From Sphaerochaeta globosa str. Buddy (GTDB taxonomy: Bacteria; Spirochaetota; Spirochaetia; Sphaerochaetales; Sphaerochaetaceae): a stretch of DNA of 64,000 nucleotides. The position numbers were made by a program, and so were the translations under genes. The notes beneath the pieces were generated by a model, which did not search any database, was not told where the DNA came from, and saw only the letters and a program-made list of their open reading frames with translations. The number at the start of each line of letters is the position of its first letter. The first letter of the stretch is position 1. Where the stretch lies: positions 2,548,458-2,612,457 of the forward strand of contig NC_015152.1 of the NCBI RefSeq assembly GCF_000190435.1, in the 5' to 3' direction. Shown here one piece after another: positions 1 to 64,000 of this stretch.

Positions 1-1299
1 CCCGGCAACCAGCAGACGCTTCGCAATTATTGCGCACATCTGAGAAAAACCGAACAGGTCACGAGCCCTCCCGTCGAGGCAAGGCTCTGCAATTACATCG
101 AGTCGCCTCCCCCTGGAGTGCAGATCCAGCTCGACTACGGCGTCCAGAAAATCAACGGGGGGGAGCATGTGCACTTCCTCTGCATCAGGATGCGTTACAG
201 CCGGCTCTTGTTCGTTCGGGCCCAGGACCATCGGTTCAATGCAGTGGAAACATGCCGGACGCTCTTCCTCTTCTTCGTCTACATCAAGGGAAGGCCGAAG
301 GAACTTGTCATCGACCAGGACAGCTGCATGGTGGTCCAGGAAACCCTCGGGGAGATCATAGCGACAAGGGACTTCCAGGCATTCCTGCATGAGCAGGACA
401 TCGAGTTGAGGGTCCTTCACAAGGCCGACCCCCAGAGCAAGGGAAGTGTTGAGAATCTAGTTGCTTATGTAGAGAAGAATTACTTAAGTGCAAGGCTGGA
501 CCAACCGGCCCAGAAACTCATTGCAGGAATTGCCGACTGGTGCAGGAGGAAGAACACCAGGGATCTCAACAAGGCAACCCACAGATTGCCGATGCAGCAA
601 TTCCTTGAGGAGGAGCAGCCGGCCTTGAGGCCGAACCTGCCGTCGGCCTATGGAGGCTTGGCCATGCTGACGGGACCGGTCTCGATAGACAAGAACCGCA
701 TCATCACCTACAAGACAAACGGGTACTCGGTACCGCCCGCCTACCGTTTCAAGGCTGTCTACTACCGCATAGTGAGTGGTGTCATGTTCGTCTTTTCCGA
801 TGAGCAGGGGACCCTGCTCATACGCCAGCATCAGGTTGCACCAGCGGAGGTCAAGTACAAAACCTTCATCCATCCGGACGACATGAGAATGCCTTCCCTC
901 AAGTGGATGAATGTCAAGGATACCTTGCTGCGAAGATATCCCAGCCCGAACATGCTGCATTTCCTCAATGGGGTCTGCAAGGAGAACCCACACTACCGGG
1001 AACCACAGCTGAGTGCCATTCTTGCATGGCTGGATAAGCAACAACCCGAGTCAGCCTTTCTGGATTCGGTGCTGACCCGCTGCTGCGAGACGTTCAGCTA
1101 CAAGGTCTCCCAGTTCCAGGCAATCTACGGCGGGCTTCAGAAGGAATGTTCCATCCATGATGAACTGTACGCAGATGACGGCATGCAGCCCTCGTTCATC
1201 ACCATGCCCAACGGGGTAGGCGTGCAGGTCAGGGGCTCCGATGCCTACCAGGATCTTTTCCAGAAGAAGGTGCAGCAGACTGCAATGGGGGGTGTGTGA
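1..1299 (+). CDS. istA: IS21-family transposase IstA (5' truncated by window edge)
   Basis: DDE-type transposase of the IS21 family, which cuts and joins the element ends with IstB as helper. The frame is open from base 1, so the N-terminal helix-turn-helix is missing from view. The catalytic core is recognisable: the first aspartate in QIQLDYG near base 135, a second acidic cluster in ELVIDQD near base 310, and the glutamate in SKGSVENL near base 450. The C-terminal part matches the beta-barrel region of rve-type transposases. The stop TGA (1297-1299) overlaps the start of the ATPase gene, as is normal for translational coupling in this family. No internal disruption is seen, so it may be functional if the 5' end is intact. 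Confidence 0.88.
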   Translation, partial: PGNQQTLRNYCAHLRKTEQVTSPPVEARLCNYIESPPPGVQIQLDYGVQKINGGEHVHFLCIRMRYSRLLFVRAQDHRFNAVETCRTLFLFFVYIKGRPKELVIDQDSCMVVQETLGEIIATRDFQAFLHEQDIELRVLHKADPQSKGSVENLVAYVEKNYLSARLDQPAQKLIAGIADWCRRKNTRDLNKATHRLPMQQFLEEEQPALRPNLPSAYGGLAMLTGPVSIDKNRIITYKTNGYSVPPAYRFKAVYYRIVSGVMFVFSDEQGTLLIRQHQVAPAEVKYKTFIHPDDMRMPSLKWMNVKDTLLRRYPSPNMLHFLNGVCKENPHYREPQLSAILAWLDKQQPESAFLDSVLTRCCETFSYKVSQFQAIYGGLQKECSIHDELYADDGMQPSFITMPNGVGVQVRGSDAYQDLFQKKVQQTAMGGV

Positions 1300-2063
1300 T
1301 GGAAAAGCGCACCATGGCACAAACCAAGGCATCCCTTACCGGAGTGGGTTTCAAGCATGTCATCCCCGTCCTCTCCGAGCTCATCAACGCCGCCGAGGAA
1401 CAGAAACTGTCATACCGTGAGTTCCTCAACCTGCTCATCGAGAACGAACTGACGGCCAGGAACGAGAAGCATCGAAGGAGAAACCTCTCCGGTGCGCACT
1501 TCCCGCCGAATCCGCGCACCTTGGATGAATTCGATACCAGGGAGCTGGAGTCGGGCATCACCTCAACCCAGCTCTACCAGCTCAAGGACCTGAACTGGAT
1601 AGACGCCCATGTCAACATACTCTTTCTGGGCCCGCCGGGTGTAGGCAAGAGCATGTTGGCAATAGGGCTCGGACTTGAGGCCGTCAATGCAGGGTATTCG
1701 GTCTGCTTCGAGAGGATGGCATCCCTGGTGGATATCATCGACACCGCAAGGGTGAGCAGGGCTTCCAATTTTCGGCTCAAGAGAATCCGCAAGGCTGACC
1801 TGATCATCATCGATGAGATCGGCTTCACCCCCATCAAGAAAGACCAGGCGAACAGCTTCTTCAACCTGGTCAGCGAGATGTACGAGAAGACATCGATCAT
1901 ATTCACGACCAACAAGGAGATCGGGCAGTGGGCTGAGGTGATGGGGGACCCGATTCTCACCACCGCCCTGTTGGACAGGATTCTTCATCATTCAAAATGT
2001 TTCTCGTTGAGAGGCGAATCATATCGGATAAAACACCCGCAGGAGGAATTGCAGAAGCTCTGA
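1299..2063 (+). CDS. istB: IS21-family helper ATPase IstB
   Basis: AAA+ ATPase that assembles on target DNA and stimulates the IstA transposase. The Walker A motif is GPPGVGKS (around residue 110) and the Walker B motif is LIIIDEIG (around residue 167); a sensor-type TTN follows. About 254 residues, a normal length for IstB. The reading frame could begin at GTG 1296, but ATG 1299, which overlaps the IstA stop by one base, gives the usual coupled start. It appears intact. Confidence 0.9.
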   Translation: MEKRTMAQTKASLTGVGFKHVIPVLSELINAAEEQKLSYREFLNLLIENELTARNEKHRRRNLSGAHFPPNPRTLDEFDTRELESGITSTQLYQLKDLNWIDAHVNILFLGPPGVGKSMLAIGLGLEAVNAGYSVCFERMASLVDIIDTARVSRASNFRLKRIRKADLIIIDEIGFTPIKKDQANSFFNLVSEMYEKTSIIFTTNKEIGQWAEVMGDPILTTALLDRILHHSKCFSLRGESYRIKHPQEELQKL

Positions 2064-2192
2064 GGCAGGATGCCGTCAAAGGGGACTTTTAAGGACAAAA
2101 TCCTTTTCCCCTCCCAAGCTTGTCCAAACCAGGAAAGCAAGCCATACCCGGCCATCGGATGAGCGCTTATACACATAAAGGGACTGATTGAC

Positions 2193-2660
2193 ATGAACAG
2201 GACAGAACGAAATGAATTGGCAAGGGAAGTGCGCAGGTTGGTTCATGACGTGAAACTCAGCGCAGAAGCATTCAGGGATGCTGCAGAAAGGCTTCTGGAA
2301 AAGGAGAACGGCAAATTGGCGGATATGCCCGAGAGCTTGTCCACGTCAAGGAACGCCTCACGATGCGAGGATGCCGTTGAGATGCTTGATGAAGCGCTGG
2401 AGAATGCAATGTCCTTGATCGATGCCGCCTGTGAGATCGCCCAAGGGTGCAATGTTGATGTCTCGAAGGGCAGGATATCGGATGGAATTCCCTGCATGAC
2501 CACCCATGAGCCCTGCGTGAACGAGACCAAGAGTGCCAGGCTTCAGCTCCTTGTACGACCATCACTGCTGGAATTCTTGAGGATTGAGTCGCAGAGCCAA
2601 GGATGTAGTGTAAACCACCTGGTCAACGACACTCTCGTACAGGCGTTCAAGGCACACTGA
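2193..2660 (+). CDS. Hypothetical protein with ribbon-helix-helix-like C-terminus
   Basis: A 155-residue soluble protein. The N-terminal two thirds are charged and helical, suggesting a coiled coil (residues 5-90). The last 40 residues (from RLQLLVRPSLLEFL) have the strand-helix-helix pattern of Arc/CopG-type DNA-binding or antitoxin domains, with a serine start to the second helix (CSVNHLVNDTL). It lies 130 bases downstream of istB in the same direction and shares its high GC, so it may be a passenger of that element or an unrelated neighbour. No partner toxin is seen. The function is not recognised. Confidence 0.55.
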   Translation: MNRTERNELAREVRRLVHDVKLSAEAFRDAAERLLEKENGKLADMPESLSTSRNASRCEDAVEMLDEALENAMSLIDAACEIAQGCNVDVSKGRISDGIPCMTTHEPCVNETKSARLQLLVRPSLLEFLRIESQSQGCSVNHLVNDTLVQAFKAH

Positions 2661-2859
2661 GTAAAAACCATAGTGTCTTTTCCGCCTTTCATGCCTTTCC
2701 GAGAAATGAAGAGCTCAACCCCGAAAGCAGGAAGCAAAGGCAAGCCGAAGCCCGATGCATTCATCATTTGAGAGCACGTGTCTACTTCAAGTAAACGAAC
2801 CCTAAATGCCACTTTCTGTGTAAACTTTTCTTGACATCTATCGAGTGACTATTCTATGG

Positions 2860-2927
2860 AAAAACTTCCTTACCCAGATTAAGAAAGACTTCCTTACCTA
2901 ATCAAGGAAAAAACTCCTTACCCAATC
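2860..2927. repeat. 24-bp tandem repeat array, continued at 4563-4581 beyond the IS3 element
   Basis: On the minus strand, units beginning AAGGAGTTTTTT or AAGGAAGT recur with an exact 24-base period at 2896-2919 and 2872-2895, with a partial unit from 2871. The first unit is the last codons of the DUF1281-like gene (4563-4581) and is separated from the rest by the IS3 insertion. Because 24 is a multiple of three, each unit repeats a codon set reading KEFF or KEVF in the same frame, interrupted by stop codons. Confidence 0.75.
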
Positions 2928-4562
2928 GGGGGTGAAGACATTTTCTTGGACTCTTTAAGGAGAAGGGAATGTATTCATACGAAGAGAGGAAGAAAGCCGT
3001 TGAACTTTACATAAAGTTTGACAAAAGTGCTTCTGCTGTCGTAAGGGAACTTGGGTATCCAACCACCAGGATGCTTACGCTATGGTATCGGGAATACCTT
3101 GAGAATGGAGACCTGCGCAAGAAGTCTCGAATGCAATCAGGATACACAGCAGAGCAAAAAGCGGTTGCTGTCAAATACTACCAGGAGCACGGGAGAGGAT
3201 TCGCCCGTACGGTCAAGGCTCTCGGATATCCTTGCCGCCAACTTCTTGGGAAATGGGTCAGCCAAGACTCTTCTTGCGATTTTCAACCTTTGAAAAGGGA
3301 ACAGCCTGTTGTAAAATGCACAGACAAGCAAAAGATGGCCGCTGTAGTGTCTGTAGCTTCCGGTGAAAAGACTTCAAAACAGATCCAATCAGAGATTGGA
3401 GTATCCCGGAGAACGGTCTGGCATTGGAAACGGCAATTGCTTGGGGAGGTAAGCAACCCCGAGATGAGAAGGAAATCCCAAAAAGAATCCGAGAAGGCTT
3501 CATCAGAACAGGAGATTCAGCTGAGGGCTGAATGCAACGACTTGAAAGAAGAACGGGACAGGCTGCAGAAGCAGGTACAGAAGCTCCAGATGGAGAAGGA
3601 TATTCTTGAAAAGGCGGCTGATATAATAAAAAAAGATGAGGGCATCGGTATCGATACACTCTCCAACAGGGAGAAAGCCATGATTATCGATGCCCTTACA
3701 GGCCAGGTACACCATAAAGGCAGCTGCTGCCCTCCCTGCATATGGGCGAAAAGCAGTTACTTCTACCAAATCCAAGCCCATGAGAAAAGATAAGCATGAG
3801 CTTGTCAGGAAAGACCTGAGGAATGTGTCCTCTGAGAACCGGCAGTGTACGGGTTATCGCGACTGCATGCAGTCATGACATCCAATGGAAGCACCATTTC
3901 AGAGAAGGTGGTTCTTCGCTTTATGCACGAGGAAAACCTTGTCGTTCCTTCCGTGAAGAGAAAGAAGTACAGCTCATACAAGGGTGAGCTCAGCCCTGAG
4001 GTCGAGAACATCATCAAGCGTGACTTCCATGCCGAGAATCCGAATGAGAAATGGCTGAGCGACATCACGGAATTCAGCATTCCCGCCGGCAAAGTATATC
4101 TTTCTCCGGTGATTGATTGTTTTGACGGCTACGTCACCTCCTGGACCCGTGGTACGAGCCCCAATGCGGAGCTGGTGAACTCGATGCTGGATGGGGCTGT
4201 AGGAACACTGGAAGACGGTGAGCACCCATTGGTCCATACCGATCGGGGGAGTCATTACCGTTGGCCCGGCTGGATTGAGAGAATGGATAATGCCGGGTTG
4301 GTTCGTTCAATGTCGAAGAAAGGCTGCTCACCCGACAATTCGGCATGCGAAGGTTTTTTCGGCCGATTGAAGAATGAGATGTTCTATTCCCGCTCATGGT
4401 TTGGTGTATCAATCGAAGAGTTTTGTGCACTGCTTGATGATTACATCTATTGGTATAATGAGAAACGAATCAAAATGTCCTTGGGAGGGCGGAGCCCTCT
4501 TGAGTACCGCAGGAGTCTTGGTCTAGTATCATAGAAAAGTCCAACTTTTTGTCCGCACCCCC
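2928..4562 (+). mobile_element. IS3-family insertion sequence with 3-bp target duplication
   Basis: Imperfect terminal inverted repeats of about 24 bases lie at 2928-2951 and 4539-4562: both read GGGGGTG, then GACA after two differing bases, and end in TTGGAC. The flanking triplet ATC occurs at 2925-2927 and 4563-4565, a target duplication of the size expected for the IS3 family. Total 1635 bp. The insertion point touches the stop codon of the DUF1281-like gene and splits a 24-bp tandem repeat. The transposase frame is broken, so the copy is probably not autonomous. Confidence 0.88.
2969..4534 (+). pseudogene. IS3-family transposase, disrupted by frameshifts
   Basis: The N-terminal part (2969-3793) has two helix-turn-helix repeats (SASAVVRELGYP and FARTVKALGYP), a third HTH near residue 140 and a coiled coil near residues 170-220. 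The catalytic part (3845-4534) has the rve residues: SDITEF, HTDRGSH and the glutamate in NSACEGFFG. The segment between them that should read like WAKSSYFYQ...YGYRRIHAVL shifts into another frame at about 3780 and back near 3845: the linking peptide (DKHELVRKDLRNVSSENRQC) is in a different frame from both flanks. The two indels look like decay, not programmed frameshifting. An A-rich tract near 3627 is present but no product spans it in one alternative frame. A start at 2969 follows the AAGGAG at 2958. Confidence 0.8.
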
Positions 4563-4563
4563 A

Positions 4564-5043
4564 TCAGAGAAAAAACTCCTTGACATTCACATCCCAAACC
4601 TTCTCTGAAAACTGGACGGCAGCATCGCTCTCGTCTCCCATTTTTATAGTCTCAACACGATTAAGACTGCCAACAATTAAACCACAGTTGTCCCCAAGGT
4701 TTTCATCAGCGTAATAGCCTCCCAATGTGATTGATGGGAATTGTTTGGTAATTGCTGCGAATATCTCTTTCGGAGTCGTCCAGGCAGTCTCAAATGCAAG
4801 CTCAAGCAGCTCTGCCTCATTCCTGCAGAACCAAAGCTCCTCAGCCTCGGTACAGGTTCCCCAATGCTCGTACAGCCATTCAAGCGCTGGAAGCTTGCAG
4901 GGCATCGGTACAAGGCTGTTGAAGAAGTTCTGTTCCTTGTCATCATTCTCACCGGCATACCTGTAGGTCATCATCGATTCCAGCATATCCAACTCATCCT
5001 TTTTACCCTTCAGTTTAATAAAAGTCTTGATCCAATTTGGCAT
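4564..5043 (-). CDS. DUF1281 / Api92-like ferredoxin-fold protein
   Basis: A 159-residue protein beginning MPNWIKTFIKLKG, with VPMPCKLPALEWLYEHWGT and FETAWTTPKEIF, the characteristic signatures of the Api92-like (DUF1281) family, which is common on plasmids, ICEs and phages and has no firmly established function. The start is set by TAAGGAG five bases before the ATG. It is the last gene of the leftward mobile cluster; the IS3 element sits directly against its stop codon. Its last codons are the first unit of the 24-bp tandem repeat, so the C-terminus may have been remodelled by slippage. Confidence 0.72.
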   Translation of the reverse strand: MPNWIKTFIKLKGKKDELDMLESMMTYRYAGENDDKEQNFFNSLVPMPCKLPALEWLYEHWGTCTEAEELWFCRNEAELLELAFETAWTTPKEIFAAITKQFPSITLGGYYADENLGDNCGLIVGSLNRVETIKMGDESDAAVQFSEKVWDVNVKEFFL

Positions 5044-5052
5044 AAAAACTCC

Positions 5053-5361
5053 TTACCAGTAACGACTTTTCAGAGCCTCTTCCTTGTGCGATTGCCAGTG
5101 TTCAGACGGCAAATCCTGCGGTTTATACTCGACCAAATACTCACACAAATCACCCTTCGGACCACCATAATCAGGTGTCCCAAAGCCTGTACATTCGGAG
5201 CAGTCCATAACCCTGACTGAGTCGCCGTAATACTCCTTCAACTGGCTCTCAAATCTCTCAATTTCTGTGATTTCTTCCATCGAATATCCGCTCAAATCAT
5301 CGTTGATAAAGAAGCATGCCATCCATTCGTAATGGCTAATTTTCTCTGTATTGTTCGACAT
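5053..5361 (-). CDS. Hypothetical acidic protein of the mobile cluster
   Basis: A 102-residue acidic protein starting MSNNTEKISHYEWM. It contains a CSEC pair and FGTPDYGGPKGD, which could form a small metal-binding or turn-rich site, but there are too few cysteines for a zinc finger. It ends nine bases before the DUF1281-like gene starts, so the two are co-transcribed. I do not recognise the family. A gene is supported by spacing, codon pattern and position in a tight operon. Confidence 0.6.
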   Translation of the reverse strand: MSNNTEKISHYEWMACFFINDDLSGYSMEEITEIERFESQLKEYYGDSVRVMDCSECTGFGTPDYGGPKGDLCEYLVEYKPQDLPSEHWQSHKEEALKSRYW

Positions 5362-5394
5362 ATTATTCCTTTCTCAGAATGTTATAAAGGACAA

Positions 5395-5997
5395 TCAGCC
5401 TTTGTAGTCGGTGTTCAAAATGTCCCAAACGCCACCGACAGGCATATACTCAATGTGAGTCGTTAGCGTGTCATACATAAGTTCTGTGCCATCTGGGAGC
5501 GTTCCGTAGACGAACCTACTCTCTCGCATATCCACATCTGGCATTGCTCCGCTTTCAAGGAACATGCCGCACATTTCAGATACATCCGATCGATGCTCTA
5601 CGTACAAATCGCCTAGCTTGCCAATGAAGTCGATATACGGCTTGAGATAACCTGCCACAAACTCAAATATGAAGCTTACCCTGTGATTCAATGAGGATTC
5701 CTTAACACCTTCCTTTTGCAGCCCTTCTCTCAATTGTTGCTTGATCTTTTTCGCCAAGGTATTAGGCAAGCCATAGGCATTATACGAAATACCTGTCAGC
5801 TCTTTCCAAGTCGCATGGAGGGCCTCACAAGTTATGGCAATGTAGTAGATTTCTCCAGACAGATTATTTACGATGGCGAATAATTGCTTGCCATTATCAG
5901 AGAAATTGGTGGTCAATTTGATAAGAGACAAATGTTTGTATTCATCCAACAATTCGTAATTGAGTAAAATTGATGATGTCGTTTTCTCTGTATCCAT
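5395..5997 (-). CDS. Hypothetical protein of the mobile cluster
   Basis: A 200-residue soluble protein without signal peptide or membrane segment. The middle is helical (residues 65-140). The C-terminus carries YGTLPDGTELMYDTLTTH and a hydrophobic tail ending DILNTDYKG. No catalytic motif is evident and the family is not recognised. It lies 33 bases upstream of the next gene in the same direction and 36 bases downstream of the RadC-like gene. Confidence 0.55.
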   Translation of the reverse strand: MDTEKTTSSILLNYELLDEYKHLSLIKLTTNFSDNGKQLFAIVNNLSGEIYYIAITCEALHATWKELTGISYNAYGLPNTLAKKIKQQLREGLQKEGVKESSLNHRVSFIFEFVAGYLKPYIDFIGKLGDLYVEHRSDVSEMCGMFLESGAMPDVDMRESRFVYGTLPDGTELMYDTLTTHIEYMPVGGVWDILNTDYKG

Positions 5998-6033
5998 TGT
6001 ACTTTTCCTTATTCGGTATGTCGTAGATTTTGC

Positions 6034-6504
6034 TTAGAACTCTTCGTTCTCTAGCATTGAGTGGTATCCGTTTGGAGAGAAGATGAGATGGTCAAGAACC
6101 TTGATGCCAAGTATGTCCCCTGCCTGCCTGAGCCTCATGGTTATGTCCTTGTCCTCCATACTTGGCTCAAGATTGCCGCTTGGATGATTGTGTGCAATGA
6201 CGATAGCCGTTGCATTATCCAAGATGACTGGACGAAACACTTCCCGTGGATGAACCAATGTTCTATTGACCAATCCTTTGGTAATGGCGTGAACATCAAC
6301 AACCTGATGCGCTCCGTTCAGCGTTATGCTGAAAAAGTGTTCATTGAAGAAGAAATCTTCAAGCGGAATGCACTTGATAAGCCTGCTATAAACCTCCGAT
6401 GGTGTGCCGATCGACGGTGTCTCGGAGACAGCCATGCTCACCAAGATATCAATAAGCTGTTGTTTCTTCAGGTTCTCATATTTTTTCATTACTTCGCTTC
6501 TCAT
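6034..6504 (-). CDS. RadC-like JAB-domain protein
   Basis: A 156-residue RadC/JAB (MPN+) protein. The hallmark IVIAHNHPSGNLEPSMED (around residues 108-125) carries the two histidines and the acidic residue of the metal site, and the downstream LDHLIFSPNGYHSM is also typical. The protein is shorter than chromosomal RadC and lacks the N-terminal HhH region, as is common for copies on plasmids and genomic islands, where the exact role is unknown. An upstream ATG at 6540 exists, but AAAAGGAG seven bases before ATG 6504 decides the start (MRSEVMKKYENL). It is co-directional with its neighbours. Confidence 0.85.
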   Translation of the reverse strand: MRSEVMKKYENLKKQQLIDILVSMAVSETPSIGTPSEVYSRLIKCIPLEDFFFNEHFFSITLNGAHQVVDVHAITKGLVNRTLVHPREVFRPVILDNATAIVIAHNHPSGNLEPSMEDKDITMRLRQAGDILGIKVLDHLIFSPNGYHSMLENEEF

Positions 6505-6506
6505 GG

Positions 6507-6956
6507 TCAATTCTCCTTTTGGAATCTGTCGTTGATACACTCAACAATCTGGTTTTCGTACTTCGTCTCAATGACCTTCCTGATATCTGGATGATTCTTC
6601 TTGAAGCACGCTATCTCATCAGACTTATGGTTCTCGAACTTGTACACCCAATTCTTTGAACATAGTGCCTTGAGCCGCTTGGTGTTCTCATACTCATCCA
6701 CCAGACCACCTATTGCTGTATCAATATCCTGTGGGACATCAGCCAAGCCAAATTTGGACATATCAATCATAGGAAGGTTTAGTGCATACTGGTGAAAATC
6801 CTCGGCCTCTCCCTTGGCTTCCCAATAAAAATTGACCGCTCCGCCATCTGCAGTATCAACCACCTCAGCAACCTTCTTCCCATCCCGATACAGGTTGCAA
6901 TTGTAGCCGTAGCCTTCTGTACCCATGAATGATTTGACGCTTTTAACTTCGTACAT
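6507..6956 (-). CDS. Hypothetical phage/plasmid-type protein
   Basis: About 149 residues starting MYEVKSVKSFMG. The N-terminal half, with GYGYNCNLYRDGKKVAEV and then DGGAVNFYWE, follows a beta-rich pattern seen in small accessory proteins of phages and conjugative elements; the C-terminal half is helical and charged. An earlier start (6971) is possible, but GGGAGG lies just before ATG 6956. It nearly abuts the upstream zinc-finger gene and ends two bases before the RadC-like gene. No function is assigned. Confidence 0.6.
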   Translation of the reverse strand: MYEVKSVKSFMGTEGYGYNCNLYRDGKKVAEVVDTADGGAVNFYWEAKGEAEDFHQYALNLPMIDMSKFGLADVPQDIDTAIGGLVDEYENTKRLKALCSKNWVYKFENHKSDEIACFKKNHPDIRKVIETKYENQIVECINDRFQKEN

Positions 6957-6958
6957 GC

Positions 6959-7369
6959 TCACACCTCCCAAGCTGTGTGATAGCTCTGTGAGTCATTCTC
7001 TTCGTTCAGCTCATCAAGCTCTGCCTGTGACAACTTCGACGCTCTCTCAACCTCTGCAGGGTCGGTATTGTCAAGCCCGGCATAAATAGCCAACCACTCA
7101 TCGGGAGCGTAATTTTTATGAAGGCATTCATCAGAACAGAAGTATTCCTCTCCTCCAGCAATGCAATAGCCTTCGACCATCAGTTTTCCACATTCATCGC
7201 ACACCCTGATTTCTACGATATCTTCCAAGTCATCAACCTTGCTGTTTATTGCATGTTCAACAGCCTCATGAACCGATCCATTATCACCGATATTTTTCTT
7301 AAGAATTGTTACAAGTCTCTCCAGAATCATTAGTTGCTCTACACTTGTAAGTTGTGCAAAGTATTTCAT
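6959..7369 (-). CDS. Small zinc-ribbon protein
   Basis: About 136 residues. The core carries CDECGK and, 17 residues later, FCSDECLHKNY: four cysteines arranged as in a treble-clef or MYM-like zinc ribbon, likely structural or nucleic-acid-binding. The N-terminus is helical, the C-terminus strongly acidic and rich in glutamate and serine. The start at 7369 (MKYFAQLTSVEQ) is preferred over 7384 because GGAG lies nine bases upstream. It is part of the leftward cluster, and its stop is next to the start of the following gene. Exact function unknown. Confidence 0.6.
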   Translation of the reverse strand: MKYFAQLTSVEQLMILERLVTILKKNIGDNGSVHEAVEHAINSKVDDLEDIVEIRVCDECGKLMVEGYCIAGGEEYFCSDECLHKNYAPDEWLAIYAGLDNTDPAEVERASKLSQAELDELNEENDSQSYHTAWEV

Positions 7370-7461
7370 TGTGTTAATCTCCATAAGTGAAGGCCCATCA
7401 GGTCAGTGACAGGCCCTCTTATCATTTTTTGGTTTGGCGGCCGTAGTAATACGGTCGTCTT

Positions 7462-7536
7462 TTACATTCTGGTCCCACCGATCGAGCCGGTGGATGCGAT
7501 GATATCCAGTACGTCATCATTAGTTTCCCACGACAT
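7462..7536 (-). CDS. Possible 24-residue micro-ORF after the ArdC-like gene
   Basis: An ATG at 7536 overlaps the last codons of the ArdC-like gene in another frame and is preceded by GGAGGC. The peptide MSWETNDDVLDIIASTGS continues for six residues. Position and ribosome site fit the overlapped style of this operon, but at 24 codons the evidence is thin. Confidence 0.3.
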   Translation of the reverse strand: MSWETNDDVLDIIASTGSIGGTRM

Positions 7537-8410
7537 TGTCTGCCTCCTTGTTCATGATATAGTTGGCAGCTCTCCCTGCCTTGCTTGCTGCGGTAACGAC
7601 CATCTGAGGGTCATTCCTGAGTGCCCTGAGCCAACTCTTGATATATGCTGCCGAATTCTTGTCGGTGCTCTCGTTTGCAATGCCAAGCGTGTTGAGAATG
7701 AATGATGAACCCATCTCAGCGGTCAACTCTTCCCTTGAGTAGGTTTGACTTCCGAATTTGTGGTCATCACCTTCTTCCTTGAACCTGTTGAGCCTGGAAG
7801 GATGGCCTGTGCTGTGGACCAGCTCATGGAACAAAGCGGAGTATAGTTCCTCTGATGTGAAAAACGTGTCTGGAATCGTCACGGTATCGAAAACGGGAGA
7901 GTAATAGGCTCCACCTCCATCCCTGCTGATACGTGGACAATTTGGCATGTTTCTGATGACTTCTTCGGCCTCGGTAATCGGGTTGAAATTCTGCGTAGGC
8001 TTGATGATTTCAGGGAATTCGATACCCTCTATCTGAGACGAATTGAAGACGAAATACAGGCGATAAAAACCAAATTTCTTGGTGGTTTCATCATCTTCTA
8101 TTTCATCATCCTTAACCTTTCTTTCGATGGTAGACCAGAAAATGACAGGTGTTGATTTCTCGCCTTTCTTGACGTTTCCGCCAAGTTCTCTTGCCTGTTT
8201 GAAGGTCAACCACAAAGGGCTGGAAAATCCACTCATCCCTGTGAGAATGGCATTGACACCTTGATAGGGCTTTCTGCTCTTGTAATTCTGTTGAGCCGAT
8301 TCAACCGTTGCCCAAGGTTTTCTCCAAGGAAGCTCATTGTTCTGCTCGATGAAATCAATGATTCTTTGCGTGACTATCTCATACACGGAATTTTTCTGTT
8401 CACTCTTCAT
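7520..8410 (-). CDS. ArdC-like antirestriction protein / zincin metallopeptidase
   Basis: About 296 residues. The N-terminal ArdC-like ssDNA-binding domain is clear (SVYEIVTQRIIDFIEQ, then LPWRKPW, YQGVNAILTGM and WLTFKQARELGGNVKKGE). The C-terminal half is a PolyVal-type zincin with HELVHSTGH as the HExxH metal site and a downstream glutamate in EELTAEM. ArdC-type proteins protect incoming single-stranded conjugative DNA from restriction, which fits this mobile cluster. The start at 8410 is set by AGGAG about nine bases before the ATG; the longer frame to 8461 would overlap the upstream gene more deeply. The upstream gene overlaps by 11 bases. Confidence 0.88.
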   Translation of the reverse strand: MKSEQKNSVYEIVTQRIIDFIEQNNELPWRKPWATVESAQQNYKSRKPYQGVNAILTGMSGFSSPLWLTFKQARELGGNVKKGEKSTPVIFWSTIERKVKDDEIEDDETTKKFGFYRLYFVFNSSQIEGIEFPEIIKPTQNFNPITEAEEVIRNMPNCPRISRDGGGAYYSPVFDTVTIPDTFFTSEELYSALFHELVHSTGHPSRLNRFKEEGDDHKFGSQTYSREELTAEMGSSFILNTLGIANESTDKNSAAYIKSWLRALRNDPQMVVTAASKAGRAANYIMNKEADNVVGN

Positions 8411-8627
8411 TTCGGGTATCTCCTGTGAGCCTGTACCAATCCTCGGTAAGCTCTTCGGCATCTATATCGAGATACCCTCCGTAGCATTTCTCTTCCTTCG
8501 TGTTGTACAGGAAGGTTTCCGCAATAGTCGGGTCGGGGAAGTATTGAACGAGTACCCAATCTCCTTTCCGATCGAGTACATTCATTTCCAGCTTGACCAT
8601 AATTGGTTCTTTTTCGTATAGACTCAT
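8400..8627 (-). CDS. Small hypothetical protein
   Basis: A 75-residue acidic protein (MSLYEKEPIMVKLE...) of alternating strands and charged turns, suggesting a small beta-rich fold; the ending DTRNEE overlaps the ArdC-like start. Its own ATG overlaps the stop of the small gene upstream by four bases (ATGA), pointing to translational coupling. The family is not recognised. Confidence 0.55.
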   Translation of the reverse strand: MSLYEKEPIMVKLEMNVLDRKGDWVLVQYFPDPTIAETFLYNTKEEKCYGGYLDIDAEELTEDWYRLTGDTRNEE

Positions 8628-8782
8628 TCGTTGTCTCCCATATACCCTTCGAATTTCAGGTGCTTTTCAAATCCATCATCCAACAACTGCATTCCGTGAT
8701 AGTCGGTAAACAGTCGTGCCACTTGTTCCCCTGAGAGAGTGCAAAGCAGCTCCCACCCCTTGGTTTGCTTCTCTCCCATCAT
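8624..8782 (-). CDS. Hidden 52-residue protein of the mobile operon
   Basis: A short open frame beginning MMGEKQTKGWELLCTLSG and ending EGYMGDNE. It is bracketed by ATGA overlaps on both sides: its ATG (8782-8780) overlaps the stop of the 92-codon frame upstream, and its stop (8626-8624) overlaps the ATG of the next gene. Such a double overlap is hard to explain unless the frame is translated. The peptide is mildly amphipathic, with a helical middle (EQVARLFTDYHGMQLL). No family is recognised. Confidence 0.65.
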   Translation of the reverse strand: MMGEKQTKGWELLCTLSGEQVARLFTDYHGMQLLDDGFEKHLKFEGYMGDNE

Positions 8783-9024
8783 GCAACCTCAAATCCTACA
8801 TTCTGCAGGTCTCTCATGCCTTGTAGCCACTCCAACACTGCTTCATAGAAAGGCTTGTTGTTGCCTATTTGTGCCACGTGTTGAACCATGCCTTTTGTGT
8901 CTGGCCTACTGTCTGATCCATCTGCATTCAAGAGCTTTTGATAGAAGTGCGTAGCGTCTATCTGCTCCAGTTTATACCTGTCGGTATACTTCCCATCGAC
9001 CAAGAAAATATCTGCTGTTCTCAT
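8779..9024 (-). CDS. Small hypothetical protein
   Basis: About 81 residues starting MRTADIFLVDGKYTDRY. GAGGAGG lies seven bases before ATG 9024, which is better placed than the upstream ATG at 9057 that would overlap the preceding gene. The protein is soluble with a mixed alpha/beta pattern and ends QGMRDLQNVGFEVA. Its stop overlaps the start of the 52-residue gene by four bases. Function unknown. Confidence 0.55.
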   Translation of the reverse strand: MRTADIFLVDGKYTDRYKLEQIDATHFYQKLLNADGSDSRPDTKGMVQHVAQIGNNKPFYEAVLEWLQGMRDLQNVGFEVA

Positions 9025-9035
9025 TGCATGCCTCC

Positions 9036-9200
9036 TCAGATGAGCTGTACGGTCCATGACTGGACACTGGACACTTCGAAACCCGATTCATCACCTGCCA
9101 CGTAGAACAGGTTGTCGGTTGGAATACCCATGCTGACAACCGTATCCATTGAGTCAAACTCTTCCAAAAATGCCCCGTTTTCCATGTGCCAAATGCTCAT
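9036..9200 (-). CDS. Hidden 54-residue protein of the mobile operon
   Basis: An open frame starting MSIWHMENGAFLEEFDSM and ending SVQSWTVQLI. GGAGGC stands six bases before the ATG, a strong ribosome site, and the stop is followed within 12 bases by the next start. It is the first gene after the terminator-like hairpin at 9211-9245. The content (acidic, with YVAGDESG) resembles small phage or plasmid proteins, but no family is recognised. Confidence 0.6.
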   Translation of the reverse strand: MSIWHMENGAFLEEFDSMDTVVSMGIPTDNLFYVAGDESGFEVSSVQSWTVQLI

Positions 9201-9210
9201 ATTGAGCCTC

Positions 9211-9245
9211 CTAAAATAAAAATACCCACACTTAACTTGTGTGGG
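9211..9245 (-). terminator. Rho-independent terminator or attenuator inside the leftward operon
   Basis: On the minus strand a seven-base-pair stem CCCACAC/GTGTGGG with a seven-base loop is followed by TATTTTTATTTT. It separates the gene at 9328-9855 from the rest of the cluster, so it may reduce downstream expression. Confidence 0.75.
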
Positions 9246-9252
9246 ATATATA

Positions 9253-9295
9253 CCCTGCGAGAAGAATTGAACCTCTACTAGACGACTGTACAGGG
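9253..9295 (-). other. tRNA-like acceptor/T-arm minihelix
   Basis: On the minus strand, CCCTGTA (9295-9289) can pair with CGCAGGG (9259-9253) in six of seven positions, and the T-arm AGAGG-TTCAATT-CTTCT (9276-9260) is a canonical tRNA T-stem and loop placed directly before the acceptor 3' strand, as in a real tRNA. Only 12 bases replace the D and anticodon arms, so it cannot be an ordinary tRNA. It lies between the end of the 9328-9855 gene and the terminator. Confidence 0.4.
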
Positions 9296-9327
9296 TGGAA
9301 AAACAGTCTTTTCACGTTGTCGATCGA

Positions 9328-9855
9328 TTAGCCGAAATACTTCTCTGACTTGGCAATCTCGTTGTTTCTCTCGATAAGAGCCACGTATCCCCACAATGCA
9401 TCCCACGTGTTGGCATCTTTGAGGACCTTCTCAAGGCGAGCCTTCGACTCTTTGTCACACTTCGCCTGCCACGAATCCATAGCGTTGTTATAGTCCACCT
9501 GCTCAGATGTCAGGGTTTTCTTTTCGGTTTCCTCATAACGTGCGTCCCTGGAATAACTCTTCACCTTGATGCTATGTCCCTTGCCTTCAAGGAGGATTAC
9601 ATCAAGGTCTCTAGGCATGCCTTTGGTCACTTTGATGTATTTGCGTACAGTACCGTCTTTGAGCACTGCAACGTGGGTTTCAAGGCCGATTTTCCAAGTC
9701 AAGGCGAGTGACAAAGCATCGGTTGCCTGTTTCAATTGTGCGGCAAATTCCCCGCCCTCTTCTTTTGCGGCTTGGTCTACTTTTCCTACTGCGAGAATAG
9801 CCTGTTTTGCCTCTTCGATAGCCTGTGCGGTCTTGGTGTTGGTTGTTGCGTTCAT
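9328..9855 (-). CDS. Hypothetical protein, first gene of the leftward cluster
   Basis: A 175-residue soluble protein. The N-terminal 50 residues are alanine- and lysine-rich helix (AQAIEEAKQAILAVGK); the centre is beta-rich (THVAVLKDGTVRKYIKVTKG); the C-terminus is helical and ends AKSEKYFG. GGAG precedes the ATG by six bases. This is the promoter-proximal gene of the cluster, downstream of the long untranslated region at 9856-10430 and followed by a terminator, which suggests that it is made in larger amounts than the rest. The family is not recognised. Confidence 0.6.
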   Translation of the reverse strand: MNATTNTKTAQAIEEAKQAILAVGKVDQAAKEEGGEFAAQLKQATDALSLALTWKIGLETHVAVLKDGTVRKYIKVTKGMPRDLDVILLEGKGHSIKVKSYSRDARYEETEKKTLTSEQVDYNNAMDSWQAKCDKESKARLEKVLKDANTWDALWGYVALIERNNEIAKSEKYFG

Positions 9856-10430
9856 GATTCACTCCTAGGGCATTTTTTGCCCGTTTTAAATTTTAGGGAC
9901 GCTCAAGCGTTCCGTTATTACCTGCAAAACAGGGAATAATGCAATGCTTGAATTCTTCCTGCGTACGCTATGGAGGTTTTTTGCTCACCTGTGTTTACTC
10001 CTGTATGGCTACAGTTTCAGTCCACCCACCTTTCCCATTTCGGGCATAGTGGCTTCGCTATCGGATAGTACCTACTCTGTCGTTCCCCGAAACCCAGCTA
10101 AAGTGTGCTATTTTTAAGGTTTACAGCGGTTAGTCCCAAAGTTTTGCGGATACTTCCCATTCAATTCCATATACAGCAAGCCGAAACCGTCTGTACTGGT
10201 AACGCATGATGACAAATCACACTTCTGTCAAAAAACCCATGTTTTACAACTCTGTACCAGTGTCCCTAGTACCGTTGACTCTCTTCTTATATCCACTTGC
10301 CTTCTAACAACCCCGAAAGACTGCTAGCCAACACCTATTAACCCCGAAAGGTTAGTGAATACTTGGTAGGGGTTTAGCTCCCCTGTGAATTTTATTGGTC
10401 CCTCCTGTTTGTTCGGTTTAACTAAGTGAT
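9856..10430 (-). ncRNA. Candidate large structured RNA or long 5' leader (about 575 nt)
   Basis: There is no plausible gene on either strand. Read on the minus strand, from a predicted start near 10430, the region contains many hairpins. Two adjacent ones share the loop UUUCGG: UAACC/GGUUA, and a nine-pair stem from CUAGCAGUC to GGUUGUUAG. UUUCGG recurs twice more (near 10178 and 10086). The nine-pair stem depends on G-U pairs that exist only in the minus-strand RNA. Near the 3' end are ACGCU/AGCGU and GGGCA/UGCCC stems, the latter directly before the ribosome site of the 9855 gene. It could be a regulatory leader or a stand-alone RNA of the kind found on mobile elements; no known class was recognised. 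Confidence 0.5.
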
Positions 10431-10465
10431 GTTTAGACAATAAAACTTAGTTTAACTAATGTCAA
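10415..10465 (-). promoter_or_regulatory. Operator-covered promoter for the leftward transcript
   Basis: On the minus strand a perfect -35 box TTGACA (10465-10460) is followed after exactly 17 bases by TATTGT (10442-10437). The spacer is filled by the odd palindrome TTAGTTTAACTAA (10447-10459), and a second copy of its core, GGTTTAACTAAG, lies at 10415-10426 just past the expected start site. This is the architecture of a repressible promoter. Confidence 0.72.
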
Positions 10466-10499
10466 TTACTTTTTTATCTAATTTTTCAAGATATATGAT

Positions 10500-10540
10500 G
10501 GATTAGTTATACCTATTTATGCTATAATGGTTTAACTAAG
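10500..10540 (+). promoter_or_regulatory. Promoter and operator for the small DNA-binding protein gene
   Basis: An extended -10 element TGCTATAAT (TATAAT at 10523-10528) is followed immediately by GGTTTAACTAAG (10529-10540), identical to the copy at 10415-10426. The -35 region is weak. A ribosome site (GAGG) and ATG 10568 follow. The shared operator suggests that the product of the gene regulates both itself and the divergent transcript. Confidence 0.65.
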
Positions 10541-10567
10541 AAAAATAATTTTTATGAGGTTAATATA

Positions 10568-10816
10568 ATGAGAACTGAGGCGGAAAGAAAATGGGACAAA
10601 GAAAATAAAGTGTTCTATGGTATGTATTTAATGAAAAGTAATGATATGGATATTATCACGTATCTTGATACAGTGAAACAAAATGGGGGGAGTGTACAGG
10701 GAGCTATCAAGGAAGCTATAAGATACTTCCTTGCCCATAGTGGTAATAATATATATACCAATATCGCACAAGAGAGCAAAACAGCTTCAGACAAAGAAGG
10801 ACCAAGCCTAGATTGA
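10568..10816 (+). CDS. Small RHH-like DNA-binding protein, probable autorepressor
   Basis: An 82-residue protein. After a charged N-terminus comes a short strand (VFYGMYLMKS), then helices DMDIITYLDTVKQNG and SVQGAIKEAIRYFLA, the pattern of ribbon-helix-helix proteins of the type that often begin with a strand then a DADII-like helix and end with an IKEAIR helix. The tail is disordered. It is the only regulator candidate in the mobile region and is transcribed divergently from the long cluster, with identical operator sequences over both promoters; the repressor role is inferred from that. AT-rich compared with the cluster. Confidence 0.65.
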   Translation: MRTEAERKWDKENKVFYGMYLMKSNDMDIITYLDTVKQNGGSVQGAIKEAIRYFLAHSGNNIYTNIAQESKTASDKEGPSLD

Positions 10817-11146
10817 AGATTTTTAAAATTGACCGATGAAATAAAAAAATATTCAGAAGGCAAGGCAAATAAAGTCAAGCAAGGGTATACAAACCTAGAT
10901 TCAAGCCGGGGAGTATACCCTACTACTTCCCCTACACTCCCTAACCATCCTATTACCAGTTATCTCGCTACCAATCGACACCTAAACCCAGGTAGTAAGC
11001 ACCAATTTGTACACCTATACCACACCAAGCCTTATTATGGACACCAAGCCCAATTCTATTAGATATAAGCACATAGCCCTATTAATACAGTAAGGATACC
11101 AGCTTAATTACTCCCTTCAGCCCTCACACATACAATAGTTACATAC

Positions 11147-11247
11147 TGCATAATTCTTGCATAAGGTCTCCCAATTTACCGGCTTTATACCAATCAATAT
11201 TGCATACAGACTGCATACAGGCTTTATTCATGCATAATTGGTGCATA
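11147..11247. repeat. Three pairs of TGCATA, each pair spaced 11 bp
   Basis: TGCATA occurs at 11147, 11158, 11201, 11212, 11231 and 11242. Within every pair the distance is exactly 11 bases, one helical turn, while the bases between vary. This is what repeated binding sites for a dimeric or tandem DNA-binding protein look like (iteron-like). Confidence 0.7.
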
Positions 11248-11416
11248 TTCAAGGTAGGGGGAGGGGGGTCAAAATTAAGGCAGGGGGGGCGGCGGATTGG
11301 ATCCAGGGGTGCGCGAAGATACTGCCTCTACCACTGCATATGGTAAAAAACTTCTAGAAAAGCTCTATCCGATTTTTAGGATCGTTATTAATATAATTAT
11401 GTCAATAATGCTCATT

Positions 11417-11503
11417 AGAACAAAATTCTTACCTCCGCTGGTTTTCTAGCGAGAACAAAATTATTACCTCCACTAGTTTCCTAGTGAGAAGAAAAAATTA
11501 TTC
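11417..11503. repeat. 35-bp tandem repeat with covarying hairpins
   Basis: Two full units (11417-11451, 11452-11486) and a partial third start with AGAACAAAATT. Each contains a six-pair stem with a four-base T-rich loop: CGCTGG/CTAGCG in the first and CACTAG/CTAGTG in the second. Two base pairs differ between units and both stay paired, which suggests selection for the hairpin. Confidence 0.7.
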
Positions 11504-11541
11504 AAAATACATTGTTTCTATTATATTTTTGGAGGAAGAAA

Positions 11542-11787
11542 ATGAAAAAAGAATATTTTGTAATTGGAGAAATTGCCTCAGATAACTGGAACAAAGGTAT
11601 CCGTATCACGATTAATGTACTAGCACATCTATTAAACGCTAGAGGGTATCCTCGACAGGCCAATCGGGGCTTATACAGTTCTGTTAGCGCTGCTTATCGT
11701 GCACATATTCGATCAGGGCAAAAAGGAACTGCTGATTGTATCGCTTGTGCAATAACAAACACAAAAGGTAGGTATTGTTGGCAATAG
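11542..11787 (+). CDS. Small hypothetical basic protein
   Basis: An 81-residue protein starting MKKEYFVIGEIASDNWNKG. GGAGG stands six bases before ATG 11542, so the longer frame from 11512 is not used. The centre (ITINVLAHLLNARGYPRQ) could be a helix-turn-helix-like element, and the frame ends NTKGRYCWQ. It lies directly downstream of the tandem hairpin repeat, which could act in its leader. No family is recognised. Confidence 0.5.
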   Translation: MKKEYFVIGEIASDNWNKGIRITINVLAHLLNARGYPRQANRGLYSSVSAAYRAHIRSGQKGTADCIACAITNTKGRYCWQ

Positions 11788-11800
11788 AAAGATTACTTTA

Positions 11801-11830
11801 AACTGACGCATATGTCAGTTCTGTTATAAT
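11801..11830 (+). promoter_or_regulatory. Promoter overlapping a palindromic operator
   Basis: The palindrome AACTGAC-6-GTCAGTT (11801-11820) overlaps a -35-like CTGACG (11803-11808), with a perfect TATAAT (11825-11830) after 16 bases. The next feature downstream is a strong terminator only about 25 bases away, so the transcript would be very short. Confidence 0.5.
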
Positions 11831-11853
11831 CACACATGAGCATATTGATAGGT

Positions 11854-11882
11854 GGGCAGGAAAATCTCCTGCCCTTTTTTTC
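11854..11882 (+). terminator. Strong rho-independent terminator
   Basis: A perfect eight-base-pair stem GGGCAGGA/TCCTGCCC with a five-base loop is followed by seven T. It can end the transcript of the 11542 gene or of the short RNA predicted from the promoter at 11801-11830. Confidence 0.88.
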
Positions 11883-12039
11883 TGTGATTCTTTTTTTTGT
11901 TTTCAACTATCTATGTTCTAAAAATCATAAATTCTTGCATCTGTAGAAATGAAAGATAATTCCGGATCAATACTGAGTGAATATGCCCGTAAGTAATATT
12001 TCTCTTTATTGAGTATCCGCACGCATTAAAACCATCATT

Positions 12040-12420
12040 CGCTTATTCAGTACCACCGGTAGCTGCATGAGCACCGTTTTCCCATTTGCATCATGGGCAC
12101 CACAATAATCACATTGAGCACCACACCTTACACAACATGACCCAGAATATTGGTAACGGAATCTATGGGTTCCGGTATCAAATTCTGAGGAGGCCGACAT
12201 GGCCAGGAAAATCAAGGTGAAGCTCATTCTTGAGCTTCATGAGCAGGGGATATCAATGAATGAGATATCCAACACAAGAAAAATCTCCAAACATTCAGTC
12301 TGTACAACCGTGGAGAAAGCGAAGCAAAAAGGATTGTCCTACAAGGATATGAAGGACATGACCGACGATGCAGCCTACCGGCTGGTATTCCCTGAAAGGC
12401 ATGCCCCTGACTCAATTCCT
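12040..12420 (+). pseudogene. Remnant of an IS21 element: left end and N-terminus of IstA
   Basis: From ATG 12199, with GGAGG nine bases upstream, about 72 codons read as an IstA N-terminus: MARKIKVKLILELHEQG, the HTH (SMNEISNTRKISKHSV), and RLVFPERHAPDS. After about 12415 the frame runs into the tail of the neighbouring broken gene, so the rest of the element has been deleted. Upstream (12055-12130) TGAGCACC and TGGGCACC motifs recur, as expected for the multiple transposase-binding sites at an IS21 end. Confidence 0.75.
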
Positions 12421-12429
12421 TGCAAGCGC

Positions 12430-12989
12430 ATTCCTAGTAATATCGTCAGTATCCACACCAAGCTCGAACCAAGTATTTTGAAAAACGAGATAATATTCTT
12501 CATCTTTATTCACTTGATATAGCAAGAAACCTGCATGAGATGACCCCTCATACATATTGCCTTCAAGCTCATCCATTATATGCATAATACGCTGTGGAGT
12601 TTTTGTGACAAATGTACTATTTGCTAGGGCTATGACATCATGGCCTACAAAAAAGGCTTATCGATACCAGACAAGTCCTCAACACTTTCAACAGACAACA
12701 CAACAAGCATATATTCCTTCGAATCATTTTTGATAGCAGGAACTCCTACTTCAGTAGTAATCTGTAATGCCAGTAAATATATATCAGAATACAAGCCTCT
12801 CATAACACCATTGATTTTCAAGTTAGCGATAGCAATGGGATTTTTCTCAGCCATGATTGTTTTTTGGATTTGAATACCAATTGAAACTGGATTTTTCCTA
12901 GATCCAATTGGAGCATTTGGATCTAGAACTTTAGCAAAAAGAGACGAACAAATAAGAGTAGTGATACATATAAAAACAATTTTCTTCAA
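12430..12989 (-). pseudogene. Secreted protein gene, frameshifted and 3'-truncated
   Basis: The frame starts with a signal peptide (MKKIVFICITTLICSSLFA) and then DPNAPIGSRKNPVSIG, a pattern seen in DUF4352-like extracellular proteins. It stops at 12645, but shifting by one base at a run of six A (plus strand 12649-12654) reopens a good frame (VGHDVIALANSTFVTKTPQR and on) that continues about 70 codons until it meets the IS21 remnant near 12420. The single-base change lies in a homopolymer, so it could be a mutation, a phase-variable switch or a sequencing error. The 3' end is lost in any case. Confidence 0.65.
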
Positions 12990-13045
12990 AGTCTACCGTC
13001 CTGTAAATCACCGAGTAGCACATCATCAAACTGTAAGAATAAAAA

Positions 13046-13453
13046 TCAGACCTTGGTATAATCCAATGTCTGGATAAATCCATTAGTATTTAGTGAGAAT
13101 CTCAGGGTAGTATCAGAAGTCTTTGTAAAGGAATAAGTCTGAGTCACTCCCTCATCAGAAATATTAAATGAGTATGTGCTACTACTTGTAGACACTTGAG
13201 TTATTGGAGCTCCAGCTGCTTTCATTTCCTTGAAATTAAGCCCAATGCTGTTAGTTGTCCAAACTACATTATCCTTGCTGAATATCAAAGTACTGATTAC
13301 TTCTCCTCCCGCCTTTATTTCCCAGCTGCCGATAGTCCAAGAAGGCGGAGATAGGGGTACTCTCCCATTTGAACCAGGGACGTCATTAGTACAACCCGCC
13401 ATTAATAATACCAAAATCAGACCTGCTATCAAGGTGTATTTTCTGATAACCAA
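13046..13453 (-). CDS. Small lipoprotein
   Basis: About 135 residues with a type II signal peptide and lipobox (LILVLLMAGC), so it is probably anchored in the outer or inner membrane. The mature part is beta-rich with many serines and threonines (STLIFSKDNVVWTTNS, SFTKTSDTTLRFSLN), as in small lipocalin-like or META-like folds. The start is odd: GGAGG abuts a TTG at 13453, while the best-spaced position six bases further on is ATC, not ATG, so the start codon may have been lost. It is a neighbour of other decayed secreted genes. Confidence 0.6.
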   Translation of the reverse strand: MVIRKYTLIAGLILVLLMAGCTNDVPGSNGRVPLSPPSWTIGSWEIKAGGEVISTLIFSKDNVVWTTNSIGLNFKEMKAAGAPITQVSTSSSTYSFNISDEGVTQTYSFTKTSDTTLRFSLNTNGFIQTLDYTKV

Positions 13454-13773
13454 CCTCCTTTCAACATAATCAGTCGAATTATACAGCTATAAGTACAAGA
13501 ATGATAGGATCATATTTGTATTACCAAGGAAAGGGAGGAGCAACCTCATCAATATACGTACTAAATATCGACTACAACAAGAATCCATATTTGAAGTTGA
13601 TACTCTTTTCTTCCAGAAAAACAGACCAAGGTGTTGGAATGAACAATGATCCCCGACAAGCGCAGTACAAGTAAGATAGATACATAAGAAAAGAAAAGAC
13701 TAATAACACCCCTCGTTACCTCCAAGCCATCCTCAAAATGGAAAGTCTTTTATTGTGGATATTGGAGGCGGAA

Positions 13774-14907
13774 ATGAAAGACATTACTGGCACAGAATTT
13801 ATAGAATCTGAATTGAATCAATTGGATTCTCATGATGGATTCGTCGATTCAGAGGCAGATTGCGGGAATAGCGGTTTGTCAAGTAATACCCCTGTACTTA
13901 CAAAAACTGGGTGGAAAAAGCACGGCGAATTACAGGTGGGTGATTCAGTATACACACCAAGAGGATTGAGTAAGGTTCTTTCAGTCAAGCATTATCCAAA
14001 TTCCCAATGCATGAAAGTAGGTTTTCGAGGGAATCAAGAAATTATTTGTGGTTCTGCTCATTCATGGAAAGTCATGAAATGGAATTCTAAGAGAGCAAAA
14101 GGTGAGAAAAGAGTCGGATGGGAATCTGTTCATAATCAAACTTCTCAATTGATGTCTAACCATAAGCACCCTTATATTCCCGTTACAGGATATTCCAGCT
14201 CCCCGGTTGATTTACCTATTGAACCTTATACGCTTGGAGCTTGGCTAGGTGATGGAGATAACAGTGGAGGACGTGTGTGCGGTCCTGATGAGGAGGTTTT
14301 TGAATCAATCAGAAAAGATGGTTACAAATTATCTGAAAGCCACTGTCCTACGCGAGCACCTTTCCAAACGAGAACGGTTTATAATTTAGTCAAGGAATTG
14401 AGAAAACAGAATCTTCTTCACAACAAGCATATTCCATCAATCTACTTTGCAGCATCTGTTGAACAGCGGCTGGCTCTGCTGCAAGGATTGATGGATACTG
14501 ATGGCAACATGTCTAGGATGTATGGGAACGGAGCAACATTCGTACAAAAGAAAGAACAACTATCTCTAGATGTTCTTGCGCTTGTCAATTCTCTAGGATT
14601 CAGGGCTGGTATCTGCAAAACAGAAGTTGCCCATTATGTCTCTTTCTCAATATCAGAAAATGACTTGGTTCCCTTTCGTGTACAGCGGAAGATTGATAAT
14701 ATAAAGAAATTTCAAAGTCAGAAGCAAAGTAAAAACTGGTATGGACAATCAGTTGAGAAGTGTGAAACAGTACCGACCAACACCATACAAATAGCGGATC
14801 CAGCTGGTATATATCTAATTGGCTATGCTCTGATTCCAACATGTAGCAATCTGGATAGTGTCAACAAATACAAAAAATCTGGAGTGGAAGACAAACTATG
14901 TAGCTAG
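13774..14907 (+). CDS. Orphan intein-like protein: Hint domain with LAGLIDADG endonuclease
   Basis: About 377 residues. It contains an intein layout without a host protein: block A at residues 35-46 (LSSNTPVLTKTGWK), block B with GSAHSW near residue 96, two LAGLIDADG helices (LGAWLGDGDNS near 145 and LLQGLMDTDGN near 227), and block F (GIYLIGYALIPT near 346). The splice junction that should read HN followed by C, S or T is replaced by CSN, so splicing is unlikely. Only 33 residues precede block A and about 20 follow the end. GGAGG before ATG 13774 decides the start. It is probably a homing-endonuclease remnant that lost its exteins. Confidence 0.75.
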   Translation: MKDITGTEFIESELNQLDSHDGFVDSEADCGNSGLSSNTPVLTKTGWKKHGELQVGDSVYTPRGLSKVLSVKHYPNSQCMKVGFRGNQEIICGSAHSWKVMKWNSKRAKGEKRVGWESVHNQTSQLMSNHKHPYIPVTGYSSSPVDLPIEPYTLGAWLGDGDNSGGRVCGPDEEVFESIRKDGYKLSESHCPTRAPFQTRTVYNLVKELRKQNLLHNKHIPSIYFAASVEQRLALLQGLMDTDGNMSRMYGNGATFVQKKEQLSLDVLALVNSLGFRAGICKTEVAHYVSFSISENDLVPFRVQRKIDNIKKFQSQKQSKNWYGQSVEKCETVPTNTIQIADPAGIYLIGYALIPTCSNLDSVNKYKKSGVEDKLCS

Positions 14908-15398
14908 CCAGGAAGTTCACATCCTAGTAGGAGGATGGAAACGATAACAATGTATAACTTCTCTATTTATATAGTATACATTCTTGATGTAGGTGATTTT
15001 TACTTCTATTGCGCCTCATCCCCCATATCGTAAATGGAAAGCCTGAACTGTTAAACTCGGAGGGCTTAATAAAAAATTCTGCTTTGCCAATTTAAATATG
15101 AGGGACAATCCCCAGCAGGATTGATTATCGATGAGCTGCTAGATGAAGAAAACTTTTGTCCACCCAAGAGCTGTCTTGATCTGATAATTGATACAAAGAA
15201 TCTTAAACAAATTGGAAAAATACTGCGGTATTTTGAGGTTCCTATACCATCTCGGGCTTCATTAGCGATTACCTTCCAACAAGGATGGACTCGTCGAATC
15301 AAGGAATCCGTGTGTTTGGAAACCACCAAATCCACGCACAGAGGAAAAACCTTTTTATATACCCCAGAAAAATTAACTTCTGAATTCTACCTTCGGCA
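14908..15398. other. Non-coding region with a degenerate repeat
   Basis: There is no supported gene here. Short open frames on both strands (15066-15335 and 15121-15398) overlap each other and lie across a degenerate copy of the repeat also seen near 45.6 kb, so I leave them out. Confidence 0.5.
15140..15240. repeat. Dispersed degenerate repeat (partner at about 45600-45700)
   Basis: Shared words in the same order at both sites are CCAAGAG, TGTCTTGA, CTGATAA, TGATACAAAG and, some 50 bases on, TTTTGAGGTT. At 45.6 kb the copy lies 140 bases from a tRNA-derived attachment site, so both may be ends of related integrated elements. Confidence 0.5.
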
Positions 15399-15992
15399 TC
15401 ATTTTTTATGTTGCCAATTGATTTTGGAGAACAGCTCATTTGATTTTTCAAATGACATAATTTTTGATCCTGGTTTTAATTTAAACTTCTTTCGAATATC
15501 ATCAATTTCCTGAATTGTTATTATTCGTTTAGCCCCCCATTTTCCAGGTGAATCAAAGGCCGATTGATTGAAATATTTCATTAAATAAAATTCTATTTCC
15601 CGAATCAACGATAGGTTAATGTCAATTATTAGTTTTAATACATTTAAATCGTTAATTTCTTCAATTGCTCCATGTTGTAGTTTATTACGATAACCTGCAG
15701 AACAATCTACAAAAAGCTGCAAACCGGTTTTCAAGTTTTCTTCTTTGAAAACCATTGGCCCCTTTTCCTTATTAATAAGTACTAAAGCTTTCTCAAGAGT
15801 ATCGTGAATATGTAAAAAACTTTCTTTAGTAGCCTCCATAGCCTGCTTATAACTTACTCCATTCATTCTTAAACCAATAAACATCAATCTTGAGAAGTAC
15901 GCTTCACAAGCTATATGACAATCCATAAAAAACGCATTAGTATATTCTATATTATTTGGTTCAATTAGTTTTTTTATTGTTCTTAAATACAT
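15399..15992 (-). CDS. HEPN-like protein next to a type III-like R-M pair
   Basis: A 197-residue helical protein. Around residue 100 it has AGYRNKLQHGAIEEI, in which R-NKLQ-H is the RX4H motif typical of catalytic HEPN ribonuclease domains. Long helices surround it. No signal peptide or membrane segment is seen. It is encoded 165 bases downstream of the methyltransferase gene on the same strand and may be co-transcribed; HEPN toxins commonly accompany defence loci. AGGAAG precedes the ATG. HEPN domains are also found in non-catalytic proteins, so RNase activity is an inference. Confidence 0.6.
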   Translation of the reverse strand: MYLRTIKKLIEPNNIEYTNAFFMDCHIACEAYFSRLMFIGLRMNGVSYKQAMEATKESFLHIHDTLEKALVLINKEKGPMVFKEENLKTGLQLFVDCSAGYRNKLQHGAIEEINDLNVLKLIIDINLSLIREIEFYLMKYFNQSAFDSPGKWGAKRIITIQEIDDIRKKFKLKPGSKIMSFEKSNELFSKINWQHKK

Positions 15993-16156
15993 TATGCTTC
16001 CTATTTCATCATTTCTTATTCTTTACGGCTTATTAGTTTCTATGCACAGAATGCATCGGTTTTTCGGAGTGTATTAGGTATGTATTAGCTCGCAATAGTA
16101 ATCCGAAGTATCTCATTATTCCTTAGAAAATTTTCTTAGCAATTTATTGTTAGTCC

Positions 16157-18955
16157 TTATACTCTAAACACCTTCATAACTTCATCGCCAAGGTGATTCA
16201 CGACCTTTACAGCGATTCGCCCTGACTTTGGTTTTTCAAAAGGTCTAGACACATCACTTTTTAAAGAATCCCATGCTTCTTTGTTGATCTCAGCTTTTAA
16301 TGTTGTTTTCAAAGCCCCATAAGGATCATTAGTACCAAGAAAATATGCTTGCCTAATAAAAAAACTCTCTTCGTTATAATCAGAATCAATAAACCAACAA
16401 GCTATTTCTTCAGGTCCGCTAGAACGTACTTCACCTGTATTGGGATGGAATACATCTACACCATTAATCTTGACTTGAATCTTACCTGAATTATTATTGA
16501 TTAAAGTGATGTCAGGTTCTCCAAAAACAACAAATAGATTGCCCTTGCCTGTGTTTCGAAGATCTTCAGCCATATGCAGGTCAGCATTCATGCGAGCTTT
16601 GAGGATCTGAATACGCCCTAAACTATTAAATTCAGTCGATAGCGCATCATAATTGAAAGCACATGAGATTAGGACATCAAATCCAGCATCTGCAGCTTCT
16701 CTCGCTGCTTCAACGAGATCTGGTCTGGAAACCGTGCCAAATTCAGGTCCAATAAAAATCCCTGCACGTCTAATTTTCTCAATATTTTTCACACTATCAA
16801 CAAATTGCCCTTCAGCACAGATTAATTTCCCTGGCCAAGCTACTAAAGAAGTGAAAATAATCTTATCTTCTTTATGAGCTTGTTGGACACCAGAAGTCTT
16901 CAAATTCTCAAGAATCATATTATAGAAATCCAGCTTGCCTCCGAACTCAGGTTCTTTATCCCAAGAATCCTTAATTAATTCGTCATTTTCATCAATACCA
17001 AGAACTCTATGAGGGGAAAGACTCTCAACTGTAAATGGACCAGCTACCCTGACCCTTCGTTTATCTTCAAATGGCTTATCATAAAGATACTCAGTCTCTG
17101 CATTCTTCAAAATTGAATTATCAATTTCATTTTGTCTTTGGCTTCGCAGTTTCCACAATTTTGCATGAACTTCACTTACTGTAGAATTCCAAATAGATTT
17201 TTGTTCTAACGGAACTTCCCATTCTTTCAGTGCCTCACCCAACAATTGATTAAAGTCCAGTAATAATTGTTCCAATTCACGCTGATACTTTTCATATATA
17301 ACATCTATTTCAGTATTATTTGCGATTGAGCTTAACGTGGTATGTGGAACTCGCTCATATACAAAACCTTGTCTAATATCACCATTTGTATGTTTTATTG
17401 ATAAATATCTTTTTGAAAGTTCAGCTTCTTTAGCCTGACCATCGGTAGAATCTAAGAGCAAATAATATGGATAGCGAGCCCCCATAATTCGTCCTCGGGC
17501 CAAGGCAAGAGCAACCCTTGAAGTATCAATAGTAATCCATCGTCGTCCCCATTGCTCTGCTACATAAGCGGTTGTACCAGAACCACATGTAGGATCAAGT
17601 ACCAAATCTCCTGGATCAGTTGTCATTAAAATACACCGTTGAATTACATTTGTTCCTGTCTGAACAACATATAATTTGTCATAAGAAAAACCAGAATGCC
17701 CTGTGTCATCCCAAATATCCCTTAATGGAGAAACTGGGTAATCATTAAAGTATCTTATATAGCTCAGAGCCTTCGGTGTTGCATTGATCCGATCTGCTTT
17801 TTTCAGTCTCTCCAGACCATCTGGAAAATTCGGTTTCCAATGGCTGTCATTAGAAGGTTTATATGTTCTTCCTTGAAAATTAAATGGAGTGGGCTCTTTT
17901 GGAGAACCTTGCCCGCACAAGTTATCAATTCGGAATATTTTACCCTTTTGCTGGGATACTTCGAGATTATCCAACTCATCTATTGATAATCGCCGTCTAT
18001 CGCCTATACCAAGTTGTATGTTTTTATAAGCGCTCCGATCATCATCAGCTCCCTTTTTTTTGGTATATAACTGCCTATGTTTTGTATTTTCTGCATTTTT
18101 TGAATACCAGAGAATGTAATCTCCAATTCTGGACAATCCTGAGGTTGCAAATCCCCCAGTAGTGGCAAAATATATTGTACTCTGATAGTTATTCTCACCA
18201 AATATTTCATCCATCAATACTCGAATGCGGTGGACATTTTCTTCTCCAATCTGTATGAAAATTGATCCTGAATCGGATAGAAGTTCTCTTGAGATTGTTA
18301 ATCTTTCTCTTAAAAAGGTTAGATATGAATGGACTCCATACCTCCAGGTATCCCTGAAAGCCTTCACTTGTTCAGATTCTCGTGTAATATGCTGGATATT
18401 CCCATCCCTTACCTCGCGACTAGTTGTAGACCACTGAAAATTGGAATTAAACTTAATCCCGTATGGTGGATCAATATAAATGCATTGGACTTTTCCTCTT
18501 AGGCCTTCTCTTTCTGCTAGACTTGCCATCACATAAAGAGAATCTCCGAGAATCATTCTGTTCGACCAGTGTGCATCATGTTGATAGAATTCTGTTTTTG
18601 CAGCTTCGTTTGGTAGTCCATTAAAATCGGAGAACAAATCTATCTGTGCATCTTCATTTCTCTTATCTCTTTCTGTTTGCTTTACTAAATCATCTATGAG
18701 AACTTTTGGATGCACTTTTTCTTGAATGTATAGAGGAGGTACGTGGACAATAAGATCTGACCAATCCTGGACATCTTTTCCCTTCCAAACTAATTGAGGG
18801 TCAAGATCCTTATTTCTACGTTCATACGCGACACGTATAGAACTCTTTACCTCTTGATCGATAATGGACTGATATTCAGCAGTTGGTATATTTTTACGTT
18901 TGGCTTCTTCATGGGTAAGTGTTTCTATTGTCTTATGATTTCTATCTTTTACCAT
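16157..18955 (-). CDS. Type III-like site-specific adenine DNA methyltransferase (Mod)
   Basis: About 932 residues. The catalytic motif IV is IDPPYGIKF and the SAM-binding motif I, located after it, is LDPTCGSGTTAYVAEQWGRR, the order of beta-class N6-adenine methyltransferases such as type III Mod subunits. It is longer than classical Mod proteins; the extra C-terminal 350 residues may carry DNA recognition or a coupling function. GGAG before ATG 18955 supports the start MVKDRNHKTIETL; the upstream frame to 19009 lies inside the restriction gene. The start overlaps the helicase gene by 14 bases, so the two are coupled. It should modify host DNA to protect it from the partner nuclease. Confidence 0.87.
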   Translation of the reverse strand: MVKDRNHKTIETLTHEEAKRKNIPTAEYQSIIDQEVKSSIRVAYERRNKDLDPQLVWKGKDVQDWSDLIVHVPPLYIQEKVHPKVLIDDLVKQTERDKRNEDAQIDLFSDFNGLPNEAAKTEFYQHDAHWSNRMILGDSLYVMASLAEREGLRGKVQCIYIDPPYGIKFNSNFQWSTTSREVRDGNIQHITRESEQVKAFRDTWRYGVHSYLTFLRERLTISRELLSDSGSIFIQIGEENVHRIRVLMDEIFGENNYQSTIYFATTGGFATSGLSRIGDYILWYSKNAENTKHRQLYTKKKGADDDRSAYKNIQLGIGDRRRLSIDELDNLEVSQQKGKIFRIDNLCGQGSPKEPTPFNFQGRTYKPSNDSHWKPNFPDGLERLKKADRINATPKALSYIRYFNDYPVSPLRDIWDDTGHSGFSYDKLYVVQTGTNVIQRCILMTTDPGDLVLDPTCGSGTTAYVAEQWGRRWITIDTSRVALALARGRIMGARYPYYLLLDSTDGQAKEAELSKRYLSIKHTNGDIRQGFVYERVPHTTLSSIANNTEIDVIYEKYQRELEQLLLDFNQLLGEALKEWEVPLEQKSIWNSTVSEVHAKLWKLRSQRQNEIDNSILKNAETEYLYDKPFEDKRRVRVAGPFTVESLSPHRVLGIDENDELIKDSWDKEPEFGGKLDFYNMILENLKTSGVQQAHKEDKIIFTSLVAWPGKLICAEGQFVDSVKNIEKIRRAGIFIGPEFGTVSRPDLVEAAREAADAGFDVLISCAFNYDALSTEFNSLGRIQILKARMNADLHMAEDLRNTGKGNLFVVFGEPDITLINNNSGKIQVKINGVDVFHPNTGEVRSSGPEEIACWFIDSDYNEESFFIRQAYFLGTNDPYGALKTTLKAEINKEAWDSLKSDVSRPFEKPKSGRIAVKVVNHLGDEVMKVFRV

Positions 18956-21900
18956 TAAACAACTCCGTCCTTTTACTAATTGTAAATACTTCTTCATTGG
19001 ATACAACAACTTGCTTAATCAGATCCTCAAAGACCTCTTTCATATCGAAAAGATCAATAAGTTCAGCAAATGCCCAACGTCCATAAGATTTGATATTATT
19101 AACCCCACGAATCCAGAACGTCTCCATAGTAAGTTTTTTATCTTTAGCATCTTCTCTGCGATATCCTTTAATCTCAATAATCAGATGTAATAAATCTTCG
19201 TGATCATCATTAATAAGCAGGATAAAATCTGGTATATAGATCCTGCTAACTGAACCTATTCGGTAAGGAACTTCAAAACCAAGGCCATTGTTTTTTACAT
19301 AGGAGATAACCCTTGGATGACTTTCAACAATCCTACAGAATTCAAGTTCCCAATTACTATCAGCAATCGCCCAATTTATATGACATTTCTGAGAATCTGT
19401 TTGCCACCTCGTGGATTTACTAGTGGTAAAATTCACATTGCTGGTTGAACCCGTAGGGTTATAAGGATCGAGTACAACCATAATCGGATTCTCTCCACTA
19501 GAAGCTCTGGTAATTGCATTCGAAATTCTCTCACATGCAATATCAGCTAATTCTTTGTACAACAACTGTGCGGGGAAAGTGCCCTTACAGATCAAATGTT
19601 TCTCCATCCAGTCTGAGACGATTTTTTTCAATTGTCCAAAAAGAAATAACTTTGGTTCACCATTGGGATCGCGAAACTTAGTTTCCAATAGATGTTTTGT
19701 CAAAGAGTACAAAACAGTATTTCTTCTGACCTTTTCTAGATATTTAATACTCAAATCAACAGATTCCCCGATGATTCCTGAGTTCCGGGTTTCTGTTGGG
19801 CCCACAATGTCTGGGGTTAAACAGAAAGTTGAATCATCGGTGAATTCTGCTTCCAGTCTATCCTCAGGGAGCTCTGTCCGATAACCCTGAACACGTGGAA
19901 AAACAATCTCATGAGCGCTTCTTTCAGGAATTGCATTAACATGCACAGTTTCTCTTGGTTTATTGGGAGGAGCAACAATGGGCTTGGCAGTAAAATCAAA
20001 TGGAATACCTAAAACATCAGCATATTCAACATCAAACAGCCCTTCACCGTTAATCTCATATGACTGGCGTCTAAGAGCTCTTCCAATTACCTGCTCGCAT
20101 AACAACTGAGTCCCAAAGGCTCGGATTCCAAGTACATGGGTTACTGTATTAGCGTCCCATCCTTCAGTAAGCATTGCAACTGAAACAACACAACGAATTG
20201 ATCCTCCAAGCCTTTCCTTCTTACCGACAGTATTCATAACTTCTCGCAATATGTCTTGGTCGGATAAATTGTCAACAGCGTCTCGTCCTGCACCTCGCGC
20301 AAGCATTTCGCGTTTGAAACGATCTATTTCATCAGCAGCCATTGTCCTAAAGTCTTTATCAAGAGCATCGCCGGATTCTAATTGCTGTGAATCGATTAAT
20401 AAAGTTCTCGGCCGTCCGAGAGGAATTCCTGTTTCATCAAAATTTCTGAACAATTCTAGTCTTCCATTAATGAATATTTGTTTTCCATTCTCATCTTCAC
20501 GAATAAAGCCAGACACATAGTCATAGACAAGTTTAGAAGAAGCTGTGTTGTTACAGACAATTATAAAGCAAGGAGGAGTATCTATTCCTGCTTGTACCCA
20601 GAGCTTGAAAGTTTCATTGTAATGTCCATATAAAGCATCCAAAGCAGTCTGTAATTCAACGGGTAAACATAGAGGATCGAGAATAACTCCTTTTCCCCTG
20701 CCCTTCTTTGGCATTTTTGGGCCAATGTGAGTCCATAGATTTCTAAACTTTGGCATTTCACCTTGAGGAATATTATCAGCAATAGGTATTCGGGGAAGTT
20801 TGACAATGCCAGATTCAATTGCATCCATGAGTGAGAAATCACTCACGACCCAAGGGAAAAGTGTTCCTTCTGCATACCCGGAACCACGAAGAAAAAAAGG
20901 AGTTGCAGATAAGTCTAGAACAAATAAATTCCCAATTTTTCGTTTTACAGCTTCAAGACCAGTAATCCAAACACGAGCAGCATTATTGTTTTTTTCAGCT
21001 TCATCCTTATCGTCTCCAGAAAGTCCATCCTTATCAGGTTTTTCCCGGTAGCAATGGTGAGCTTCATCATTGATGATTAAAATATTCTTCAAACTCATGA
21101 GTTCGGGCATCACTCGCTGAATCATCTGCCCTTCGGTCTCCAGGGTATTTAATGCTTCTCCCCTCCCTTGTAATAGAGATCTCCCCCCCTTCGACAGCAC
21201 CATGCGTTCACGCAACATAAAAGCATGGTAATTCGTAACCACAATTTTTGCTCTCTCCAGATCAGAAAGCATATCTTTCGGGACGAGTTCTCTAACTGAA
21301 TAGTAACTATCAGGATCATTTGGGAAAAGAACTCTTAATCGATCTCGAATAGTAATGCCAGGTGCAACTATTAGAAATCCTCGTGTAAATCGTCTACTTT
21401 GAGGATGACGAACTGCATTAATCGTTTGCCAGGCGATCACCATCGCCATGACCGTAGTTTTTCCTGCGCCAGTTGCCATCTTCATCGCAATTCGTAACAG
21501 TTCTGGGTTCGCATCAAGACTTACATCTTCGATATGATTCAGGAAACTTTGCCCCTCTTTTCCTAGTCTAGGAGCTACTTCAATTAGCCAGATCAGCGTT
21601 TCAACAGCTTCAACTTGACAAAAAAATGGGCGGATTCCTGCGAACTGATGGTGCCTCCAATGCTGAAGGAGTCTTGTAGTTTCCGGTGTTACTAGCCATT
21701 CAGATGGAGGGAGCATTCGCCACTCATCAACTTTACCCCTGATTGCATTTATAACCGCATTTTCGTTGTATTGTTGTCTTTCTGTTGATAGGTTCTCTTC
21801 ATCTCCAAATAGTAAACTTGTTTGCTGTGCCTCATGTTTCTTTGCTGTTGGAAAAGGAACTATGAATTTTGCTTCACGACGAGTATTGACTATTTTCTGT

Positions 21901-21992
21901 GTAGGCTGACCTGATTCATCGAGTTCCCAGTGACGCGTTGGATATTCATACGGAGAATTTAGAATTGGATGATCAAAAAAAGGAATTGACAT
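18942..21992 (-). CDS. Type III-like restriction subunit (Res): SF2 helicase-nuclease
   Basis: About 1016 residues. The DEAD/DEAH helicase core shows MATGAGKTTVMAMVI (Walker A), INDEAHHCYR (DEAH box), and EQVIGRALRRQSY (motif VI). Near the C-terminus IPDFILLI followed by LIIEIKGYR forms a PD-(D/E)XK endonuclease site (PD...E.K). The order helicase-nuclease is that of type III Res proteins. The start (MSIPFFDHPILNSPYEYP) is favoured over 22010. The gene precedes and overlaps the methyltransferase gene, and all key motifs are present, so the system looks intact. Confidence 0.87.
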   Translation of the reverse strand: MSIPFFDHPILNSPYEYPTRHWELDESGQPTQKIVNTRREAKFIVPFPTAKKHEAQQTSLLFGDEENLSTERQQYNENAVINAIRGKVDEWRMLPPSEWLVTPETTRLLQHWRHHQFAGIRPFFCQVEAVETLIWLIEVAPRLGKEGQSFLNHIEDVSLDANPELLRIAMKMATGAGKTTVMAMVIAWQTINAVRHPQSRRFTRGFLIVAPGITIRDRLRVLFPNDPDSYYSVRELVPKDMLSDLERAKIVVTNYHAFMLRERMVLSKGGRSLLQGRGEALNTLETEGQMIQRVMPELMSLKNILIINDEAHHCYREKPDKDGLSGDDKDEAEKNNNAARVWITGLEAVKRKIGNLFVLDLSATPFFLRGSGYAEGTLFPWVVSDFSLMDAIESGIVKLPRIPIADNIPQGEMPKFRNLWTHIGPKMPKKGRGKGVILDPLCLPVELQTALDALYGHYNETFKLWVQAGIDTPPCFIIVCNNTASSKLVYDYVSGFIREDENGKQIFINGRLELFRNFDETGIPLGRPRTLLIDSQQLESGDALDKDFRTMAADEIDRFKREMLARGAGRDAVDNLSDQDILREVMNTVGKKERLGGSIRCVVSVAMLTEGWDANTVTHVLGIRAFGTQLLCEQVIGRALRRQSYEINGEGLFDVEYADVLGIPFDFTAKPIVAPPNKPRETVHVNAIPERSAHEIVFPRVQGYRTELPEDRLEAEFTDDSTFCLTPDIVGPTETRNSGIIGESVDLSIKYLEKVRRNTVLYSLTKHLLETKFRDPNGEPKLFLFGQLKKIVSDWMEKHLICKGTFPAQLLYKELADIACERISNAITRASSGENPIMVVLDPYNPTGSTSNVNFTTSKSTRWQTDSQKCHINWAIADSNWELEFCRIVESHPRVISYVKNNGLGFEVPYRIGSVSRIYIPDFILLINDDHEDLLHLIIEIKGYRREDAKDKKLTMETFWIRGVNNIKSYGRWAFAELIDLFDMKEVFEDLIKQVVVSNEEVFTISKRTELFNGKR

Positions 21993-22291
21993 GAATACCT
22001 GCCCAAACATAAATTTACATGAATTGTATAGCAGGTACTAAAAGAATGGTAGGAAAAGTATTAAAAAATTTTATTATTTAGGGACTATAACAACACAAAA
22101 CGCAAAAGACCAGTTTAATTTCATCTATGGCTGGCAGAGAGCCAATCATCTATAAAATGCGGGAACTGAATCTAGAATTCCCAGAAACACAGTTTTGCAT
22201 TTGTTTTGTCTTTTCTCTTAAATGGGAAATTTGCTTGGTCAAAAGCAGTGCGTACAGTAAATAGTGGCTATACGGCAGCGAGTGCAATGTT

Positions 22292-22594
22292 TGCGACTGG
22301 GTACGTGATCCCGAGCAGGACACACTTGCACAGCTGTACTACGATTTGGAAATCATGAATACCAATCGGCATTAGACTTATGAGCCCCACACTGCTGTAG
22401 AGTGAAACGAGTTCAGGGAAAAGGCTGAAGCCTTCCTTCAGCTGCTTTCAGTAGAACTGAGAAAAATCTATGACCTCCATGAAGAAGGCAAATCACAGGA
22501 TGCAACTGTAAATGTGATGGGTGTATCCCAGGTTACGATTCATCGGAGGATGAAGAAGATCAAGGAGGATTTCAGGTTGTTCTATGAGGGATGA
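22292..22594 (+). pseudogene. Decayed phage-type sigma-like or HTH protein gene
   Basis: One frame reads CDWVRDPEQDTLAQLYYDLE, two stop codons (after NTNRH and after AVE), then FREKAEAFLQLLSVELRKIY and a sigma-region-4-like HTH (VMGVSQVTIHRRMKKIKED), ending FRLFYEG before a TGA. The helix-turn-helix end is well conserved while the middle has two nonsense changes. Such short sigma-like proteins are typical of prophages. Confidence 0.65.
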
Positions 22595-22629
22595 CAATAC
22601 CAGATAGTGACTTTTCTTCATTTAATTAA

Positions 22630-23834
22630 AAAATCCGTATTTGCACACGGGAGCTAGAAACCTTCAGAATTCGCTTTCTTCTTGAGAAACAGCTCCCGAT
22701 ATGAGATGTTTCGGGAGCACTCAATTCCCAAATTGATCAAAATATCCACTTTTTCAAGCTTTTCCTTAGGAGGATTCATCACGAATGAGAAGAGGTTGAT
22801 GAAGCCTTCAATCGAGTCCCTGTCGAAGCTGGAATGGGCAAGAAAGAACCTCTTCAGATAGAAATGGATTCTGTTGACGCGTTCCATCGGGTTTTCCTTG
22901 TCTTGGAGCTTCTTAAGCTCTGCCGACTGGTAGGCCCTGCTTTGAAGGCCAAGTCCCTCAACAAGCTTTCTGTGGGAGCCTTCCTTGTCATGGATGAGCA
23001 CCGAACCAGGCCTGATGTGATCCTTGAAGGATTCGTACGCCTTTCTCTGGGTTGGCTTTCCGTATCCCTCCAATGTGCAGAAAACATGATGGGAGTCGCA
23101 GGCGACGCCGATGCAGATCTGGTTTCTCGATATGCCTCTCAGCTTCTTTCCTTCCTGCATGACCAGATCCGAGGTGCGTACGGAATAGAAGGTCTCATCA
23201 AGGGTCACCTCACCCTCGAGGACGATGCCCTCCTGGTATTCCTGGACAAGGAGGAATACCTTCTCAAGCCAGAATCGGGACGTGGTTATGGCGTTCTTGT
23301 TGTTCCATGAGTCCGCACGCAGGCTTACATAGGAAAACAAGTTGTACAGATACTCTATCCATTCGCTGATTGGTATCTTGTGCCCGTCGAAGACCGTTCC
23401 CGTAAGCACGGTGAATTTCCTGTTGCAGGCATTGCATCGGTACATCTGCACACCATTTGCCGACAGTCCGGCCTTCTTAATGTCACTGGATCCGCACAGC
23501 CTGCAACCAAAAGGAATCTTGCTGTTGAGGAACTCGGCTTCATTTGTTTCGGCTAAGGCATGGTGCCGCTCATGGTAATGACGCTCATGATGCTGCTTGA
23601 TGAAAGCCTGGGAAGGAGTGATGTCTCCTTGTTCATCCCAGGGCGTGGAACGCCGGGATGTGCTGTGCTGATCTGGTTTCATAGGTGGTGGCCTCTTGAA
23701 GAACCAAGCTTTGAAGCTGCATCAAGGGCCACCACGCTCCAAATGCAGCCTCTCCGCCGGATTCATGGATATTCTACCATGATTCGGCGTCCCTTCCTAT
23801 TCACTGGTCAGCTCCCGTGTGCAAATACGGATTT
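22630..23834 (-). mobile_element. IS1595-family element with 8-bp target duplication (copy A)
   Basis: Near-perfect terminal inverted repeats begin AAATCCGTATTTGCACACGG and continue to GGGAGCT at both ends (from about 22630 and up to about 23834). They are flanked by TTAATTAA at 22622-22629 and 23835-23842, an eight-base duplication as expected for this family; the exact boundary is uncertain by one A/T. It lies between the R-M locus and the TIR locus. Confidence 0.88.
22654..23682 (-). CDS. IS1595-family (ISXO2-like) transposase, copy A
   Basis: A 342-residue transposase. The N-terminal zinc ribbon uses CRLCGSSD and CNACNRKF; the ISXO2-like DDE domain starts near VTLDETFYSVR, with later acidic residues around LIHDKEGSHRKL and KENPMERVNRIHFYLKRF. 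It fills its element and looks intact. It is related to, but clearly diverged from, the second copy at 28.6 kb. Confidence 0.88.
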   Translation of the reverse strand: MKPDQHSTSRRSTPWDEQGDITPSQAFIKQHHERHYHERHHALAETNEAEFLNSKIPFGCRLCGSSDIKKAGLSANGVQMYRCNACNRKFTVLTGTVFDGHKIPISEWIEYLYNLFSYVSLRADSWNNKNAITTSRFWLEKVFLLVQEYQEGIVLEGEVTLDETFYSVRTSDLVMQEGKKLRGISRNQICIGVACDSHHVFCTLEGYGKPTQRKAYESFKDHIRPGSVLIHDKEGSHRKLVEGLGLQSRAYQSAELKKLQDKENPMERVNRIHFYLKRFFLAHSSFDRDSIEGFINLFSFVMNPPKEKLEKVDILINLGIECSRNISYRELFLKKKANSEGF

Positions 23835-24001
23835 TTAATTAAAAAGTAACACGGAGTATTCGGGAGGAAGTTCTGTACTTCCTCTCGAATTATCTCATTA
23901 GGACCAAATCACATCCATTATGGAAGAAATAAGTAATACAAATTTTCATCATGTCGTTTTGTATGATATACTATGCTCTAAGCAAAGATTTGTGAGGCAA
24001 T

Positions 24002-24829
24002 GTGAAGATGCAACATAAACTTTATAACAGTTCCATCACAAGAGTAAGGCCAGTATTTAAACAATTAATTCATAGGAAAAGTATGGACTGGATTCCAACA
24101 ATCTTAGAACTATGTGAATCAGAGTATGGGAAAGGACTAGTCCGTATTGTAGGTTCAATTTGCGATTACTCACTCCAGAAAAAACCCTATACAGACCCTA
24201 TACAAAAGCAACTAGGAATGAATTCGATTGATCTGGAAAACTGTTTTGAATTCTCATTGTCGCCTCCTGTAAGATTCCTTGAATGGCTGATTCAAAACCC
24301 TTTACTCATGAAATGGCCAAACGGTAAGAAGTATAGTGAACAGACAGAATACAAACGACGGAAACTTTTCAATAATGACTCCACTACAATTGCTGAAGCA
24401 TTAGAATTGTTAAGAAACAATCAAGTTAGAAACCCAAATCGAGACTGGTGGGTATTTGAAGGTTTCACAGAAGTTGATTGTCTAATCGAGACTGAGAATA
24501 TAGTTTTAGCTATTGAAGGCAAAAGGACAGAAGAAGGCCCTTCCCAATCCGTTGACTGGTATCCGCAAAGAAACCAACTGGTCAGGAATCTTGAGGCTCT
24601 CAAACAATATGTAAAGGATAAAGAATATGCTCTTATCCTTATTGATGAGGAAGGGAAATATAAACTTGAGGAGACAATGTTCACGGCAAGTCTTCCTCAC
24701 CTTTCATTAGAGGAGAGGGTTGAATTGAGAAGACACTATCTTGGGAATATTACGTGGAAGCAAGTTTGTATAGCCACAGGAATCAATTACTCAGAACTGC
24801 CAAACACTATCGATGATATCGTCAGATAA
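24002..24829 (+). CDS. PD-(D/E)XK nuclease-like protein paired with a TIR protein
   Basis: About 275 residues. The segment WWVFEGFTEVDCLIETEN, followed by VLAIEGKRTEE, has the E-x(n)-D-x(n)-E-x-K arrangement of PD-(D/E)XK nucleases, followed by a helix with PQRNQLVRNLEAL. The N-terminal 120 residues are helical and the C-terminus carries a possible HTH (TWKQVCIATGINYSEL). It starts at GTG 24002 or ATG 24008. A TATACTAT -10-like sequence lies near 23970. The next gene starts 29 bases downstream, so the two probably form an operon. It may be the DNA-cutting partner of the TIR protein or a restriction-like enzyme of its own. Confidence 0.6.
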   Translation: MKMQHKLYNSSITRVRPVFKQLIHRKSMDWIPTILELCESEYGKGLVRIVGSICDYSLQKKPYTDPIQKQLGMNSIDLENCFEFSLSPPVRFLEWLIQNPLLMKWPNGKKYSEQTEYKRRKLFNNDSTTIAEALELLRNNQVRNPNRDWWVFEGFTEVDCLIETENIVLAIEGKRTEEGPSQSVDWYPQRNQLVRNLEALKQYVKDKEYALILIDEEGKYKLEETMFTASLPHLSLEERVELRRHYLGNITWKQVCIATGINYSELPNTIDDIVR

Positions 24830-24858
24830 AACTATTCTTCTTTATGAGGTAAGTCCCC

Positions 24859-25941
24859 ATGAATGAACAAAACATCAAATTTGAACTTCCCAAAAAAATT
24901 GATACATGTTTAAAAATTCTTTCGAAACAATTCCAAAAACAGGGACGGAAGGATCTTCAAGAGATTGTAGTCAACTCAATCCCAAGGATTCAAACCGGTT
25001 GGTCCTTTGATAATTGGAATGGGGGAACATATGGACATGCTCTGTACTTGGCAGTTCCTGAGATAATTTACCCAAACAATGCAGATGATAAAACCGAGCT
25101 GCAAGATCAAATAACGAAAGCAATAAATAAAGTTCACGATATACAGAATGAGTTAATAGCAGAAGTTTTCATTGAGACGCAGGAGGGATCAGAAGTAATT
25201 GACTGGCGAAAAGAGTCTGGGCTTTTGCTCCCAAATAAACGAGTCATTTCAGCGCCTGTTACAGAACGTATTTGGGGAGATAAAGGGTTCCGTGTTTTTC
25301 TTAGCCATAAGACAGAAGTTAAAAAAGAGACTGCTCAACTTAAAGCAAAATTAAAATTATTTGGAATTTCATGTTTCGTGGCCCACGAGGACATTGATCC
25401 TACACAAGAGTGGCAGACTGAAATCGAAAATGCCCTTAATACAATGGACTCCTTTATTGCATTATTAACCGGTAGTTTTCATGATAGTAACTGGACAGAT
25501 CAGGAGGTTGGTTTTGCTTTCGGTAGAGGAGTTCCCATCATTTCAGTCAGGCTAGAAAGAGATCCTTACGGATTTATTGGCAAATTCCAGGCGCTATCAA
25601 GTACTTGGATTGGAGCTCCTGATAAAATTGTGCAGATTCTTATCAAGAATGATGCAATGGTAAATGCTTATATTGAAGCTATTAAAGATTGTACTAATTA
25701 TGACGAAAGTAACAAGTTATCTGAATTATTGCCATATATTGAGAAACTTTCCCAGAATCAAATTGACAATATTATTGATGCATTTAACAGTAACAGCCAG
25801 ATAAATGAAAGCTATGGATTTAATGGTAGAAAACCAACAAAATATGGTGAAGGCTTAGTTTATCATCTAAATCGCGTAAGCAAAATAGATTTCAAGCTCA
25901 CTCAATGGAATCAGATTGAGCGGCTTAATGATGTGAAATAG
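24859..25941 (+). CDS. TIR-domain protein, candidate defence effector
   Basis: A 360-residue protein. Residues 144-265 form a TIR domain: FRVFLSHKTE, LFGISCFVAHEDIDP, then WQTEIENAL with the glutamate expected for NAD hydrolysis (about residue 188), and WTDQEVGFAFGRG. The N-terminal 130 residues, with GWSFDNWNGGTYGHAL, form a separate domain I do not recognise; the C-terminal 90 residues are helical. TIR proteins of bacteria often deplete NAD upon phage infection. GAGG lies nine bases before the ATG. It follows the PD-(D/E)XK gene closely and is followed by a weak hairpin. Confidence 0.8.
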   Translation: MNEQNIKFELPKKIDTCLKILSKQFQKQGRKDLQEIVVNSIPRIQTGWSFDNWNGGTYGHALYLAVPEIIYPNNADDKTELQDQITKAINKVHDIQNELIAEVFIETQEGSEVIDWRKESGLLLPNKRVISAPVTERIWGDKGFRVFLSHKTEVKKETAQLKAKLKLFGISCFVAHEDIDPTQEWQTEIENALNTMDSFIALLTGSFHDSNWTDQEVGFAFGRGVPIISVRLERDPYGFIGKFQALSSTWIGAPDKIVQILIKNDAMVNAYIEAIKDCTNYDESNKLSELLPYIEKLSQNQIDNIIDAFNSNSQINESYGFNGRKPTKYGEGLVYHLNRVSKIDFKLTQWNQIERLNDVK

Positions 25942-25979
25942 CTATCCATTACTCAATATCTACGAAATATGGCAACTTG

Positions 25980-26001
25980 CTCGCCAACTAGCATTGGTGA
26001 G
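25980..26001 (+). terminator. Weak terminator after the TIR gene
   Basis: CTCGCCAA/TTGGTGAG forms an eight-pair stem (one G-T pair) with a six-base loop, followed by an AT-rich tract but no clean T-run. Confidence 0.4.
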
Positions 26002-26069
26002 TATTAAATTTTATCCTTGATAAGGAAATGTGGATCTGTACTTTAAAACTTATTATTCCCAATCATTTA

Positions 26070-26290
26070 TTAATCCTTCATGTAGAACCCCGTATCATAC
26101 CCCGCCGCATCCAGGGTCAACCCCTCAGCCCATGATGGCACGATGCCCATGTTCCTGTCGAGCTCGTCGATCTACATTAGCTTCGATGCTTCAATGACCA
26201 GCTCATTATGGATGTGCATAACGGTTCGACATTCGATAGACACCAGTCGATTCTGGCTGTTGATATAAACCTCACTCTCAGGATTGGCAG
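26070..26290 (-). pseudogene. Gene remnant with internal stop
   Basis: On the minus strand one frame reads EVYINSQNRLVSIECRTVMH, then HNELVIEASKLM, a stop, IDELDRNMGIVPSWAEGL and TLDAAGYDTGFYMKD before TAA. It is more GC-rich than its surroundings, has no start and is broken by a nonsense codon. The family is not recognised. Confidence 0.45.
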
Positions 26291-26473
26291 ATCAGAAAAT
26301 TATTCGTAAGAGATGTTTAAAAATTGGTTTCTATTAATTCCTGCATAAAGCCAAGAATTTTTTTCAAAAACATGCTAATAGTGATATAATACATACTATA
26401 TTCCAATTATAAGGAAATTTTGATTGCCTTCCTAAAAATAAATACTTTTTTTGTTCGGAAGAAGGAGCTTGCA

Positions 26474-27400
26474 ATGCCTGAAAATATTGATCTCCAAACA
26501 AGAATGGAATGCTTTCTTAATAACCACATAATTGAAGGTATGAGCAGGGAGTGGATTGAGCATCATTACTTGACCCTTTACGATGAAATCAGCACAGATC
26601 CAGAAATGATAGATGCAAATGCGAGTCAAATCATCGAAGAAACTGAAACATATCTTCGCGATATAATAGTTTCATATGAGAAAGTAAAACTACTTGGGCA
26701 TAGTGATGCTTTTTCACAAGTCTATGCTGAAAAATTTTTTATAGAAGAGAATGACTCAACAGTTAAAGATGCTGCCTACAGATATTTATATTCACTTGAT
26801 AAAAATATATCGTATGAGGAAAAAAGTAAGCTTATATTCGATGAGGCTTACATCGATTGGCTAAAACAAGGAAAAGATCCAATCGAATGCAACAAGTATG
26901 CCCAAGAAATTTCTCATGGAGAATTCGATTCTCGAGCCACGGAAAAAGCAGAACAATATTTCCATTACTATAAGTCAGCCATAGAAAACGGTGATTCCTC
27001 CACTTATTCGAACATTTATGCTGATAGTCTTTCCAGTGGAGACCCTCTGGAATTTGCGCAAGTGAAAGCCAGGACTTATGAAGAACAGATTCTTGAGGGA
27101 AACGGGGAAGAATATTCTGAATATTATGCAGACAAGTTTGCTGATAAGTTTTTTAATGCAGACGCAAGGGGGTTGATTGAGACAGATCTAGATCGACTTT
27201 ATTATAAGATGATTGCAAGGGTTCAAGCGTATATACACTTCAACAAAGAAACCTATAATCTAAAAATATATGGAGATATTTACGAGAACATCTATCTCAA
27301 CTACTTTTTTAGTCCAGCTTCAAAAGATAAAGACTTTGTTGTCCATGAGGACTTGGAAAAAGAGATTGAAGATAAATATTATTGGAGCATTAATAGGTAA
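26474..27400 (+). CDS. Acidic helical protein with degenerate repeats
   Basis: About 308 residues, strongly acidic and tyrosine-rich. Degenerate units of roughly 35 residues centred on YAEKF, YAQEIS, YADSLSSG and YADKFADKF suggest a solenoid of helical repeats. No catalytic motif, signal peptide or membrane segment is visible. GGAG eight bases before ATG 26474 decides the start (MPENIDLQTRMECF) over an earlier ATT/ATG frame start at 26420. A TATAAT-like -10 lies near 26386. It stands alone between the TIR operon and a doubly interrupted gene. Function unknown. Confidence 0.6.
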   Translation: MPENIDLQTRMECFLNNHIIEGMSREWIEHHYLTLYDEISTDPEMIDANASQIIEETETYLRDIIVSYEKVKLLGHSDAFSQVYAEKFFIEENDSTVKDAAYRYLYSLDKNISYEEKSKLIFDEAYIDWLKQGKDPIECNKYAQEISHGEFDSRATEKAEQYFHYYKSAIENGDSSTYSNIYADSLSSGDPLEFAQVKARTYEEQILEGNGEEYSEYYADKFADKFFNADARGLIETDLDRLYYKMIARVQAYIHFNKETYNLKIYGDIYENIYLNYFFSPASKDKDFVVHEDLEKEIEDKYYWSINR

Positions 27401-27634
27401 ACTACCGGCGTTATTCAGATGACATTTTCTATAAATCTCTATGTTCATATCAATCGGCATGCATTGTCTTTTTGATCAATAGAAAAATTGTAATTTATTT
27501 ATCAGTTTCCATTAATCTTTACCAAGTTATGTGTTACAAGGCATAACAATGTGAACAGGCATGGCAATTGTCCATTAGATGGTAATTTTAATACTGTCTG
27601 GATGAGTTGTCACGATATTCTCTATAGTCCGAAA

Positions 27635-27662
27635 GAGAGGGCTGTAGTTAACAAGCCCTCTC
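27635..27662 (-). terminator. Hairpin downstream of the small Gly/Asn-rich gene
   Basis: A perfect nine-pair stem, GAGAGGGCT/AGCCCTCTC, with a ten-base loop. The following T-run is short on either strand, so termination is likely but not certain. Confidence 0.5.
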
Positions 27663-27683
27663 CTATTATTCAATTAAAAAGAA

Positions 27684-27830
27684 TTACTTTTTACCTCCCT
27701 TTTTCCCATTGTTTGCAGGAGGATTATTACCTCGGTTTCCTCCACTGGGTTTGCTGTTTGGAGCCTTGGTTGGAAAGTTTCCACCGGTTTCAAAAAATGG
27801 GTTTCCAGGTCTTACAGTAGCTTTTGCCAT
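27684..27830 (-). CDS. Hidden 48-residue Gly/Asn/Pro/Lys-rich protein
   Basis: A short frame starting MAKATVRPGNPFFETGGNFP and ending with an unstructured, basic tail of GN, GK and KK repeats (NNGKKGGKK). GGAGGC seven bases before the ATG is a strong ribosome site, and a perfect nine-pair hairpin follows the stop. The composition suggests a disordered nucleic-acid-binding peptide. It is transcribed away from the interrupted gene at 27867, from the short space between the two starts. No family is recognised. Confidence 0.6.
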   Translation of the reverse strand: MAKATVRPGNPFFETGGNFPTKAPNSKPSGGNRGNNPPANNGKKGGKK

Positions 27831-28607
27831 AAAATTGCCTCCAATTTTTCTTGATAGTAGAAATATATGACTCTACACTTAAAAAAACTAACAAAAGAAG
27901 AGACATTTTTTGAGATGAATGAACAATATGGATTCCCTTCTCTAGAGCAGATAAATCGCTTCATGAGGATTGTTCTTGGTGATAAGGCTCTTATTGAAAT
28001 CCTAAAAGCAAAGAGAAATATTCATAATGCAGATGCATGCATTGTAAAAGATTGGAATCGAATATGTAGAGGAGAATATGCGGGTTCTAAAAAATCAGAT
28101 AGTTTCAAGGGCGAAATCGGAAGCGCCTGCTACTTGTGGTTCGAAGAATATGAGTGCACTAAGAAGCTGGGCAGCATTTTCTATCACTTGATTCTGGGGT
28201 GGTATGAATACCTTGCAAGTTCTGAGTGTTTATTGACAATTCCTGAATTTTCAACAAAGACCTTTGTTCAGAGGATTGCTTTGGAATTCTTTCTTAATAT
28301 TTACAAATATTTTCCAGATAGCATAGATACTAAAAAACTGCTTTTAGAATCATGTACCTATGAGATGGTATTCAAGAATGTGAAGGAATCGCTAAAACTA
28401 CCAAAATTATCTAAACTCTATGATGACTTCGATCGGAAAGCTCAAAATATTGAAAGCTGTTCTGAATCATCAGAATATGGAAGAACACTAAAACGGGTAG
28501 TAATGAAGAATGTAAACCCAAGTAAATGGGAATTCTTCAAGCGTCTGATAGAAATTTATCCGGAACAAAAAGAGCTGTTACTTCAACAATATTTCATTAA
28601 TAATTTA

Positions 28608-29801
28608 AAACCCTCTTTTGCACAGTGTTGGTCGCCAACTGCAAATAGAGCGTTAGTTTGAGTATTTCTCTCTGTAACTGAGCGAAATAGGGTTTTCGAA
28701 AACCCTGTTGAGTAGAGTTTCAATCTTTTTGTACGGGTCGTTGGGAGGATTGACAATAAAAGCAAAGAGGTTCAAGTAATCAGAGAGATTGGCTCTGTCA
28801 AAACCGGAATGCGAGTTCAGGAACTGCTTGAGCTGTCGACAGCGCTGGTTGATTTCGTTCATTGGATTTTCCTTGTCAGGCAAGCCTTTGAGCGACTTCG
28901 AGCTATGAGCTTCACTCACCAAGTGCAGGTCTTTCACCAGACTGTCATGGCTTTTCTCTCTATCATGGACAAGGGTTGTCCCTGGCTCGATATGATGAAG
29001 GAATGCCTCCAACGTTTTCTTGGAGGATGTCTTTCCGTTCCCCTCGATGGTACAGAAAACATGGCCGGAGAGATCGCATCCTATCCCCATGCAGATCTGG
29101 TTTCGTGATAGACCACGATACTGCAGCCCATCCTCCTTCATCTGGATATCTTCTTTCCTCAGCTTGTAGAAGGTCTCATCGATGTAAGCTTTTCCCCTGA
29201 GAACAATAGTATCTTGGTATCCCCTGAGTGTAAGGCAGAGTTTGGATGTCCAGTAATTCGTTGTTGTGTCGCTGTTTCTGTTTGATTTCGATACTGAGTT
29301 GAAGCTCTGCATCCTGAACAAGCCGAGCAGATAATCCACCCATTCGCTTATGGGTATCTTGTGGTTGTCGAATATGGTGCCCGTTGTGACCGTGAAAGTC
29401 CTTTCGCAATCCGAACACCGGTAACGTCTGACATGGTTGCTCGTGAATCCGTATTTCTGGATCTTGAGGCTCTGGCAATACCGGCACTCCTGGGGTGCAT
29501 AGGAGTTGAGAAGCTCACTTTCTTCGGTGTCCGAAATTGAGGGATGCTTCTTCTTGTAGTTGGACAGATTGATTGCATCAATGAATGATTGCAACGGGGT
29601 CGCATCGTCCTTGCCGGTCCAGGGTGTCTCCTTCCTGGATGAAGTGATATGCTTGGGCATTGTGGTAGTCCTAAGCATTGGGAGAACAATGGGCAGGGAC
29701 TACCACATCTTCTGCTCCATCGCCCTCTCAATGCCTTATTACCTTACCACTAATTTCAATATTTTGCTAACAGTTTACCAACACTGTGCAAAAGAGGGTT
29801 T
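28608..29801 (-). mobile_element. IS1595-family element with 8-bp target duplication (copy B)
   Basis: Terminal inverted repeats begin AAACCCTCTTTTGCACAG and run to GTTGGT at both ends. The eight-base duplication ATAATTTA is perfect (28600-28607 and 29802-29809). The element is 1194 bp and sits inside a protein-coding gene. Confidence 0.93.
28653..29678 (-). CDS. IS1595-family (ISXO2-like) transposase, copy B
   Basis: A 341-residue transposase with the zinc ribbon CRYCQSLK and CSDCERTF and the ISXO2-like DDE region starting at AYIDETFYKLR, then LVHDREKSHDSLV and KENPMNEINQRC. It is intact and collinear with copy A (the same HKIPISEW segment) but differs at many positions, so the two are separate IS species, not recent duplicates. 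Confidence 0.88.
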   Translation of the reverse strand: MLRTTTMPKHITSSRKETPWTGKDDATPLQSFIDAINLSNYKKKHPSISDTEESELLNSYAPQECRYCQSLKIQKYGFTSNHVRRYRCSDCERTFTVTTGTIFDNHKIPISEWVDYLLGLFRMQSFNSVSKSNRNSDTTTNYWTSKLCLTLRGYQDTIVLRGKAYIDETFYKLRKEDIQMKEDGLQYRGLSRNQICMGIGCDLSGHVFCTIEGNGKTSSKKTLEAFLHHIEPGTTLVHDREKSHDSLVKDLHLVSEAHSSKSLKGLPDKENPMNEINQRCRQLKQFLNSHSGFDRANLSDYLNLFAFIVNPPNDPYKKIETLLNRVFENPISLSYREKYSN

Positions 29802-30236
29802 ATAATTTAAAAAAGGCTTTTTTAGATGTTTTCGGATTTACAGAAGCTGATTGGTCAAAAATTATGGATTTACAAAAATCAGCTATTGAAGATGCCGTTC
29901 ACTACCCATCGATAGAACATAGCTTCCATAAGATATTACTAAATTTGCCAACACTTATCACATGTGATTTGATTAGTGTTCTGAACAATCTGAAAGCTTC
30001 TTTCAATTCTCCATCAGTCAAGCAATATAAAAAATATCTAGAAGATAAAGTGCCTCATTGTTGTAGCTTTTTACTTCCGTGGATAGAAGGATATTATGAG
30101 GTAAAAAAAGGCAATTTTAAATGCGCTGTTAGGGTCGGGCGGATTGAACCATTAGGAGACAGGAAGAAAGAACCAATTTGGGTCAGTCACAACCAAAGTC
30201 AGAGTAAATAAACCAAATCTGCCAAGATTCATTTCT

Positions 30237-31019
30237 TTATCTGAACTTGAGGAAGTTCAACTCAATCTGCTCCCTATCCGAACCTCTGTGACTCTGCCCA
30301 GAAAAGGTCATGCAGATGGCCTTGTCCCAAAGTCTGTCGATGGCACATTCAAGAGCATCATCCTCATCAAACACTTCCGGCCACTGAGAAAGATCTTTGT
30401 TGCTGGTAAGAACAATGCTTCCCGTCTCCTTCAGTCCTATTCGGTCAACCAATTGGAAGAACAGAAGCGTCTCCTGCCTGTTGAGCTTGCAGTATCCCAC
30501 CTCATCGACAATAAGGCAGGAATACTTGGAAAGTCCGTTCAGGAGTTTTCCGGTCTTTTCTCCGACAATCGCATCATGAAACTTATCTTTCAGCTCATCC
30601 ATCTTGATGAAGTACGCCTTCATCTTGTTGCTGCAGCATTCATTCCCGATGGCCATAGCAAGGTGGGTTTTACCAGTTCCCGTCGGTCCAATCATTATTA
30701 CATTTCTCTTTGAACTGATGAAGGAAAGGCTTTTCAATGATAGAACCTGCCTTTTTGCCTTCTCGTTGAGAAGATCCATGTTGAAGTTGCCGAACAGGAG
30801 AGGATTTTTCTGTGGAATTCTCGAAAGCTTCTTCAAAGTGCTTATCGAAGACGCGTTCTTCTTCGCAACCATTGCGCCAAGGAGCCTGTCCAAGATGTCG
30901 AGTTCGGTTGGTGTAACATCAGAAGTCAGGCTCCATCCCAGGAAATCATCCGGTGAAAAAGGCAATTTCAGCTCCATTACGGCCTTCTCGTACCCGATGA
31001 GAAATTCGTCACTTGTCAT
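30237..31019 (-). CDS. istB: IS21-family helper ATPase IstB
   Basis: A 260-residue AAA+ ATPase with GPTGTGKTHLAMAIG (Walker A) and CLIVDEVGYC (Walker B), and the sensor-1-like LTSNKDLSQWPEVF. It overlaps istA by 11 bases. It loads on target DNA and activates the transposase. It is diverged from the IstB near the window start, confirming two different IS21 elements. Confidence 0.9.
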   Translation of the reverse strand: MTSDEFLIGYEKAVMELKLPFSPDDFLGWSLTSDVTPTELDILDRLLGAMVAKKNASSISTLKKLSRIPQKNPLLFGNFNMDLLNEKAKRQVLSLKSLSFISSKRNVIMIGPTGTGKTHLAMAIGNECCSNKMKAYFIKMDELKDKFHDAIVGEKTGKLLNGLSKYSCLIVDEVGYCKLNRQETLLFFQLVDRIGLKETGSIVLTSNKDLSQWPEVFDEDDALECAIDRLWDKAICMTFSGQSHRGSDREQIELNFLKFR

Positions 31020-32295
31020 TGAACGAATCCTCCTTCAGGATAGAGAACCTATCAAACCTCCTACTTGTATCCCTTGGAGGGACAAATGCCAATGTCGAGG
31101 TGACTTTTTGTGTCGGCTGTTCCTCCGGTTCAAGAGACCATTGTCCGATGCAGTTGTTCGGTTTTTTTGACCAGTTCACGTGATGCGCATAGAGTTCATC
31201 GTGTGTGTCAGGAGTAAGAATCTTGAGCACATCACCCGTTCTCTGGACCCTCACGAATTTGCCAGAATAGCAGAGGGGCACACCGTAGATCCTGTTCTCG
31301 TAATTCACGTATCCGTCATAAGAAATTGTCCTCATGGGAGCAAGATACGGGATTAGACGAGCAATTTCAGGAAGGATGGAAAAAGCTTCGTGCTTATAGT
31401 GCTCTTCCATCGGTACGACATCCCTGCTTCTGGTAATGACGTTGTTCTTCTCGTAACACCAAGTTCTGGCTTCGTTGTTGAGATCGGTTATGTTGGTGAA
31501 GGTCTTTCCGACTATGAAGTTCTGCTTCACATAGAGTATCAGCCGCTCGACAGCCCCCTTGGTGAAGGGATGAGCAACCTTGCACAGCTTGGTCTTGAAT
31601 CCGATCAAAGTCTGGAAGGCCTCGTATTCCTTGTTCCAGACAGGAGTCCCATCGCCAAGTCTCTTTATCACAACACTTTTCATATTGTCAGTAAGGACTG
31701 TCTTTGGGACTCCCATCACCATGAAGGCATGTACCATGCCGATGAAGAGGTTCTCCTGCTTGGCTGACGGAAAGAACTCCACGTATCGGAGACCGCAGTG
31801 ATGGCATACCATTGCAAAGCATGCACACTGCCAGATGTTGCCGTAATTATCGCAAACATTTACAAAACCCCAGTCCATCTGGAACATCTCTCCAGGCTCA
31901 GTGACATATCGTCGACCACGGTTTGGCGTGTTTGCTGCAAGGATCCTGCGGGCAGGCACCAGGTCAAGATGCTTACTGATGTAAGCCTTCACCGAAGTAT
32001 GGCTGCCTTTGTAGCCTTGCCTTCGTAGTGCATCAAAGATAACAGACGAATTCTTGATTCCTTTGGCAAGGTATTCAGTATTGATGAATTCCGAAAAGGG
32101 CGAAATCTTCGTCGTCTTCGACTTCCCGGTATTCCCGTTTGGCATGAGCTTGAAGTCATTCTTCTGCAGGTGCCTCAACTGTTGACGTGAAAGATGTAGC
32201 ATTCGTTCCAGCTCGGCAAGGTTCATCTTGCCGAACTTGGCTATAACATCTTTCACTGCTTGTGATAGTATGTCCTGTGTAATCTCTTGGGACAT
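31009..32295 (-). CDS. istA: IS21-family transposase IstA
   Basis: A 428-residue transposase, complete. It has an N-terminal HTH region (NLAELERMLHLSRQQLRHLQ), the first catalytic aspartate in FQMDWGFVNV, the second in VLTDNMKSVV, and the glutamate in TKGAVERLIL. The length and motif order match the family. The C-terminal region resembles the Mu-type beta-barrel. It is located 140 bases inside the element's right end. Confidence 0.9.
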   Translation of the reverse strand: MSQEITQDILSQAVKDVIAKFGKMNLAELERMLHLSRQQLRHLQKNDFKLMPNGNTGKSKTTKISPFSEFINTEYLAKGIKNSSVIFDALRRQGYKGSHTSVKAYISKHLDLVPARRILAANTPNRGRRYVTEPGEMFQMDWGFVNVCDNYGNIWQCACFAMVCHHCGLRYVEFFPSAKQENLFIGMVHAFMVMGVPKTVLTDNMKSVVIKRLGDGTPVWNKEYEAFQTLIGFKTKLCKVAHPFTKGAVERLILYVKQNFIVGKTFTNITDLNNEARTWCYEKNNVITRSRDVVPMEEHYKHEAFSILPEIARLIPYLAPMRTISYDGYVNYENRIYGVPLCYSGKFVRVQRTGDVLKILTPDTHDELYAHHVNWSKKPNNCIGQWSLEPEEQPTQKVTSTLAFVPPRDTSRRFDRFSILKEDSFNDK

Positions 32296-32951
32296 GTGTT
32301 CTCCTTTACTTGGCAGATTTGGCTATCCACCAGTATAGGGCCTCATGTCCCATTTCTGTTTTGGTTATTTTCTATTGTCTTGTATTGGTTGTTTTCATCC
32401 GGCTATTTGTGGTTGTTTTCGCCCGACGCCAACAGCGCTATGGAAAAGTATCAAGAAGCATTCAAATATCGCCATATGGCAAGTGATTTTTCTAGTTTTT
32501 TTCTGTGTCAGGCAATTTCACTTGCTTTGTATTCCTACGCCAAGAATGAGAGAGAATGCGGTAGGAGCTACTCAAGGAGAATCTCCAAAACAGCGAAAAC
32601 GTACAAGGAGTATTGGGAAGTAATACATCCAGGCACTGGTTTGGATTTACCAAAAACCATGAAGGATCGGGAAATCTGGTTCAATGATTGCTTCTCTCAG
32701 AATACTGTCCAAGATGTGATATCTGGGATAATTCGTTTTTCTGAGCAAAAGATTGATGAGCAGGTTTGCAAAGCATTAGCTGTAGTTTTTCCCAATTTGT
32801 TTGGAAGATGAGCTAATTGCTTTCAAATTGTTAGTAAGCAGATTTCTTTTGTTTTTTGGAAACAACTACCGATTATCCATACGTAGCCATTTATGAGTCA
32901 GTGAATTTTTTCCCTCTAACAGCCATAGAAGGTACTTGGTAAATTACACCA

Positions 32952-35900
32952 TTACTCATCAATAAGCGTATCCGATTCATCACTACTGTTATGCGTAAAA
33001 TGACTTGCATGTTCTCTTGATCGGTAGTGAGGGCTCAGGTTTATAAATAAAGCTTTCACTTCCTCCTTGCTGAGATTTCCAAACTGCTCTATGAGCTCTT
33101 CCTGCCTTGGTTGACCTAAAGTTATCCTATACAAGGTAAGCACCTTGAGCAGATATTCATATAATCCCTGATCCTTGCTTAGGGTAAATTGAGGAACAAT
33201 CCTTTCAATCTTATACCTTAGACTATCATCGTTCTGGTCAGATTTTTGGATTCCCCAGAATGGAATGAGTTCAGATGATTTTCCAGCGAAAGCTTTACTG
33301 GCCAAATCAAAGATTTCTGCCCACACATCATCATTAAACTGCGCATCTCTAAACCTACTAGCTAGATTCTTCCGGATTGCAAAATTCTTGAATCGATTTA
33401 TCCTACCTTCACGTTGCTCAAAATCAATCGGATTCGAAGGCAAGTTCCAATGCATAATTCTTCTGCAGTAGTAATGAAAATCAAGCCCTTCCTGGCCTAC
33501 CGAAGTTGTTGCCAATACGAATGGGTAGAATGGAGAATTAAAAGCATGACGCAGAGCATTTTTCCGTGAAACGGCCTTGTCTTCATCCTTGGTTTTATAG
33601 AACCCGGCTGCAAAATGTGTTCGCATTGACATCTTGTTATGAGATCCATCTACTTCATGGATTCTTGAATGGAAACTTTCGCAGGAATCGACTTGAATCG
33701 AAGCGGATCTGATGTTTACGTAGGAGGATAACAGACTGAACAATAATTTCCGGTCCGACTCACTTGATGACAGCCTGTTATCCTCTGAAACCATGTGAGC
33801 CCACTCATCCAAGACAGATTGAAAGCACCCTTCACAGCAGTATCTCAAAACTTGTTTCCAATGACCCTCTCCGCTATTGAGTTTTTCAGCCAATATAATT
33901 ATGGCAATCGCCTCAGGAGAATTGAATTTATCAATCATCCTTCGTGCCAACAATGAAGATTCCAATAACAATCCATCACTACTGCGATACGCACATACTG
34001 CAGGAGATCCCACTGTCATGAGAGCTAGTACTTCCACAAGATCTTCCGGAAGTTTCCCAGTAGGAGGATCTCGCAATTCTTCTCTTACTTTTTCCAGATG
34101 CTCTATCAGATTGCTTTTGTCATCCGCCAACTCATTTTTTCTGGTTTTAATCGCATTGATCCAGTTATCTACAAACCCGTGTTGCTGTTGATTATCAAGG
34201 ATCATTGGAATCAGATAATACCAACTGGCATCTGCCTGTCCGTCATTATCAACTGAAATTTGCAAGGAGGTAATGCGTTCAGCCAAATTCTGTTTGATTG
34301 ATTGAAAAAGATTATCATAGGTTAACTTACCATTTAGGGTAGCGATGGGATCAAATATTTTTGATAGCGTCATAGAAGGATACAAGAGCGTCAAATATTT
34401 ATGTCTTTGGTTTTCCTCGATTGATCCCAACTCCAATCTTCGAGCTGGATTCCTTCTCTCGCGTTTCTCACCATCAACATCTTTCTTGGACTTTCTGGTG
34501 AAATACTTGATATTCTTCAGCTTATCCTTAAGCTTCCCTAGTGTTTTCAATTCAAGTTCATATGACATGAGCGTAGCTATCATTCGTGGCACCATTTCCC
34601 ACGATGAAAATACTAAGATTTTTGAAAACATATCTTTGTTCTTGAAAGTTCCTTCCAAAGAGAAGCACGGCGATGAAGGTGGAACCCACAGCAGCAGTTC
34701 GTTGTTTCTTTCAAAAGCAATCTTCCTCAACATTTCAAACCGGGAATTCGGAATTGAAAAATCGGTATAGGTCTGAATCTTATTCCGATTTAACCAAACA
34801 GAGGGACTCTTCAGCAGTTTCTTCTGATGTGTAGAAAGATTGCTCCATTCATTTTTAAGGAACTTTTCCAGTTTTACCTTAATCTGATACTTATCGAGAT
34901 AGGATAACAAAAATGGAGCTGATTTAGCATATTCTATAGGTAAGTTTTCTTTCCCTAGACTTCGAAAAATTGCCTGTGTATCGAGATAAGAGACAATGTC
35001 CGACTCATTCGGAATAATTGGCACCGTATGGGTTTCATTGTCGATAAGATTTCCGGCATCCTCTGCGACATGTCGTTCTGTTTTGCATATATGTTTGGTC
35101 ATTGACTGTTCAACTGTGGTTTTGGCAACCTTCACCAATGCAAATCCTTTAGGCGTGAATTCACGTAATTTTTCTGAAAACGTATTCCAGTCCGTCTGGA
35201 ATTCTTTATCAATCTCAGAATTGTTCATTAAAAAATTCATGATTCCCATGAATTCTGAGTAGTGACTTTCTTCTTGAGGATCCTCCATCTCCTCCAAAGT
35301 TGAATAGAGCTTATACGGTGTGGCGGACAGCAGGAGAACCTTGGGATCATTACCTCCCGTTGAGGCAGAAAGAAACTTTCTTGCGAGCAGAGATGTTTCA
35401 GAGCCATCGTCAGCTGAGATCAAGTTTTTAAACCTTTGAAACTCATCCATGATAATCAGATCCGGTTCCAACCTGTTGATACTGATTTCTGCAAAAAGTA
35501 TACGCAAATTGCTGATGATATCGGCCGCATACGGAGACCGGTAATCAGGATCATTATCAATCTGCTGGCAACTCTCCTTCAATTGATCAATCAAGAATTT
35601 ATGAGTAGTAGTAAAAGCTTCAGACAACTTTGTTCCCATGAAGGCCAAATACGCACCACTGCTGAGATCATTACAATTTTCGACTTGCTCTTCATAGAAA
35701 TTACAGTCCCCATCCCAGTTCCTTTCCAACATCGCTCGATCGAATTTCAGAAATGACTTCAAGGAATCATACCAGATCCCAAATTCTTCGAGAGTTTTGG
35801 TCTTATTCAGCACAGCAAGAATCAAAGCTCGTTCAGCCTTTGTTCCGCCACTGGATTTCAACGAGAAGGAAGTAGCAGGGGTAAGTGGAATCAATTGAAA

Positions 35901-36311
35901 GTATCTCCCCTCCTGACCGATTCCATTATAATTTTGATATTCCTGTTGGAATATTTTCAGATGCTGCATCGAAAGCCGGGAATCAGCGATTCGATCAACC
36001 ATGAAATCTTTCTGTCCGGTAATGATTAGTTTTCGGAGATTCTGATCGGCAATGTTCTGGTTGGAGCAGACATATACAATCTTAAACAGCTCATCACCTT
36101 CCTCTCGATGCCACCGAGCCGTGGATGCAATTACCCCCTTGGCTATCAATGTTTTACCCAGACCAACTTCATCCGCAACAAGTACACGATTGTGGCAATC
36201 ATGAAAACACTTCATGACTTGCTTGACGGTTGCCCGTTGGAAATCCTTCAGCCCAGCAAGAGCTTTTTCTTCTAGAATCTTAAGTTCTTCTGGGGTAGGC
36301 AAATTACTCAT
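32952..36311 (-). CDS. SNF2-like SF2 helicase of the DUF6361/PLD operon
   Basis: An 1119-residue protein. Helicase motif I is VADEVGLGKTLIAKG, motif II LIIMDEFQRF (DEFQ in place of DEAH), motif III LLLSATPY, and motifs V-VI TTSVGQEGLDFHYY then DFEQREGRINRF. The wide insert between the two RecA lobes (about residues 340-830) is unusual. The fold is SNF2/RapA-like: a translocase on double-stranded nucleic acid. It overlaps the PLD gene by four bases (ATGA), and is the last gene of the operon. It likely supplies ATP-driven movement or remodelling for the nuclease. It is not a recognised DISARM or Dpd component by sequence alone. Confidence 0.8.
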   Translation of the reverse strand: MSNLPTPEELKILEEKALAGLKDFQRATVKQVMKCFHDCHNRVLVADEVGLGKTLIAKGVIASTARWHREEGDELFKIVYVCSNQNIADQNLRKLIITGQKDFMVDRIADSRLSMQHLKIFQQEYQNYNGIGQEGRYFQLIPLTPATSFSLKSSGGTKAERALILAVLNKTKTLEEFGIWYDSLKSFLKFDRAMLERNWDGDCNFYEEQVENCNDLSSGAYLAFMGTKLSEAFTTTHKFLIDQLKESCQQIDNDPDYRSPYAADIISNLRILFAEISINRLEPDLIIMDEFQRFKNLISADDGSETSLLARKFLSASTGGNDPKVLLLSATPYKLYSTLEEMEDPQEESHYSEFMGIMNFLMNNSEIDKEFQTDWNTFSEKLREFTPKGFALVKVAKTTVEQSMTKHICKTERHVAEDAGNLIDNETHTVPIIPNESDIVSYLDTQAIFRSLGKENLPIEYAKSAPFLLSYLDKYQIKVKLEKFLKNEWSNLSTHQKKLLKSPSVWLNRNKIQTYTDFSIPNSRFEMLRKIAFERNNELLLWVPPSSPCFSLEGTFKNKDMFSKILVFSSWEMVPRMIATLMSYELELKTLGKLKDKLKNIKYFTRKSKKDVDGEKRERRNPARRLELGSIEENQRHKYLTLLYPSMTLSKIFDPIATLNGKLTYDNLFQSIKQNLAERITSLQISVDNDGQADASWYYLIPMILDNQQQHGFVDNWINAIKTRKNELADDKSNLIEHLEKVREELRDPPTGKLPEDLVEVLALMTVGSPAVCAYRSSDGLLLESSLLARRMIDKFNSPEAIAIIILAEKLNSGEGHWKQVLRYCCEGCFQSVLDEWAHMVSEDNRLSSSESDRKLLFSLLSSYVNIRSASIQVDSCESFHSRIHEVDGSHNKMSMRTHFAAGFYKTKDEDKAVSRKNALRHAFNSPFYPFVLATTSVGQEGLDFHYYCRRIMHWNLPSNPIDFEQREGRINRFKNFAIRKNLASRFRDAQFNDDVWAEIFDLASKAFAGKSSELIPFWGIQKSDQNDDSLRYKIERIVPQFTLSKDQGLYEYLLKVLTLYRITLGQPRQEELIEQFGNLSKEEVKALFINLSPHYRSREHASHFTHNSSDESDTLIDE

Positions 36312-38134
36312 ATCTTCGCAACCTTGATAATTGTATTAAAGACTTCATGGAATCCCGCAGGTACCGAAGGATGGTCTTGCAGGTCTTCCAACAACTTCTC
36401 AATTTCTTTCAATCTGACGGGCTTATCTGCTGCAACCTTGAGCATTTTTTCATACATCGCCGGTATGGGTTTATTGTTGCCAGATAAATCAGCTGAATAC
36501 TTCTTGAATCTTTTCAGTTCCATCACTACATCATCATAATAGTCATCGCCCATAAGCAATGACACATAGGAGATGAAGTCCTGTTCATCCCGAATGACTG
36601 ACTTTACTATAGCAGCATCCCTATCTCCAGGCATTCCAGTCAATGGTATTCTGACAATTCGTTCCAATCTTGTATCAAGATCTCCGTCTAGCTTGATCAA
36701 GAAAAATTCGCAAAGCTGTTCTTTCTTCATTTTTGAGAAAATTATTTGGGTAGTAATGTCTTTCCCTAGGTTAGGAGATAAGAGTGGAAAAAGGCTACCC
36801 TTCACATCTTCGCACACATTGGATGCACTAATTTCAAAATCAAAGAAATCATCTCCAGTAGGCTTTACCTTCCCAGCAAACTCCAGCCGTCGCAAATATC
36901 CAGTCAACTCTTCCAGTGTTTCATCCTTTGGATCTGGAACGTACTCTGGCATTTCTTCAGAAAGCAACTCGAAAGGGCTATCATCGCTTTCCAAGAGTGC
37001 TCTCGAGAGCATTTCAGTATTCAACTTTCCCCAGGTTGTCGATAGTTTCAACATAAACTCGATATTGCCACCACTAAAAGCATTGTATGAAGCATTCATC
37101 GAACCTATAAATAATTCACTTTTTGAATTATATGTTCGAAAGAACAACTTTGCATGAATATCCTGACCATCCAGATTTGTGTAATCTTCATGTTCTTCCC
37201 CGCTATGGAAAGCTTCTTCTCGTAATGAATAGATATCAAAATCCTTACGGACTCTTTCGGAAAGCTTTGATACTTCAGATCTTCTGGTAATTAGAATGGG
37301 TCTGTAATCATGTAGATTTTTCCCACTCTTCATATCAAGCAATCTTTCCAGCGGGGTTTTCTTTCCTTGACCTCCAAGAAATGGAGACATGACGATTAGC
37401 CTATCCCACTTGTTAAATAGTCCGCTATTGTCAATGGAGTATGATCCCCCAGTCCCACGAGAGATTCCCACAGGATGAAAATCAAAATCTACTTTATCTT
37501 CTCCAGAAGAGAATTTTACTTCCATGATTTCTTTTGCCATAGTTCCCAACATCTTTTTCTTCTGGCCTTGTTGAGTAGTGTCCTTGCATTGTTTCATGAG
37601 ATATTTTAGGAAATCCTGAAGAGGGGCATTCTTAGAATCCTCTTCCTTCTCTGTCTTCCCCTCTAAACAGACGGCAACATCCCAACTGCAATCAAAGGTC
37701 AAGTTACGCGAAAGTATGATTACACGCCACAAATCACTGATTCCATTCTTGAATTTTACAATCCATACTTTGGGATGAAACACATGATGAATTCTTCTAT
37801 TCGTCTTGATCTCAAAGACCATCGAATCAAGCAATCCATGTACAGGAATTATATCTTGAGGAATAAAAACCTGACCAGTCTGGCAGAACACCGCGATACG
37901 CTGGCTACTTAAAGTCAAAGCATTCAACATCCGTATGGGGTTCTTAAGACAATCGTCATCCATCGTTTCAGAAACTCCCAAAGCCATCGTAACGCCTATC
38001 AGGGAATTCAGGTCTAACGAATAGGTTGTCCCGACAGCAAATTCTGTCTCAAACCCTAAAGGTGGAGTAAGGAGCTTCATATAATCCAGTCGGTCTGATT
38101 GAGGATTCAACAGTTTCTTTTGTACATTTGCCAT
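36308..38134 (-). CDS. PLD-like (HKD) nuclease of the DUF6361/helicase operon
   Basis: A 608-residue protein with two phospholipase-D-type HxK sites: FHPKVWIVKF, with SRNLT downstream, and DIHAKLFFRT, with GSMNAS downstream. Paired HKD motifs in one chain are the signature of PLD-superfamily nucleases and phosphodiesterases. There is no signal peptide, so it should act in the cytoplasm, probably on DNA with the helicase. It starts one base after the DUF6361 stop, and its own stop overlaps the helicase start, so all three are expected in fixed amounts. Confidence 0.8.
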   Translation of the reverse strand: MANVQKKLLNPQSDRLDYMKLLTPPLGFETEFAVGTTYSLDLNSLIGVTMALGVSETMDDDCLKNPIRMLNALTLSSQRIAVFCQTGQVFIPQDIIPVHGLLDSMVFEIKTNRRIHHVFHPKVWIVKFKNGISDLWRVIILSRNLTFDCSWDVAVCLEGKTEKEEDSKNAPLQDFLKYLMKQCKDTTQQGQKKKMLGTMAKEIMEVKFSSGEDKVDFDFHPVGISRGTGGSYSIDNSGLFNKWDRLIVMSPFLGGQGKKTPLERLLDMKSGKNLHDYRPILITRRSEVSKLSERVRKDFDIYSLREEAFHSGEEHEDYTNLDGQDIHAKLFFRTYNSKSELFIGSMNASYNAFSGGNIEFMLKLSTTWGKLNTEMLSRALLESDDSPFELLSEEMPEYVPDPKDETLEELTGYLRRLEFAGKVKPTGDDFFDFEISASNVCEDVKGSLFPLLSPNLGKDITTQIIFSKMKKEQLCEFFLIKLDGDLDTRLERIVRIPLTGMPGDRDAAIVKSVIRDEQDFISYVSLLMGDDYYDDVVMELKRFKKYSADLSGNNKPIPAMYEKMLKVAADKPVRLKEIEKLLEDLQDHPSVPAGFHEVFNTIIKVAKI

Positions 38135-38135
38135 A

Positions 38136-39362
38136 TTACATCCTCAACCCATGATGAATATCTGAAAGCAACTGTAGAGCAATCGGCAACCTATAATCCA
38201 ATTCCTCGATGCCTATATTATGTTCGAGGTTAAGCTGTTGGATATTCTTGAACTTCGACCGGCTCCTTTTTAATGATTCTTCCCTTTTACGTATCAATCT
38301 ATCTGCAGTATCAAAATCCCCTGTTTTCAAGGATTCATATACCAAATTCAAGAATTGTTTTGTCTTATTTTCCGACTCCCGAGTTAGTTTCAACAGAGTA
38401 AATATTTCTTCAAGATGATTATCGCCTAGATTATTGACCTGAACGAGAGATTCTTGCCACTTTCTATCATACGATTCTCGATTCATTCCCTCTCTTAATA
38501 ACCAATTGAATCGCACATTAATGATTTTGTTGAAGGTTGCGAACCAAGATGCAAGTTGAATCTTTCTGGCCATCTCCGCATCTTTGAAGCCTGACAAGTC
38601 CAGAAGATCTTGGAAAGACAGATTATCCTTGGGCAATAAGTACCAATTATCTTGAACAAGAAAGTGTGCCAAGAGGCTTTCACTGTGGGAAGCGATAATC
38701 TTTTTTTGGAGAAAAACCGCCTCACCATAGGTCAGCTTGATCGTCGATTGGTCCAAGGAGTCAGGAATATTTTCAGGAAAATCAAAAAATGATAATCCAA
38801 TAATCATATACGCGGGGTCATCATTCAGAGCATCTTCATCATCTTCAACTTTTTTCCCAGACAACTTCCCTTGCTCACGCTTACTATGATGATTTTCGAC
38901 GAACATACAATACTGGTTGAGTGAGAAATTTTTCAGATGCTCTTCAGGAGGATCGAAAATCTTCCAAGATCGTATTCCACTCCAGTAAACACTGCTAGGC
39001 TTACGCTTCAAATTTATACCCGAGTCTTGTCCGATGATACCGCGTAAATCATCGCCTGAGTTGTCCTTCAAATCTTGAATCAATTCCAGCTCTCGCTGCT
39101 CAATCAAATCTTGCATTGACCCTTTCTTAATATTTTTCCCTGTAATTATTTCACGGAAGATGTACGGGATAAGCACAAAGTATTTTGCCCGAGTCTGTAT
39201 AGTACTGGTTCCAGGGAAGAAAATATCCGCAAATCCATCTCGAATGGCACCTATACCCAATTCATCCAAGGCAGTCTTCTGTGCCAAATTATGCAAAATC
39301 TTCATGACTTTGTCTCGTTGTTCTCTGGAAAAATCAATCCAGCCTAACTGAAGAATCTTCAT
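38136..39362 (-). CDS. DUF6361-family protein
   Basis: About 408 residues starting MKILQLGWIDFSREQ. It contains the DUF6361 signature, with DELGIGAIRDGFADIFFPG and STIQTRAKYFVLIPYIF in the first 70 residues. The rest is helical and charged. The biochemical role of DUF6361 is unknown to me; conserved aspartate/arginine-rich N-termini suggest a catalytic or nucleic-acid-binding domain. The ATG at 39362 overlaps the stop of the small upstream gene by four bases, preferred over a TTG 15 bases earlier. Confidence 0.75.
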   Translation of the reverse strand: MKILQLGWIDFSREQRDKVMKILHNLAQKTALDELGIGAIRDGFADIFFPGTSTIQTRAKYFVLIPYIFREIITGKNIKKGSMQDLIEQRELELIQDLKDNSGDDLRGIIGQDSGINLKRKPSSVYWSGIRSWKIFDPPEEHLKNFSLNQYCMFVENHHSKREQGKLSGKKVEDDEDALNDDPAYMIIGLSFFDFPENIPDSLDQSTIKLTYGEAVFLQKKIIASHSESLLAHFLVQDNWYLLPKDNLSFQDLLDLSGFKDAEMARKIQLASWFATFNKIINVRFNWLLREGMNRESYDRKWQESLVQVNNLGDNHLEEIFTLLKLTRESENKTKQFLNLVYESLKTGDFDTADRLIRKREESLKRSRSKFKNIQQLNLEHNIGIEELDYRLPIALQLLSDIHHGLRM

Positions 39363-39604
39363 ACTAGTATTACCCAATCTTTTTTGTGCTTTGCAGCAAG
39401 TACTCTTGCTTTCTCAGACTTTTTGCCCAAACAGGGATCCAATACAATTCTGTCAATAAATGCTTGGTGCGGAGCAGATACATCGTCGTCAGCTTGGAAC
39501 AAGAAATTAATTACATCAATCATGATTGTCCTAGTTGAGTCAGCACCGTTGTGGGTATAACGAAACCCAAGGTTCTCAAGCTTCAACTTCTCTACTTCAA
39601 ACAT
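39359..39604 (-). CDS. Small first gene of the DUF6361 operon
   Basis: About 81 residues, starting MFEVEKLKLENLGFRYTHNG. AGGAAGG precedes ATG 39604; the frame could begin six bases earlier at GTG. It is an alpha/beta protein with a basic C-terminus (KKSEKARVLAAKHKKDWVILV). The four-base overlap with the DUF6361 gene argues that it belongs to the system. I do not recognise the family; possible roles are a regulatory or adaptor subunit. Confidence 0.6.
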   Translation of the reverse strand: MFEVEKLKLENLGFRYTHNGADSTRTIMIDVINFLFQADDDVSAPHQAFIDRIVLDPCLGKKSEKARVLAAKHKKDWVILV

Positions 39605-39999
39605 TACCACCCTTCCTGAGTATTAAAACCATACAGCACACACCGACAAGCAGAGCAAGTAGAATCTTTGAAGTAATTAGTCAGCTTTAGTTTCAGTGAA
39701 TCTTTGTAGCACCTTTTTCTATTATATCTACATTAATAGCCAATGGAAGGGTGTTTTTAATATTTTGCTATGGGAAATTCGCCAATTCCCGGACAAGCGT
39801 ACTGATGCTGTCTATCCAAACTTTAAAGCATGCGCACACCTATAAAGCTCCTGACGCGAACAATACGGTACTCTGTAGTAGGTAGCCTTCAAAGCTTTGG
39901 CTCGGTCATATCATTTGCCATATAAGCTGAATTACTCATATTCGAGTATTATACTCACTATTAGTTACTTTTAGTTACTATTACTAAAGTCGCTCCGAA

Positions 40000-40600
40000 T
40001 CGCACTGGTACTTGCTGCCCCTCAAGGGGCTCTGCTCACGTGTCGGCGCCTATCTTGTCCGATTCCTCTTGGTTCTGGATGTACTTCTTGATCACATCCT
40101 CGTTCAAGCCAATCGTGCTCACATAGTACCCTCTTGCCCAAAAGCTCCTGTCTCGACCTATTCGGCGCCTCCATTCCGGGTGCCTGTCAAACAGCATCAA
40201 CGCGCTTTTGCCTTTCACATATCCCATTATCTCTGCTACCGAGTATTTCGGTGGTATCCGTACGCTCAGGTGGATGTGGTCCGAACATACAGCCCCTTCC
40301 ACTATTGCTATCTTCTTGTTCGACAGCAACGTCCTGACCACCTCTATCACTTCCCTGCGGCACTCGCCGTACAAGACCTTCCTCCGGTATTTCGGTATCC
40401 ATACGATGTGGTACGTGCAATCCCATGTCGTATGTGCTAGACTCTCTTCTACCATAATTCCTCCTGTGCTTTTGTGTTTGTTTGCGTTTCGGAGCGCTAC
40501 AAATACTCTAGCATGGGAGGTTTCGTTTCCCTAATGTTTCCGAGTGAAACCAGTTACCGCACCACAGGCATAGCCTGTGGGTTTCTCACACTACTAAAAT
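40000..40600 (-). mobile_element. IS200/IS605-type element, tnpA only
   Basis: Single-gene element of the IS200 type. Terminal hairpins are visible: CCACAGGC-ATA-GCCTGTGG (40562-40580) on the upstream side and GCCCC-TCAA-GGGGC (40017-40030) just past the tnpA stop. Such subterminal hairpins are what the Y1 transposase recognises. Exact ends are not set because these elements make no target duplication. It sits between the DUF6361 operon and the ApeA-like gene. Confidence 0.8.
40036..40455 (-). CDS. tnpA: IS200-family Y1 (HUH) transposase TnpA
   Basis: A 139-residue single-strand transposase. HIHLSV supplies the HUH metal motif and the catalytic tyrosine lies in KKYIQNQ near the C-terminus. 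The N-terminus (TTWDCTYHIVWIPKYR) is a family hallmark. Length is normal and the frame is intact. Confidence 0.93.
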   Translation of the reverse strand: MVEESLAHTTWDCTYHIVWIPKYRRKVLYGECRREVIEVVRTLLSNKKIAIVEGAVCSDHIHLSVRIPPKYSVAEIMGYVKGKSALMLFDRHPEWRRRIGRDRSFWARGYYVSTIGLNEDVIKKYIQNQEESDKIGADT

Positions 40601-40692
40601 AAGTATCACTTGAATATAGCCTCTCGACACGCAATAATTGGAAGTAATTATTGTTTGTCTGCATTAGGACATCAAAAAAAAAAGGAAAGTCT

Positions 40693-42066
40693 ATGCAAAA
40701 CATTTCTTGTAATGGAATGTGGCAAATTAGTGGTATTGATCAGTCTATTCCTGGGAAACTTACTTTTTCACCTCAAACAGGGGGACGCATTGAACTTTCA
40801 TTAGGTTCCTTCGAGATAAACAAAAACTTGTCAGAAATTCTTTTAAGTGAAGGAATAACTATTCAAGGTGAGGTAAAAGACTTCTTTGATAAATATTATA
40901 CATGTCTGAATTGCAGAAGCATTACTCCATTAATCAATGTAGGCCATCAACTTACAGAATCGGTAATTGAGAATTATTACAAATCCACTAATAATACTTA
41001 TACTTATATCTTTGATTTTCTACTTGAAGATTATTCCATAGATAATATAGATGCACCTGATTTCATCTCTTGCGATGTTATCTATAATCAGTTGGAGAAT
41101 TGGCTTGACTATATCCCATACACTGTGGGGGAAAAAGGCTATCTGCAAAAAGGCAATGACAAAAAAATCTCTATAGAGATCAATGATATTAGTATACTAA
41201 TTAATGAACGAATTCTAAGCCACACTCAATTACTACCACCTAGATCGTATGTAATTGAATCAAGTCCAACAATGCAAATCATTTTCAATACAACAACATC
41301 TATCAGAGAAGTCATTTCCTATGTCGAAAAAGTAAATACATTTTTATCCTTTGTTACAGATGAAGCTTCATGGGTATCTGGTATTTCTCTTTCAAGTGAT
41401 ACTCAAAGTGGTCACTACGCTTTATATTTCAGGCAAGTGCAGTTTGGGAAAAAATTTAAACCAAAAGGAAATTGGTTAATAGATAGTGCATTAATCGAGA
41501 AAGCTCTACCCCAAATAATTATAAAATGGATTGACAGCTATGACAAAGCACCTGGAGCTTTCATCTTGTATTTTATGACTTTCTACTCATTCTCTACGCT
41601 TACCCTTGAGCAGTTGTTCCTAAATCTAGTATCAGCGTATGAAGGGTTTTATCGTGATCTCTATTCAACCAATAATAAATACATCAAGACAGCTAAATTT
41701 AGAGCCGTAAAGAGACAAATAGACACATTCATTGATAGTCTAGACACAACCGAACAACTTAAAGCAAAGTTAAAGTCTGGTATCGAGCATTCAAACCAAA
41801 AATCACTTCGTACCATGATAGAAGATGTTTTCACCAACCTTTATTTTAGGGAACGTGGAGAACCATTAACTCCTAAGAATATCAGTGATTTTCGCAATCA
41901 GTACGACCATGCAAAAAAAGAAATATCAGTAATAGAAAGGAAGAAACTGTACAGGGCATGTAATATTCTTGATAAACTCATAAAGTACATACTGCTTTCA
42001 TCAATTTTCAAATCTCTCTCACCTGAACAAACCGACAGGATTATTTTTAGTACCAATCGATTTTGA
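40693..42066 (+). CDS. ApeA-like HEPN antiphage protein
   Basis: About 457 residues. The N-terminus (NGMWQISGIDQSIPGKLTF, then GGRIELSLGSF) matches the ApeA N-terminal domain, and the C-terminal HEPN-type domain includes SDFRNQYDHAKKEIS, with R-NQYD-H as the RX4H ribonuclease motif. ApeA-type single-gene systems are known antiphage proteins whose HEPN RNase is triggered by infection. AAGGAAAG ahead of ATG 40693 decides the start over 40651. It stands alone, flanked by an IS200 element. Confidence 0.78.
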   Translation: MQNISCNGMWQISGIDQSIPGKLTFSPQTGGRIELSLGSFEINKNLSEILLSEGITIQGEVKDFFDKYYTCLNCRSITPLINVGHQLTESVIENYYKSTNNTYTYIFDFLLEDYSIDNIDAPDFISCDVIYNQLENWLDYIPYTVGEKGYLQKGNDKKISIEINDISILINERILSHTQLLPPRSYVIESSPTMQIIFNTTTSIREVISYVEKVNTFLSFVTDEASWVSGISLSSDTQSGHYALYFRQVQFGKKFKPKGNWLIDSALIEKALPQIIIKWIDSYDKAPGAFILYFMTFYSFSTLTLEQLFLNLVSAYEGFYRDLYSTNNKYIKTAKFRAVKRQIDTFIDSLDTTEQLKAKLKSGIEHSNQKSLRTMIEDVFTNLYFRERGEPLTPKNISDFRNQYDHAKKEISVIERKKLYRACNILDKLIKYILLSSIFKSLSPEQTDRIIFSTNRF

Positions 42067-42115
42067 ACAAAGAATTTGGACTTATTATCGAATTCATACC
42101 ACTATGGAAAGCCGA

Positions 42116-42370
42116 TTACTCTAATTCAGGCAGAGATATGATATACACGGGAGAAGGGATAGTCTTGGGAGTATTAGCTATAACAGCAATTGGATAATCT
42201 TTCGAAATCACATCAAAACGAAAGCTGAACATATCTACAAATTTTGTCTGGTTAATCCGATCACATTCACAGGTGAAATCCGGAAATCTATCATCAGTTA
42301 AAGAGTAATAAACCTCATCACCTGTCTTGCCTGTATCATAGAGAATCTCTTCCAGCTTGGGTAACAACAT
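42116..42370 (-). CDS. Short hypothetical protein, possibly a fragment
   Basis: 84 residues, MLLPKLEEILYDTGKTGDE to IISLPELE. No good ribosome site is visible before the ATG, and the C-terminus stops abruptly. It may be the tail of a larger gene. It converges on the ApeA-like gene. Confidence 0.35.
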   Translation of the reverse strand: MLLPKLEEILYDTGKTGDEVYYSLTDDRFPDFTCECDRINQTKFVDMFSFRFDVISKDYPIAVIANTPKTIPSPVYIISLPELE

Positions 42371-42726
42371 GCAACAATTGAGGTAAGTAAGAGGTGGTAG
42401 ATGCTAGCAATATGATGTCATTGAGGCCGACATGATAATAATCCTCAAGGTCGGGGTATCTAGCTGTTTTTATTTGGGAGGCTCAGATCTTCTGACGAAA
42501 ACAAAGAATTTTTCAGAACCAATAAACTTGACAAATACTAGGCTCAGATATGAGAATAATTTGAAAGTTTACTCCATGTTTATACACTCTTTTAGTAAAC
42601 TCTTCTTGCGGAGAGACTATAGAACGCTAGTAAAGACTCATAAAGAATTAATAATTTTAATGAGTAAAGTAGAAAGGTTGGCAACATATCAGATTATTTG
42701 CAAGCATCCTGTTATTCTTTGCTTTA

Positions 42727-44925
42727 GTGATTCCTTTATTCGGAACATCTATCCGTGCAACGGGAGAAGGTGCTACCTTAAGTGAGGCGAAAGCTTTTGC
42801 AGGACAGGAACTCTTAACCAAAATCATTGTTACAGTATCTTCTGAACAAAGACTCATACAAGCAGCTTCAGATAAAGATAAAACTGAGTTATTTTTTGAA
42901 GATATCCAACTTCAGTCTGAGCTTGATCTTATCGGAGTCGAGTACCAGACTGTAGAACTGAACAAGAACCGAGTATTTGTTACAGCAGTTCTCTCAGATT
43001 CTACATTACCTTTATATATGGACAAACTATCTTTGCTAAAACAAAGTATTGAAGAGATTGAAAAACGCTTGGATGAACAATCCAGCATTGAATCAAAAAA
43101 AGTCTATCTATTACGATTGATCAGCTATTACGCAGAATATGAAGCATATAGTATTATTGCCCGGCTTTTTGACAACACAATCAAGATCCCGAGACTATCG
43201 AGAACTCGGGCAGGAGCTGAACTTGACTATCTAAATCTTTTAATTGCTGAATCTGAGCTGTTGAATATAACACTTGCAGACATAAAACAGGGCACTTCGT
43301 CAATAAAAAGTCAATTAACGGCTGTGGAAGCAAAATCCAAGATTCAGATGATTGCACAACAATTGGAAATCAACCAGAGAGAACTCAATAGGATAGAACA
43401 GGAACAATCCAAAAAGCGAGATCTATTCTTTTCTGATATACAAAACGCAATCCAAGAAAGTGCCAAGCAAATGGTCCTTCTAGCTGTTATAAAGAATGGA
43501 CAAAGAATAGATGAAAAACCAGGCATCACTCCATATGAATTGATTGTGCAGCTGGAGGATCTTAAGCAGCGATATTTGGAAATCCAAGCAGCAATAATGA
43601 ATGAATATAATTACTTATCAGAAGGAATTAAAAATCGATATGAGCAAGAAATTGCGACGATAGAAGGAGCATCCTATCGCATTGGAGAAATAGCAAACGG
43701 CATGCCAACAGAATGGGCAATCAATCTTCGCAATAACCAGATTGTAAACAAGAATGGCGAGATGCAAATAGAGCTGGATTCAGTCATGAAAGCTCTAGAA
43801 AACTCAGTAGCTTCCCAAATGTTTGATATTAAAACAAGTATTGAATTAGGTTATAAAAACCTAGAATCAAAAACCTTCTTTATTGATTCTTCTTCAAGTG
43901 ATTTTGTCTATAAGATAGAGTCATATGACGGACTTATAAGGGCTTGGCCGATAATGATGAATTACACAATCCTAGGGGTTGACTTCCAACAGGACCTTGA
44001 GTTGACTTACTCGGAAGTAACATCATTGCCTCTTCCGAATTTTTCAACAGAAACAGATGATGACATTGAGGCATATCACCAATATTTGAATAATGTCGAA
44101 TTGTATGAAACATATTTGATGTCAACAACCGGCCCCATTACAACTCGAGTTAGCTACTCAATTAGCATATCTGATCAACTGTCTTCATACGTAATCATCC
44201 CAAGGGCATATACGGTTATTCGGACTGATACTGGAAGGATAATTCTTGAGCAACCAATTGAAGATGCTGTTTTGGATTCAAAGGTATATATATACCAACC
44301 AACAAGCAACTTCCAATTTCCGTTTGAATCAGTTTATGATTTAGAACTCTCTCGAGTTGCAGAAAAGAAAAAGGAGATAGAGAGAAAGAGAAAGGAGATA
44401 GAGAGAAAGGAGAAGATTAAAAATCATTTAGCCTCTGAACTATCGAACCCGAAGATGTTTTATCGTTCCGGGATTGGAATCAGCCTTGGAACTGGTTTTT
44501 TTGATTATACATATACCTACACATATTCCAATTTACCTAATTATAGTTATGATACCGAAATTTCGGTTATAGCTTTCCCGATCTCTTTGTCAGTATATTT
44601 CACTCCGATTAACTATTTCTATTTGGGGTTAAGTTTGGACGCACAAATATTATTAGATTATATGGAAACATATCCTTCATATATTGGGGTTTCCTCGATA
44701 TTGGGACTAACGTATCCATTATATTCCGAATCCATTAGTTCAGTTTGGAAACCTTTTCTTGAATTACGTCTAGGAACAAGCGCAATGGGTACTGAGACTG
44801 TACTCGGTCTGGGCGTTGCTTATTGTGAGAAGGATATAGGTATAGGAGGGGATATGGCTATACGAATTAATACGTCAGGCCCATTAAAAGGTATGTTTTC
44901 TATGATATCTGGCGTTACCTTTTAG
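42727..44925 (+). CDS. Large exported protein: LPP20-like N-terminus, coiled coil, C-terminal beta-barrel-like domain
   Basis: 732 residues from a GTG. The N-terminus (ATGEGATLSEAKAFAGQELL) resembles LPP20-type lipoprotein domains; residues 190-330 are long coiled coil; residues 555-580 are KEIERK repeats; the last 150 residues alternate hydrophobic and polar residues with aromatic ends (ISLGTGFFDYTYTYTYSN), like an outer-membrane barrel. The frame upstream of GTG stays open to 42673 and encodes a hydrophobic signal-like stretch (LFASILLFFALVIPLFG) but lacks an ATG. ATG 42660, in another frame, would supply one if a single base were inserted or lost near 42676-42681. So either the start is non-canonical or the gene is frameshifted. 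Confidence 0.6.
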   Translation: MIPLFGTSIRATGEGATLSEAKAFAGQELLTKIIVTVSSEQRLIQAASDKDKTELFFEDIQLQSELDLIGVEYQTVELNKNRVFVTAVLSDSTLPLYMDKLSLLKQSIEEIEKRLDEQSSIESKKVYLLRLISYYAEYEAYSIIARLFDNTIKIPRLSRTRAGAELDYLNLLIAESELLNITLADIKQGTSSIKSQLTAVEAKSKIQMIAQQLEINQRELNRIEQEQSKKRDLFFSDIQNAIQESAKQMVLLAVIKNGQRIDEKPGITPYELIVQLEDLKQRYLEIQAAIMNEYNYLSEGIKNRYEQEIATIEGASYRIGEIANGMPTEWAINLRNNQIVNKNGEMQIELDSVMKALENSVASQMFDIKTSIELGYKNLESKTFFIDSSSSDFVYKIESYDGLIRAWPIMMNYTILGVDFQQDLELTYSEVTSLPLPNFSTETDDDIEAYHQYLNNVELYETYLMSTTGPITTRVSYSISISDQLSSYVIIPRAYTVIRTDTGRIILEQPIEDAVLDSKVYIYQPTSNFQFPFESVYDLELSRVAEKKKEIERKRKEIERKEKIKNHLASELSNPKMFYRSGIGISLGTGFFDYTYTYTYSNLPNYSYDTEISVIAFPISLSVYFTPINYFYLGLSLDAQILLDYMETYPSYIGVSSILGLTYPLYSESISSVWKPFLELRLGTSAMGTETVLGLGVAYCEKDIGIGGDMAIRINTSGPLKGMFSMISGVTF

Positions 44926-45276
44926 GCACTTAAGCATTCTACTCGTTTTGCTTTAAATACATGCTTGTAATTGTCTTAATTACAGCAATTCTTCAATCAT
45001 TTCTTGACTAAATCATTACTTGGAGTTGTTGTGTTCTGCCATAACCGGCCCCGACCACTACTATCATGGAAGAAATATAAAACGGCCGTACAGCAGTGCG
45101 CTTGTAATTATGGATGTCTAATCATCCGATAATTGCAATAACTTCGCTTCATGATTCACCATTGACCTCTGGCTACAAGTCGGTATTTTAACACATGCCT
45201 CGATTAGTCAATTATGCTAAAGCCAAGTGAATTATACTTCGTATAGAGGATATTTTGTTTTTAGCAAACCACTATG
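44926..45276. other. Non-coding stretch before the attachment region
   Basis: Nothing coding is supported. A mixed-composition segment near 45040-45130 is more GC-rich than its surroundings but has no recognisable frame. Confidence 0.4.
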
Positions 45277-45316
45277 TGTACCAACAAATGTACCAAAATA
45301 CCAATAAATGTACCAA
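45277..45316. repeat. Three copies of TGTACCAA, integrase arm-site-like
   Basis: TGTACCAA lies at 45277, 45289 and 45309, followed by TTGTTTTAACTTGTTTTAGG repeats, about 100 bases before the tRNA-Met fragment. Direct repeats of this type next to a tRNA attachment core are typical arm-binding sites of tyrosine integrases. No integrase gene is in the window. Confidence 0.55.
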
Positions 45317-45415
45317 TTCCGGTTTGTTTTAACTTGTTTTAGGTTGTTTCATAATGCTTGACAGCAAATCGATTTAGGAACATAATAAAACAAATTAGAT
45401 GTGATCAAGTGCCCG

Positions 45416-45458
<43 letters not shown>

Positions 45459-45462
45459 TAAT

Positions 45463-45497
45463 AGAACTCTTTGCAATGCAAGGAGTTCTTGTTTTTT
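45463..45497 (+). terminator. Terminator following the tRNA-Met fragment
   Basis: A 12-pair stem, AGAACTCTTTGC/GCAAGGAGTTCT, with a three-base loop is followed by TGTTTTTT. Its place directly behind the tRNA 3' end suggests that it is the original tRNA-Met terminator, so the host side of the junction lies to the right. Confidence 0.85.
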
Positions 45498-45599
45498 AGA
45501 GATACTCTTATATTCCAAATGGATACACCATAAAGGTAAAACCCGATAATTCTTGGGAGCCTAGGGTGGAAAAAAATGTTAATTGAACAGTCAAGTGAA

Positions 45600-45700
45600 T
45601 AGAACTTTAGTTTGCCCAAGAGATGTCTTGACCTGATAAATGATACAAAGCTATTGGGGTAAAAAGGGCTGAAACCGCTATTGAATGCGGCATTTTGAGG
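45600..45700. repeat. Dispersed degenerate repeat (partner at 15140-15240)
   Basis: See the partner copy. Here the repeat lies between the tRNA-derived attachment site and the PIN-domain gene; no coding frame is supported in 45498-45910. Confidence 0.5.
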
Positions 45701-45910
45701 TTTTCTCAATGTTGGAGAGTCTGTACTCCGACTTTTATAAGCGAGAATGCTTGGAGAGCCAGAGCTAGTGTGTAAATTGAAACCTTCTAATTGGCACTCA
45801 GGGAAAAATTTATTTGTGTAACGGTTCCTTTTATTGTCGTAATATTGATTACTTTTATAAGAGATTCTACTGGCTCCAGCCATCCTGACGTAGATGATAT
45901 CTGTCTCAGG

Positions 45911-47098
45911 TTATTCTGAGGTTGATGCAATTATTGAATCCTCTCCAGTTATATTAAAGTAGTCTATGAGATTTTTAGTTTTGGATTGTAATTCCTCCAA
46001 GGATTTTTTTCCGAAATTACGAGAACTGGCTATGTCAAATAAAGTCATTTTAGAGAACATTCCAACTGTTGTGATTTCAGCATTTAAGCAGCAATTATTT
46101 GCTCTATTAGTCAAATCTAAGAATTGAATTGGAATTAAATATATAGCTCCAGGAAGCGTCTGAATCGCTTTCTTTATAACTTCTAGCTCTGATGATGAAA
46201 GATAATCGGATAGATTAATAAAGGTTGCTCCCCAGGGAACAAGGATATTAAGTTGCCTTTTTAAAAAGTACAAAGCTTTACTCGTATTCTTCTTTTCGAG
46301 GTTTACTTGAAGTTGGCTCATTAACGTCGTTAAACTCTTAACTTGGTTTTTATGCGCTTCTTTAAATTCTTTCAAGTTCATCAGAAGAAACGAGCATCCG
46401 GTTTCTTCTTCAAATTCACTTACCAATCTTTCTTTAGATTCTTCACTTAACCAATCGTCTTTCTTATCATTTGTAACGAATATGACTTCATGCCATCCAG
46501 TTTTCTCTTTAAAAATTTCATTTGTTGCCTTTATCATTTCTTTCCATATAATAAAATCCGAATATCTACTTATACCTTTTTTCCCATTATCTTTATATCC
46601 TGGAGGTATCTGGTTCCTGAATCTAAACTCGGCTTGTTCATACAACTTTAATTTTTCTGTATATGATAAAGGCTCGCGATAAAGCCTTGACTTAATAAAA
46701 GGTTCCAAATTTGAAATTGAATCCTCACAAATAGATTTGTTTCTGCTATTTGTATTAGACTTCAATTCTTCTGCTTTCTTACATACCTTGGGGCTTAAAC
46801 ACTTGTTAGAGAACTGTTTCCAATCTGGTATTGTTTCCACTAATGCTCGTAAAGCAGTTGCGGCCTTTGCCCAATCCTGGAATGCATGATCAATTGCATG
46901 AATATTTTTATGGTTAATAGTCCTGCAAATATTTTTGTATTCTTCATAGACAGTAGGGAGGATATAAATAATATCAATGAAGGGATTGAACAAACGCTTA
47001 AAATCTTCAACACTCAGACCATCTACCTTTAAGGGTATCAGAAGAATATTGGTATCAATAAAAATCAGAGTTTTTGAATGATTGTCTCTGTTGTTCAC
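45911..47098 (-). CDS. PIN-type nuclease with C-terminal RNA polymerase alpha-CTD-like domain
   Basis: About 395 residues. The N-terminal PIN-like domain (PIN_8/DUF4935 type) has LIFIDTNILLIP, a central GISRYSDFIIWKEM and VIFVTNDKKDDW, supplying the acidic residues of a metal-dependent RNase. The last 60 residues (NCCLNAEITTVGMF, then SSRNFGKKSLEEL) match the helix-hairpin-helix of the RNA polymerase alpha C-terminal domain. The combination suggests a nuclease held at DNA or at a transcription complex. GTG 47098, with GGGGGG just upstream, is the likelier start than TTG 47119. It lies next to the tRNA-derived attachment site. Confidence 0.72.
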   Translation of the reverse strand: MNNRDNHSKTLIFIDTNILLIPLKVDGLSVEDFKRLFNPFIDIIYILPTVYEEYKNICRTINHKNIHAIDHAFQDWAKAATALRALVETIPDWKQFSNKCLSPKVCKKAEELKSNTNSRNKSICEDSISNLEPFIKSRLYREPLSYTEKLKLYEQAEFRFRNQIPPGYKDNGKKGISRYSDFIIWKEMIKATNEIFKEKTGWHEVIFVTNDKKDDWLSEESKERLVSEFEEETGCSFLLMNLKEFKEAHKNQVKSLTTLMSQLQVNLEKKNTSKALYFLKRQLNILVPWGATFINLSDYLSSSELEVIKKAIQTLPGAIYLIPIQFLDLTNRANNCCLNAEITTVGMFSKMTLFDIASSRNFGKKSLEELQSKTKNLIDYFNITGEDSIIASTSE

Positions 47099-47449
47099 AA
47101 ATCCCCCCTTTTTCCTCAATTTTCATAAAGCAAATACCTGAGAATGGTTAAGTATACTATATGAAGTCTTCTTGCGTATAACCTTTATATTTTTTGGATT
47201 CAGTAATTGCTCAGCAATTATTTACCGGCATCAGTATTCAATATCATAGGTAAAACTTTTTGCTGACTCGAACACTCCCAACCGATTTATATACATAATC
47301 AGATATTAGGAAGTACACTCTTTTCCAGAAATCCTTATGCATCATCCATGGCCTCATAAGTTACATTAATCAATGTGAGAAGTTACAATAATCAATCGAC
47401 TAATATCACAATATCTGATATCTGTGTTTAAATATCAACATTCTAGGTA
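47099..47449. other. Intergenic region
   Basis: AT-rich spacer between divergent genes. It should hold both promoters, but I see no convincing -35/-10 pair. Repeated short words (TATCATA, AATATC) are not organised. Confidence 0.4.
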
Positions 47450-47797
47450 ATGGAAAATACATGTATGGGAAAAATCCACGCGTATACGATTTCTTCAGAA
47501 GAATATGATCGGCTTACAGAGGCAGATGCCAAATATGCTGCCTTGATTAACCTGATTGAGAAGAATAATCCAGTCTTTATTACAGTGACTATGATTGCAA
47601 ATTCACTTGGATTGAGCAGGCAGGATGTGATGAATCGACCTTGGCACATGCCTAACTTCGGGAAGTCTGAGAGCCCAAGTGAAAAACGCAAAAAGAGATT
47701 TTGGCATTACGGGGAATACCTAGATTGGATAGCCATTCCTGAATTTGAGAGAATCAAGCTATACCGTGAAATGGTCTATGAATCTGATTTCATTTGA
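47450..47797 (+). CDS. Small HTH protein of mobile-element type
   Basis: 115 residues. The middle (VTMIANSLGLSRQDVMNR) is a helix-turn-helix, followed by PWHMPNFGKS and a basic linker, a layout seen in excisionase-like or DNA-targeting proteins of integrated elements. The ribosome site is weak, and an internal start (47465) is possible. It lies close to the attachment site, with the Mrr-like gene 370 bases downstream. Confidence 0.5.
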   Translation: MENTCMGKIHAYTISSEEYDRLTEADAKYAALINLIEKNNPVFITVTMIANSLGLSRQDVMNRPWHMPNFGKSESPSEKRKKRFWHYGEYLDWIAIPEFERIKLYREMVYESDFI

Positions 47798-48170
47798 TCT
47801 GATTGTTGTATTCATTATTCGAGAACATAGCCCAGCTACTTGGCCGGAGGAACTCCTTCCAGTGAAGTGTTGAATCCCCGCCAGCATATTAACTGGTGGT
47901 GCAGAAAGAGTGCACAAATACCAATAAATCTTCTACAGCTACTTCAGCACTAGGCTAACAGTTCTCGCCATAACAACAACTGGACTCATGATGTTTCTTC
48001 TGAGATTCTGATTCCTTATCCAGTGTGGCTATAAAATTTGAAACAAATTGGGGAAAAAATGAAATATGCTACGAATTGTAAAAGATTTACAGATGGTATT
48101 TCTTGGCGTATAGTAAATTATGCAGCTATAACTGCCAAAAGATTACACTCATGATGATAGGAAAATTGTT
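47798..48170. other. Intergenic region
   Basis: No gene is supported. It contains a short GTGCA/TGCAC inverted repeat near 47920 and the word CAAATACCAATAAAT, related to the arm-like repeats near 45300. Confidence 0.35.
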
Positions 48171-49064
48171 ATGGCCTTACCGTATGAAATCCGAAAGCAG
48201 ATAATCCAATGTATTGGGACATGTTTTCATTACAAGGATAATGTTGAAGCCTTTTTAATGTCCTGCGAGTTAAATAGGAAAGTTGCCAGTAGGCATAAGG
48301 ATGAGAAAAAATTCGTCTGGGCACGTCTTCTGATGGATGACCTAGATAACGACCCTAATGGAGAAATCTATCAACGGCGAATTTTAACTGAGTTATGCAA
48401 AATGCGGAAACTGCCTGATAATGATGCTCCAAATCCTAGTGCTGGTCTAGACGCCTTAAGAAGGCTTAAGGAACTTGCATTTGAAAATGGAATCATAGTT
48501 GAGGAAAATAAAACTAATGCAAAAATACGTAAACAAATCGCTCAAGAGAAAAACAAAATTGCGGAAGAGCGGTCAGCAGAACTAGTAAAATTGAAACAGA
48601 CTGTCTATTCAGCTTTTGCCAATCAAGATAGACAAGGAGCCGGGTATGCACTTGAAGATGTACTCATGAGGTTATTCGCCCTTGAAGGTATCGAATACAG
48701 AAAACCCTATAAACTAGAAACTCAACAAATTGATGGGCATTTCAAATATGAAGGTTTCGATTACTTGGTTGAAGCTAAATGGGAAAACGATCCTCCAAAT
48801 GAACAGAAAATTGGTGGGTTTGAGAGAAAAGTGAATACAAAACTGGACAGCACTCGGGGTATGTTCTTTTCGATGAATGGTTTCAGGAGAGAGGTTGTTC
48901 AAACCTTTGAAGGGAAGAAAGGAAATATTATTCTTTTTTCAGGGGAAGACCTAATGCACATTCTTGAAGGGAGGATTTCTCTTAGAGAGGCAATCCAAAT
49001 CAAGATAGAAAAAGCAGCCCAAGAAGGAAAGCCATATACCCCAATCACATCAATCTTGAGTTGA
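48171..49064 (+). CDS. Mrr-like PD-(D/E)XK restriction endonuclease
   Basis: 297 residues. The N-terminal 130 residues are helical. The C-terminal domain (AGYALEDVLMRLFALEGIEY, then QIDGHFKYEGFDYLVEAKWE) shows the Mrr-type core with the aspartate in IDG and the EAK lysine, so it should cut DNA. No methyltransferase is next to it, which suggests a stand-alone nuclease, perhaps specific for modified DNA; this is an inference. A weak GGA lies before the ATG. Confidence 0.78.
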   Translation: MALPYEIRKQIIQCIGTCFHYKDNVEAFLMSCELNRKVASRHKDEKKFVWARLLMDDLDNDPNGEIYQRRILTELCKMRKLPDNDAPNPSAGLDALRRLKELAFENGIIVEENKTNAKIRKQIAQEKNKIAEERSAELVKLKQTVYSAFANQDRQGAGYALEDVLMRLFALEGIEYRKPYKLETQQIDGHFKYEGFDYLVEAKWENDPPNEQKIGGFERKVNTKLDSTRGMFFSMNGFRREVVQTFEGKKGNIILFSGEDLMHILEGRISLREAIQIKIEKAAQEGKPYTPITSILS

Positions 49065-49227
49065 TTAAGCAAGTTGTTATTTTCAGCCCAAAAACGTTTA
49101 CAGGGTACTGACTCTGAAAAAAAACATCACAAAATGAATCACTCTGTGGGTGTAGTTAAACACAATCAATAATAAAAGCATACTTCTGTTACTTGTCTAG
49201 AGAATTTAAGATAATGAACTGAATTCT

Positions 49228-52071
49228 TCAATATGCTCGAATTGGCCTTACACTTGCTTGATAATATTTATTTGCATATGCAAAAAGCCCATCTTCAAAC
49301 CTTATAACATACCCATAGACTTCATCATTACCTGTACACCAGTATACTCTGTCATAAAATCCTCCTAGGTTCTGCAATTCTAAATTCAAATATATCTGGT
49401 TCAACTCATGCAGTGAGGGGAGAAACCAGTCATCATACAGGGTACCTTGGTATTCAACTGAATACTCTGAACAGATTTTTGCAGCTACTTGTCCATTATT
49501 GCGTTCATGATATTCAGTCGGATTTGCATAGTAATCACCTTTTACAGGATACTGAAGCCATAATGTATCATGAAAGTCCACTATTTTTTGAGTACTAATT
49601 TCGCCCTGCCCAATTTCCCCATACCCATTAAAACCGTTATCAACGTAATATCCGAATGATCCCCACTGACAATAGGCGTCTCCCCACCCATATTCAGAAT
49701 TTATTGGGTTTGTTTCCCAATCATACCAATCAGCTGGAGCAGCTTCTAAATATCTCCAACCATCTGCCTCATAATTTGGATTTTCATAGAATACTAAGCC
49801 CCCTGCCTGTCCTGTGAAAACAGTAAACACCCACTTTGCGTAAAGGGTCCTATCCGCTGTTCCCATGACAATAGAATCGCTTGTTATTTGATTTCCTGTT
49901 CCATTCTCTCCTATCCACCATCCAGCGAATGTATAGCCGTTTTTAGTTACGGTTGCCAACTCATCGTAAGGTTGCCCATATGTCACGGTCTTCGTAGATG
50001 GATTTGGAATATCTCCTCCTTTGGCATCAAACGTGATGGTATAGGTGCTGGGAATCCAATATGCATGCAATGTATGGTTGGCATTAATAACAACAAGGGA
50101 TTCTTCGGTGACTCTCTCTCCTGTCCCATCAGGCTCGGTATACCAGCCTTCCAAAGCATGCCCCAATTTCAGAGTTAAAGGGAAAGTACCATATTGCACT
50201 CCGTATCCGACGATAATACTCGAAGGTGTCAACGGGGCTCCTGTTGTGTTAAAGCTGATTAAATACCCAGCCCCCCATTTCGCATACAGCGTTACATCCC
50301 CATTCACATAATCCTGGGAGAAGTCCCATTGCTCTGTCAGCTCACTGTCTGTGAACCATCCTTCAAAGCTATATCCAACTCTCGTCGGGGCTTCAGGCTC
50401 TTCAATCAATCGACCCCAGTATACGGTTTGGCTGGGCAGTGCGCTCCCTCCGTTGCTCTCATAGGTCACCGTCTGTTCCTGCAGGACAATCCTTACTATC
50501 AAGTTGAAGGTCTTGGTTTCGCTTATTGCACCCTTGCTGATGGTTGCAGTCAGGGTGACCTCTACATCTGATTCTCCGGTGTAATCAGGACGGGTCACCA
50601 CGCCTGTGGTGGAGATTGTCTGGGGAACGCTGCTTTGCCAGCTGATGGTGGTTCCATTGGTTCCACTGCTGGCAAGTGTTACATCCTGGGTGACAGTAGA
50701 TGCACTGTCCAATCCTGAAAAACCTATTGCAAGCGCTGCCTTGTCGGCTTCAACCGCCTCGATATCGGTCTGCGGTAGCTTGTTCACTGTAAGAGTGAAT
50801 GTCCTTGTTTCACTTACGGTTCCCCGCTCAACTGTTGCAATAAGCTGCACCTCTGCATCCCCAGTTGAATAGGCAGGGCGTACTACGGTTCCCATTGTGT
50901 CTATTCGCGCCGAATTGCTGCTCTCCCATGTTATCCGGGTGCCTTGAGTTCCTGAGGTGGGAAGTACAACATCATTCATCACAGAATCAGTGCTGTCGCC
51001 TTCGGTGAACCCGATTGCAAGAACTGCTATATCGGAGGCAACTTCCTCGGTTGCTTTGACCACCTCTACAGTCTGCTGATAACCGGCGACTGCTCCATTG
51101 CTGTTGACAAGAAGGCTGATACGATAGAGTCCGGCAGCGTTGGAAACAAATGCAAACTCGTTCGCATTCTCTGTTTACCTCACTCCGTTCACATACCAGC
51201 GGTAAGTACCCCCTTCCCCGAAGGTGCCTGCAGCTGTTACTGTGACTTCTTGCTCTTCCTTTACTGATTCAGGCAAACCTGTAAAGGAAACGTCGAAAGG
51301 GTTGTTCATCTCCTCATCGAGCACCAATGATATGCTTCCCAAACCAAAAAGAATCTCAGCCTCGGGTATCTGTACCACCCCCTCTGTGGTTTCATCCTTC
51401 ACAATCCGCAAGGTACTGGTATCCTGCCATATCAATTCCGACTGTCCTCCAGAAATTCCCTCATAGAGTCCTACACGTACCTCATACCAACCGTTAGGGA
51501 TTTCGCCAATCGTTTTGGAGGCAGACTTTCCATCCTCTCCCAATGTCAGTCTGATCGGATCCGAATAAGCGGATAGCTCATTGCCATGCTCATCCTGTAT
51601 CAGAACGAAGACCTGCGGATCTGCAAGCTTGTCCTGGCTGTCAGTCCAACTCACTGAAACCTCCAGCGTTCCAAGGCCAACCAGTGGTCTCATAGTCGCA
51701 GTCGCCTGTGCTGTTTGGCTTTTGCGTATCGTTAGATTGATCGTGGTAGTGGCAATCTTGCTGGCATCCTCATTGTAGCCGTCTATGACAATCTCCCAAT
51801 CTCCCACAGAAAGAGAATCCTTGACAAAGACACCCCCGGGAAAGCCTTCTTCCTGAAAACTATCCCCACTATCGGGGCCTGTCCCGGTGATTGTATAGGT
51901 ATCAATATCCATATCAATCTCAGGAAGCCAGTTGATGTTCCTTGCACGATCACCCAATTGGATTACCAATGAGCCACTGCCGGAGATGAGTGTAAGATCA
52001 CAACCCAATAGACACACCAACAACACGGTGATCAAAGCCGCAACGACAACGAGACGAGAACCTTGTTTCAT
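49228..52071 (-). pseudogene. Large lipoprotein gene split by one stop codon
   Basis: One frame from 52071 to 49228 is interrupted only by TAA at about 51175-51177, between YVNGVR and TENANEF. Upstream: lipobox (LLVCLLGCD) and beta domains. Downstream: continued beta domains, two atrophied Ig-like repeats (SSNSARIDTMGTVVRPAY; SSVPQTISTTGVVTRPDY), three InlB/Listeria-Bacteroides repeats (such as KNGYTFAGW and RTLYAKW), and a C-terminal DUF1566-like region ending DRVYWCTGNDEVYGY and SVRPIRAY. The intact product of about 947 residues would be a surface-anchored protein. A start at GGTGG-ATG 52071 gives the signal peptide. The truncated 299-residue lipoprotein may still be made. Confidence 0.78.
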
Positions 52072-52221
52072 ATATTTCCACCCAAAAAAGTGATAGCAAG
52101 CCAATCAGATTGCTTCTTCCATACTTCGTGCTGTGCTGATCCCGGTGCATCAAATGGGTGGTAGAATGGGAGGATCAACTCAGCAGATAATACTCCACCT
52201 TCCATGGACAATCAATAAATT

Positions 52222-52250
52222 CCAACAACACACATTTAGTGTGTTGTTGG
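52222..52250. repeat. Perfect 12-bp inverted repeat
   Basis: CCAACAACACAC and GTGTGTTGTTGG flank a five-base loop. There is no T-run, so it is not an obvious terminator. It lies 100 bases before the IS30 fragment and may be part of its end or a bidirectional stop. Confidence 0.6.
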
Positions 52251-52352
52251 GTGAACAGTAAGATTAAATGTCCGCCGAAAAACGGAAAGAAACACGAAGT
52301 CCCATGGAGCTCTGTTATTATGGTTTTACCAGAACAAAATAACGAGGTAACC

Positions 52353-52560
52353 ATGGGACGGACAAAGCTTACCATAAAGTCAGTATGCAAGTATGCTCAT
52401 TTCACCTGGGGGGAACGTTTGGCATTGCAGTATCACCACTGCGGGACAAACAGATTCCAGAAGATCACCAGCCCCACGCTGCTTGGCCGATTGTTGGGCA
52501 AGAGCGAGAGGACCATCCGCAGGGAATTCAAAAGGGGTATAAATCTGCACCATCTGGTCT
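52353..52560 (+). pseudogene. IS30-family transposase, N-terminal fragment
   Basis: From ATG 52353 the frame reads MGRTKLTIKSVCKYAHFTWG, then ERLALQYHHCG and an HTH typical of IS30 (LLGRLLGKSERTIRREFKRG). After about 52545 the similarity ends and the frame stops at the junction with the LPP20 gene. Only the DNA-binding domain remains. Confidence 0.7.
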
Positions 52561-52569
52561 ACACACTCA

Positions 52570-53154
52570 CTATACTCCCGACCCGCTGAGAAGCCTTGCA
52601 AAAGTATCCTTCATCTTTGCGTTGGCGGCTTCGGTTGCATCACTCTCGGTGAAAGCCTCTGCCACGGCAGCTGCAGCCGGTTCAAAGTTCTTCTGGATGT
52701 TGGAAAGCGGGATGGAACACAACACCCATACGCCCCCTTCTGCATCGATCCAGGTCTCCGCTGTGGAAACACCTACAAGGGTTGCCTCAGCTACCTGCAG
52801 GCTGATGGCTTCCATCGCATCGAGTGATTGCCTGTCAGCTCCGCTCCCTGCGTCATTCACATACGTTACGATCACTTCCTTGACCTGAGTACTAATCCAC
52901 TCGGCAATCTTGTTCTTTGCCTCTACGGTTGCTCGCTTGATCGAAGTCTGCCGGTCCGACATCTTGCCGTACCCATTTTTATTATGTGTGTCCTGTGACA
53001 CAACACTCTTATAGACCCATTCAGGCTGGGGAATTCCATCCATCCCCAGTATCACCGGTTTCACTGGTTCAACTTGAGAAACAACCTGTCTTGTAGCACA
53101 ACCGCCCAGAACAATTGTGATTAAAAGAGCAAAGACGCCTATCCATTTTTTCAT
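52570..53154 (-). CDS. LPP20-family lipoprotein
   Basis: About 194 residues: a signal peptide with lipobox (IVLGGCATR) and an LPP20-type domain with GYGKMSDRQTSIKRATVEAK, which in such proteins forms a small alpha/beta fold in the envelope. GGAGG ahead of ATG 53154 sets the start. A close paralogue lies at 54986-55576 (the same MSDRQ-SIKRAT core and the ILGMDGIPQPEWV segment). The 3' end abuts the IS30 fragment but the protein looks complete. Confidence 0.82.
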   Translation of the reverse strand: MKKWIGVFALLITIVLGGCATRQVVSQVEPVKPVILGMDGIPQPEWVYKSVVSQDTHNKNGYGKMSDRQTSIKRATVEAKNKIAEWISTQVKEVIVTYVNDAGSGADRQSLDAMEAISLQVAEATLVGVSTAETWIDAEGGVWVLCSIPLSNIQKNFEPAAAAVAEAFTESDATEAANAKMKDTFARLLSGSGV

Positions 53155-53305
53155 ATCTTCCTCCATCATAAAGCTTTAGTTACAGTGATTTATTTTATCT
53201 CAGAAATATCAGGAGTACAACTTTTTTATCGCAATCAGCGAGTTTTCATGAATTTAGGGAGCTGGAAAAGTAGTAAATAATAATCACTCATGGTAGTATG
53301 CTCGC

Positions 53306-54805
53306 ATGAGGGCCAAAATATACCGTATTGGCTTGTATATTATAAGCATACTTCTCATAACACTTTCTGTAAGTTCTTGCAGAACTACTACTCCTATTCT
53401 CTTCGACCGCGCACGCTATCCAGTAGATGAATTCTATGTAGGGACGGGAATCACCAAAAATGCTGATAAGGGCCAGGCACTCGAAACTGCCAAAATGAAG
53501 GCAATTTCCGACTTGGCATCTCAAATTCAAACAACCATTTTCTCAACCAGGACAGCCTCATCAAGCGACGATGGGACAACACAATTCTCTGTGTTTGAAG
53601 AATTAATAGAAGAGACGTTGCATCAAGAGTTTGAGAATGTAATCTATATAGAAGAAACCTATACTCGCAAAAAGGAACAGACCACCTATGCGATTCTACG
53701 CAGAAGTGATTGGGAGATTCAAAAAGCACGAAAGATATTGAGAGAAAAAGAGAAGGTACAGTCGGTTTTATCCTCCCGTTACCCGGATATGTCACCAGTA
53801 CAGGAAATCAAAGTACTCAACAAAGCTATTGCCTCGCTGCAATCCACCTTTTGGGGATCCTTGATTGAAGGTATCTTTGATGAAAAAATGGGATACTTAT
53901 TACCACTCATCCAAGCAAGAAGGGACACACTTTACACGAGAGTATTCTCCTCAAAGCAATACTACATTGGAGAAGGATCAGCCTCCTCGAGAGCCCAAGC
54001 TGAAGAATCTGCGTTGCAAGACTTCAAGAATATGCAGATCGAGAAAATGTATAAAGAGTATGAGAATTTACGTGTTCGGCTCTCTTCACCGATGACTTCA
54101 CCTGAACTCAAGGAAAAGATTGAAAATTCCGTAGAATTTTCTACAACTCAAAATGCAAGTCTATTAGAATTTCTTGAGGGACCTGAATCTACACAAACTC
54201 TATCTTTTATTTACCTCATCGTGCAAAAAGTAGTATGGGAGGATCTAATAGCAAAAGAAGTAGATACGCTGTACCAACAAGCAAAGACGCTGGAAAATGC
54301 CTACCAAGCAAATAATTCGGTAACCGGGAAGTTGCAGATATTGGAGAAAATGCAGCAACTGCTTGAGTCCTCTCCCTTTGGCCTTGAGGTAGAAAATTTA
54401 ATATTCCCCAATGAGCAATCATTTGAAAAAATCATTCCCTATCGAAAAGACCGTCTCATCGCCTCAGTAAACCTTCATTTACTCATGCCGAAATCAGTTA
54501 AAGAGGATGAATCCTGCACCTTAAAAATAGTTGTGACCAATGCCGATAGCCTCCATACAGACATTCCAGTAAAAATCATAATAACAGACAACAACAACAA
54601 GCAACGCTACTTAGAATTAGTTACCTTAAGTTCAGGAATTCCTTTCTATCACACAATTATTATACCTCGAGGAGAAAAAGCGAAATACTTCAGTGTCAAT
54701 TGTTTCTGGACCCAGTACCCACAACAAAAAGATGAACAAAGAATTGATATCACCAGGATATCCTTATTGGATTTTTTAAAAAATATGTTTATTAGGCAAA
54801 AATAA
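53306..54805 (+). CDS. Two-domain LPP20-like lipoprotein
   Basis: 499 residues. The lipobox is LSVSSC. Two similar domains follow: FYVGTGITKNADKGQALETA near residue 43 and YYIGEGSASSRAQAEESALQ near residue 215, each like the LPP20 core. A helical middle and a beta-rich C-terminus (residues 390-490) complete it. It lies between two related, oppositely oriented lipoproteins, suggesting a shared envelope function, perhaps as an assembly. Function unknown. Confidence 0.7.
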   Translation: MRAKIYRIGLYIISILLITLSVSSCRTTTPILFDRARYPVDEFYVGTGITKNADKGQALETAKMKAISDLASQIQTTIFSTRTASSSDDGTTQFSVFEELIEETLHQEFENVIYIEETYTRKKEQTTYAILRRSDWEIQKARKILREKEKVQSVLSSRYPDMSPVQEIKVLNKAIASLQSTFWGSLIEGIFDEKMGYLLPLIQARRDTLYTRVFSSKQYYIGEGSASSRAQAEESALQDFKNMQIEKMYKEYENLRVRLSSPMTSPELKEKIENSVEFSTTQNASLLEFLEGPESTQTLSFIYLIVQKVVWEDLIAKEVDTLYQQAKTLENAYQANNSVTGKLQILEKMQQLLESSPFGLEVENLIFPNEQSFEKIIPYRKDRLIASVNLHLLMPKSVKEDESCTLKIVVTNADSLHTDIPVKIIITDNNNKQRYLELVTLSSGIPFYHTIIIPRGEKAKYFSVNCFWTQYPQQKDEQRIDITRISLLDFLKNMFIRQK

Positions 54806-54985
54806 TTGACCCATAAATATTGCATTTTGCTGGAATGTTTTTGTCCAAGATCATCAATGATTAGGCTATCACCCCCTAAGACTGCCTCAACTCAAAATGG
54901 CACCGAAGCTCTTGATAAAGGAGTCCGCAACATTCCATTCATATTTTGATTAAACAATTCGTAGACAAATTATTGATTTGAATCC

Positions 54986-55576
54986 TCACTCACCAATATC
55001 TGATTCAGAAATAAGCTTTGAAAAGTCATCTTTCATCTTAGTAGCAACTACTTCAAATTTTTCTATACCCATGAATGCCTCAGCCACAGCTTCAGCAGCG
55101 GGCGCGAAGGCTTTCTCAACATTGGATATGGATAGGGAAAAAAGGATGCTGATTCCTCCTTCTGCATCAGCCCATAAATCCTCGGCCACAACACCATTTA
55201 AGGTTGCTTCTGCTACTTGGCCGCTTATAACTTCAATCGCATCCAAAGCCTGCTGGTTATCTCTATTTCCTGTATCAGTTATATAGTTTACAAGTGTTTC
55301 TTTCACCTTAGTACTAACCCATTCGGCAATTTCACTCTTTGCCTCGGCGGTTGCCCGCTTGATTGAAATCTGCCGATCCGACATCTTTCCGTACCCACGC
55401 ACATAGAGAACTTGCGCTGATACAATATCATTGTTGACCCATTCAGGTTGAGGGATACCATCCATACCCAGAACCACAGTCATAACTGGTTCTACATTTT
55501 CCTTATTCCGATTTTTACTACATCCGCCAAAAAGAAGCACCGCAGCAATAAGTATCAAAAGTACTTTACATTTCAT
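54986..55576 (-). CDS. LPP20-family lipoprotein, paralogue
   Basis: 196 residues. The lipobox is LLFGGCSK. The domain carries VLGMDGIPQPEW and GYGKMSDRQISIKRATAEAK, nearly the same as in the gene at 52570. It has the C-terminal alanine-rich helix (APAAEAVAEAF) also seen there. The two probably arose by duplication of one gene, with the two-domain protein between them. Confidence 0.82.
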   Translation of the reverse strand: MKCKVLLILIAAVLLFGGCSKNRNKENVEPVMTVVLGMDGIPQPEWVNNDIVSAQVLYVRGYGKMSDRQISIKRATAEAKSEIAEWVSTKVKETLVNYITDTGNRDNQQALDAIEVISGQVAEATLNGVVAEDLWADAEGGISILFSLSISNVEKAFAPAAEAVAEAFMGIEKFEVVATKMKDDFSKLISESDIGE

Positions 55577-56216
55577 CCCATACCTCCAGGCTGTATACCT
55601 AGTATACTTGTACTATATGATATGATAAAAACATTACTAGTACAATTTTTTTCTCACTCAAATTCAAGTAAAGTAAAAGACAGTAAAAAGAGGCTGTGCA
55701 ATAAATAAAATAACCTGTGGCTTTTCGGTTCATACCTAACAAACAGGACGCAGAGAGGAAAAACTCTATACCTTTAAAAACCGTTATATGCAAGTTTAAT
55801 TGACTGTTTCTGGATATCACGGAGATAATTCAATTACTTAGATTTTTTGGATTATTGTCATTCATTCACATCCAAGAAAAGTTGCTTCCTATCAGGCGTT
55901 GGAAAAGTAGTAGTATTCTGAAAGCCTGCAAAAAATGAGTTTTCATCGGAGCTGCCTAAGACAGTAAAGCTGGCCCCGTACATGTACGCAACAGGAGCTC
56001 AATCACACAGAGAGAAACGAAAAAGAGGAAAATGCGTGCCGAAGAATCGGAGTTTACTTTTTAGCAAACCCATTAATGAAACACCTATCCATTAGGCATA
56101 GGAGTATCAACACACTATGTGAGCCATGCGCTTCTCATAACCAAACTGCAATAGGGTAGCAGCTCCATTCACCTTGATAGTTTTTGGAGCTGCTAGCATT
56201 GACCAAATAACAAATC
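55577..56216. other. Non-coding region between envelope and DUF5107 loci
   Basis: 640 bases without a supported gene. AT-rich left half (promoter region of the minus-strand LPP20 gene); a GGAAAAGTAGTA word near 55900 also occurs near 53264. No terminator or RNA is recognised. Confidence 0.4.
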
Positions 56217-59200
56217 TCAGATGATTTTTGAGATTATCCCGTAAGCATACAACCTGAAATCATATTGATTATGAAACCGAACCCGATCAAGTTCTGCTTC
56301 CGCTTCCTCAAGCCTGCCAAAACCAAGCAGTGCATATGCTTTTAGGATACCTCCCTCGATTGCGTTGATTTTCTTGATGTCATAATCGAAGGGAGCTGGA
56401 GTTGGGGAACCAACACCGAAATATTCATACCGATCAAGATTATCAAGCAGGTTCTGTCCTTTCTCCAACATTTCCCGCAATACGGTACGCGCTTCCGAAT
56501 ACCGACATAGCCGTTGAAGAGCAAGCGCTCTGAACAATGAAATTTCTGAAACCGCAGATTTCGGTATGCTAGCAGTTTCATAAGCATTCATTATTGTAGG
56601 AGAATCCTTACCCATGTCCTCAAAAAGCCGACCTATAAAGTAGTACACATGAGCTTCCTGTGCAAACCAACTCTTTGCTTCTCCATACTCCTTTGGAATT
56701 ACAAGTGCTTGTTCAAAGAATTGAAGAGCTCCTTCATAATCATCTTCATTCCATCGAGACAACCCAGAGAGTACATAAAGCCAACCATGATGCTTGGTAA
56801 GTTTACCCTCACCTCCTTCATAGATGTGGAAAGTGCGGGATGAAATCATCAGTCTGGCTTCTTCATAACGACGCATACTAGTAAGCAACATAATCCAATC
56901 CAAATAACAATCATCCCGCTGTTTTGCAATTGTACTATATTGCTCATACAAAGCGAGTCTCTGTTCAGTTGAGCATGAACTCTGTTTCAGCAACTGCTGA
57001 TATTCATAGAGAATCCTTGGATGTCCTGAAAGGATAAAAGCCTTCTCGATACAAAGTCGCGCACTACGCTTATCACTATATTTATCAAAATATGCAATCG
57101 CGAGATTTCTCAATGCATAGGAATATGAGTGGTCCAGAGCCACAGCTTGTTCCCAATACTCGACAGCCTTTTCATACCGCTCTTTGTCATACAGAAGGCA
57201 TCCAGCAAGATATGCAGCTTGTTTTGGGTGATAGGAGTCCTGAACAGCGTGCTCAAGGACTATTAAGTCCTCCGGCCTATTTGGGAAACAACTCCCTCCC
57301 TCTGGATACTCAGGCAGAACATCAAGGTCAAGAGCAAGACAATGAAGCAAATAACGGTGATAGAACTTCACCATAGGATAGGCGGGATCAATAGTATGTA
57401 ATACAGAAAGAGCATCTTCATAGAGACCAGCATAAAAATACTCACAGATTACGTCAAAATACCATTGTATATTACTCGAAAATATTGCGTTGATCTCTTG
57501 AAGCAATTTTGGTGTAGATGAAGCGAAATAGTTTTCGAATCGTGCCCAAAGATCAAGGGTATCAAATTGAGTATTATTTTTAGAAATCTCATAGGATTGG
57601 TCGGCTCCTTGTTTTCGAAGCAATGCAGCTTTCAAGTTTCGAGCACGCTCATGTTTTGGATTTTCCTCGATACAAATCTCCAAATTTCTCATGGAATCTA
57701 AGTATGAATTTTGACGGCAATCCATGCAAGCCAACTCATAGAGAGCTGCACTTCGGTATTCATAACTCCAAATAACTTTGCCGAAAAGAGGACGAGCTTC
57801 TGCATCACGTTTGAGATGTACCAAGGCTAATGCCTTTAGGTAAAGCGATTCAACATTAGTTGCATGCTCGTTACGAGAGAGCAGTCGTTTAATAGCTACA
57901 TCACAATAGGAAACGCAGTCTTCATACAAGCCTTTTCTATAGGAGAGTCGGGCCATTGCAGTATTGCAGCGAAAATCATTGGTATCACGAGAAAGACTCT
58001 CGAGGTAGTAATCCTTTGGATCATAGGTATGATGCTTGTACTGTTCAAGATGTAACCCATGGAGGTAAAGCTCCTCGATAGTTTCAATATCGGAAGGAGG
58101 TGGAACTGGCTTGCGTGGTTCTATAGGTTTTTTGACACCTCGTTCAGGTACTTTGAATGAAACCAACTCCCTACCTGTACAATCAACCACTGACACAGAC
58201 ATATCCTGATAAACCCATCCCTCTTGCCAAGATATCTTTCGTACCCATGGCCGTTCACACGAGAGATCAGTAGTACCAGACCAAATCACTTTTCCTTTAC
58301 ACTGGATGCTGATGGTTGAATTAGGGAATTTTCCCGTTGCATGGACACCAACAGAGAGCTCTCCATCTCGTTCTTCAATATTGAGGGCTGCGTCAATGGT
58401 TGCGTTTTTCACAGGACCGATATCGCGGATGGGATACCAGTACTGTTCGAACTCCTTCGTCTCTCCTGGGAGAATCCAGCTGAAATCAGGTTGATTGTCG
58501 GTGAATACACCTGTCATCAATTCGACGTAAGGACCATTTTCATCAGTAAGGTTCGAACACCACATATTACCGAAATCACCATCTCCCCAGTGGAAAAGTT
58601 TTTTACCGGGTGCAATTCTATGATCTGCAAAAGCAACAATACCTTTCCCTGCTTTATGGTCATAGCCACATACAAAATCCATCTCTGATTGCCCCTCACT
58701 TACCATAAAAGAGGAAGGCACTTTGATAGCGGAATGCCAAGACAAATCAGCACCATCACCAAAGTCATAGGGTCTTGCAGTGTTGTATATCCCTTTAGCA
58801 ATCGGCCAACTAATCACAGCCCGTCGGTCATGATCATTCATATACTCAACATCGGGAGGAAACACTATTTGGTAATCATCATTTCCGGGCACCGCCAGGT
58901 TAGCCCACCACATGAAGGGCTGTCTCATTTCCGTCCGATTGAAAATTCTTACCTTCACTTTGCAATAGGAACGAGATGGTTCGACAGTAATTCCCGCCAT
59001 ACCTTTCATTCTGAGAAGCGGGTCAATCTCTCCCGTCCAAAGCGTTGCAGAACCATCCTCATGTTTTTCAATGCTTGCTGCAAGTGGAAGAAAGGTGGTT
59101 GGTCTATGGTGTTGCGGCCAGTTGAATTCAATACCACCGGAAATCCAAGGTCCGGCCAATCCAATGAGAGCCGGCTTAACTACAGCGTTGTGGTACATGA

Positions 59201-59477
59201 AGTCGTATTCACCAATCTTGTCATACCCGCGACTAATTTTTCCTCCAATCTCCGGCATGATTTCGATTCGAATATACTCATTCTCCAACACACCTACCGT
59301 GAATTCTTTCTCTTCTCGTTTCCCAGTGAGTGTATCGTTGAACTGCAACGGATACAATTTACCACTTGCTCCTTGATAGGGCTTCTTCTCAAAGAAGAAA
59401 GGAATATCCATAGGCTTACCCATCTTATAAGTGGTGATTCTTTTCTTTACAAAATTTGCTTGTGTGGCTTTATTCAT
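56217..59477 (-). CDS. DUF5107 domain protein with TPR array
   Basis: 1086 residues. The N-terminal DUF5107 region (residues 40-350) has EYIRIEIMPEIGGKISRGYD and WISGGIEFNWPQHHRPTTF, and a beta-supersandwich like that of aldose-epimerase and glycoside-related proteins. From about residue 480 on there are many TPR-like helix pairs (such as YEKAVEYWEQAVALDHSYSY). No signal peptide is seen, so it is probably cytoplasmic. In spirochaetes such genes accompany sugar-uptake loci; the substrate is unknown. AAGGAG before the ATG fixes the start. It is divergent from the regulator. Confidence 0.82.
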   Translation of the reverse strand: MNKATQANFVKKRITTYKMGKPMDIPFFFEKKPYQGASGKLYPLQFNDTLTGKREEKEFTVGVLENEYIRIEIMPEIGGKISRGYDKIGEYDFMYHNAVVKPALIGLAGPWISGGIEFNWPQHHRPTTFLPLAASIEKHEDGSATLWTGEIDPLLRMKGMAGITVEPSRSYCKVKVRIFNRTEMRQPFMWWANLAVPGNDDYQIVFPPDVEYMNDHDRRAVISWPIAKGIYNTARPYDFGDGADLSWHSAIKVPSSFMVSEGQSEMDFVCGYDHKAGKGIVAFADHRIAPGKKLFHWGDGDFGNMWCSNLTDENGPYVELMTGVFTDNQPDFSWILPGETKEFEQYWYPIRDIGPVKNATIDAALNIEERDGELSVGVHATGKFPNSTISIQCKGKVIWSGTTDLSCERPWVRKISWQEGWVYQDMSVSVVDCTGRELVSFKVPERGVKKPIEPRKPVPPPSDIETIEELYLHGLHLEQYKHHTYDPKDYYLESLSRDTNDFRCNTAMARLSYRKGLYEDCVSYCDVAIKRLLSRNEHATNVESLYLKALALVHLKRDAEARPLFGKVIWSYEYRSAALYELACMDCRQNSYLDSMRNLEICIEENPKHERARNLKAALLRKQGADQSYEISKNNTQFDTLDLWARFENYFASSTPKLLQEINAIFSSNIQWYFDVICEYFYAGLYEDALSVLHTIDPAYPMVKFYHRYLLHCLALDLDVLPEYPEGGSCFPNRPEDLIVLEHAVQDSYHPKQAAYLAGCLLYDKERYEKAVEYWEQAVALDHSYSYALRNLAIAYFDKYSDKRSARLCIEKAFILSGHPRILYEYQQLLKQSSCSTEQRLALYEQYSTIAKQRDDCYLDWIMLLTSMRRYEEARLMISSRTFHIYEGGEGKLTKHHGWLYVLSGLSRWNEDDYEGALQFFEQALVIPKEYGEAKSWFAQEAHVYYFIGRLFEDMGKDSPTIMNAYETASIPKSAVSEISLFRALALQRLCRYSEARTVLREMLEKGQNLLDNLDRYEYFGVGSPTPAPFDYDIKKINAIEGGILKAYALLGFGRLEEAEAELDRVRFHNQYDFRLYAYGIISKII

Positions 59478-59606
59478 AGTACAGCTCTCCTTATTGGCTT
59501 CTTTATGATGAAGTCAGTATCTAGACGGCACAATACAAAGAAAATCCGGAATTCCAGACCAAATATTGTACTTTCACTACAATCGGTCGTGGTATACTCT
59601 CTGATT
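59478..59606. promoter_or_regulatory. Divergent promoter region of the DUF5107 locus
   Basis: ATTGTA and TACAAT form an inverted repeat near 59565-59583, beside a -10-like TATACT (59593-59598) only nine bases before the regulator ATG, which has no ribosome site; the regulator may be read from a leaderless message. The repeat is a candidate operator. Confidence 0.4.
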
Positions 59607-60704
59607 ATGGATGTATACGTGCTCATTGAGCCTCTCTATAAAGACTCGCTCTGGTGCAGACAATATCTTGATGGGCTGAAATATGAAGCAGGAAGAAACT
59701 CAATTCCGCTTGTATTTATTGAATCCTTAGATGGATATATGCCCCCAGAGAATGGTATTTGTACTCTTTTAGGCTCTACTCCACAGTGGCTACGGAAGAT
59801 GTCAGCTGATTTGGCAAGAAATACAATACGCTGTATTGTCGTAAATCCCGACTGCTCAATAGAAACCGGAATGACTTCCCAAATTCACATAGATTTCCAT
59901 AAAGCGATGCAGATGGCAGCATCCTACTTCGCCATCCACCATAGAAATCATACTGTACTATTTGGTGTGAACCCTTCATCCACTACTGATGAACTAAAGG
60001 CTCAAGCCTTTCGTACAGCGTTTCCAGCGGGAACCATAAGCATACATGAGAGCTCAGTTTCACAAAGCTGCGCAACCCTGACACAAAAATACCCCTTGGT
60101 GGATTCAGTCCTATGCTGTAATGAACTGGTAGCTATAGCGCTATTGCGGCAACTTCAGCTTGATAAACGAGCAATCCCTCGGGAGATCTGGTTGATGACA
60201 TTCGGCAGAAGTGCCATTGCAAATTATATCAAGCCTTCTTTGACAGCTATTGAAGTGGACCATATATTAGTGGGTAGACAGATTATTAAGATTGCCCAAT
60301 TCCTTCTTAAAAACCATGCATTCTCGACGCTATGCTGTACTCTCGACGCAAATATCATACCCGCAGAGACCACGGACAATGCTTCATTTATAGTTAGTCC
60401 CATCGAAAGGCATATTGGAGATCAAGCATCCGAGAACTCAATGAATTTTTATCAAGATCCCATAATCGAAGAATTATGCAATCTCGATCGCTTGTTTTCC
60501 AGTATCCTCCCCAGCGATTTCACACTGCTTCAGGGTGTAGCAAACAATAGGAAATATGCAGAGATTGCTGAGAGTCTCGGTATGAGTGAGAATGCCATTA
60601 AATATCGAATGAAAAGAATGATGGGACTAGCAGAAGTTGATCACCGTCTTGCCATGCTTTCTCTTCTTGAGCGATATCTTGGAGAGGATTGGGCTAAAGG
60701 ATAG
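59607..60704 (+). CDS. Transcriptional regulator: LacI-like sensor domain with C-terminal HTH
   Basis: 365 residues. The first 270 form a periplasmic-binding-protein-like sensor (MDVYVLIEPLYKDSLWCRQY; LVDSVLCCNELVAIALLRQL), but there is no N-terminal LacI HTH. The DNA-binding part is at the C-terminus (KYAEIAESLGMSENAIKYRM). This reversed order is unlike LacI and resembles sensor-first regulators. A longer upstream frame (from 58689) lies on the opposite strand of the DUF5107 gene and is a shadow. It probably controls the flanking DUF5107 genes in response to a sugar. Confidence 0.72.
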   Translation: MDVYVLIEPLYKDSLWCRQYLDGLKYEAGRNSIPLVFIESLDGYMPPENGICTLLGSTPQWLRKMSADLARNTIRCIVVNPDCSIETGMTSQIHIDFHKAMQMAASYFAIHHRNHTVLFGVNPSSTTDELKAQAFRTAFPAGTISIHESSVSQSCATLTQKYPLVDSVLCCNELVAIALLRQLQLDKRAIPREIWLMTFGRSAIANYIKPSLTAIEVDHILVGRQIIKIAQFLLKNHAFSTLCCTLDANIIPAETTDNASFIVSPIERHIGDQASENSMNFYQDPIIEELCNLDRLFSSILPSDFTLLQGVANNRKYAEIAESLGMSENAIKYRMKRMMGLAEVDHRLAMLSLLERYLGEDWAKG

Positions 60705-60796
60705 TTGATATTTAGCGGGGAAAATCAAAGAATTTTGCAGGTATCTGAGTTCAAAACGTACCCTTACAATACAGATGAGAGATTTGGAGGAGTACG

Positions 60797-63700
60797 ATGA
60801 AACGAGTACAGGTAACTGAGAAACGGATAATTATCCCAACCTATATGCCAGCAGAGTATGAAACACTACCAATGTTTGCAGAAAATCGTGTTCATCAACG
60901 TTCCAGTGGGAATCCCTACCCCAATCCAATTGTAAATACAGTCCGCCATGATACCAAGATTGAGAGAGAATACGACTGTATCGTCCTTGAAAATGATTAT
61001 CTATACCTTGAAATACTTCCTGAGATTGGTGGAAGAATTTTTACCGCACGCGATAAAACCAATGGATATGATTTCTTTTACCGACAGCATGTCATCAAAC
61101 CTGCACTTATTGGAATGCTCGGACTCTGGATATCCGGTGGGGTTGAGTTCAATTGGCCTATCCATCATAGGCCATCGACATATCTCCCTGTCGATAGCTT
61201 CATCGAGAACCACCCGGACGGTTCTGTAACCGTATGGTTGGGCGAGCATGAACCACTCGACCGAATGAAAGGAATGGTAGGCGTCCACCTTAAACCGGAC
61301 ACAGCCTTGTTTGAGACAAAAGTTAGAATTTTCAATAGGACTGACACACCACACTCTTTCCTCTGGTGGGAAAATGCTGCCGTTCCTGTCAACGAACACT
61401 ATCGGGTTTTCTTCCCCCCTGATGTCCAGTCAGTAAACTTTCATTACAAGAAAGCTACCGGGGCTTTTCCGGTTATGGATGAATATTTCAATACCCAGGA
61501 TAACCGTGGAGGAAATGACATCCGGTTCCATAAGAATACAAAACAGGCGACATCTTACTTTAGTGGATCATCCAAATTTGATTTCTTCGGTGGCTACGAT
61601 GAGGGTAAACAAGCAGGTGTCATCCACTATGCCTCTCATCACACCTCAGTAGGGAAAAAAATGTTTACCTGGGGGTATCGCACTCTCTCGAAGGCTTGGG
61701 AAGCAGCACTCACTGATAACGACGGGGCCTATGCTGAATTGATGGCAAGTTCCTATTCTGACAATCAACCGGACTTTGCTTGGATTGAACCATTTGAAGT
61801 GAAGGAATTCTCGCAAAGTTGGTATCCCTATAAAGAAATCGGGGAGGTTCAACAAGCCAACAATATCCTTGCTCTTTCGGTTCAAAACCAAGAAATCAAC
61901 TTGTATCCAGTGACCAATAAGAACAATCTTCGGCTCTCAGTATTTGGCAAAGAGACTATTCTGTTCACAGCTGACATTAACTTACTCGCCACAATACCAA
62001 TCTGTATTCATGTTCCTGCCTTGGAAGGTTTCACAGAAATTCGCGTCACAGACGGACCTTCAACAATACTATCCTACCAGCCAGTAGATAAATCTTCAGT
62101 ATCAACCGTTCCTGATCCTCAAACTGAATATCCTCTACCATGTGATATCAGTACTGCAGAATCGTCATTTCAAACTGGGCTTCATGTTGCCCAGTATCGT
62201 GATCCAATCCGGGAACCGGACTTGTATTGGAAGCACTCCCTAGAGCTTGATGCAAAGCATATCCCTAGTTTAATCGGTCTCAGTTGGTACTCATTGCTTC
62301 GACTCCGGTTTGATGAGGCTGAAGCTTATGCAAGACAAGCTTTGGCTGAACAAAACCGGCTGAATCCTAATCCGACCTCCTCCCGTGCTTTGTATTTCCT
62401 TGGTCTTTCGTTGAAATATGAAGGCAAATTTGATCAGGCAAAGGAATATCTCCACAAAGGCCTATGGAACCAAAGCGGAATCGCTACCTGTTCCTTTGTA
62501 CTCGCTCAATTGGCATGTATGAGTGCATCCTATGAAGAGGGACTTGACCTCATCCAGTATGGCGAACGGTTTGGTGCATATAATCAGAAAGCGCAACAAT
62601 TAAAAATTAGTCTGCTCAGGCAGACAGGGAAAAGACAAGCTGCTGGGGCCTTGGTAAAAAATCTGCTACAGGAAGATCCTCTCGATTATTATGTACTCAA
62701 CGAGGCAAGGTTGCTCGGATTAGAAACAAGCCAGATTGTCAGGAGGACCAGTCAGGACCAAATGCTCTTGGATGTCGTCTCTGATTATCTCGATGCAGGA
62801 TTGAAAGATGAAGCTCTCGGGTTACTCGAACAAGCTGAGAACTGCAATCCAATGATATCCTATTTGCATTTTCTTTGTAATGGACAGTATAAGCTGCAGG
62901 ATGAAACTTATTGCTTCCCCTCAAGACGCTGGGAATTGACAGCTTTGTTGGAGGCGACACAATCGATGCCTGAACAGGAACAAGCCTTCCTATTGTTAGG
63001 AAATATTCAATTTGGAATACAGCGGAATTATGAAAGCTCCCGTGATTCATGGGAGAAAGCAGGCATAGGAATCCAAGCCCTCAGGAATAAAGCGGCTGCT
63101 CTCTTCAAGTGCAACATGCATGATTTGCGAGTCCCAAAACTCCTCATGCAAGCAATGGAAAAAGATCCAGACCACTTACAGCTTCATTACGAATTCCTAC
63201 GGGTATTGGAACTCACTGAAACAAATTTAACTACCCGTATCAAAGCGTTTGAACGTATGGGAGAGAACACCAAAAATCGAGATGACCTTTTTCTCTTGGG
63301 AGTACATGCCTATAACCAGAATTCTCAATTTGAAAAAGCTCTTGCCCTGCTTGCATCCCACCAATTCGTGCCTTGTGAAGGAGGCGAACATACTGTTGCA
63401 AATGAGTTTCTTCTTGCTCATCTTGCCTTGGCATTGCATGCAATGAATAGGGGAGACTGGGAAATTGCGCTGATGCAACTGGAACAGAATTTTCACATCC
63501 CTTCCAATCTAGGGGGTGGAGTCTGGCACCAAGTCATGCTATCACCCTATCAATATCTTCAAGGATTGTGCAAAGAACAAATAGAACCAGGGAAAGGGTT
63601 GAAGGACTTTGAGGCAGTCAATGATTTTCCCATCAATTACTTTACAGTCATGTATCTGCCTGCTTTCCCTATCTATAAAGCACTCGCATCACGTCAATTA

Positions 63701-64000
63701 GGATACCGTGAGGAAGCTGATGCATTGTTACAGTCTTCCATAAAAACATATGAGAAAGCTCTAGCAAAACCTGTATCAGGCTACTTTGCCGCCACACCTT
63801 TCTTTGAGACATTTATTGAGGATCCAACGATTGCCCGAGATGTATTCTACACACACCTACTTGCCTTCAGCAGAGCGGCGAATCATGACACATCCTTGGC
63901 AATCAGCCTTTGTGAGGAACTTCTTGACCATCATCCATCCCAAATTCGGACTCTACTCCTGAGAGATTTCCTCAAGGCTAGAAAAAGACATGGTATAATG
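60797..64000 (+). CDS. Second DUF5107-TPR protein, 3' end outside the window
   Basis: 1068 codons are visible with no stop. GGAGG lies six bases before ATG 60797 (MKRVQVTEKRIIIPTYMPAE). The DUF5107 part carries YLYLEILPEIGGRIFTARDK and WISGGVEFNWPIHHRPSTYL, parallel to the gene at 56217, followed by a TPR-type region from about residue 460. It lies 92 bases after the regulator in the same direction, so they may be co-transcribed. The two DUF5107 proteins are paralogues with full-length similarity in domain order. Confidence 0.8.
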   Translation, partial: MKRVQVTEKRIIIPTYMPAEYETLPMFAENRVHQRSSGNPYPNPIVNTVRHDTKIEREYDCIVLENDYLYLEILPEIGGRIFTARDKTNGYDFFYRQHVIKPALIGMLGLWISGGVEFNWPIHHRPSTYLPVDSFIENHPDGSVTVWLGEHEPLDRMKGMVGVHLKPDTALFETKVRIFNRTDTPHSFLWWENAAVPVNEHYRVFFPPDVQSVNFHYKKATGAFPVMDEYFNTQDNRGGNDIRFHKNTKQATSYFSGSSKFDFFGGYDEGKQAGVIHYASHHTSVGKKMFTWGYRTLSKAWEAALTDNDGAYAELMASSYSDNQPDFAWIEPFEVKEFSQSWYPYKEIGEVQQANNILALSVQNQEINLYPVTNKNNLRLSVFGKETILFTADINLLATIPICIHVPALEGFTEIRVTDGPSTILSYQPVDKSSVSTVPDPQTEYPLPCDISTAESSFQTGLHVAQYRDPIREPDLYWKHSLELDAKHIPSLIGLSWYSLLRLRFDEAEAYARQALAEQNRLNPNPTSSRALYFLGLSLKYEGKFDQAKEYLHKGLWNQSGIATCSFVLAQLACMSASYEEGLDLIQYGERFGAYNQKAQQLKISLLRQTGKRQAAGALVKNLLQEDPLDYYVLNEARLLGLETSQIVRRTSQDQMLLDVVSDYLDAGLKDEALGLLEQAENCNPMISYLHFLCNGQYKLQDETYCFPSRRWELTALLEATQSMPEQEQAFLLLGNIQFGIQRNYESSRDSWEKAGIGIQALRNKAAALFKCNMHDLRVPKLLMQAMEKDPDHLQLHYEFLRVLELTETNLTTRIKAFERMGENTKNRDDLFLLGVHAYNQNSQFEKALALLASHQFVPCEGGEHTVANEFLLAHLALALHAMNRGDWEIALMQLEQNFHIPSNLGGGVWHQVMLSPYQYLQGLCKEQIEPGKGLKDFEAVNDFPINYFTVMYLPAFPIYKALASRQLGYREEADALLQSSIKTYEKALAKPVSGYFAATPFFETFIEDPTIARDVFYTHLLAFSRAANHDTSLAISLCEELLDHHPSQIRTLLLRDFLKARKRHGIM

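Follow-up and report, generated by a model that had tools for sequence, protein, structure and literature searches.

In the genome of Sphaerochaeta globosa str. Buddy, the gene-free region ahead of an early anti-restriction operon appears to encode a member of an RNA family whose representatives are large (about 540–690 nt) and structured and would be carried by temperate podovirus-like phages of the Sphaerochaetaceae. They have in common a multi-helix fold that is read from the minus strand and lies at the head of, or inside, this operon. Comparison with its relatives makes it almost certain that the region specifies a large structured phage RNA, as far as its structure is concerned, and we propose, with a probability of about one half, that it acts as an early RNA that is released to function in trans. 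The analysed window, a stretch of 64,000 nucleotides, is part of the complete 3.3 Mb genome of the organism, and the coordinates of its features are compiled in Table 1.

Table 1. Features of the RNA module and its surroundings (positions in the window).
Feature	Position	Strand	Remarks
Large structured RNA module	9895..10430	-	A8 alignment, pair counts, relatives; both ends inferred
Central domain, model R1	9992..10201	-	Finds two viral contigs (5e-19) and another genus (4e-6)
Conserved 3' domain, model R2	9895..10064	-	38 pairs, 15 changed on both sides
3' hairpin GGAACGC-UUGA-GCGUCC	9897..9913	-	Loop may pair with UUCAA 9948-9952 (pseudoknot)
GUUUUUUGACA motif	10226..10236	-	Exact in 6/7 A8 sequences and in remote member G002
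UUUCGG copy 1	10344..10349	-	
UUUCGG copy 2	10313..10318	-	
UUUCGG copy 3	10181..10186	-	
UUUCGG copy 4	10087..10092	-	
Promoter of RNA and operon (TTGACA, 17 nt, TATTGT)	10437..10465	-	Consensus match 10/12
Hairpin GGGC-N-GCCC before gene 1 ribosome-binding site	9868..9882	-	Accompanies gene 1; outside the RNA module
Gene 1 of operon, 175 aa, function not assigned	9328..9855	-	In other members, a different protein of 189-214 aa
Remaining early operon	4564..9057	-	ArdC 7520-8461, RadC 6034-6540, DUF1281 4564-5043, small genes
Small divergent protein, ribbon-helix-helix look	10568..10816	+	Right of RNA
TTTAACTAA operator-like site 1	10417..10425		Relatives have palindromes at the corresponding place
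TTTAACTAA operator-like site 2	10451..10459		Within promoter
TTTAACTAA operator-like site 3	10531..10539		At divergent gene

The RNA module extends from a 5' end near 10430 to a 3' end past the GCGUCC hairpin near 9895 and comprises about 540 bases devoid of genes. A sequence-only reading had assigned all of 9856-10430 to structured RNA, which holds for 9895-10430, whereas positions 9856-9894, containing a separate hairpin and the ribosome-binding site of the next gene, lie beyond the boundary and were excluded. The absence of genes that it had noted is reflected in the lack of any open reading frame of at least 80 aa within 9870-10430 and in ATG frames of at most 25 aa on the RNA strand, the longest of which is not common to all relatives. 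Equally, the repetition of UUUCGG loops that it had described is manifested in four minus-strand copies within the 575 nt, compared to a mean of 0.086 in shuffled sequences (four or more in none of 1000 shuffles), with at least two of the copies capping stem-loops. Its claim of a consensus promoter at the edge stands with respect to the match and to the position, since all seven loci tested carry TTGACA and a -10-like hexamer in the equivalent position, but not with respect to the number of promoter-like sites over 9300-10700, which at two shows no excess over the shuffle mean of 2.5.

To the left of the RNA, the minus strand encodes a 175 aa protein (gene 1), a 92 aa protein, ArdC, RadC and a DUF1281 protein. 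The small divergent protein on the opposite side shows no Pfam or NCBIfam match in profile searches, and we infer from its ribbon-helix-helix appearance that it is a phage repressor. Both start regions are flanked by the three TTTAACTAA sites, with other palindromes found there in relatives, as would be expected for an autoregulated repressor. Beyond the repressor-like gene, the window contains a second conserved non-coding block (11043-11344; 73-88% identity across seven related loci) with repeated GCATA words and G-runs, which is perhaps an origin or packaging site. Further along (13738-14907), an intein/Hint-like stretch (TPVLTKTGWKKHGELQVGDSVYTPRG) occurs in a protein that has a similar counterpart in G003 (L017 14674-15798).

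A second copy of the RNA is located in the same genome (85% identity over 901 bases). Judged from its genes, which include an integrase, the small and large terminase subunits, a head-tail connector and tail genes, this copy sits in a fuller podovirus-like prophage, an element that IMG/VR lists as a 53 kb virus. As the whole genome contains a single terminase match, the gene content identifies the window copy as part of a Sphaerochaeta prophage remnant. In the second prophage, a tRNA-Leu(taa) directly adjoins the integrase (L015 465-1968) and is likely its attachment site.

Beyond this genome, DNA and model searches revealed relatives of the RNA in four more Sphaerochaeta genomes, in a genome from a different genus and in two viral contigs. 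Three of the Sphaerochaeta genomes are G003, G012 and G014. The two viral contigs carry mutually identical copies (E 5e-19 with R1), and the other genus (G170) was found at E 4e-6 with R1 and at 3e-46 with R2, a model that had been built with G170. The remaining Sphaerochaeta genome (G002) harbours a remote member, whose match at E 1.1e-4 is weak if taken alone and reaches only 9 bits with R1; it preserves the same operon, the GUUUUUUGACA and CUUGCGGGG hairpins and the same terminal hairpin before the start codon. In overlapping samples, matches were accepted in 6 of 139 genomes sampled at family or order level, 5 of 394 at class level and 2 of 392 at phylum level, with G014 not among the matches listed for the class-level set. 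Weak matches were dropped for 7 of the 13 matching genomes in the family and order search (E 0.0072-0.44), for 8 of 13 in the class search and for 2 of 4 in the phylum search. Alignments were inspected for eight of the nine rescored weak sources and for one new source from the phylum search, all of which lacked the 3' domain, and the remaining weak genome matches were excluded on E-value. Searches of phage and plasmid collections revealed no relatives of the RNA, and a protein search with gene 1 recovered only the two known viral contigs.

Within the genus, the terminase is present in 8 of 26 genomes and the RNA in four of these eight (G000, G002, G012 and G014). Among the other terminase-bearing genomes, G009 and G018 are cut or broken, and G019 and G025 have a less closely related TerL, while their early region is of another kind and lacks the RNA; conversely, G003 carries the RNA without such a terminase match. 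Following TerL through genome contigs yielded 64 loci with the RNA in one, several of the nearest being truncated by contig ends short of where the RNA would be expected (e.g. L075 and L076).

Several candidates were rejected. R2 matches of about 15 bits in three genomes of another family are presumably 23S rRNA, and a likeness of the RNA itself to 23S rRNA was dismissed after four RNAs, aligned to the matching rRNA locus of the genome analysed here, scored no better than shuffles. Among twelve candidate stretches, two are the known viral contigs, and R2 matches none of the other ten at E values up to 2; in L045, L047, L050, L051 and L025, pattern matches fell inside coding genes. A Gam-like gene of the Mu-like viral contig L049 is followed by ATAGCGA..ATGCCCGAAAGGG and a T-arm; this contig was discarded as a relative, as R2 scores only 11 bits and the remaining 40 nt or so before the next gene leave no room for the 3' domain. 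The 500 nt gap behind its Gam-like gene (6700-7192) holds a tRNA-like 3' end (GGCGGGTTCGAATCCCGCACCTGCCA), and ARAGORN detects no tRNA in it.

The accepted relatives suggest that the RNA behaves as a module that is independent of gene 1. The 175 aa protein is confined to two copies and is replaced elsewhere by a different protein of 189-214 aa, with 23-27% identity and no significant profile match between the two types, and the 3' part of the RNA, compared between these gene 1 groups, retains 72-75% identity among Sphaerochaeta genomes and viral contigs and 59% to the other genus. In G002 the order is reversed: gene 1, which keeps its own GGGGU-aca-UACCCC hairpin and ribosome-binding site, directly follows the promoter, and the RNA is placed between genes 1 and 2. 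In the viral contig L034, the RNA is a mosaic combining a middle hairpin of the window type with a 5' half otherwise of the G003/G012 type. Our alignment A8, consisting of seven full-length sequences from about four independent groups, displays a constant 3' half and a variable 5' half, the latter aligned with uncertainty across groups. The variable part of G002 begins with a T-arm look-alike (GUAGGGG-UUCAAUU-CCCCUAC), which the Rfam tmRNA model matches weakly (11.3 bits), in which ARAGORN detects no tRNA and which is flanked by complementary UACCCUA/UAGGGUA (L022 9385-9440). In G170, the repressor-like gene does not diverge from the promoter but follows gene 1, on the opposite strand (L166 3239-3418). 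A relationship of gene 1 to Mu Gam was discarded, as the profile comparison was not significant.

In the mechanism that we envisage, the ribbon-helix-helix repressor would shut the promoter in the lysogen, and upon induction or infection the RNA would be transcribed first, folding during transcription, and would then be released from the operon transcript by cleavage within the A/U-rich linker that follows the GCGUCC hairpin. Release by cutting is invoked because we found no intrinsic terminator after the RNA on the minus strand. The freed RNA might then serve as scaffold, decoy or self-assembling particle in early takeover, as proposed for GOLLD and ROOL. The same lack of a terminator would equally suit a cis-acting leader that remains attached to the operon mRNA and controls it, for instance by processive antitermination or by protecting the early anti-restriction transcript, and so would the location of the RNA ahead of and co-directional with the ArdC operon, into which it always points, the preserved promoter and the ribosome-binding site and start codon that directly follow. 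This is a serious alternative, to which we nevertheless assign clearly less than even odds. Against it, gene 1 differs among relatives and in G002 precedes the RNA, which is hence not always upstream of one gene as a riboregulator of gene 1 would be; moreover, a strand without any terminator offers an antiterminator nothing to control, and known phage antiterminator RNAs are far smaller than the RNA described here.

Whether such a released RNA would belong to a known class was addressed with all 4227 Rfam families, none of which reaches its gathering threshold in the window, in agreement with the sequence-only reading, which had been unable to match a class. Up to E 5, no relevant match was obtained for six loci or for G002, the models of GOLLD, ROOL and group I and group II introns remaining unmatched, and the same search tool does find a tRNA as positive control. 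The size, the carriage by phages, the conserved 3' and variable 5' halves and the T-arm-like hairpin in G002 might still reflect a true member of such a class that has diverged too far for Rfam. We consider this very unlikely in view of these searches and of the tRNA content, as ARAGORN detects no tRNA in the window or in six of seven loci, and the seventh contains the tRNA-Leu at a distance of 15 kb, beside the integrase. A tentative and rather improbable extension of our preferred reading, that of a released RNA acting in trans, is that these large ornate phage RNAs form a class of their own that shares no sequence relationship with GOLLD or ROOL. Such an RNA would perhaps assemble itself into a particle that encounters the translation machinery or protects phage products, and its 5' domain might provide a slot for elements, including the tRNA-like arm, that are exchanged between phages.

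The case for a structured RNA is founded on the relatives and not on the folding energy of the window copy, which does not exceed chance (z -1.26, with 8 of 100 shuffles folding as well). The fold of A8 contains 129 pairs, 53 of which have changed on both sides. Its covariation of 0.334 compares to 0.157 (sd 0.012) in shuffled alignments, none of 500 attaining the observed value, and to at most 0.084 for slid structures, a control that favours the actual structure because the latter was derived from the same alignment. The alignment energy is free of this fault, since each shuffle was folded anew, and amounts to -118.6 compared to -69.3 (sd 5.6) in 30 column shuffles, a difference of about nine standard deviations, with the reverse strand at -101.9. 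Both-side changes also occur in a five-sequence alignment (38 of 124 predicted pairs) and in the alignment A4 of the 3' domain in seven sequences (15 of 38 pairs), which with a structure set partly by hand shows covariation of 0.353 compared to 0.128. For the candidate pseudoknot between the last hairpin loop and the upstream UUCAA, all six sequences with letters on both sides can pair, and two pairs have changed on both sides. Helix 2 of A8 should not be taken as evidence for an RNA, as it coincides with the DNA operator palindrome. Thus, homologues with compensatory changes, whose absence would have spoken against the sequence-only reading, do exist, and its proposal that a structured RNA accompanies a mobile element is sustained, the context being a temperate phage.

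The orientation follows from the same data. A long stem in the window, CUAGCAGUCU-UUCG-GGGUUGUUAG, contains several G-U pairs on the minus strand, which had been used to set the direction, and the alignment contains 13 G-U compared to one A-C cell on that strand, a count that leans towards it since the structure was chosen there. Together these features identify the minus strand as the RNA strand. They also make it highly improbable that the hairpins act in DNA, as single-strand origin, packaging or regulatory site, an explanation that would accommodate the phage setting and the palindromic operator sites at the edge but neither the excess of G-U pairs, nor the better folding of the alignment on the minus strand, nor the promoter on that strand. 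Random hairpins in an intergenic region, which the modest z of the single sequence would permit, are refuted by the covariation and conservation in the alignment and by two relatives whose folding reaches z values of -3.6 and -3.4 (based on 20 shuffles per sequence).

To our knowledge, only a few large structured phage RNAs have been described. A further independent family heading an early anti-restriction operon would offer a tractable place to study what such RNAs do, as the host phages infect culturable spirochaetes, and the covariance models R1 and R2 are directly usable on metagenomes. Our literature search, which covered few subscription papers, returned no report of this RNA or of a relevant Sphaerochaeta prophage or non-coding RNA.

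Among known systems, the put RNA of HK022 is a phage leader acting in cis, which like the present RNA constitutes the 5' part of an early phage transcript, whereas the latter is far longer, has many more helices and in one relative follows gene 1. The leading regions of plasmids and ICEs carry anti-restriction operons, and in both cases ArdC and RadC are located behind a promoter, but here the fuller copy resides in a phage and the pairing is of RNA type and not that of a single-stranded DNA promoter. Many GOLLD RNAs exceed 800 nt, and the class is distinguished by expression that rises during lysis and by a homo-oligomeric cage. The accessible part of one source describes GOLLD as a large RNA of phages and prophages with a conserved 3' region, a less conserved 5' region and a linker that sometimes holds a tRNA (PMC12286853). 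Our family shares the carriage by a prophage, as evident for the second-copy element though not extended to the G170 locus, and the contrast between 3' and 5' regions in A8. It differs in its length of about 540–690 nt, in its location within a protein operon and in the absence of a tRNA island or of any tRNA adjacent or in a linker, the closest feature being the T-arm-like hairpin in the 5' half of G002. ROOL RNAs are of similar length, and phage carriage and a complex fold are alike, but the present RNA is so far known only from the Sphaerochaetaceae and two viral contigs and is not found beside tRNAs or near the tRNA islands typical of ROOL. The resemblance to both classes that had been suggested at the outset therefore holds in character, concerning phage, size and 3'/5' pattern, and not in homology. 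Since neither the models nor the tRNA setting match, the RNA is, as judged from these comparisons, neither a GOLLD nor a ROOL but at most their likeness in character.

Follow-up and report, generated by a model that had tools for sequence, protein, structure and literature searches.

SauUSI and NgoAVII/CglI pair a phospholipase D (PLD)-superfamily nuclease with an SF2 ATPase, the ATPase driving translocation or switching and the PLD domain cutting DNA (PMC7913695). Hachiman joins a nuclease to a sensor helicase without a methylase and offers a model for DNA-state sensing (PMC12278908). The same source lists ZacC as the SF1/SF2 helicase of another system, Azaca, which is also listed with a PLD-like domain and credited to Millman et al. 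2022 (PMC10952713). Our literature search found no paper on the mechanism of Azaca, and it was empty under "Zac" or "DUF6361" because the system was published as Azaca.

Here, we describe how a locus of Sphaerochaeta globosa str. Buddy compares with these systems. The window analysed is the whole 64,000-nucleotide stretch of contig NC_015152.1 from position 2,548,458 to 2,612,457, and all coordinates below are those of the window unless another record is named.

Results

Operon organization and family identity

Four open reading frames run head to tail on the minus strand within 32952-39604 (Table 1). The initial annotation had described a four-gene arrangement joined by 4-base overlaps and a 1-base gap, and all four ORFs and their joints were confirmed: the leader ORF and zacA share a 4-base ATGA overlap (39359-39362), zacA and zacB are separated by one base, and zacB and zacC overlap by four. 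The leader ORF encodes 81 aa from its ATG, or 83 aa if the upstream GTG at 39610 is used. Promoter and terminator scans gave scores no better than those for shuffled sequence.

Table 1. Features of the window discussed in the text (coordinates in the window)
Feature	Coordinates	Strand	Description
zacA	38136..39362	-	DUF6361 protein, 408 aa
zacB	36308..38134	-	PLD-superfamily phosphodiesterase, 608 aa, two HxK...N half-sites
zacC	32952..36311	-	SNF2/RapA-like SF2 helicase/translocase, 1119 aa
Leader ORF	39359..39604	-	81 aa, BREX BrxA N-terminal stub, probable relic
Stretch common to sister genome G001	39481..39796	-	78% DNA identity, E 1.1e-64
Type III R-M pair	16157-22010	-	PADLOC MTase_III methylase (E 0) with a ResIII-type restriction subunit
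TIR-domain protein	24859-25941	+	PF13676, 5.9e-15; weakly resembles TIR proteins of the ThsB type
ApeA-like HEPN protein	40651-42066	+	PF18862, PF18739
PIN-like domain protein	45911-47119	-	PF18476; odd fusion with an RNA polymerase alpha C-terminal-like domain
ArdC-like anti-restriction protein	7520-8461	-	with zincin-like peptidase domain

The earlier assignment of the first long gene to DUF6361 stands (Pfam PF19888, 2.6e-33), and the three long genes match the PADLOC models of the Azaca subunits: ZacA with PDLC03828 (7.8e-90; residues 10-411 of the 413-aa ORF on positions 4-394 of 396), ZacB with PDLC03829 (4.4e-132) and ZacC with PDLC03830 (2.7e-288), the last two covering nearly the whole model. 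That is, ZacA, ZacB and ZacC are all present at full length, as adjacent genes of one strand in the order A-B-C, with the PLD HxK pairs and the helicase Walker A and DEFQ motifs intact. These family matches and the gene lengths identify the locus as an intact copy, with three genes, of the already catalogued Azaca phage-defence system. It departs from the other copies in two respects: it is divergent, with ZacA at most 39% identical to that of the fetched loci and placed on a long, isolated branch of the ZacA tree, and it is placed behind a brxA stub. The possibility that the locus represents an uncatalogued four-gene system, which the initial annotation had left open, is not supported: both PADLOC and DefenseFinder already include Azaca, and what had been taken as a fourth gene appears to be a truncated brxA relic (below).

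Other known systems were considered and set aside. DISARM also contains a PLD protein (DrmC) and an SNF2-like helicase (DrmD), and ZacC matches DrmD weakly, in the C-terminal helicase domain. However, ZacC scores 52 bits on the DrmD model against a cut-off of 610, and no DrmA, DrmB (DUF1998) or methylase was found in the operon or the scanned neighbours, which agrees with the initial remark that the operon lacks DUF1998 and a methyltransferase. BREX was rejected since no brxC, pglX or pglZ occurs among the operon and neighbouring ORFs scanned, only the N-terminal stub of brxA, and a one-gene PLD-helicase fusion gave a weak local match only. Hachiman (HamAB) resembles the locus in its nuclease and sensor helicase and in having no methylase, but HamB is a Ski2-like helicase and the system has two genes and no ZacA. 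HamA is not known to be a PLD nuclease.

Island context

The reading of the four genes as a co-transcribed defence operon within a variable island rich in insertion sequences (IS) and defence genes is supported: IS21-, IS1595- and IS200-type elements are present in the window, together with the defence-related genes listed in Table 1. The ArdC-like gene suggests a conjugative or integrated element at the window's left end. The neighbours of the TIR gene (24002-24829 and 26420-27400) gave no family matches. The ApeA-like gene is divergent to an IS200-type transposase gene that adjoins the Zac operon.

ZacB resembles Tdp1 in its active-site residues and predicted fold

A single ZacB chain contains both half-sites, H120/K122/N144 and H327/K329/N347, and the H, K and N of each are invariant in 70/70 homologues. 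The protein had been called a double-HKD nuclease; both HxK motifs stand, but neither half has a conserved D at K+5 and each has an invariant N instead. By these residues the sites are HKN rather than HKD, as in Tdp1, whose two half-sites are named in this way (PMC12280126).

The AlphaFold model of ZacB is a two-domain PLD fold (pLDDT 87.6, pTM 0.90) with HxK...N in each half, as expected of a Tdp1-like protein. VIA-align, in which rows at most 1 Z apart count as tied, placed Tdp1 first (Z 22.0, rmsd 4.2, 327 residues aligned) and PLD3/PLD4 next at Z about 21 (PLD3 21.3), with a bacterial phospholipase D among the latter at Z 21.1 and other classical phospholipases D below. The likeness to Tdp1/PLD3/PLD4 (Z 21-22 over ~320 residues) is structural, with sequence identity of only ~10-14%, and, unlike these proteins, ZacB has an additional beta-rich and helical part at its C-terminus (about residues 405-608), as well as a helicase partner. 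The sequence profile of ZacB gave weak matches to nucleases only (NucT, BfiI and the NgoAVII R subunit). SauUSI and BfiI differ from ZacB in having one HxK motif per chain and acting as dimers, and ZacB has no recognised target domain, whereas SauUSI/NgoAVII/CglI carry SRA or B3 recognition domains. Single-protein sequence searches of the PDB with the Zac proteins gave no match; profiles gave the nucleases and RapA.

Alternatively, Zac might kill the infected cell, with ZacB attacking membrane phospholipid upon a trigger from ZacC/ZacA. Ranked by E-value, the Foldseek matches of ZacB are headed by two-motif phospholipases D (human PLD1/2), with SauUSI, BfiI and NgoAVII also listed, and the PLD superfamily holds many lipid enzymes. 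We consider such a role very improbable, given that the profile finds nucleases alone, that the structural alignment is topped by Tdp1 and PLD3/PLD4, the Z of classical phospholipases being comparable or lower, that both motifs are HKN, and that the partner helicase belongs to a family acting on nucleic acids.

ZacC and ZacA

The initial call of an SF2 helicase with a DEFQ box was borne out by Pfam (ResIII and Helicase_C), and Walker A (GxGKT), DEFQ and motif VI (QRxGRxxR) are invariant in 43/43 homologues. The second RecA domain of ZacC is also interrupted by a large insertion, and the protein's nearest solved relatives by profile are RapA. The AlphaFold model of ZacA is all-helical (pLDDT 86.4, pTM 0.84). 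A fold search with this model gave nothing at E<=0.001 in the PDB or in BFVD (best Z 3.8), and neither a fold nor a motif that supports a sensor role was found in ZacA. The alignments behind the structure models comprised the window and genome-contig loci only, with plasmid and phage record rows left out.

zacABC is a conserved and patchily distributed module

A ZacA profile scan of 84,980 species genomes identified at least 545 loci. We fetched 80 of them, and 62 of the fetched loci, with at least 5.6 kb after zacA, were informative. The automatic A-B-C test was passed by 58; three of the four failures were due solely to an early start codon chosen for the zacB ORF, and in the remaining one (L007) intact B and C follow a broken zacA. 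Hence, the A-B-C order is kept in 61/62 informative loci, far beyond chance, and spans Bacillota, Bacteroidota, Pseudomonadota, Planctomycetota and archaea. This answers the initial annotation's proposal to look for PLD and helicase genes beside DUF6361 elsewhere, and DUF6361 is not the mostly solitary gene that the annotation said would speak against its reading. Plasmid loci from Halomarina, Haliscomenobacter, Rhizobium and Cronobacter carry the same genes with no common fourth gene, and one locus (L006) lies on a human gut phage contig record. Megablast of the window operon against plasmids gave no match, and viral-contig scans with ZacA, the ZacA alignment and the 81-aa protein found no relatives.

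Closer to the window, ZacA occurs in only 1/26 genomes of the genus and in 7/296 sampled genomes of the phylum at E<=0.001, two of them weak. As judged from sequence occurrence, this patchy pattern is that of a mobile defence module. It also fits the earlier expectation that such loci lie in variable islands, as does the variable island at the window locus itself, and we propose that zacABC was acquired horizontally into a variable defence island.

The leader ORF is most likely a stub of brxA

The 81-residue protein, initially without a recognised family, matches the N-terminus of BrxA (PADLOC PDLC02450, 1.1e-13) over profile positions 5-73 of 259 only. It is most likely the N-terminal quarter of BREX BrxA, the remaining 5' part of another, disrupted defence gene. 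Among the 26 genus genomes, no full-length or intact BrxA was found, only stubs. The sister genomes G001 and G017 carry this promoter region and related brxA stubs ahead of other genes. In G001, the match (316 bp, 78%) runs from the upstream non-coding DNA through codon 41 of the stub; a stop comes next, and then a gene for an OLD-like ATPase/TOPRIM nuclease. The stub of G017 is shorter and broken and lies close to a nagA-like gene, and this genome contains another part of the upstream region at a distance of 18.6 kb. Both neighbouring genes are named from their translations.

All three stubs have the same orientation as the lysine-tRNA ligase gene and lie upstream of it, at distances of ~8, 28 and 60 kb. 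The stub sites are at ~2.819 Mb in G001 (L108), ~2.678 Mb in G017 (L110) and ~2.588 Mb in G000. The site, with its 8 to 60 kb of variable cargo, is a defence-island hotspot of the genus. We interpret the stubs as a single old BREX start that occupies a fixed position in the island, downstream of which the cargo appears to have been replaced repeatedly; zacABC would then have been set behind the promoter region and roughly the first 77 codons of a disrupted brxA.

It could also be argued that the BrxA N-terminal fragment belongs to Zac as a genuine fourth subunit, namely a helix-turn-helix (HTH) DNA-binding module for target recognition or operon regulation, as the ORF has remained open, is co-directional with zacA and overlaps it by ATGA, and derives from a DNA-binding protein made of HTH modules (PMC12839542). 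We judge this quite improbable. Specifically, phmmer found no related ORF ahead of zacA in the other loci covered, the stub precedes an OLD-type nuclease gene in G001 and is broken near the nagA-like gene in G017, and the coverage of BrxA is limited to the short segment given above. Further, between the window and G001 the stub coding DNA (76% identity) is not better conserved than the preceding non-coding DNA (82%), and 24 of the 30 base differences in the stub fall in amino-acid-changing codons; that is, this short stretch gives no sign of purifying selection. The brxA stub is thus probably a leader ORF or a relic rather than a subunit of Zac. It may still serve zacA through translational coupling, since zacA starts in the ATGA overlap and no separate ribosome-binding site for it is obvious.

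In Cloacimonadota (L010, L017 and L019), a 131-aa protein overlaps the start of the zacA ORF (DUF6508, PF20118, in L010), and is possibly a lineage-specific fourth gene.

Junctions with type I R-M and BREX

In at least eight loci, in scattered branches of the ZacA tree, zacA starts 5-62 bp after hsdR; one further locus overlaps hsdR, and in Haliscomenobacter (L003) zacABC lies between hsdS and hsdR. In a planctomycete (L079), brxHI of BREX ends 10 bp ahead of zacA. Direct R-M linkage requires at least five changes on the ZacA tree, so the link arose or was lost repeatedly, and shuffling revealed no clustering of the link beyond chance. The loci in which zacABC is directly joined to type I R-M operons include L006 (4026-19346), L031 (6911-9988 and 10001 on), L025, L055, L051 and L003. 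The L006 record also shows an hsdS-recombinase-hsdS arrangement.

These junctions, their scatter over the tree and the brxA stub ahead of zacA in the window would all be consistent with Zac being an accessory restriction module, whose choice between self and non-self is set by the methylation of a partner type I R-M or BREX system. This is possible, if rather unlikely: most zac loci lack such a partner in the operon, the identified methylase system neighbouring the window's operon is a type III R-M system ~11 kb off, and the general clustering of defence genes could account for part of the association with R-M.

A related speculation, which we regard as unlikely, is that ZacB is not a plain endonuclease but a Tdp1-like DNA-end phosphodiesterase, that Azaca recognises and processes DNA ends, including protein- or adduct-capped ones, and that zacABC is a portable add-on finishing DNA opened by type I R-M or BREX. 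If true, such an add-on role would account for the repeated insertion of zacABC directly behind hsdR.

Discussion

Taken together, we consider it likely that the locus is an intact Azaca anti-phage operon, acquired horizontally and set behind a broken brxA start, with nuclease-helicase degradation of invader DNA as the most likely mechanism. By analogy with the layouts of SauUSI, NgoAVII/CglI and Hachiman, we favor a model in which DNA degradation by ZacB is licensed by ZacC and ZacA. Under this model, ZacC would bind DNA and move along it using ATP and, with ZacA as sensor or adaptor, would recognise an invader-specific DNA state, the candidate states being ends, replication or recombination intermediates, or the lack of a host mark. 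Such recognition would license ZacB to degrade the invader DNA. ZacB itself would be a phosphodiesterase of the Tdp1/PLD3 type, which we expect to work without metal, and its two HxK...N halves would combine into a single active site within one chain. We infer DNA as the substrate, ATP-driven translocation, the sensor role of ZacA and the trigger.

The results have implications for how such loci are named and read. DUF6361 is the ZacA subunit of Azaca, and therefore no new system name is needed for the locus. Further, a small coupled ORF heading a defence operon can be the relic of an earlier occupant of the island. Finally, the HKN sites, the Tdp1/PLD3-like fold and the repeated position behind hsdR lead to direct, testable predictions.
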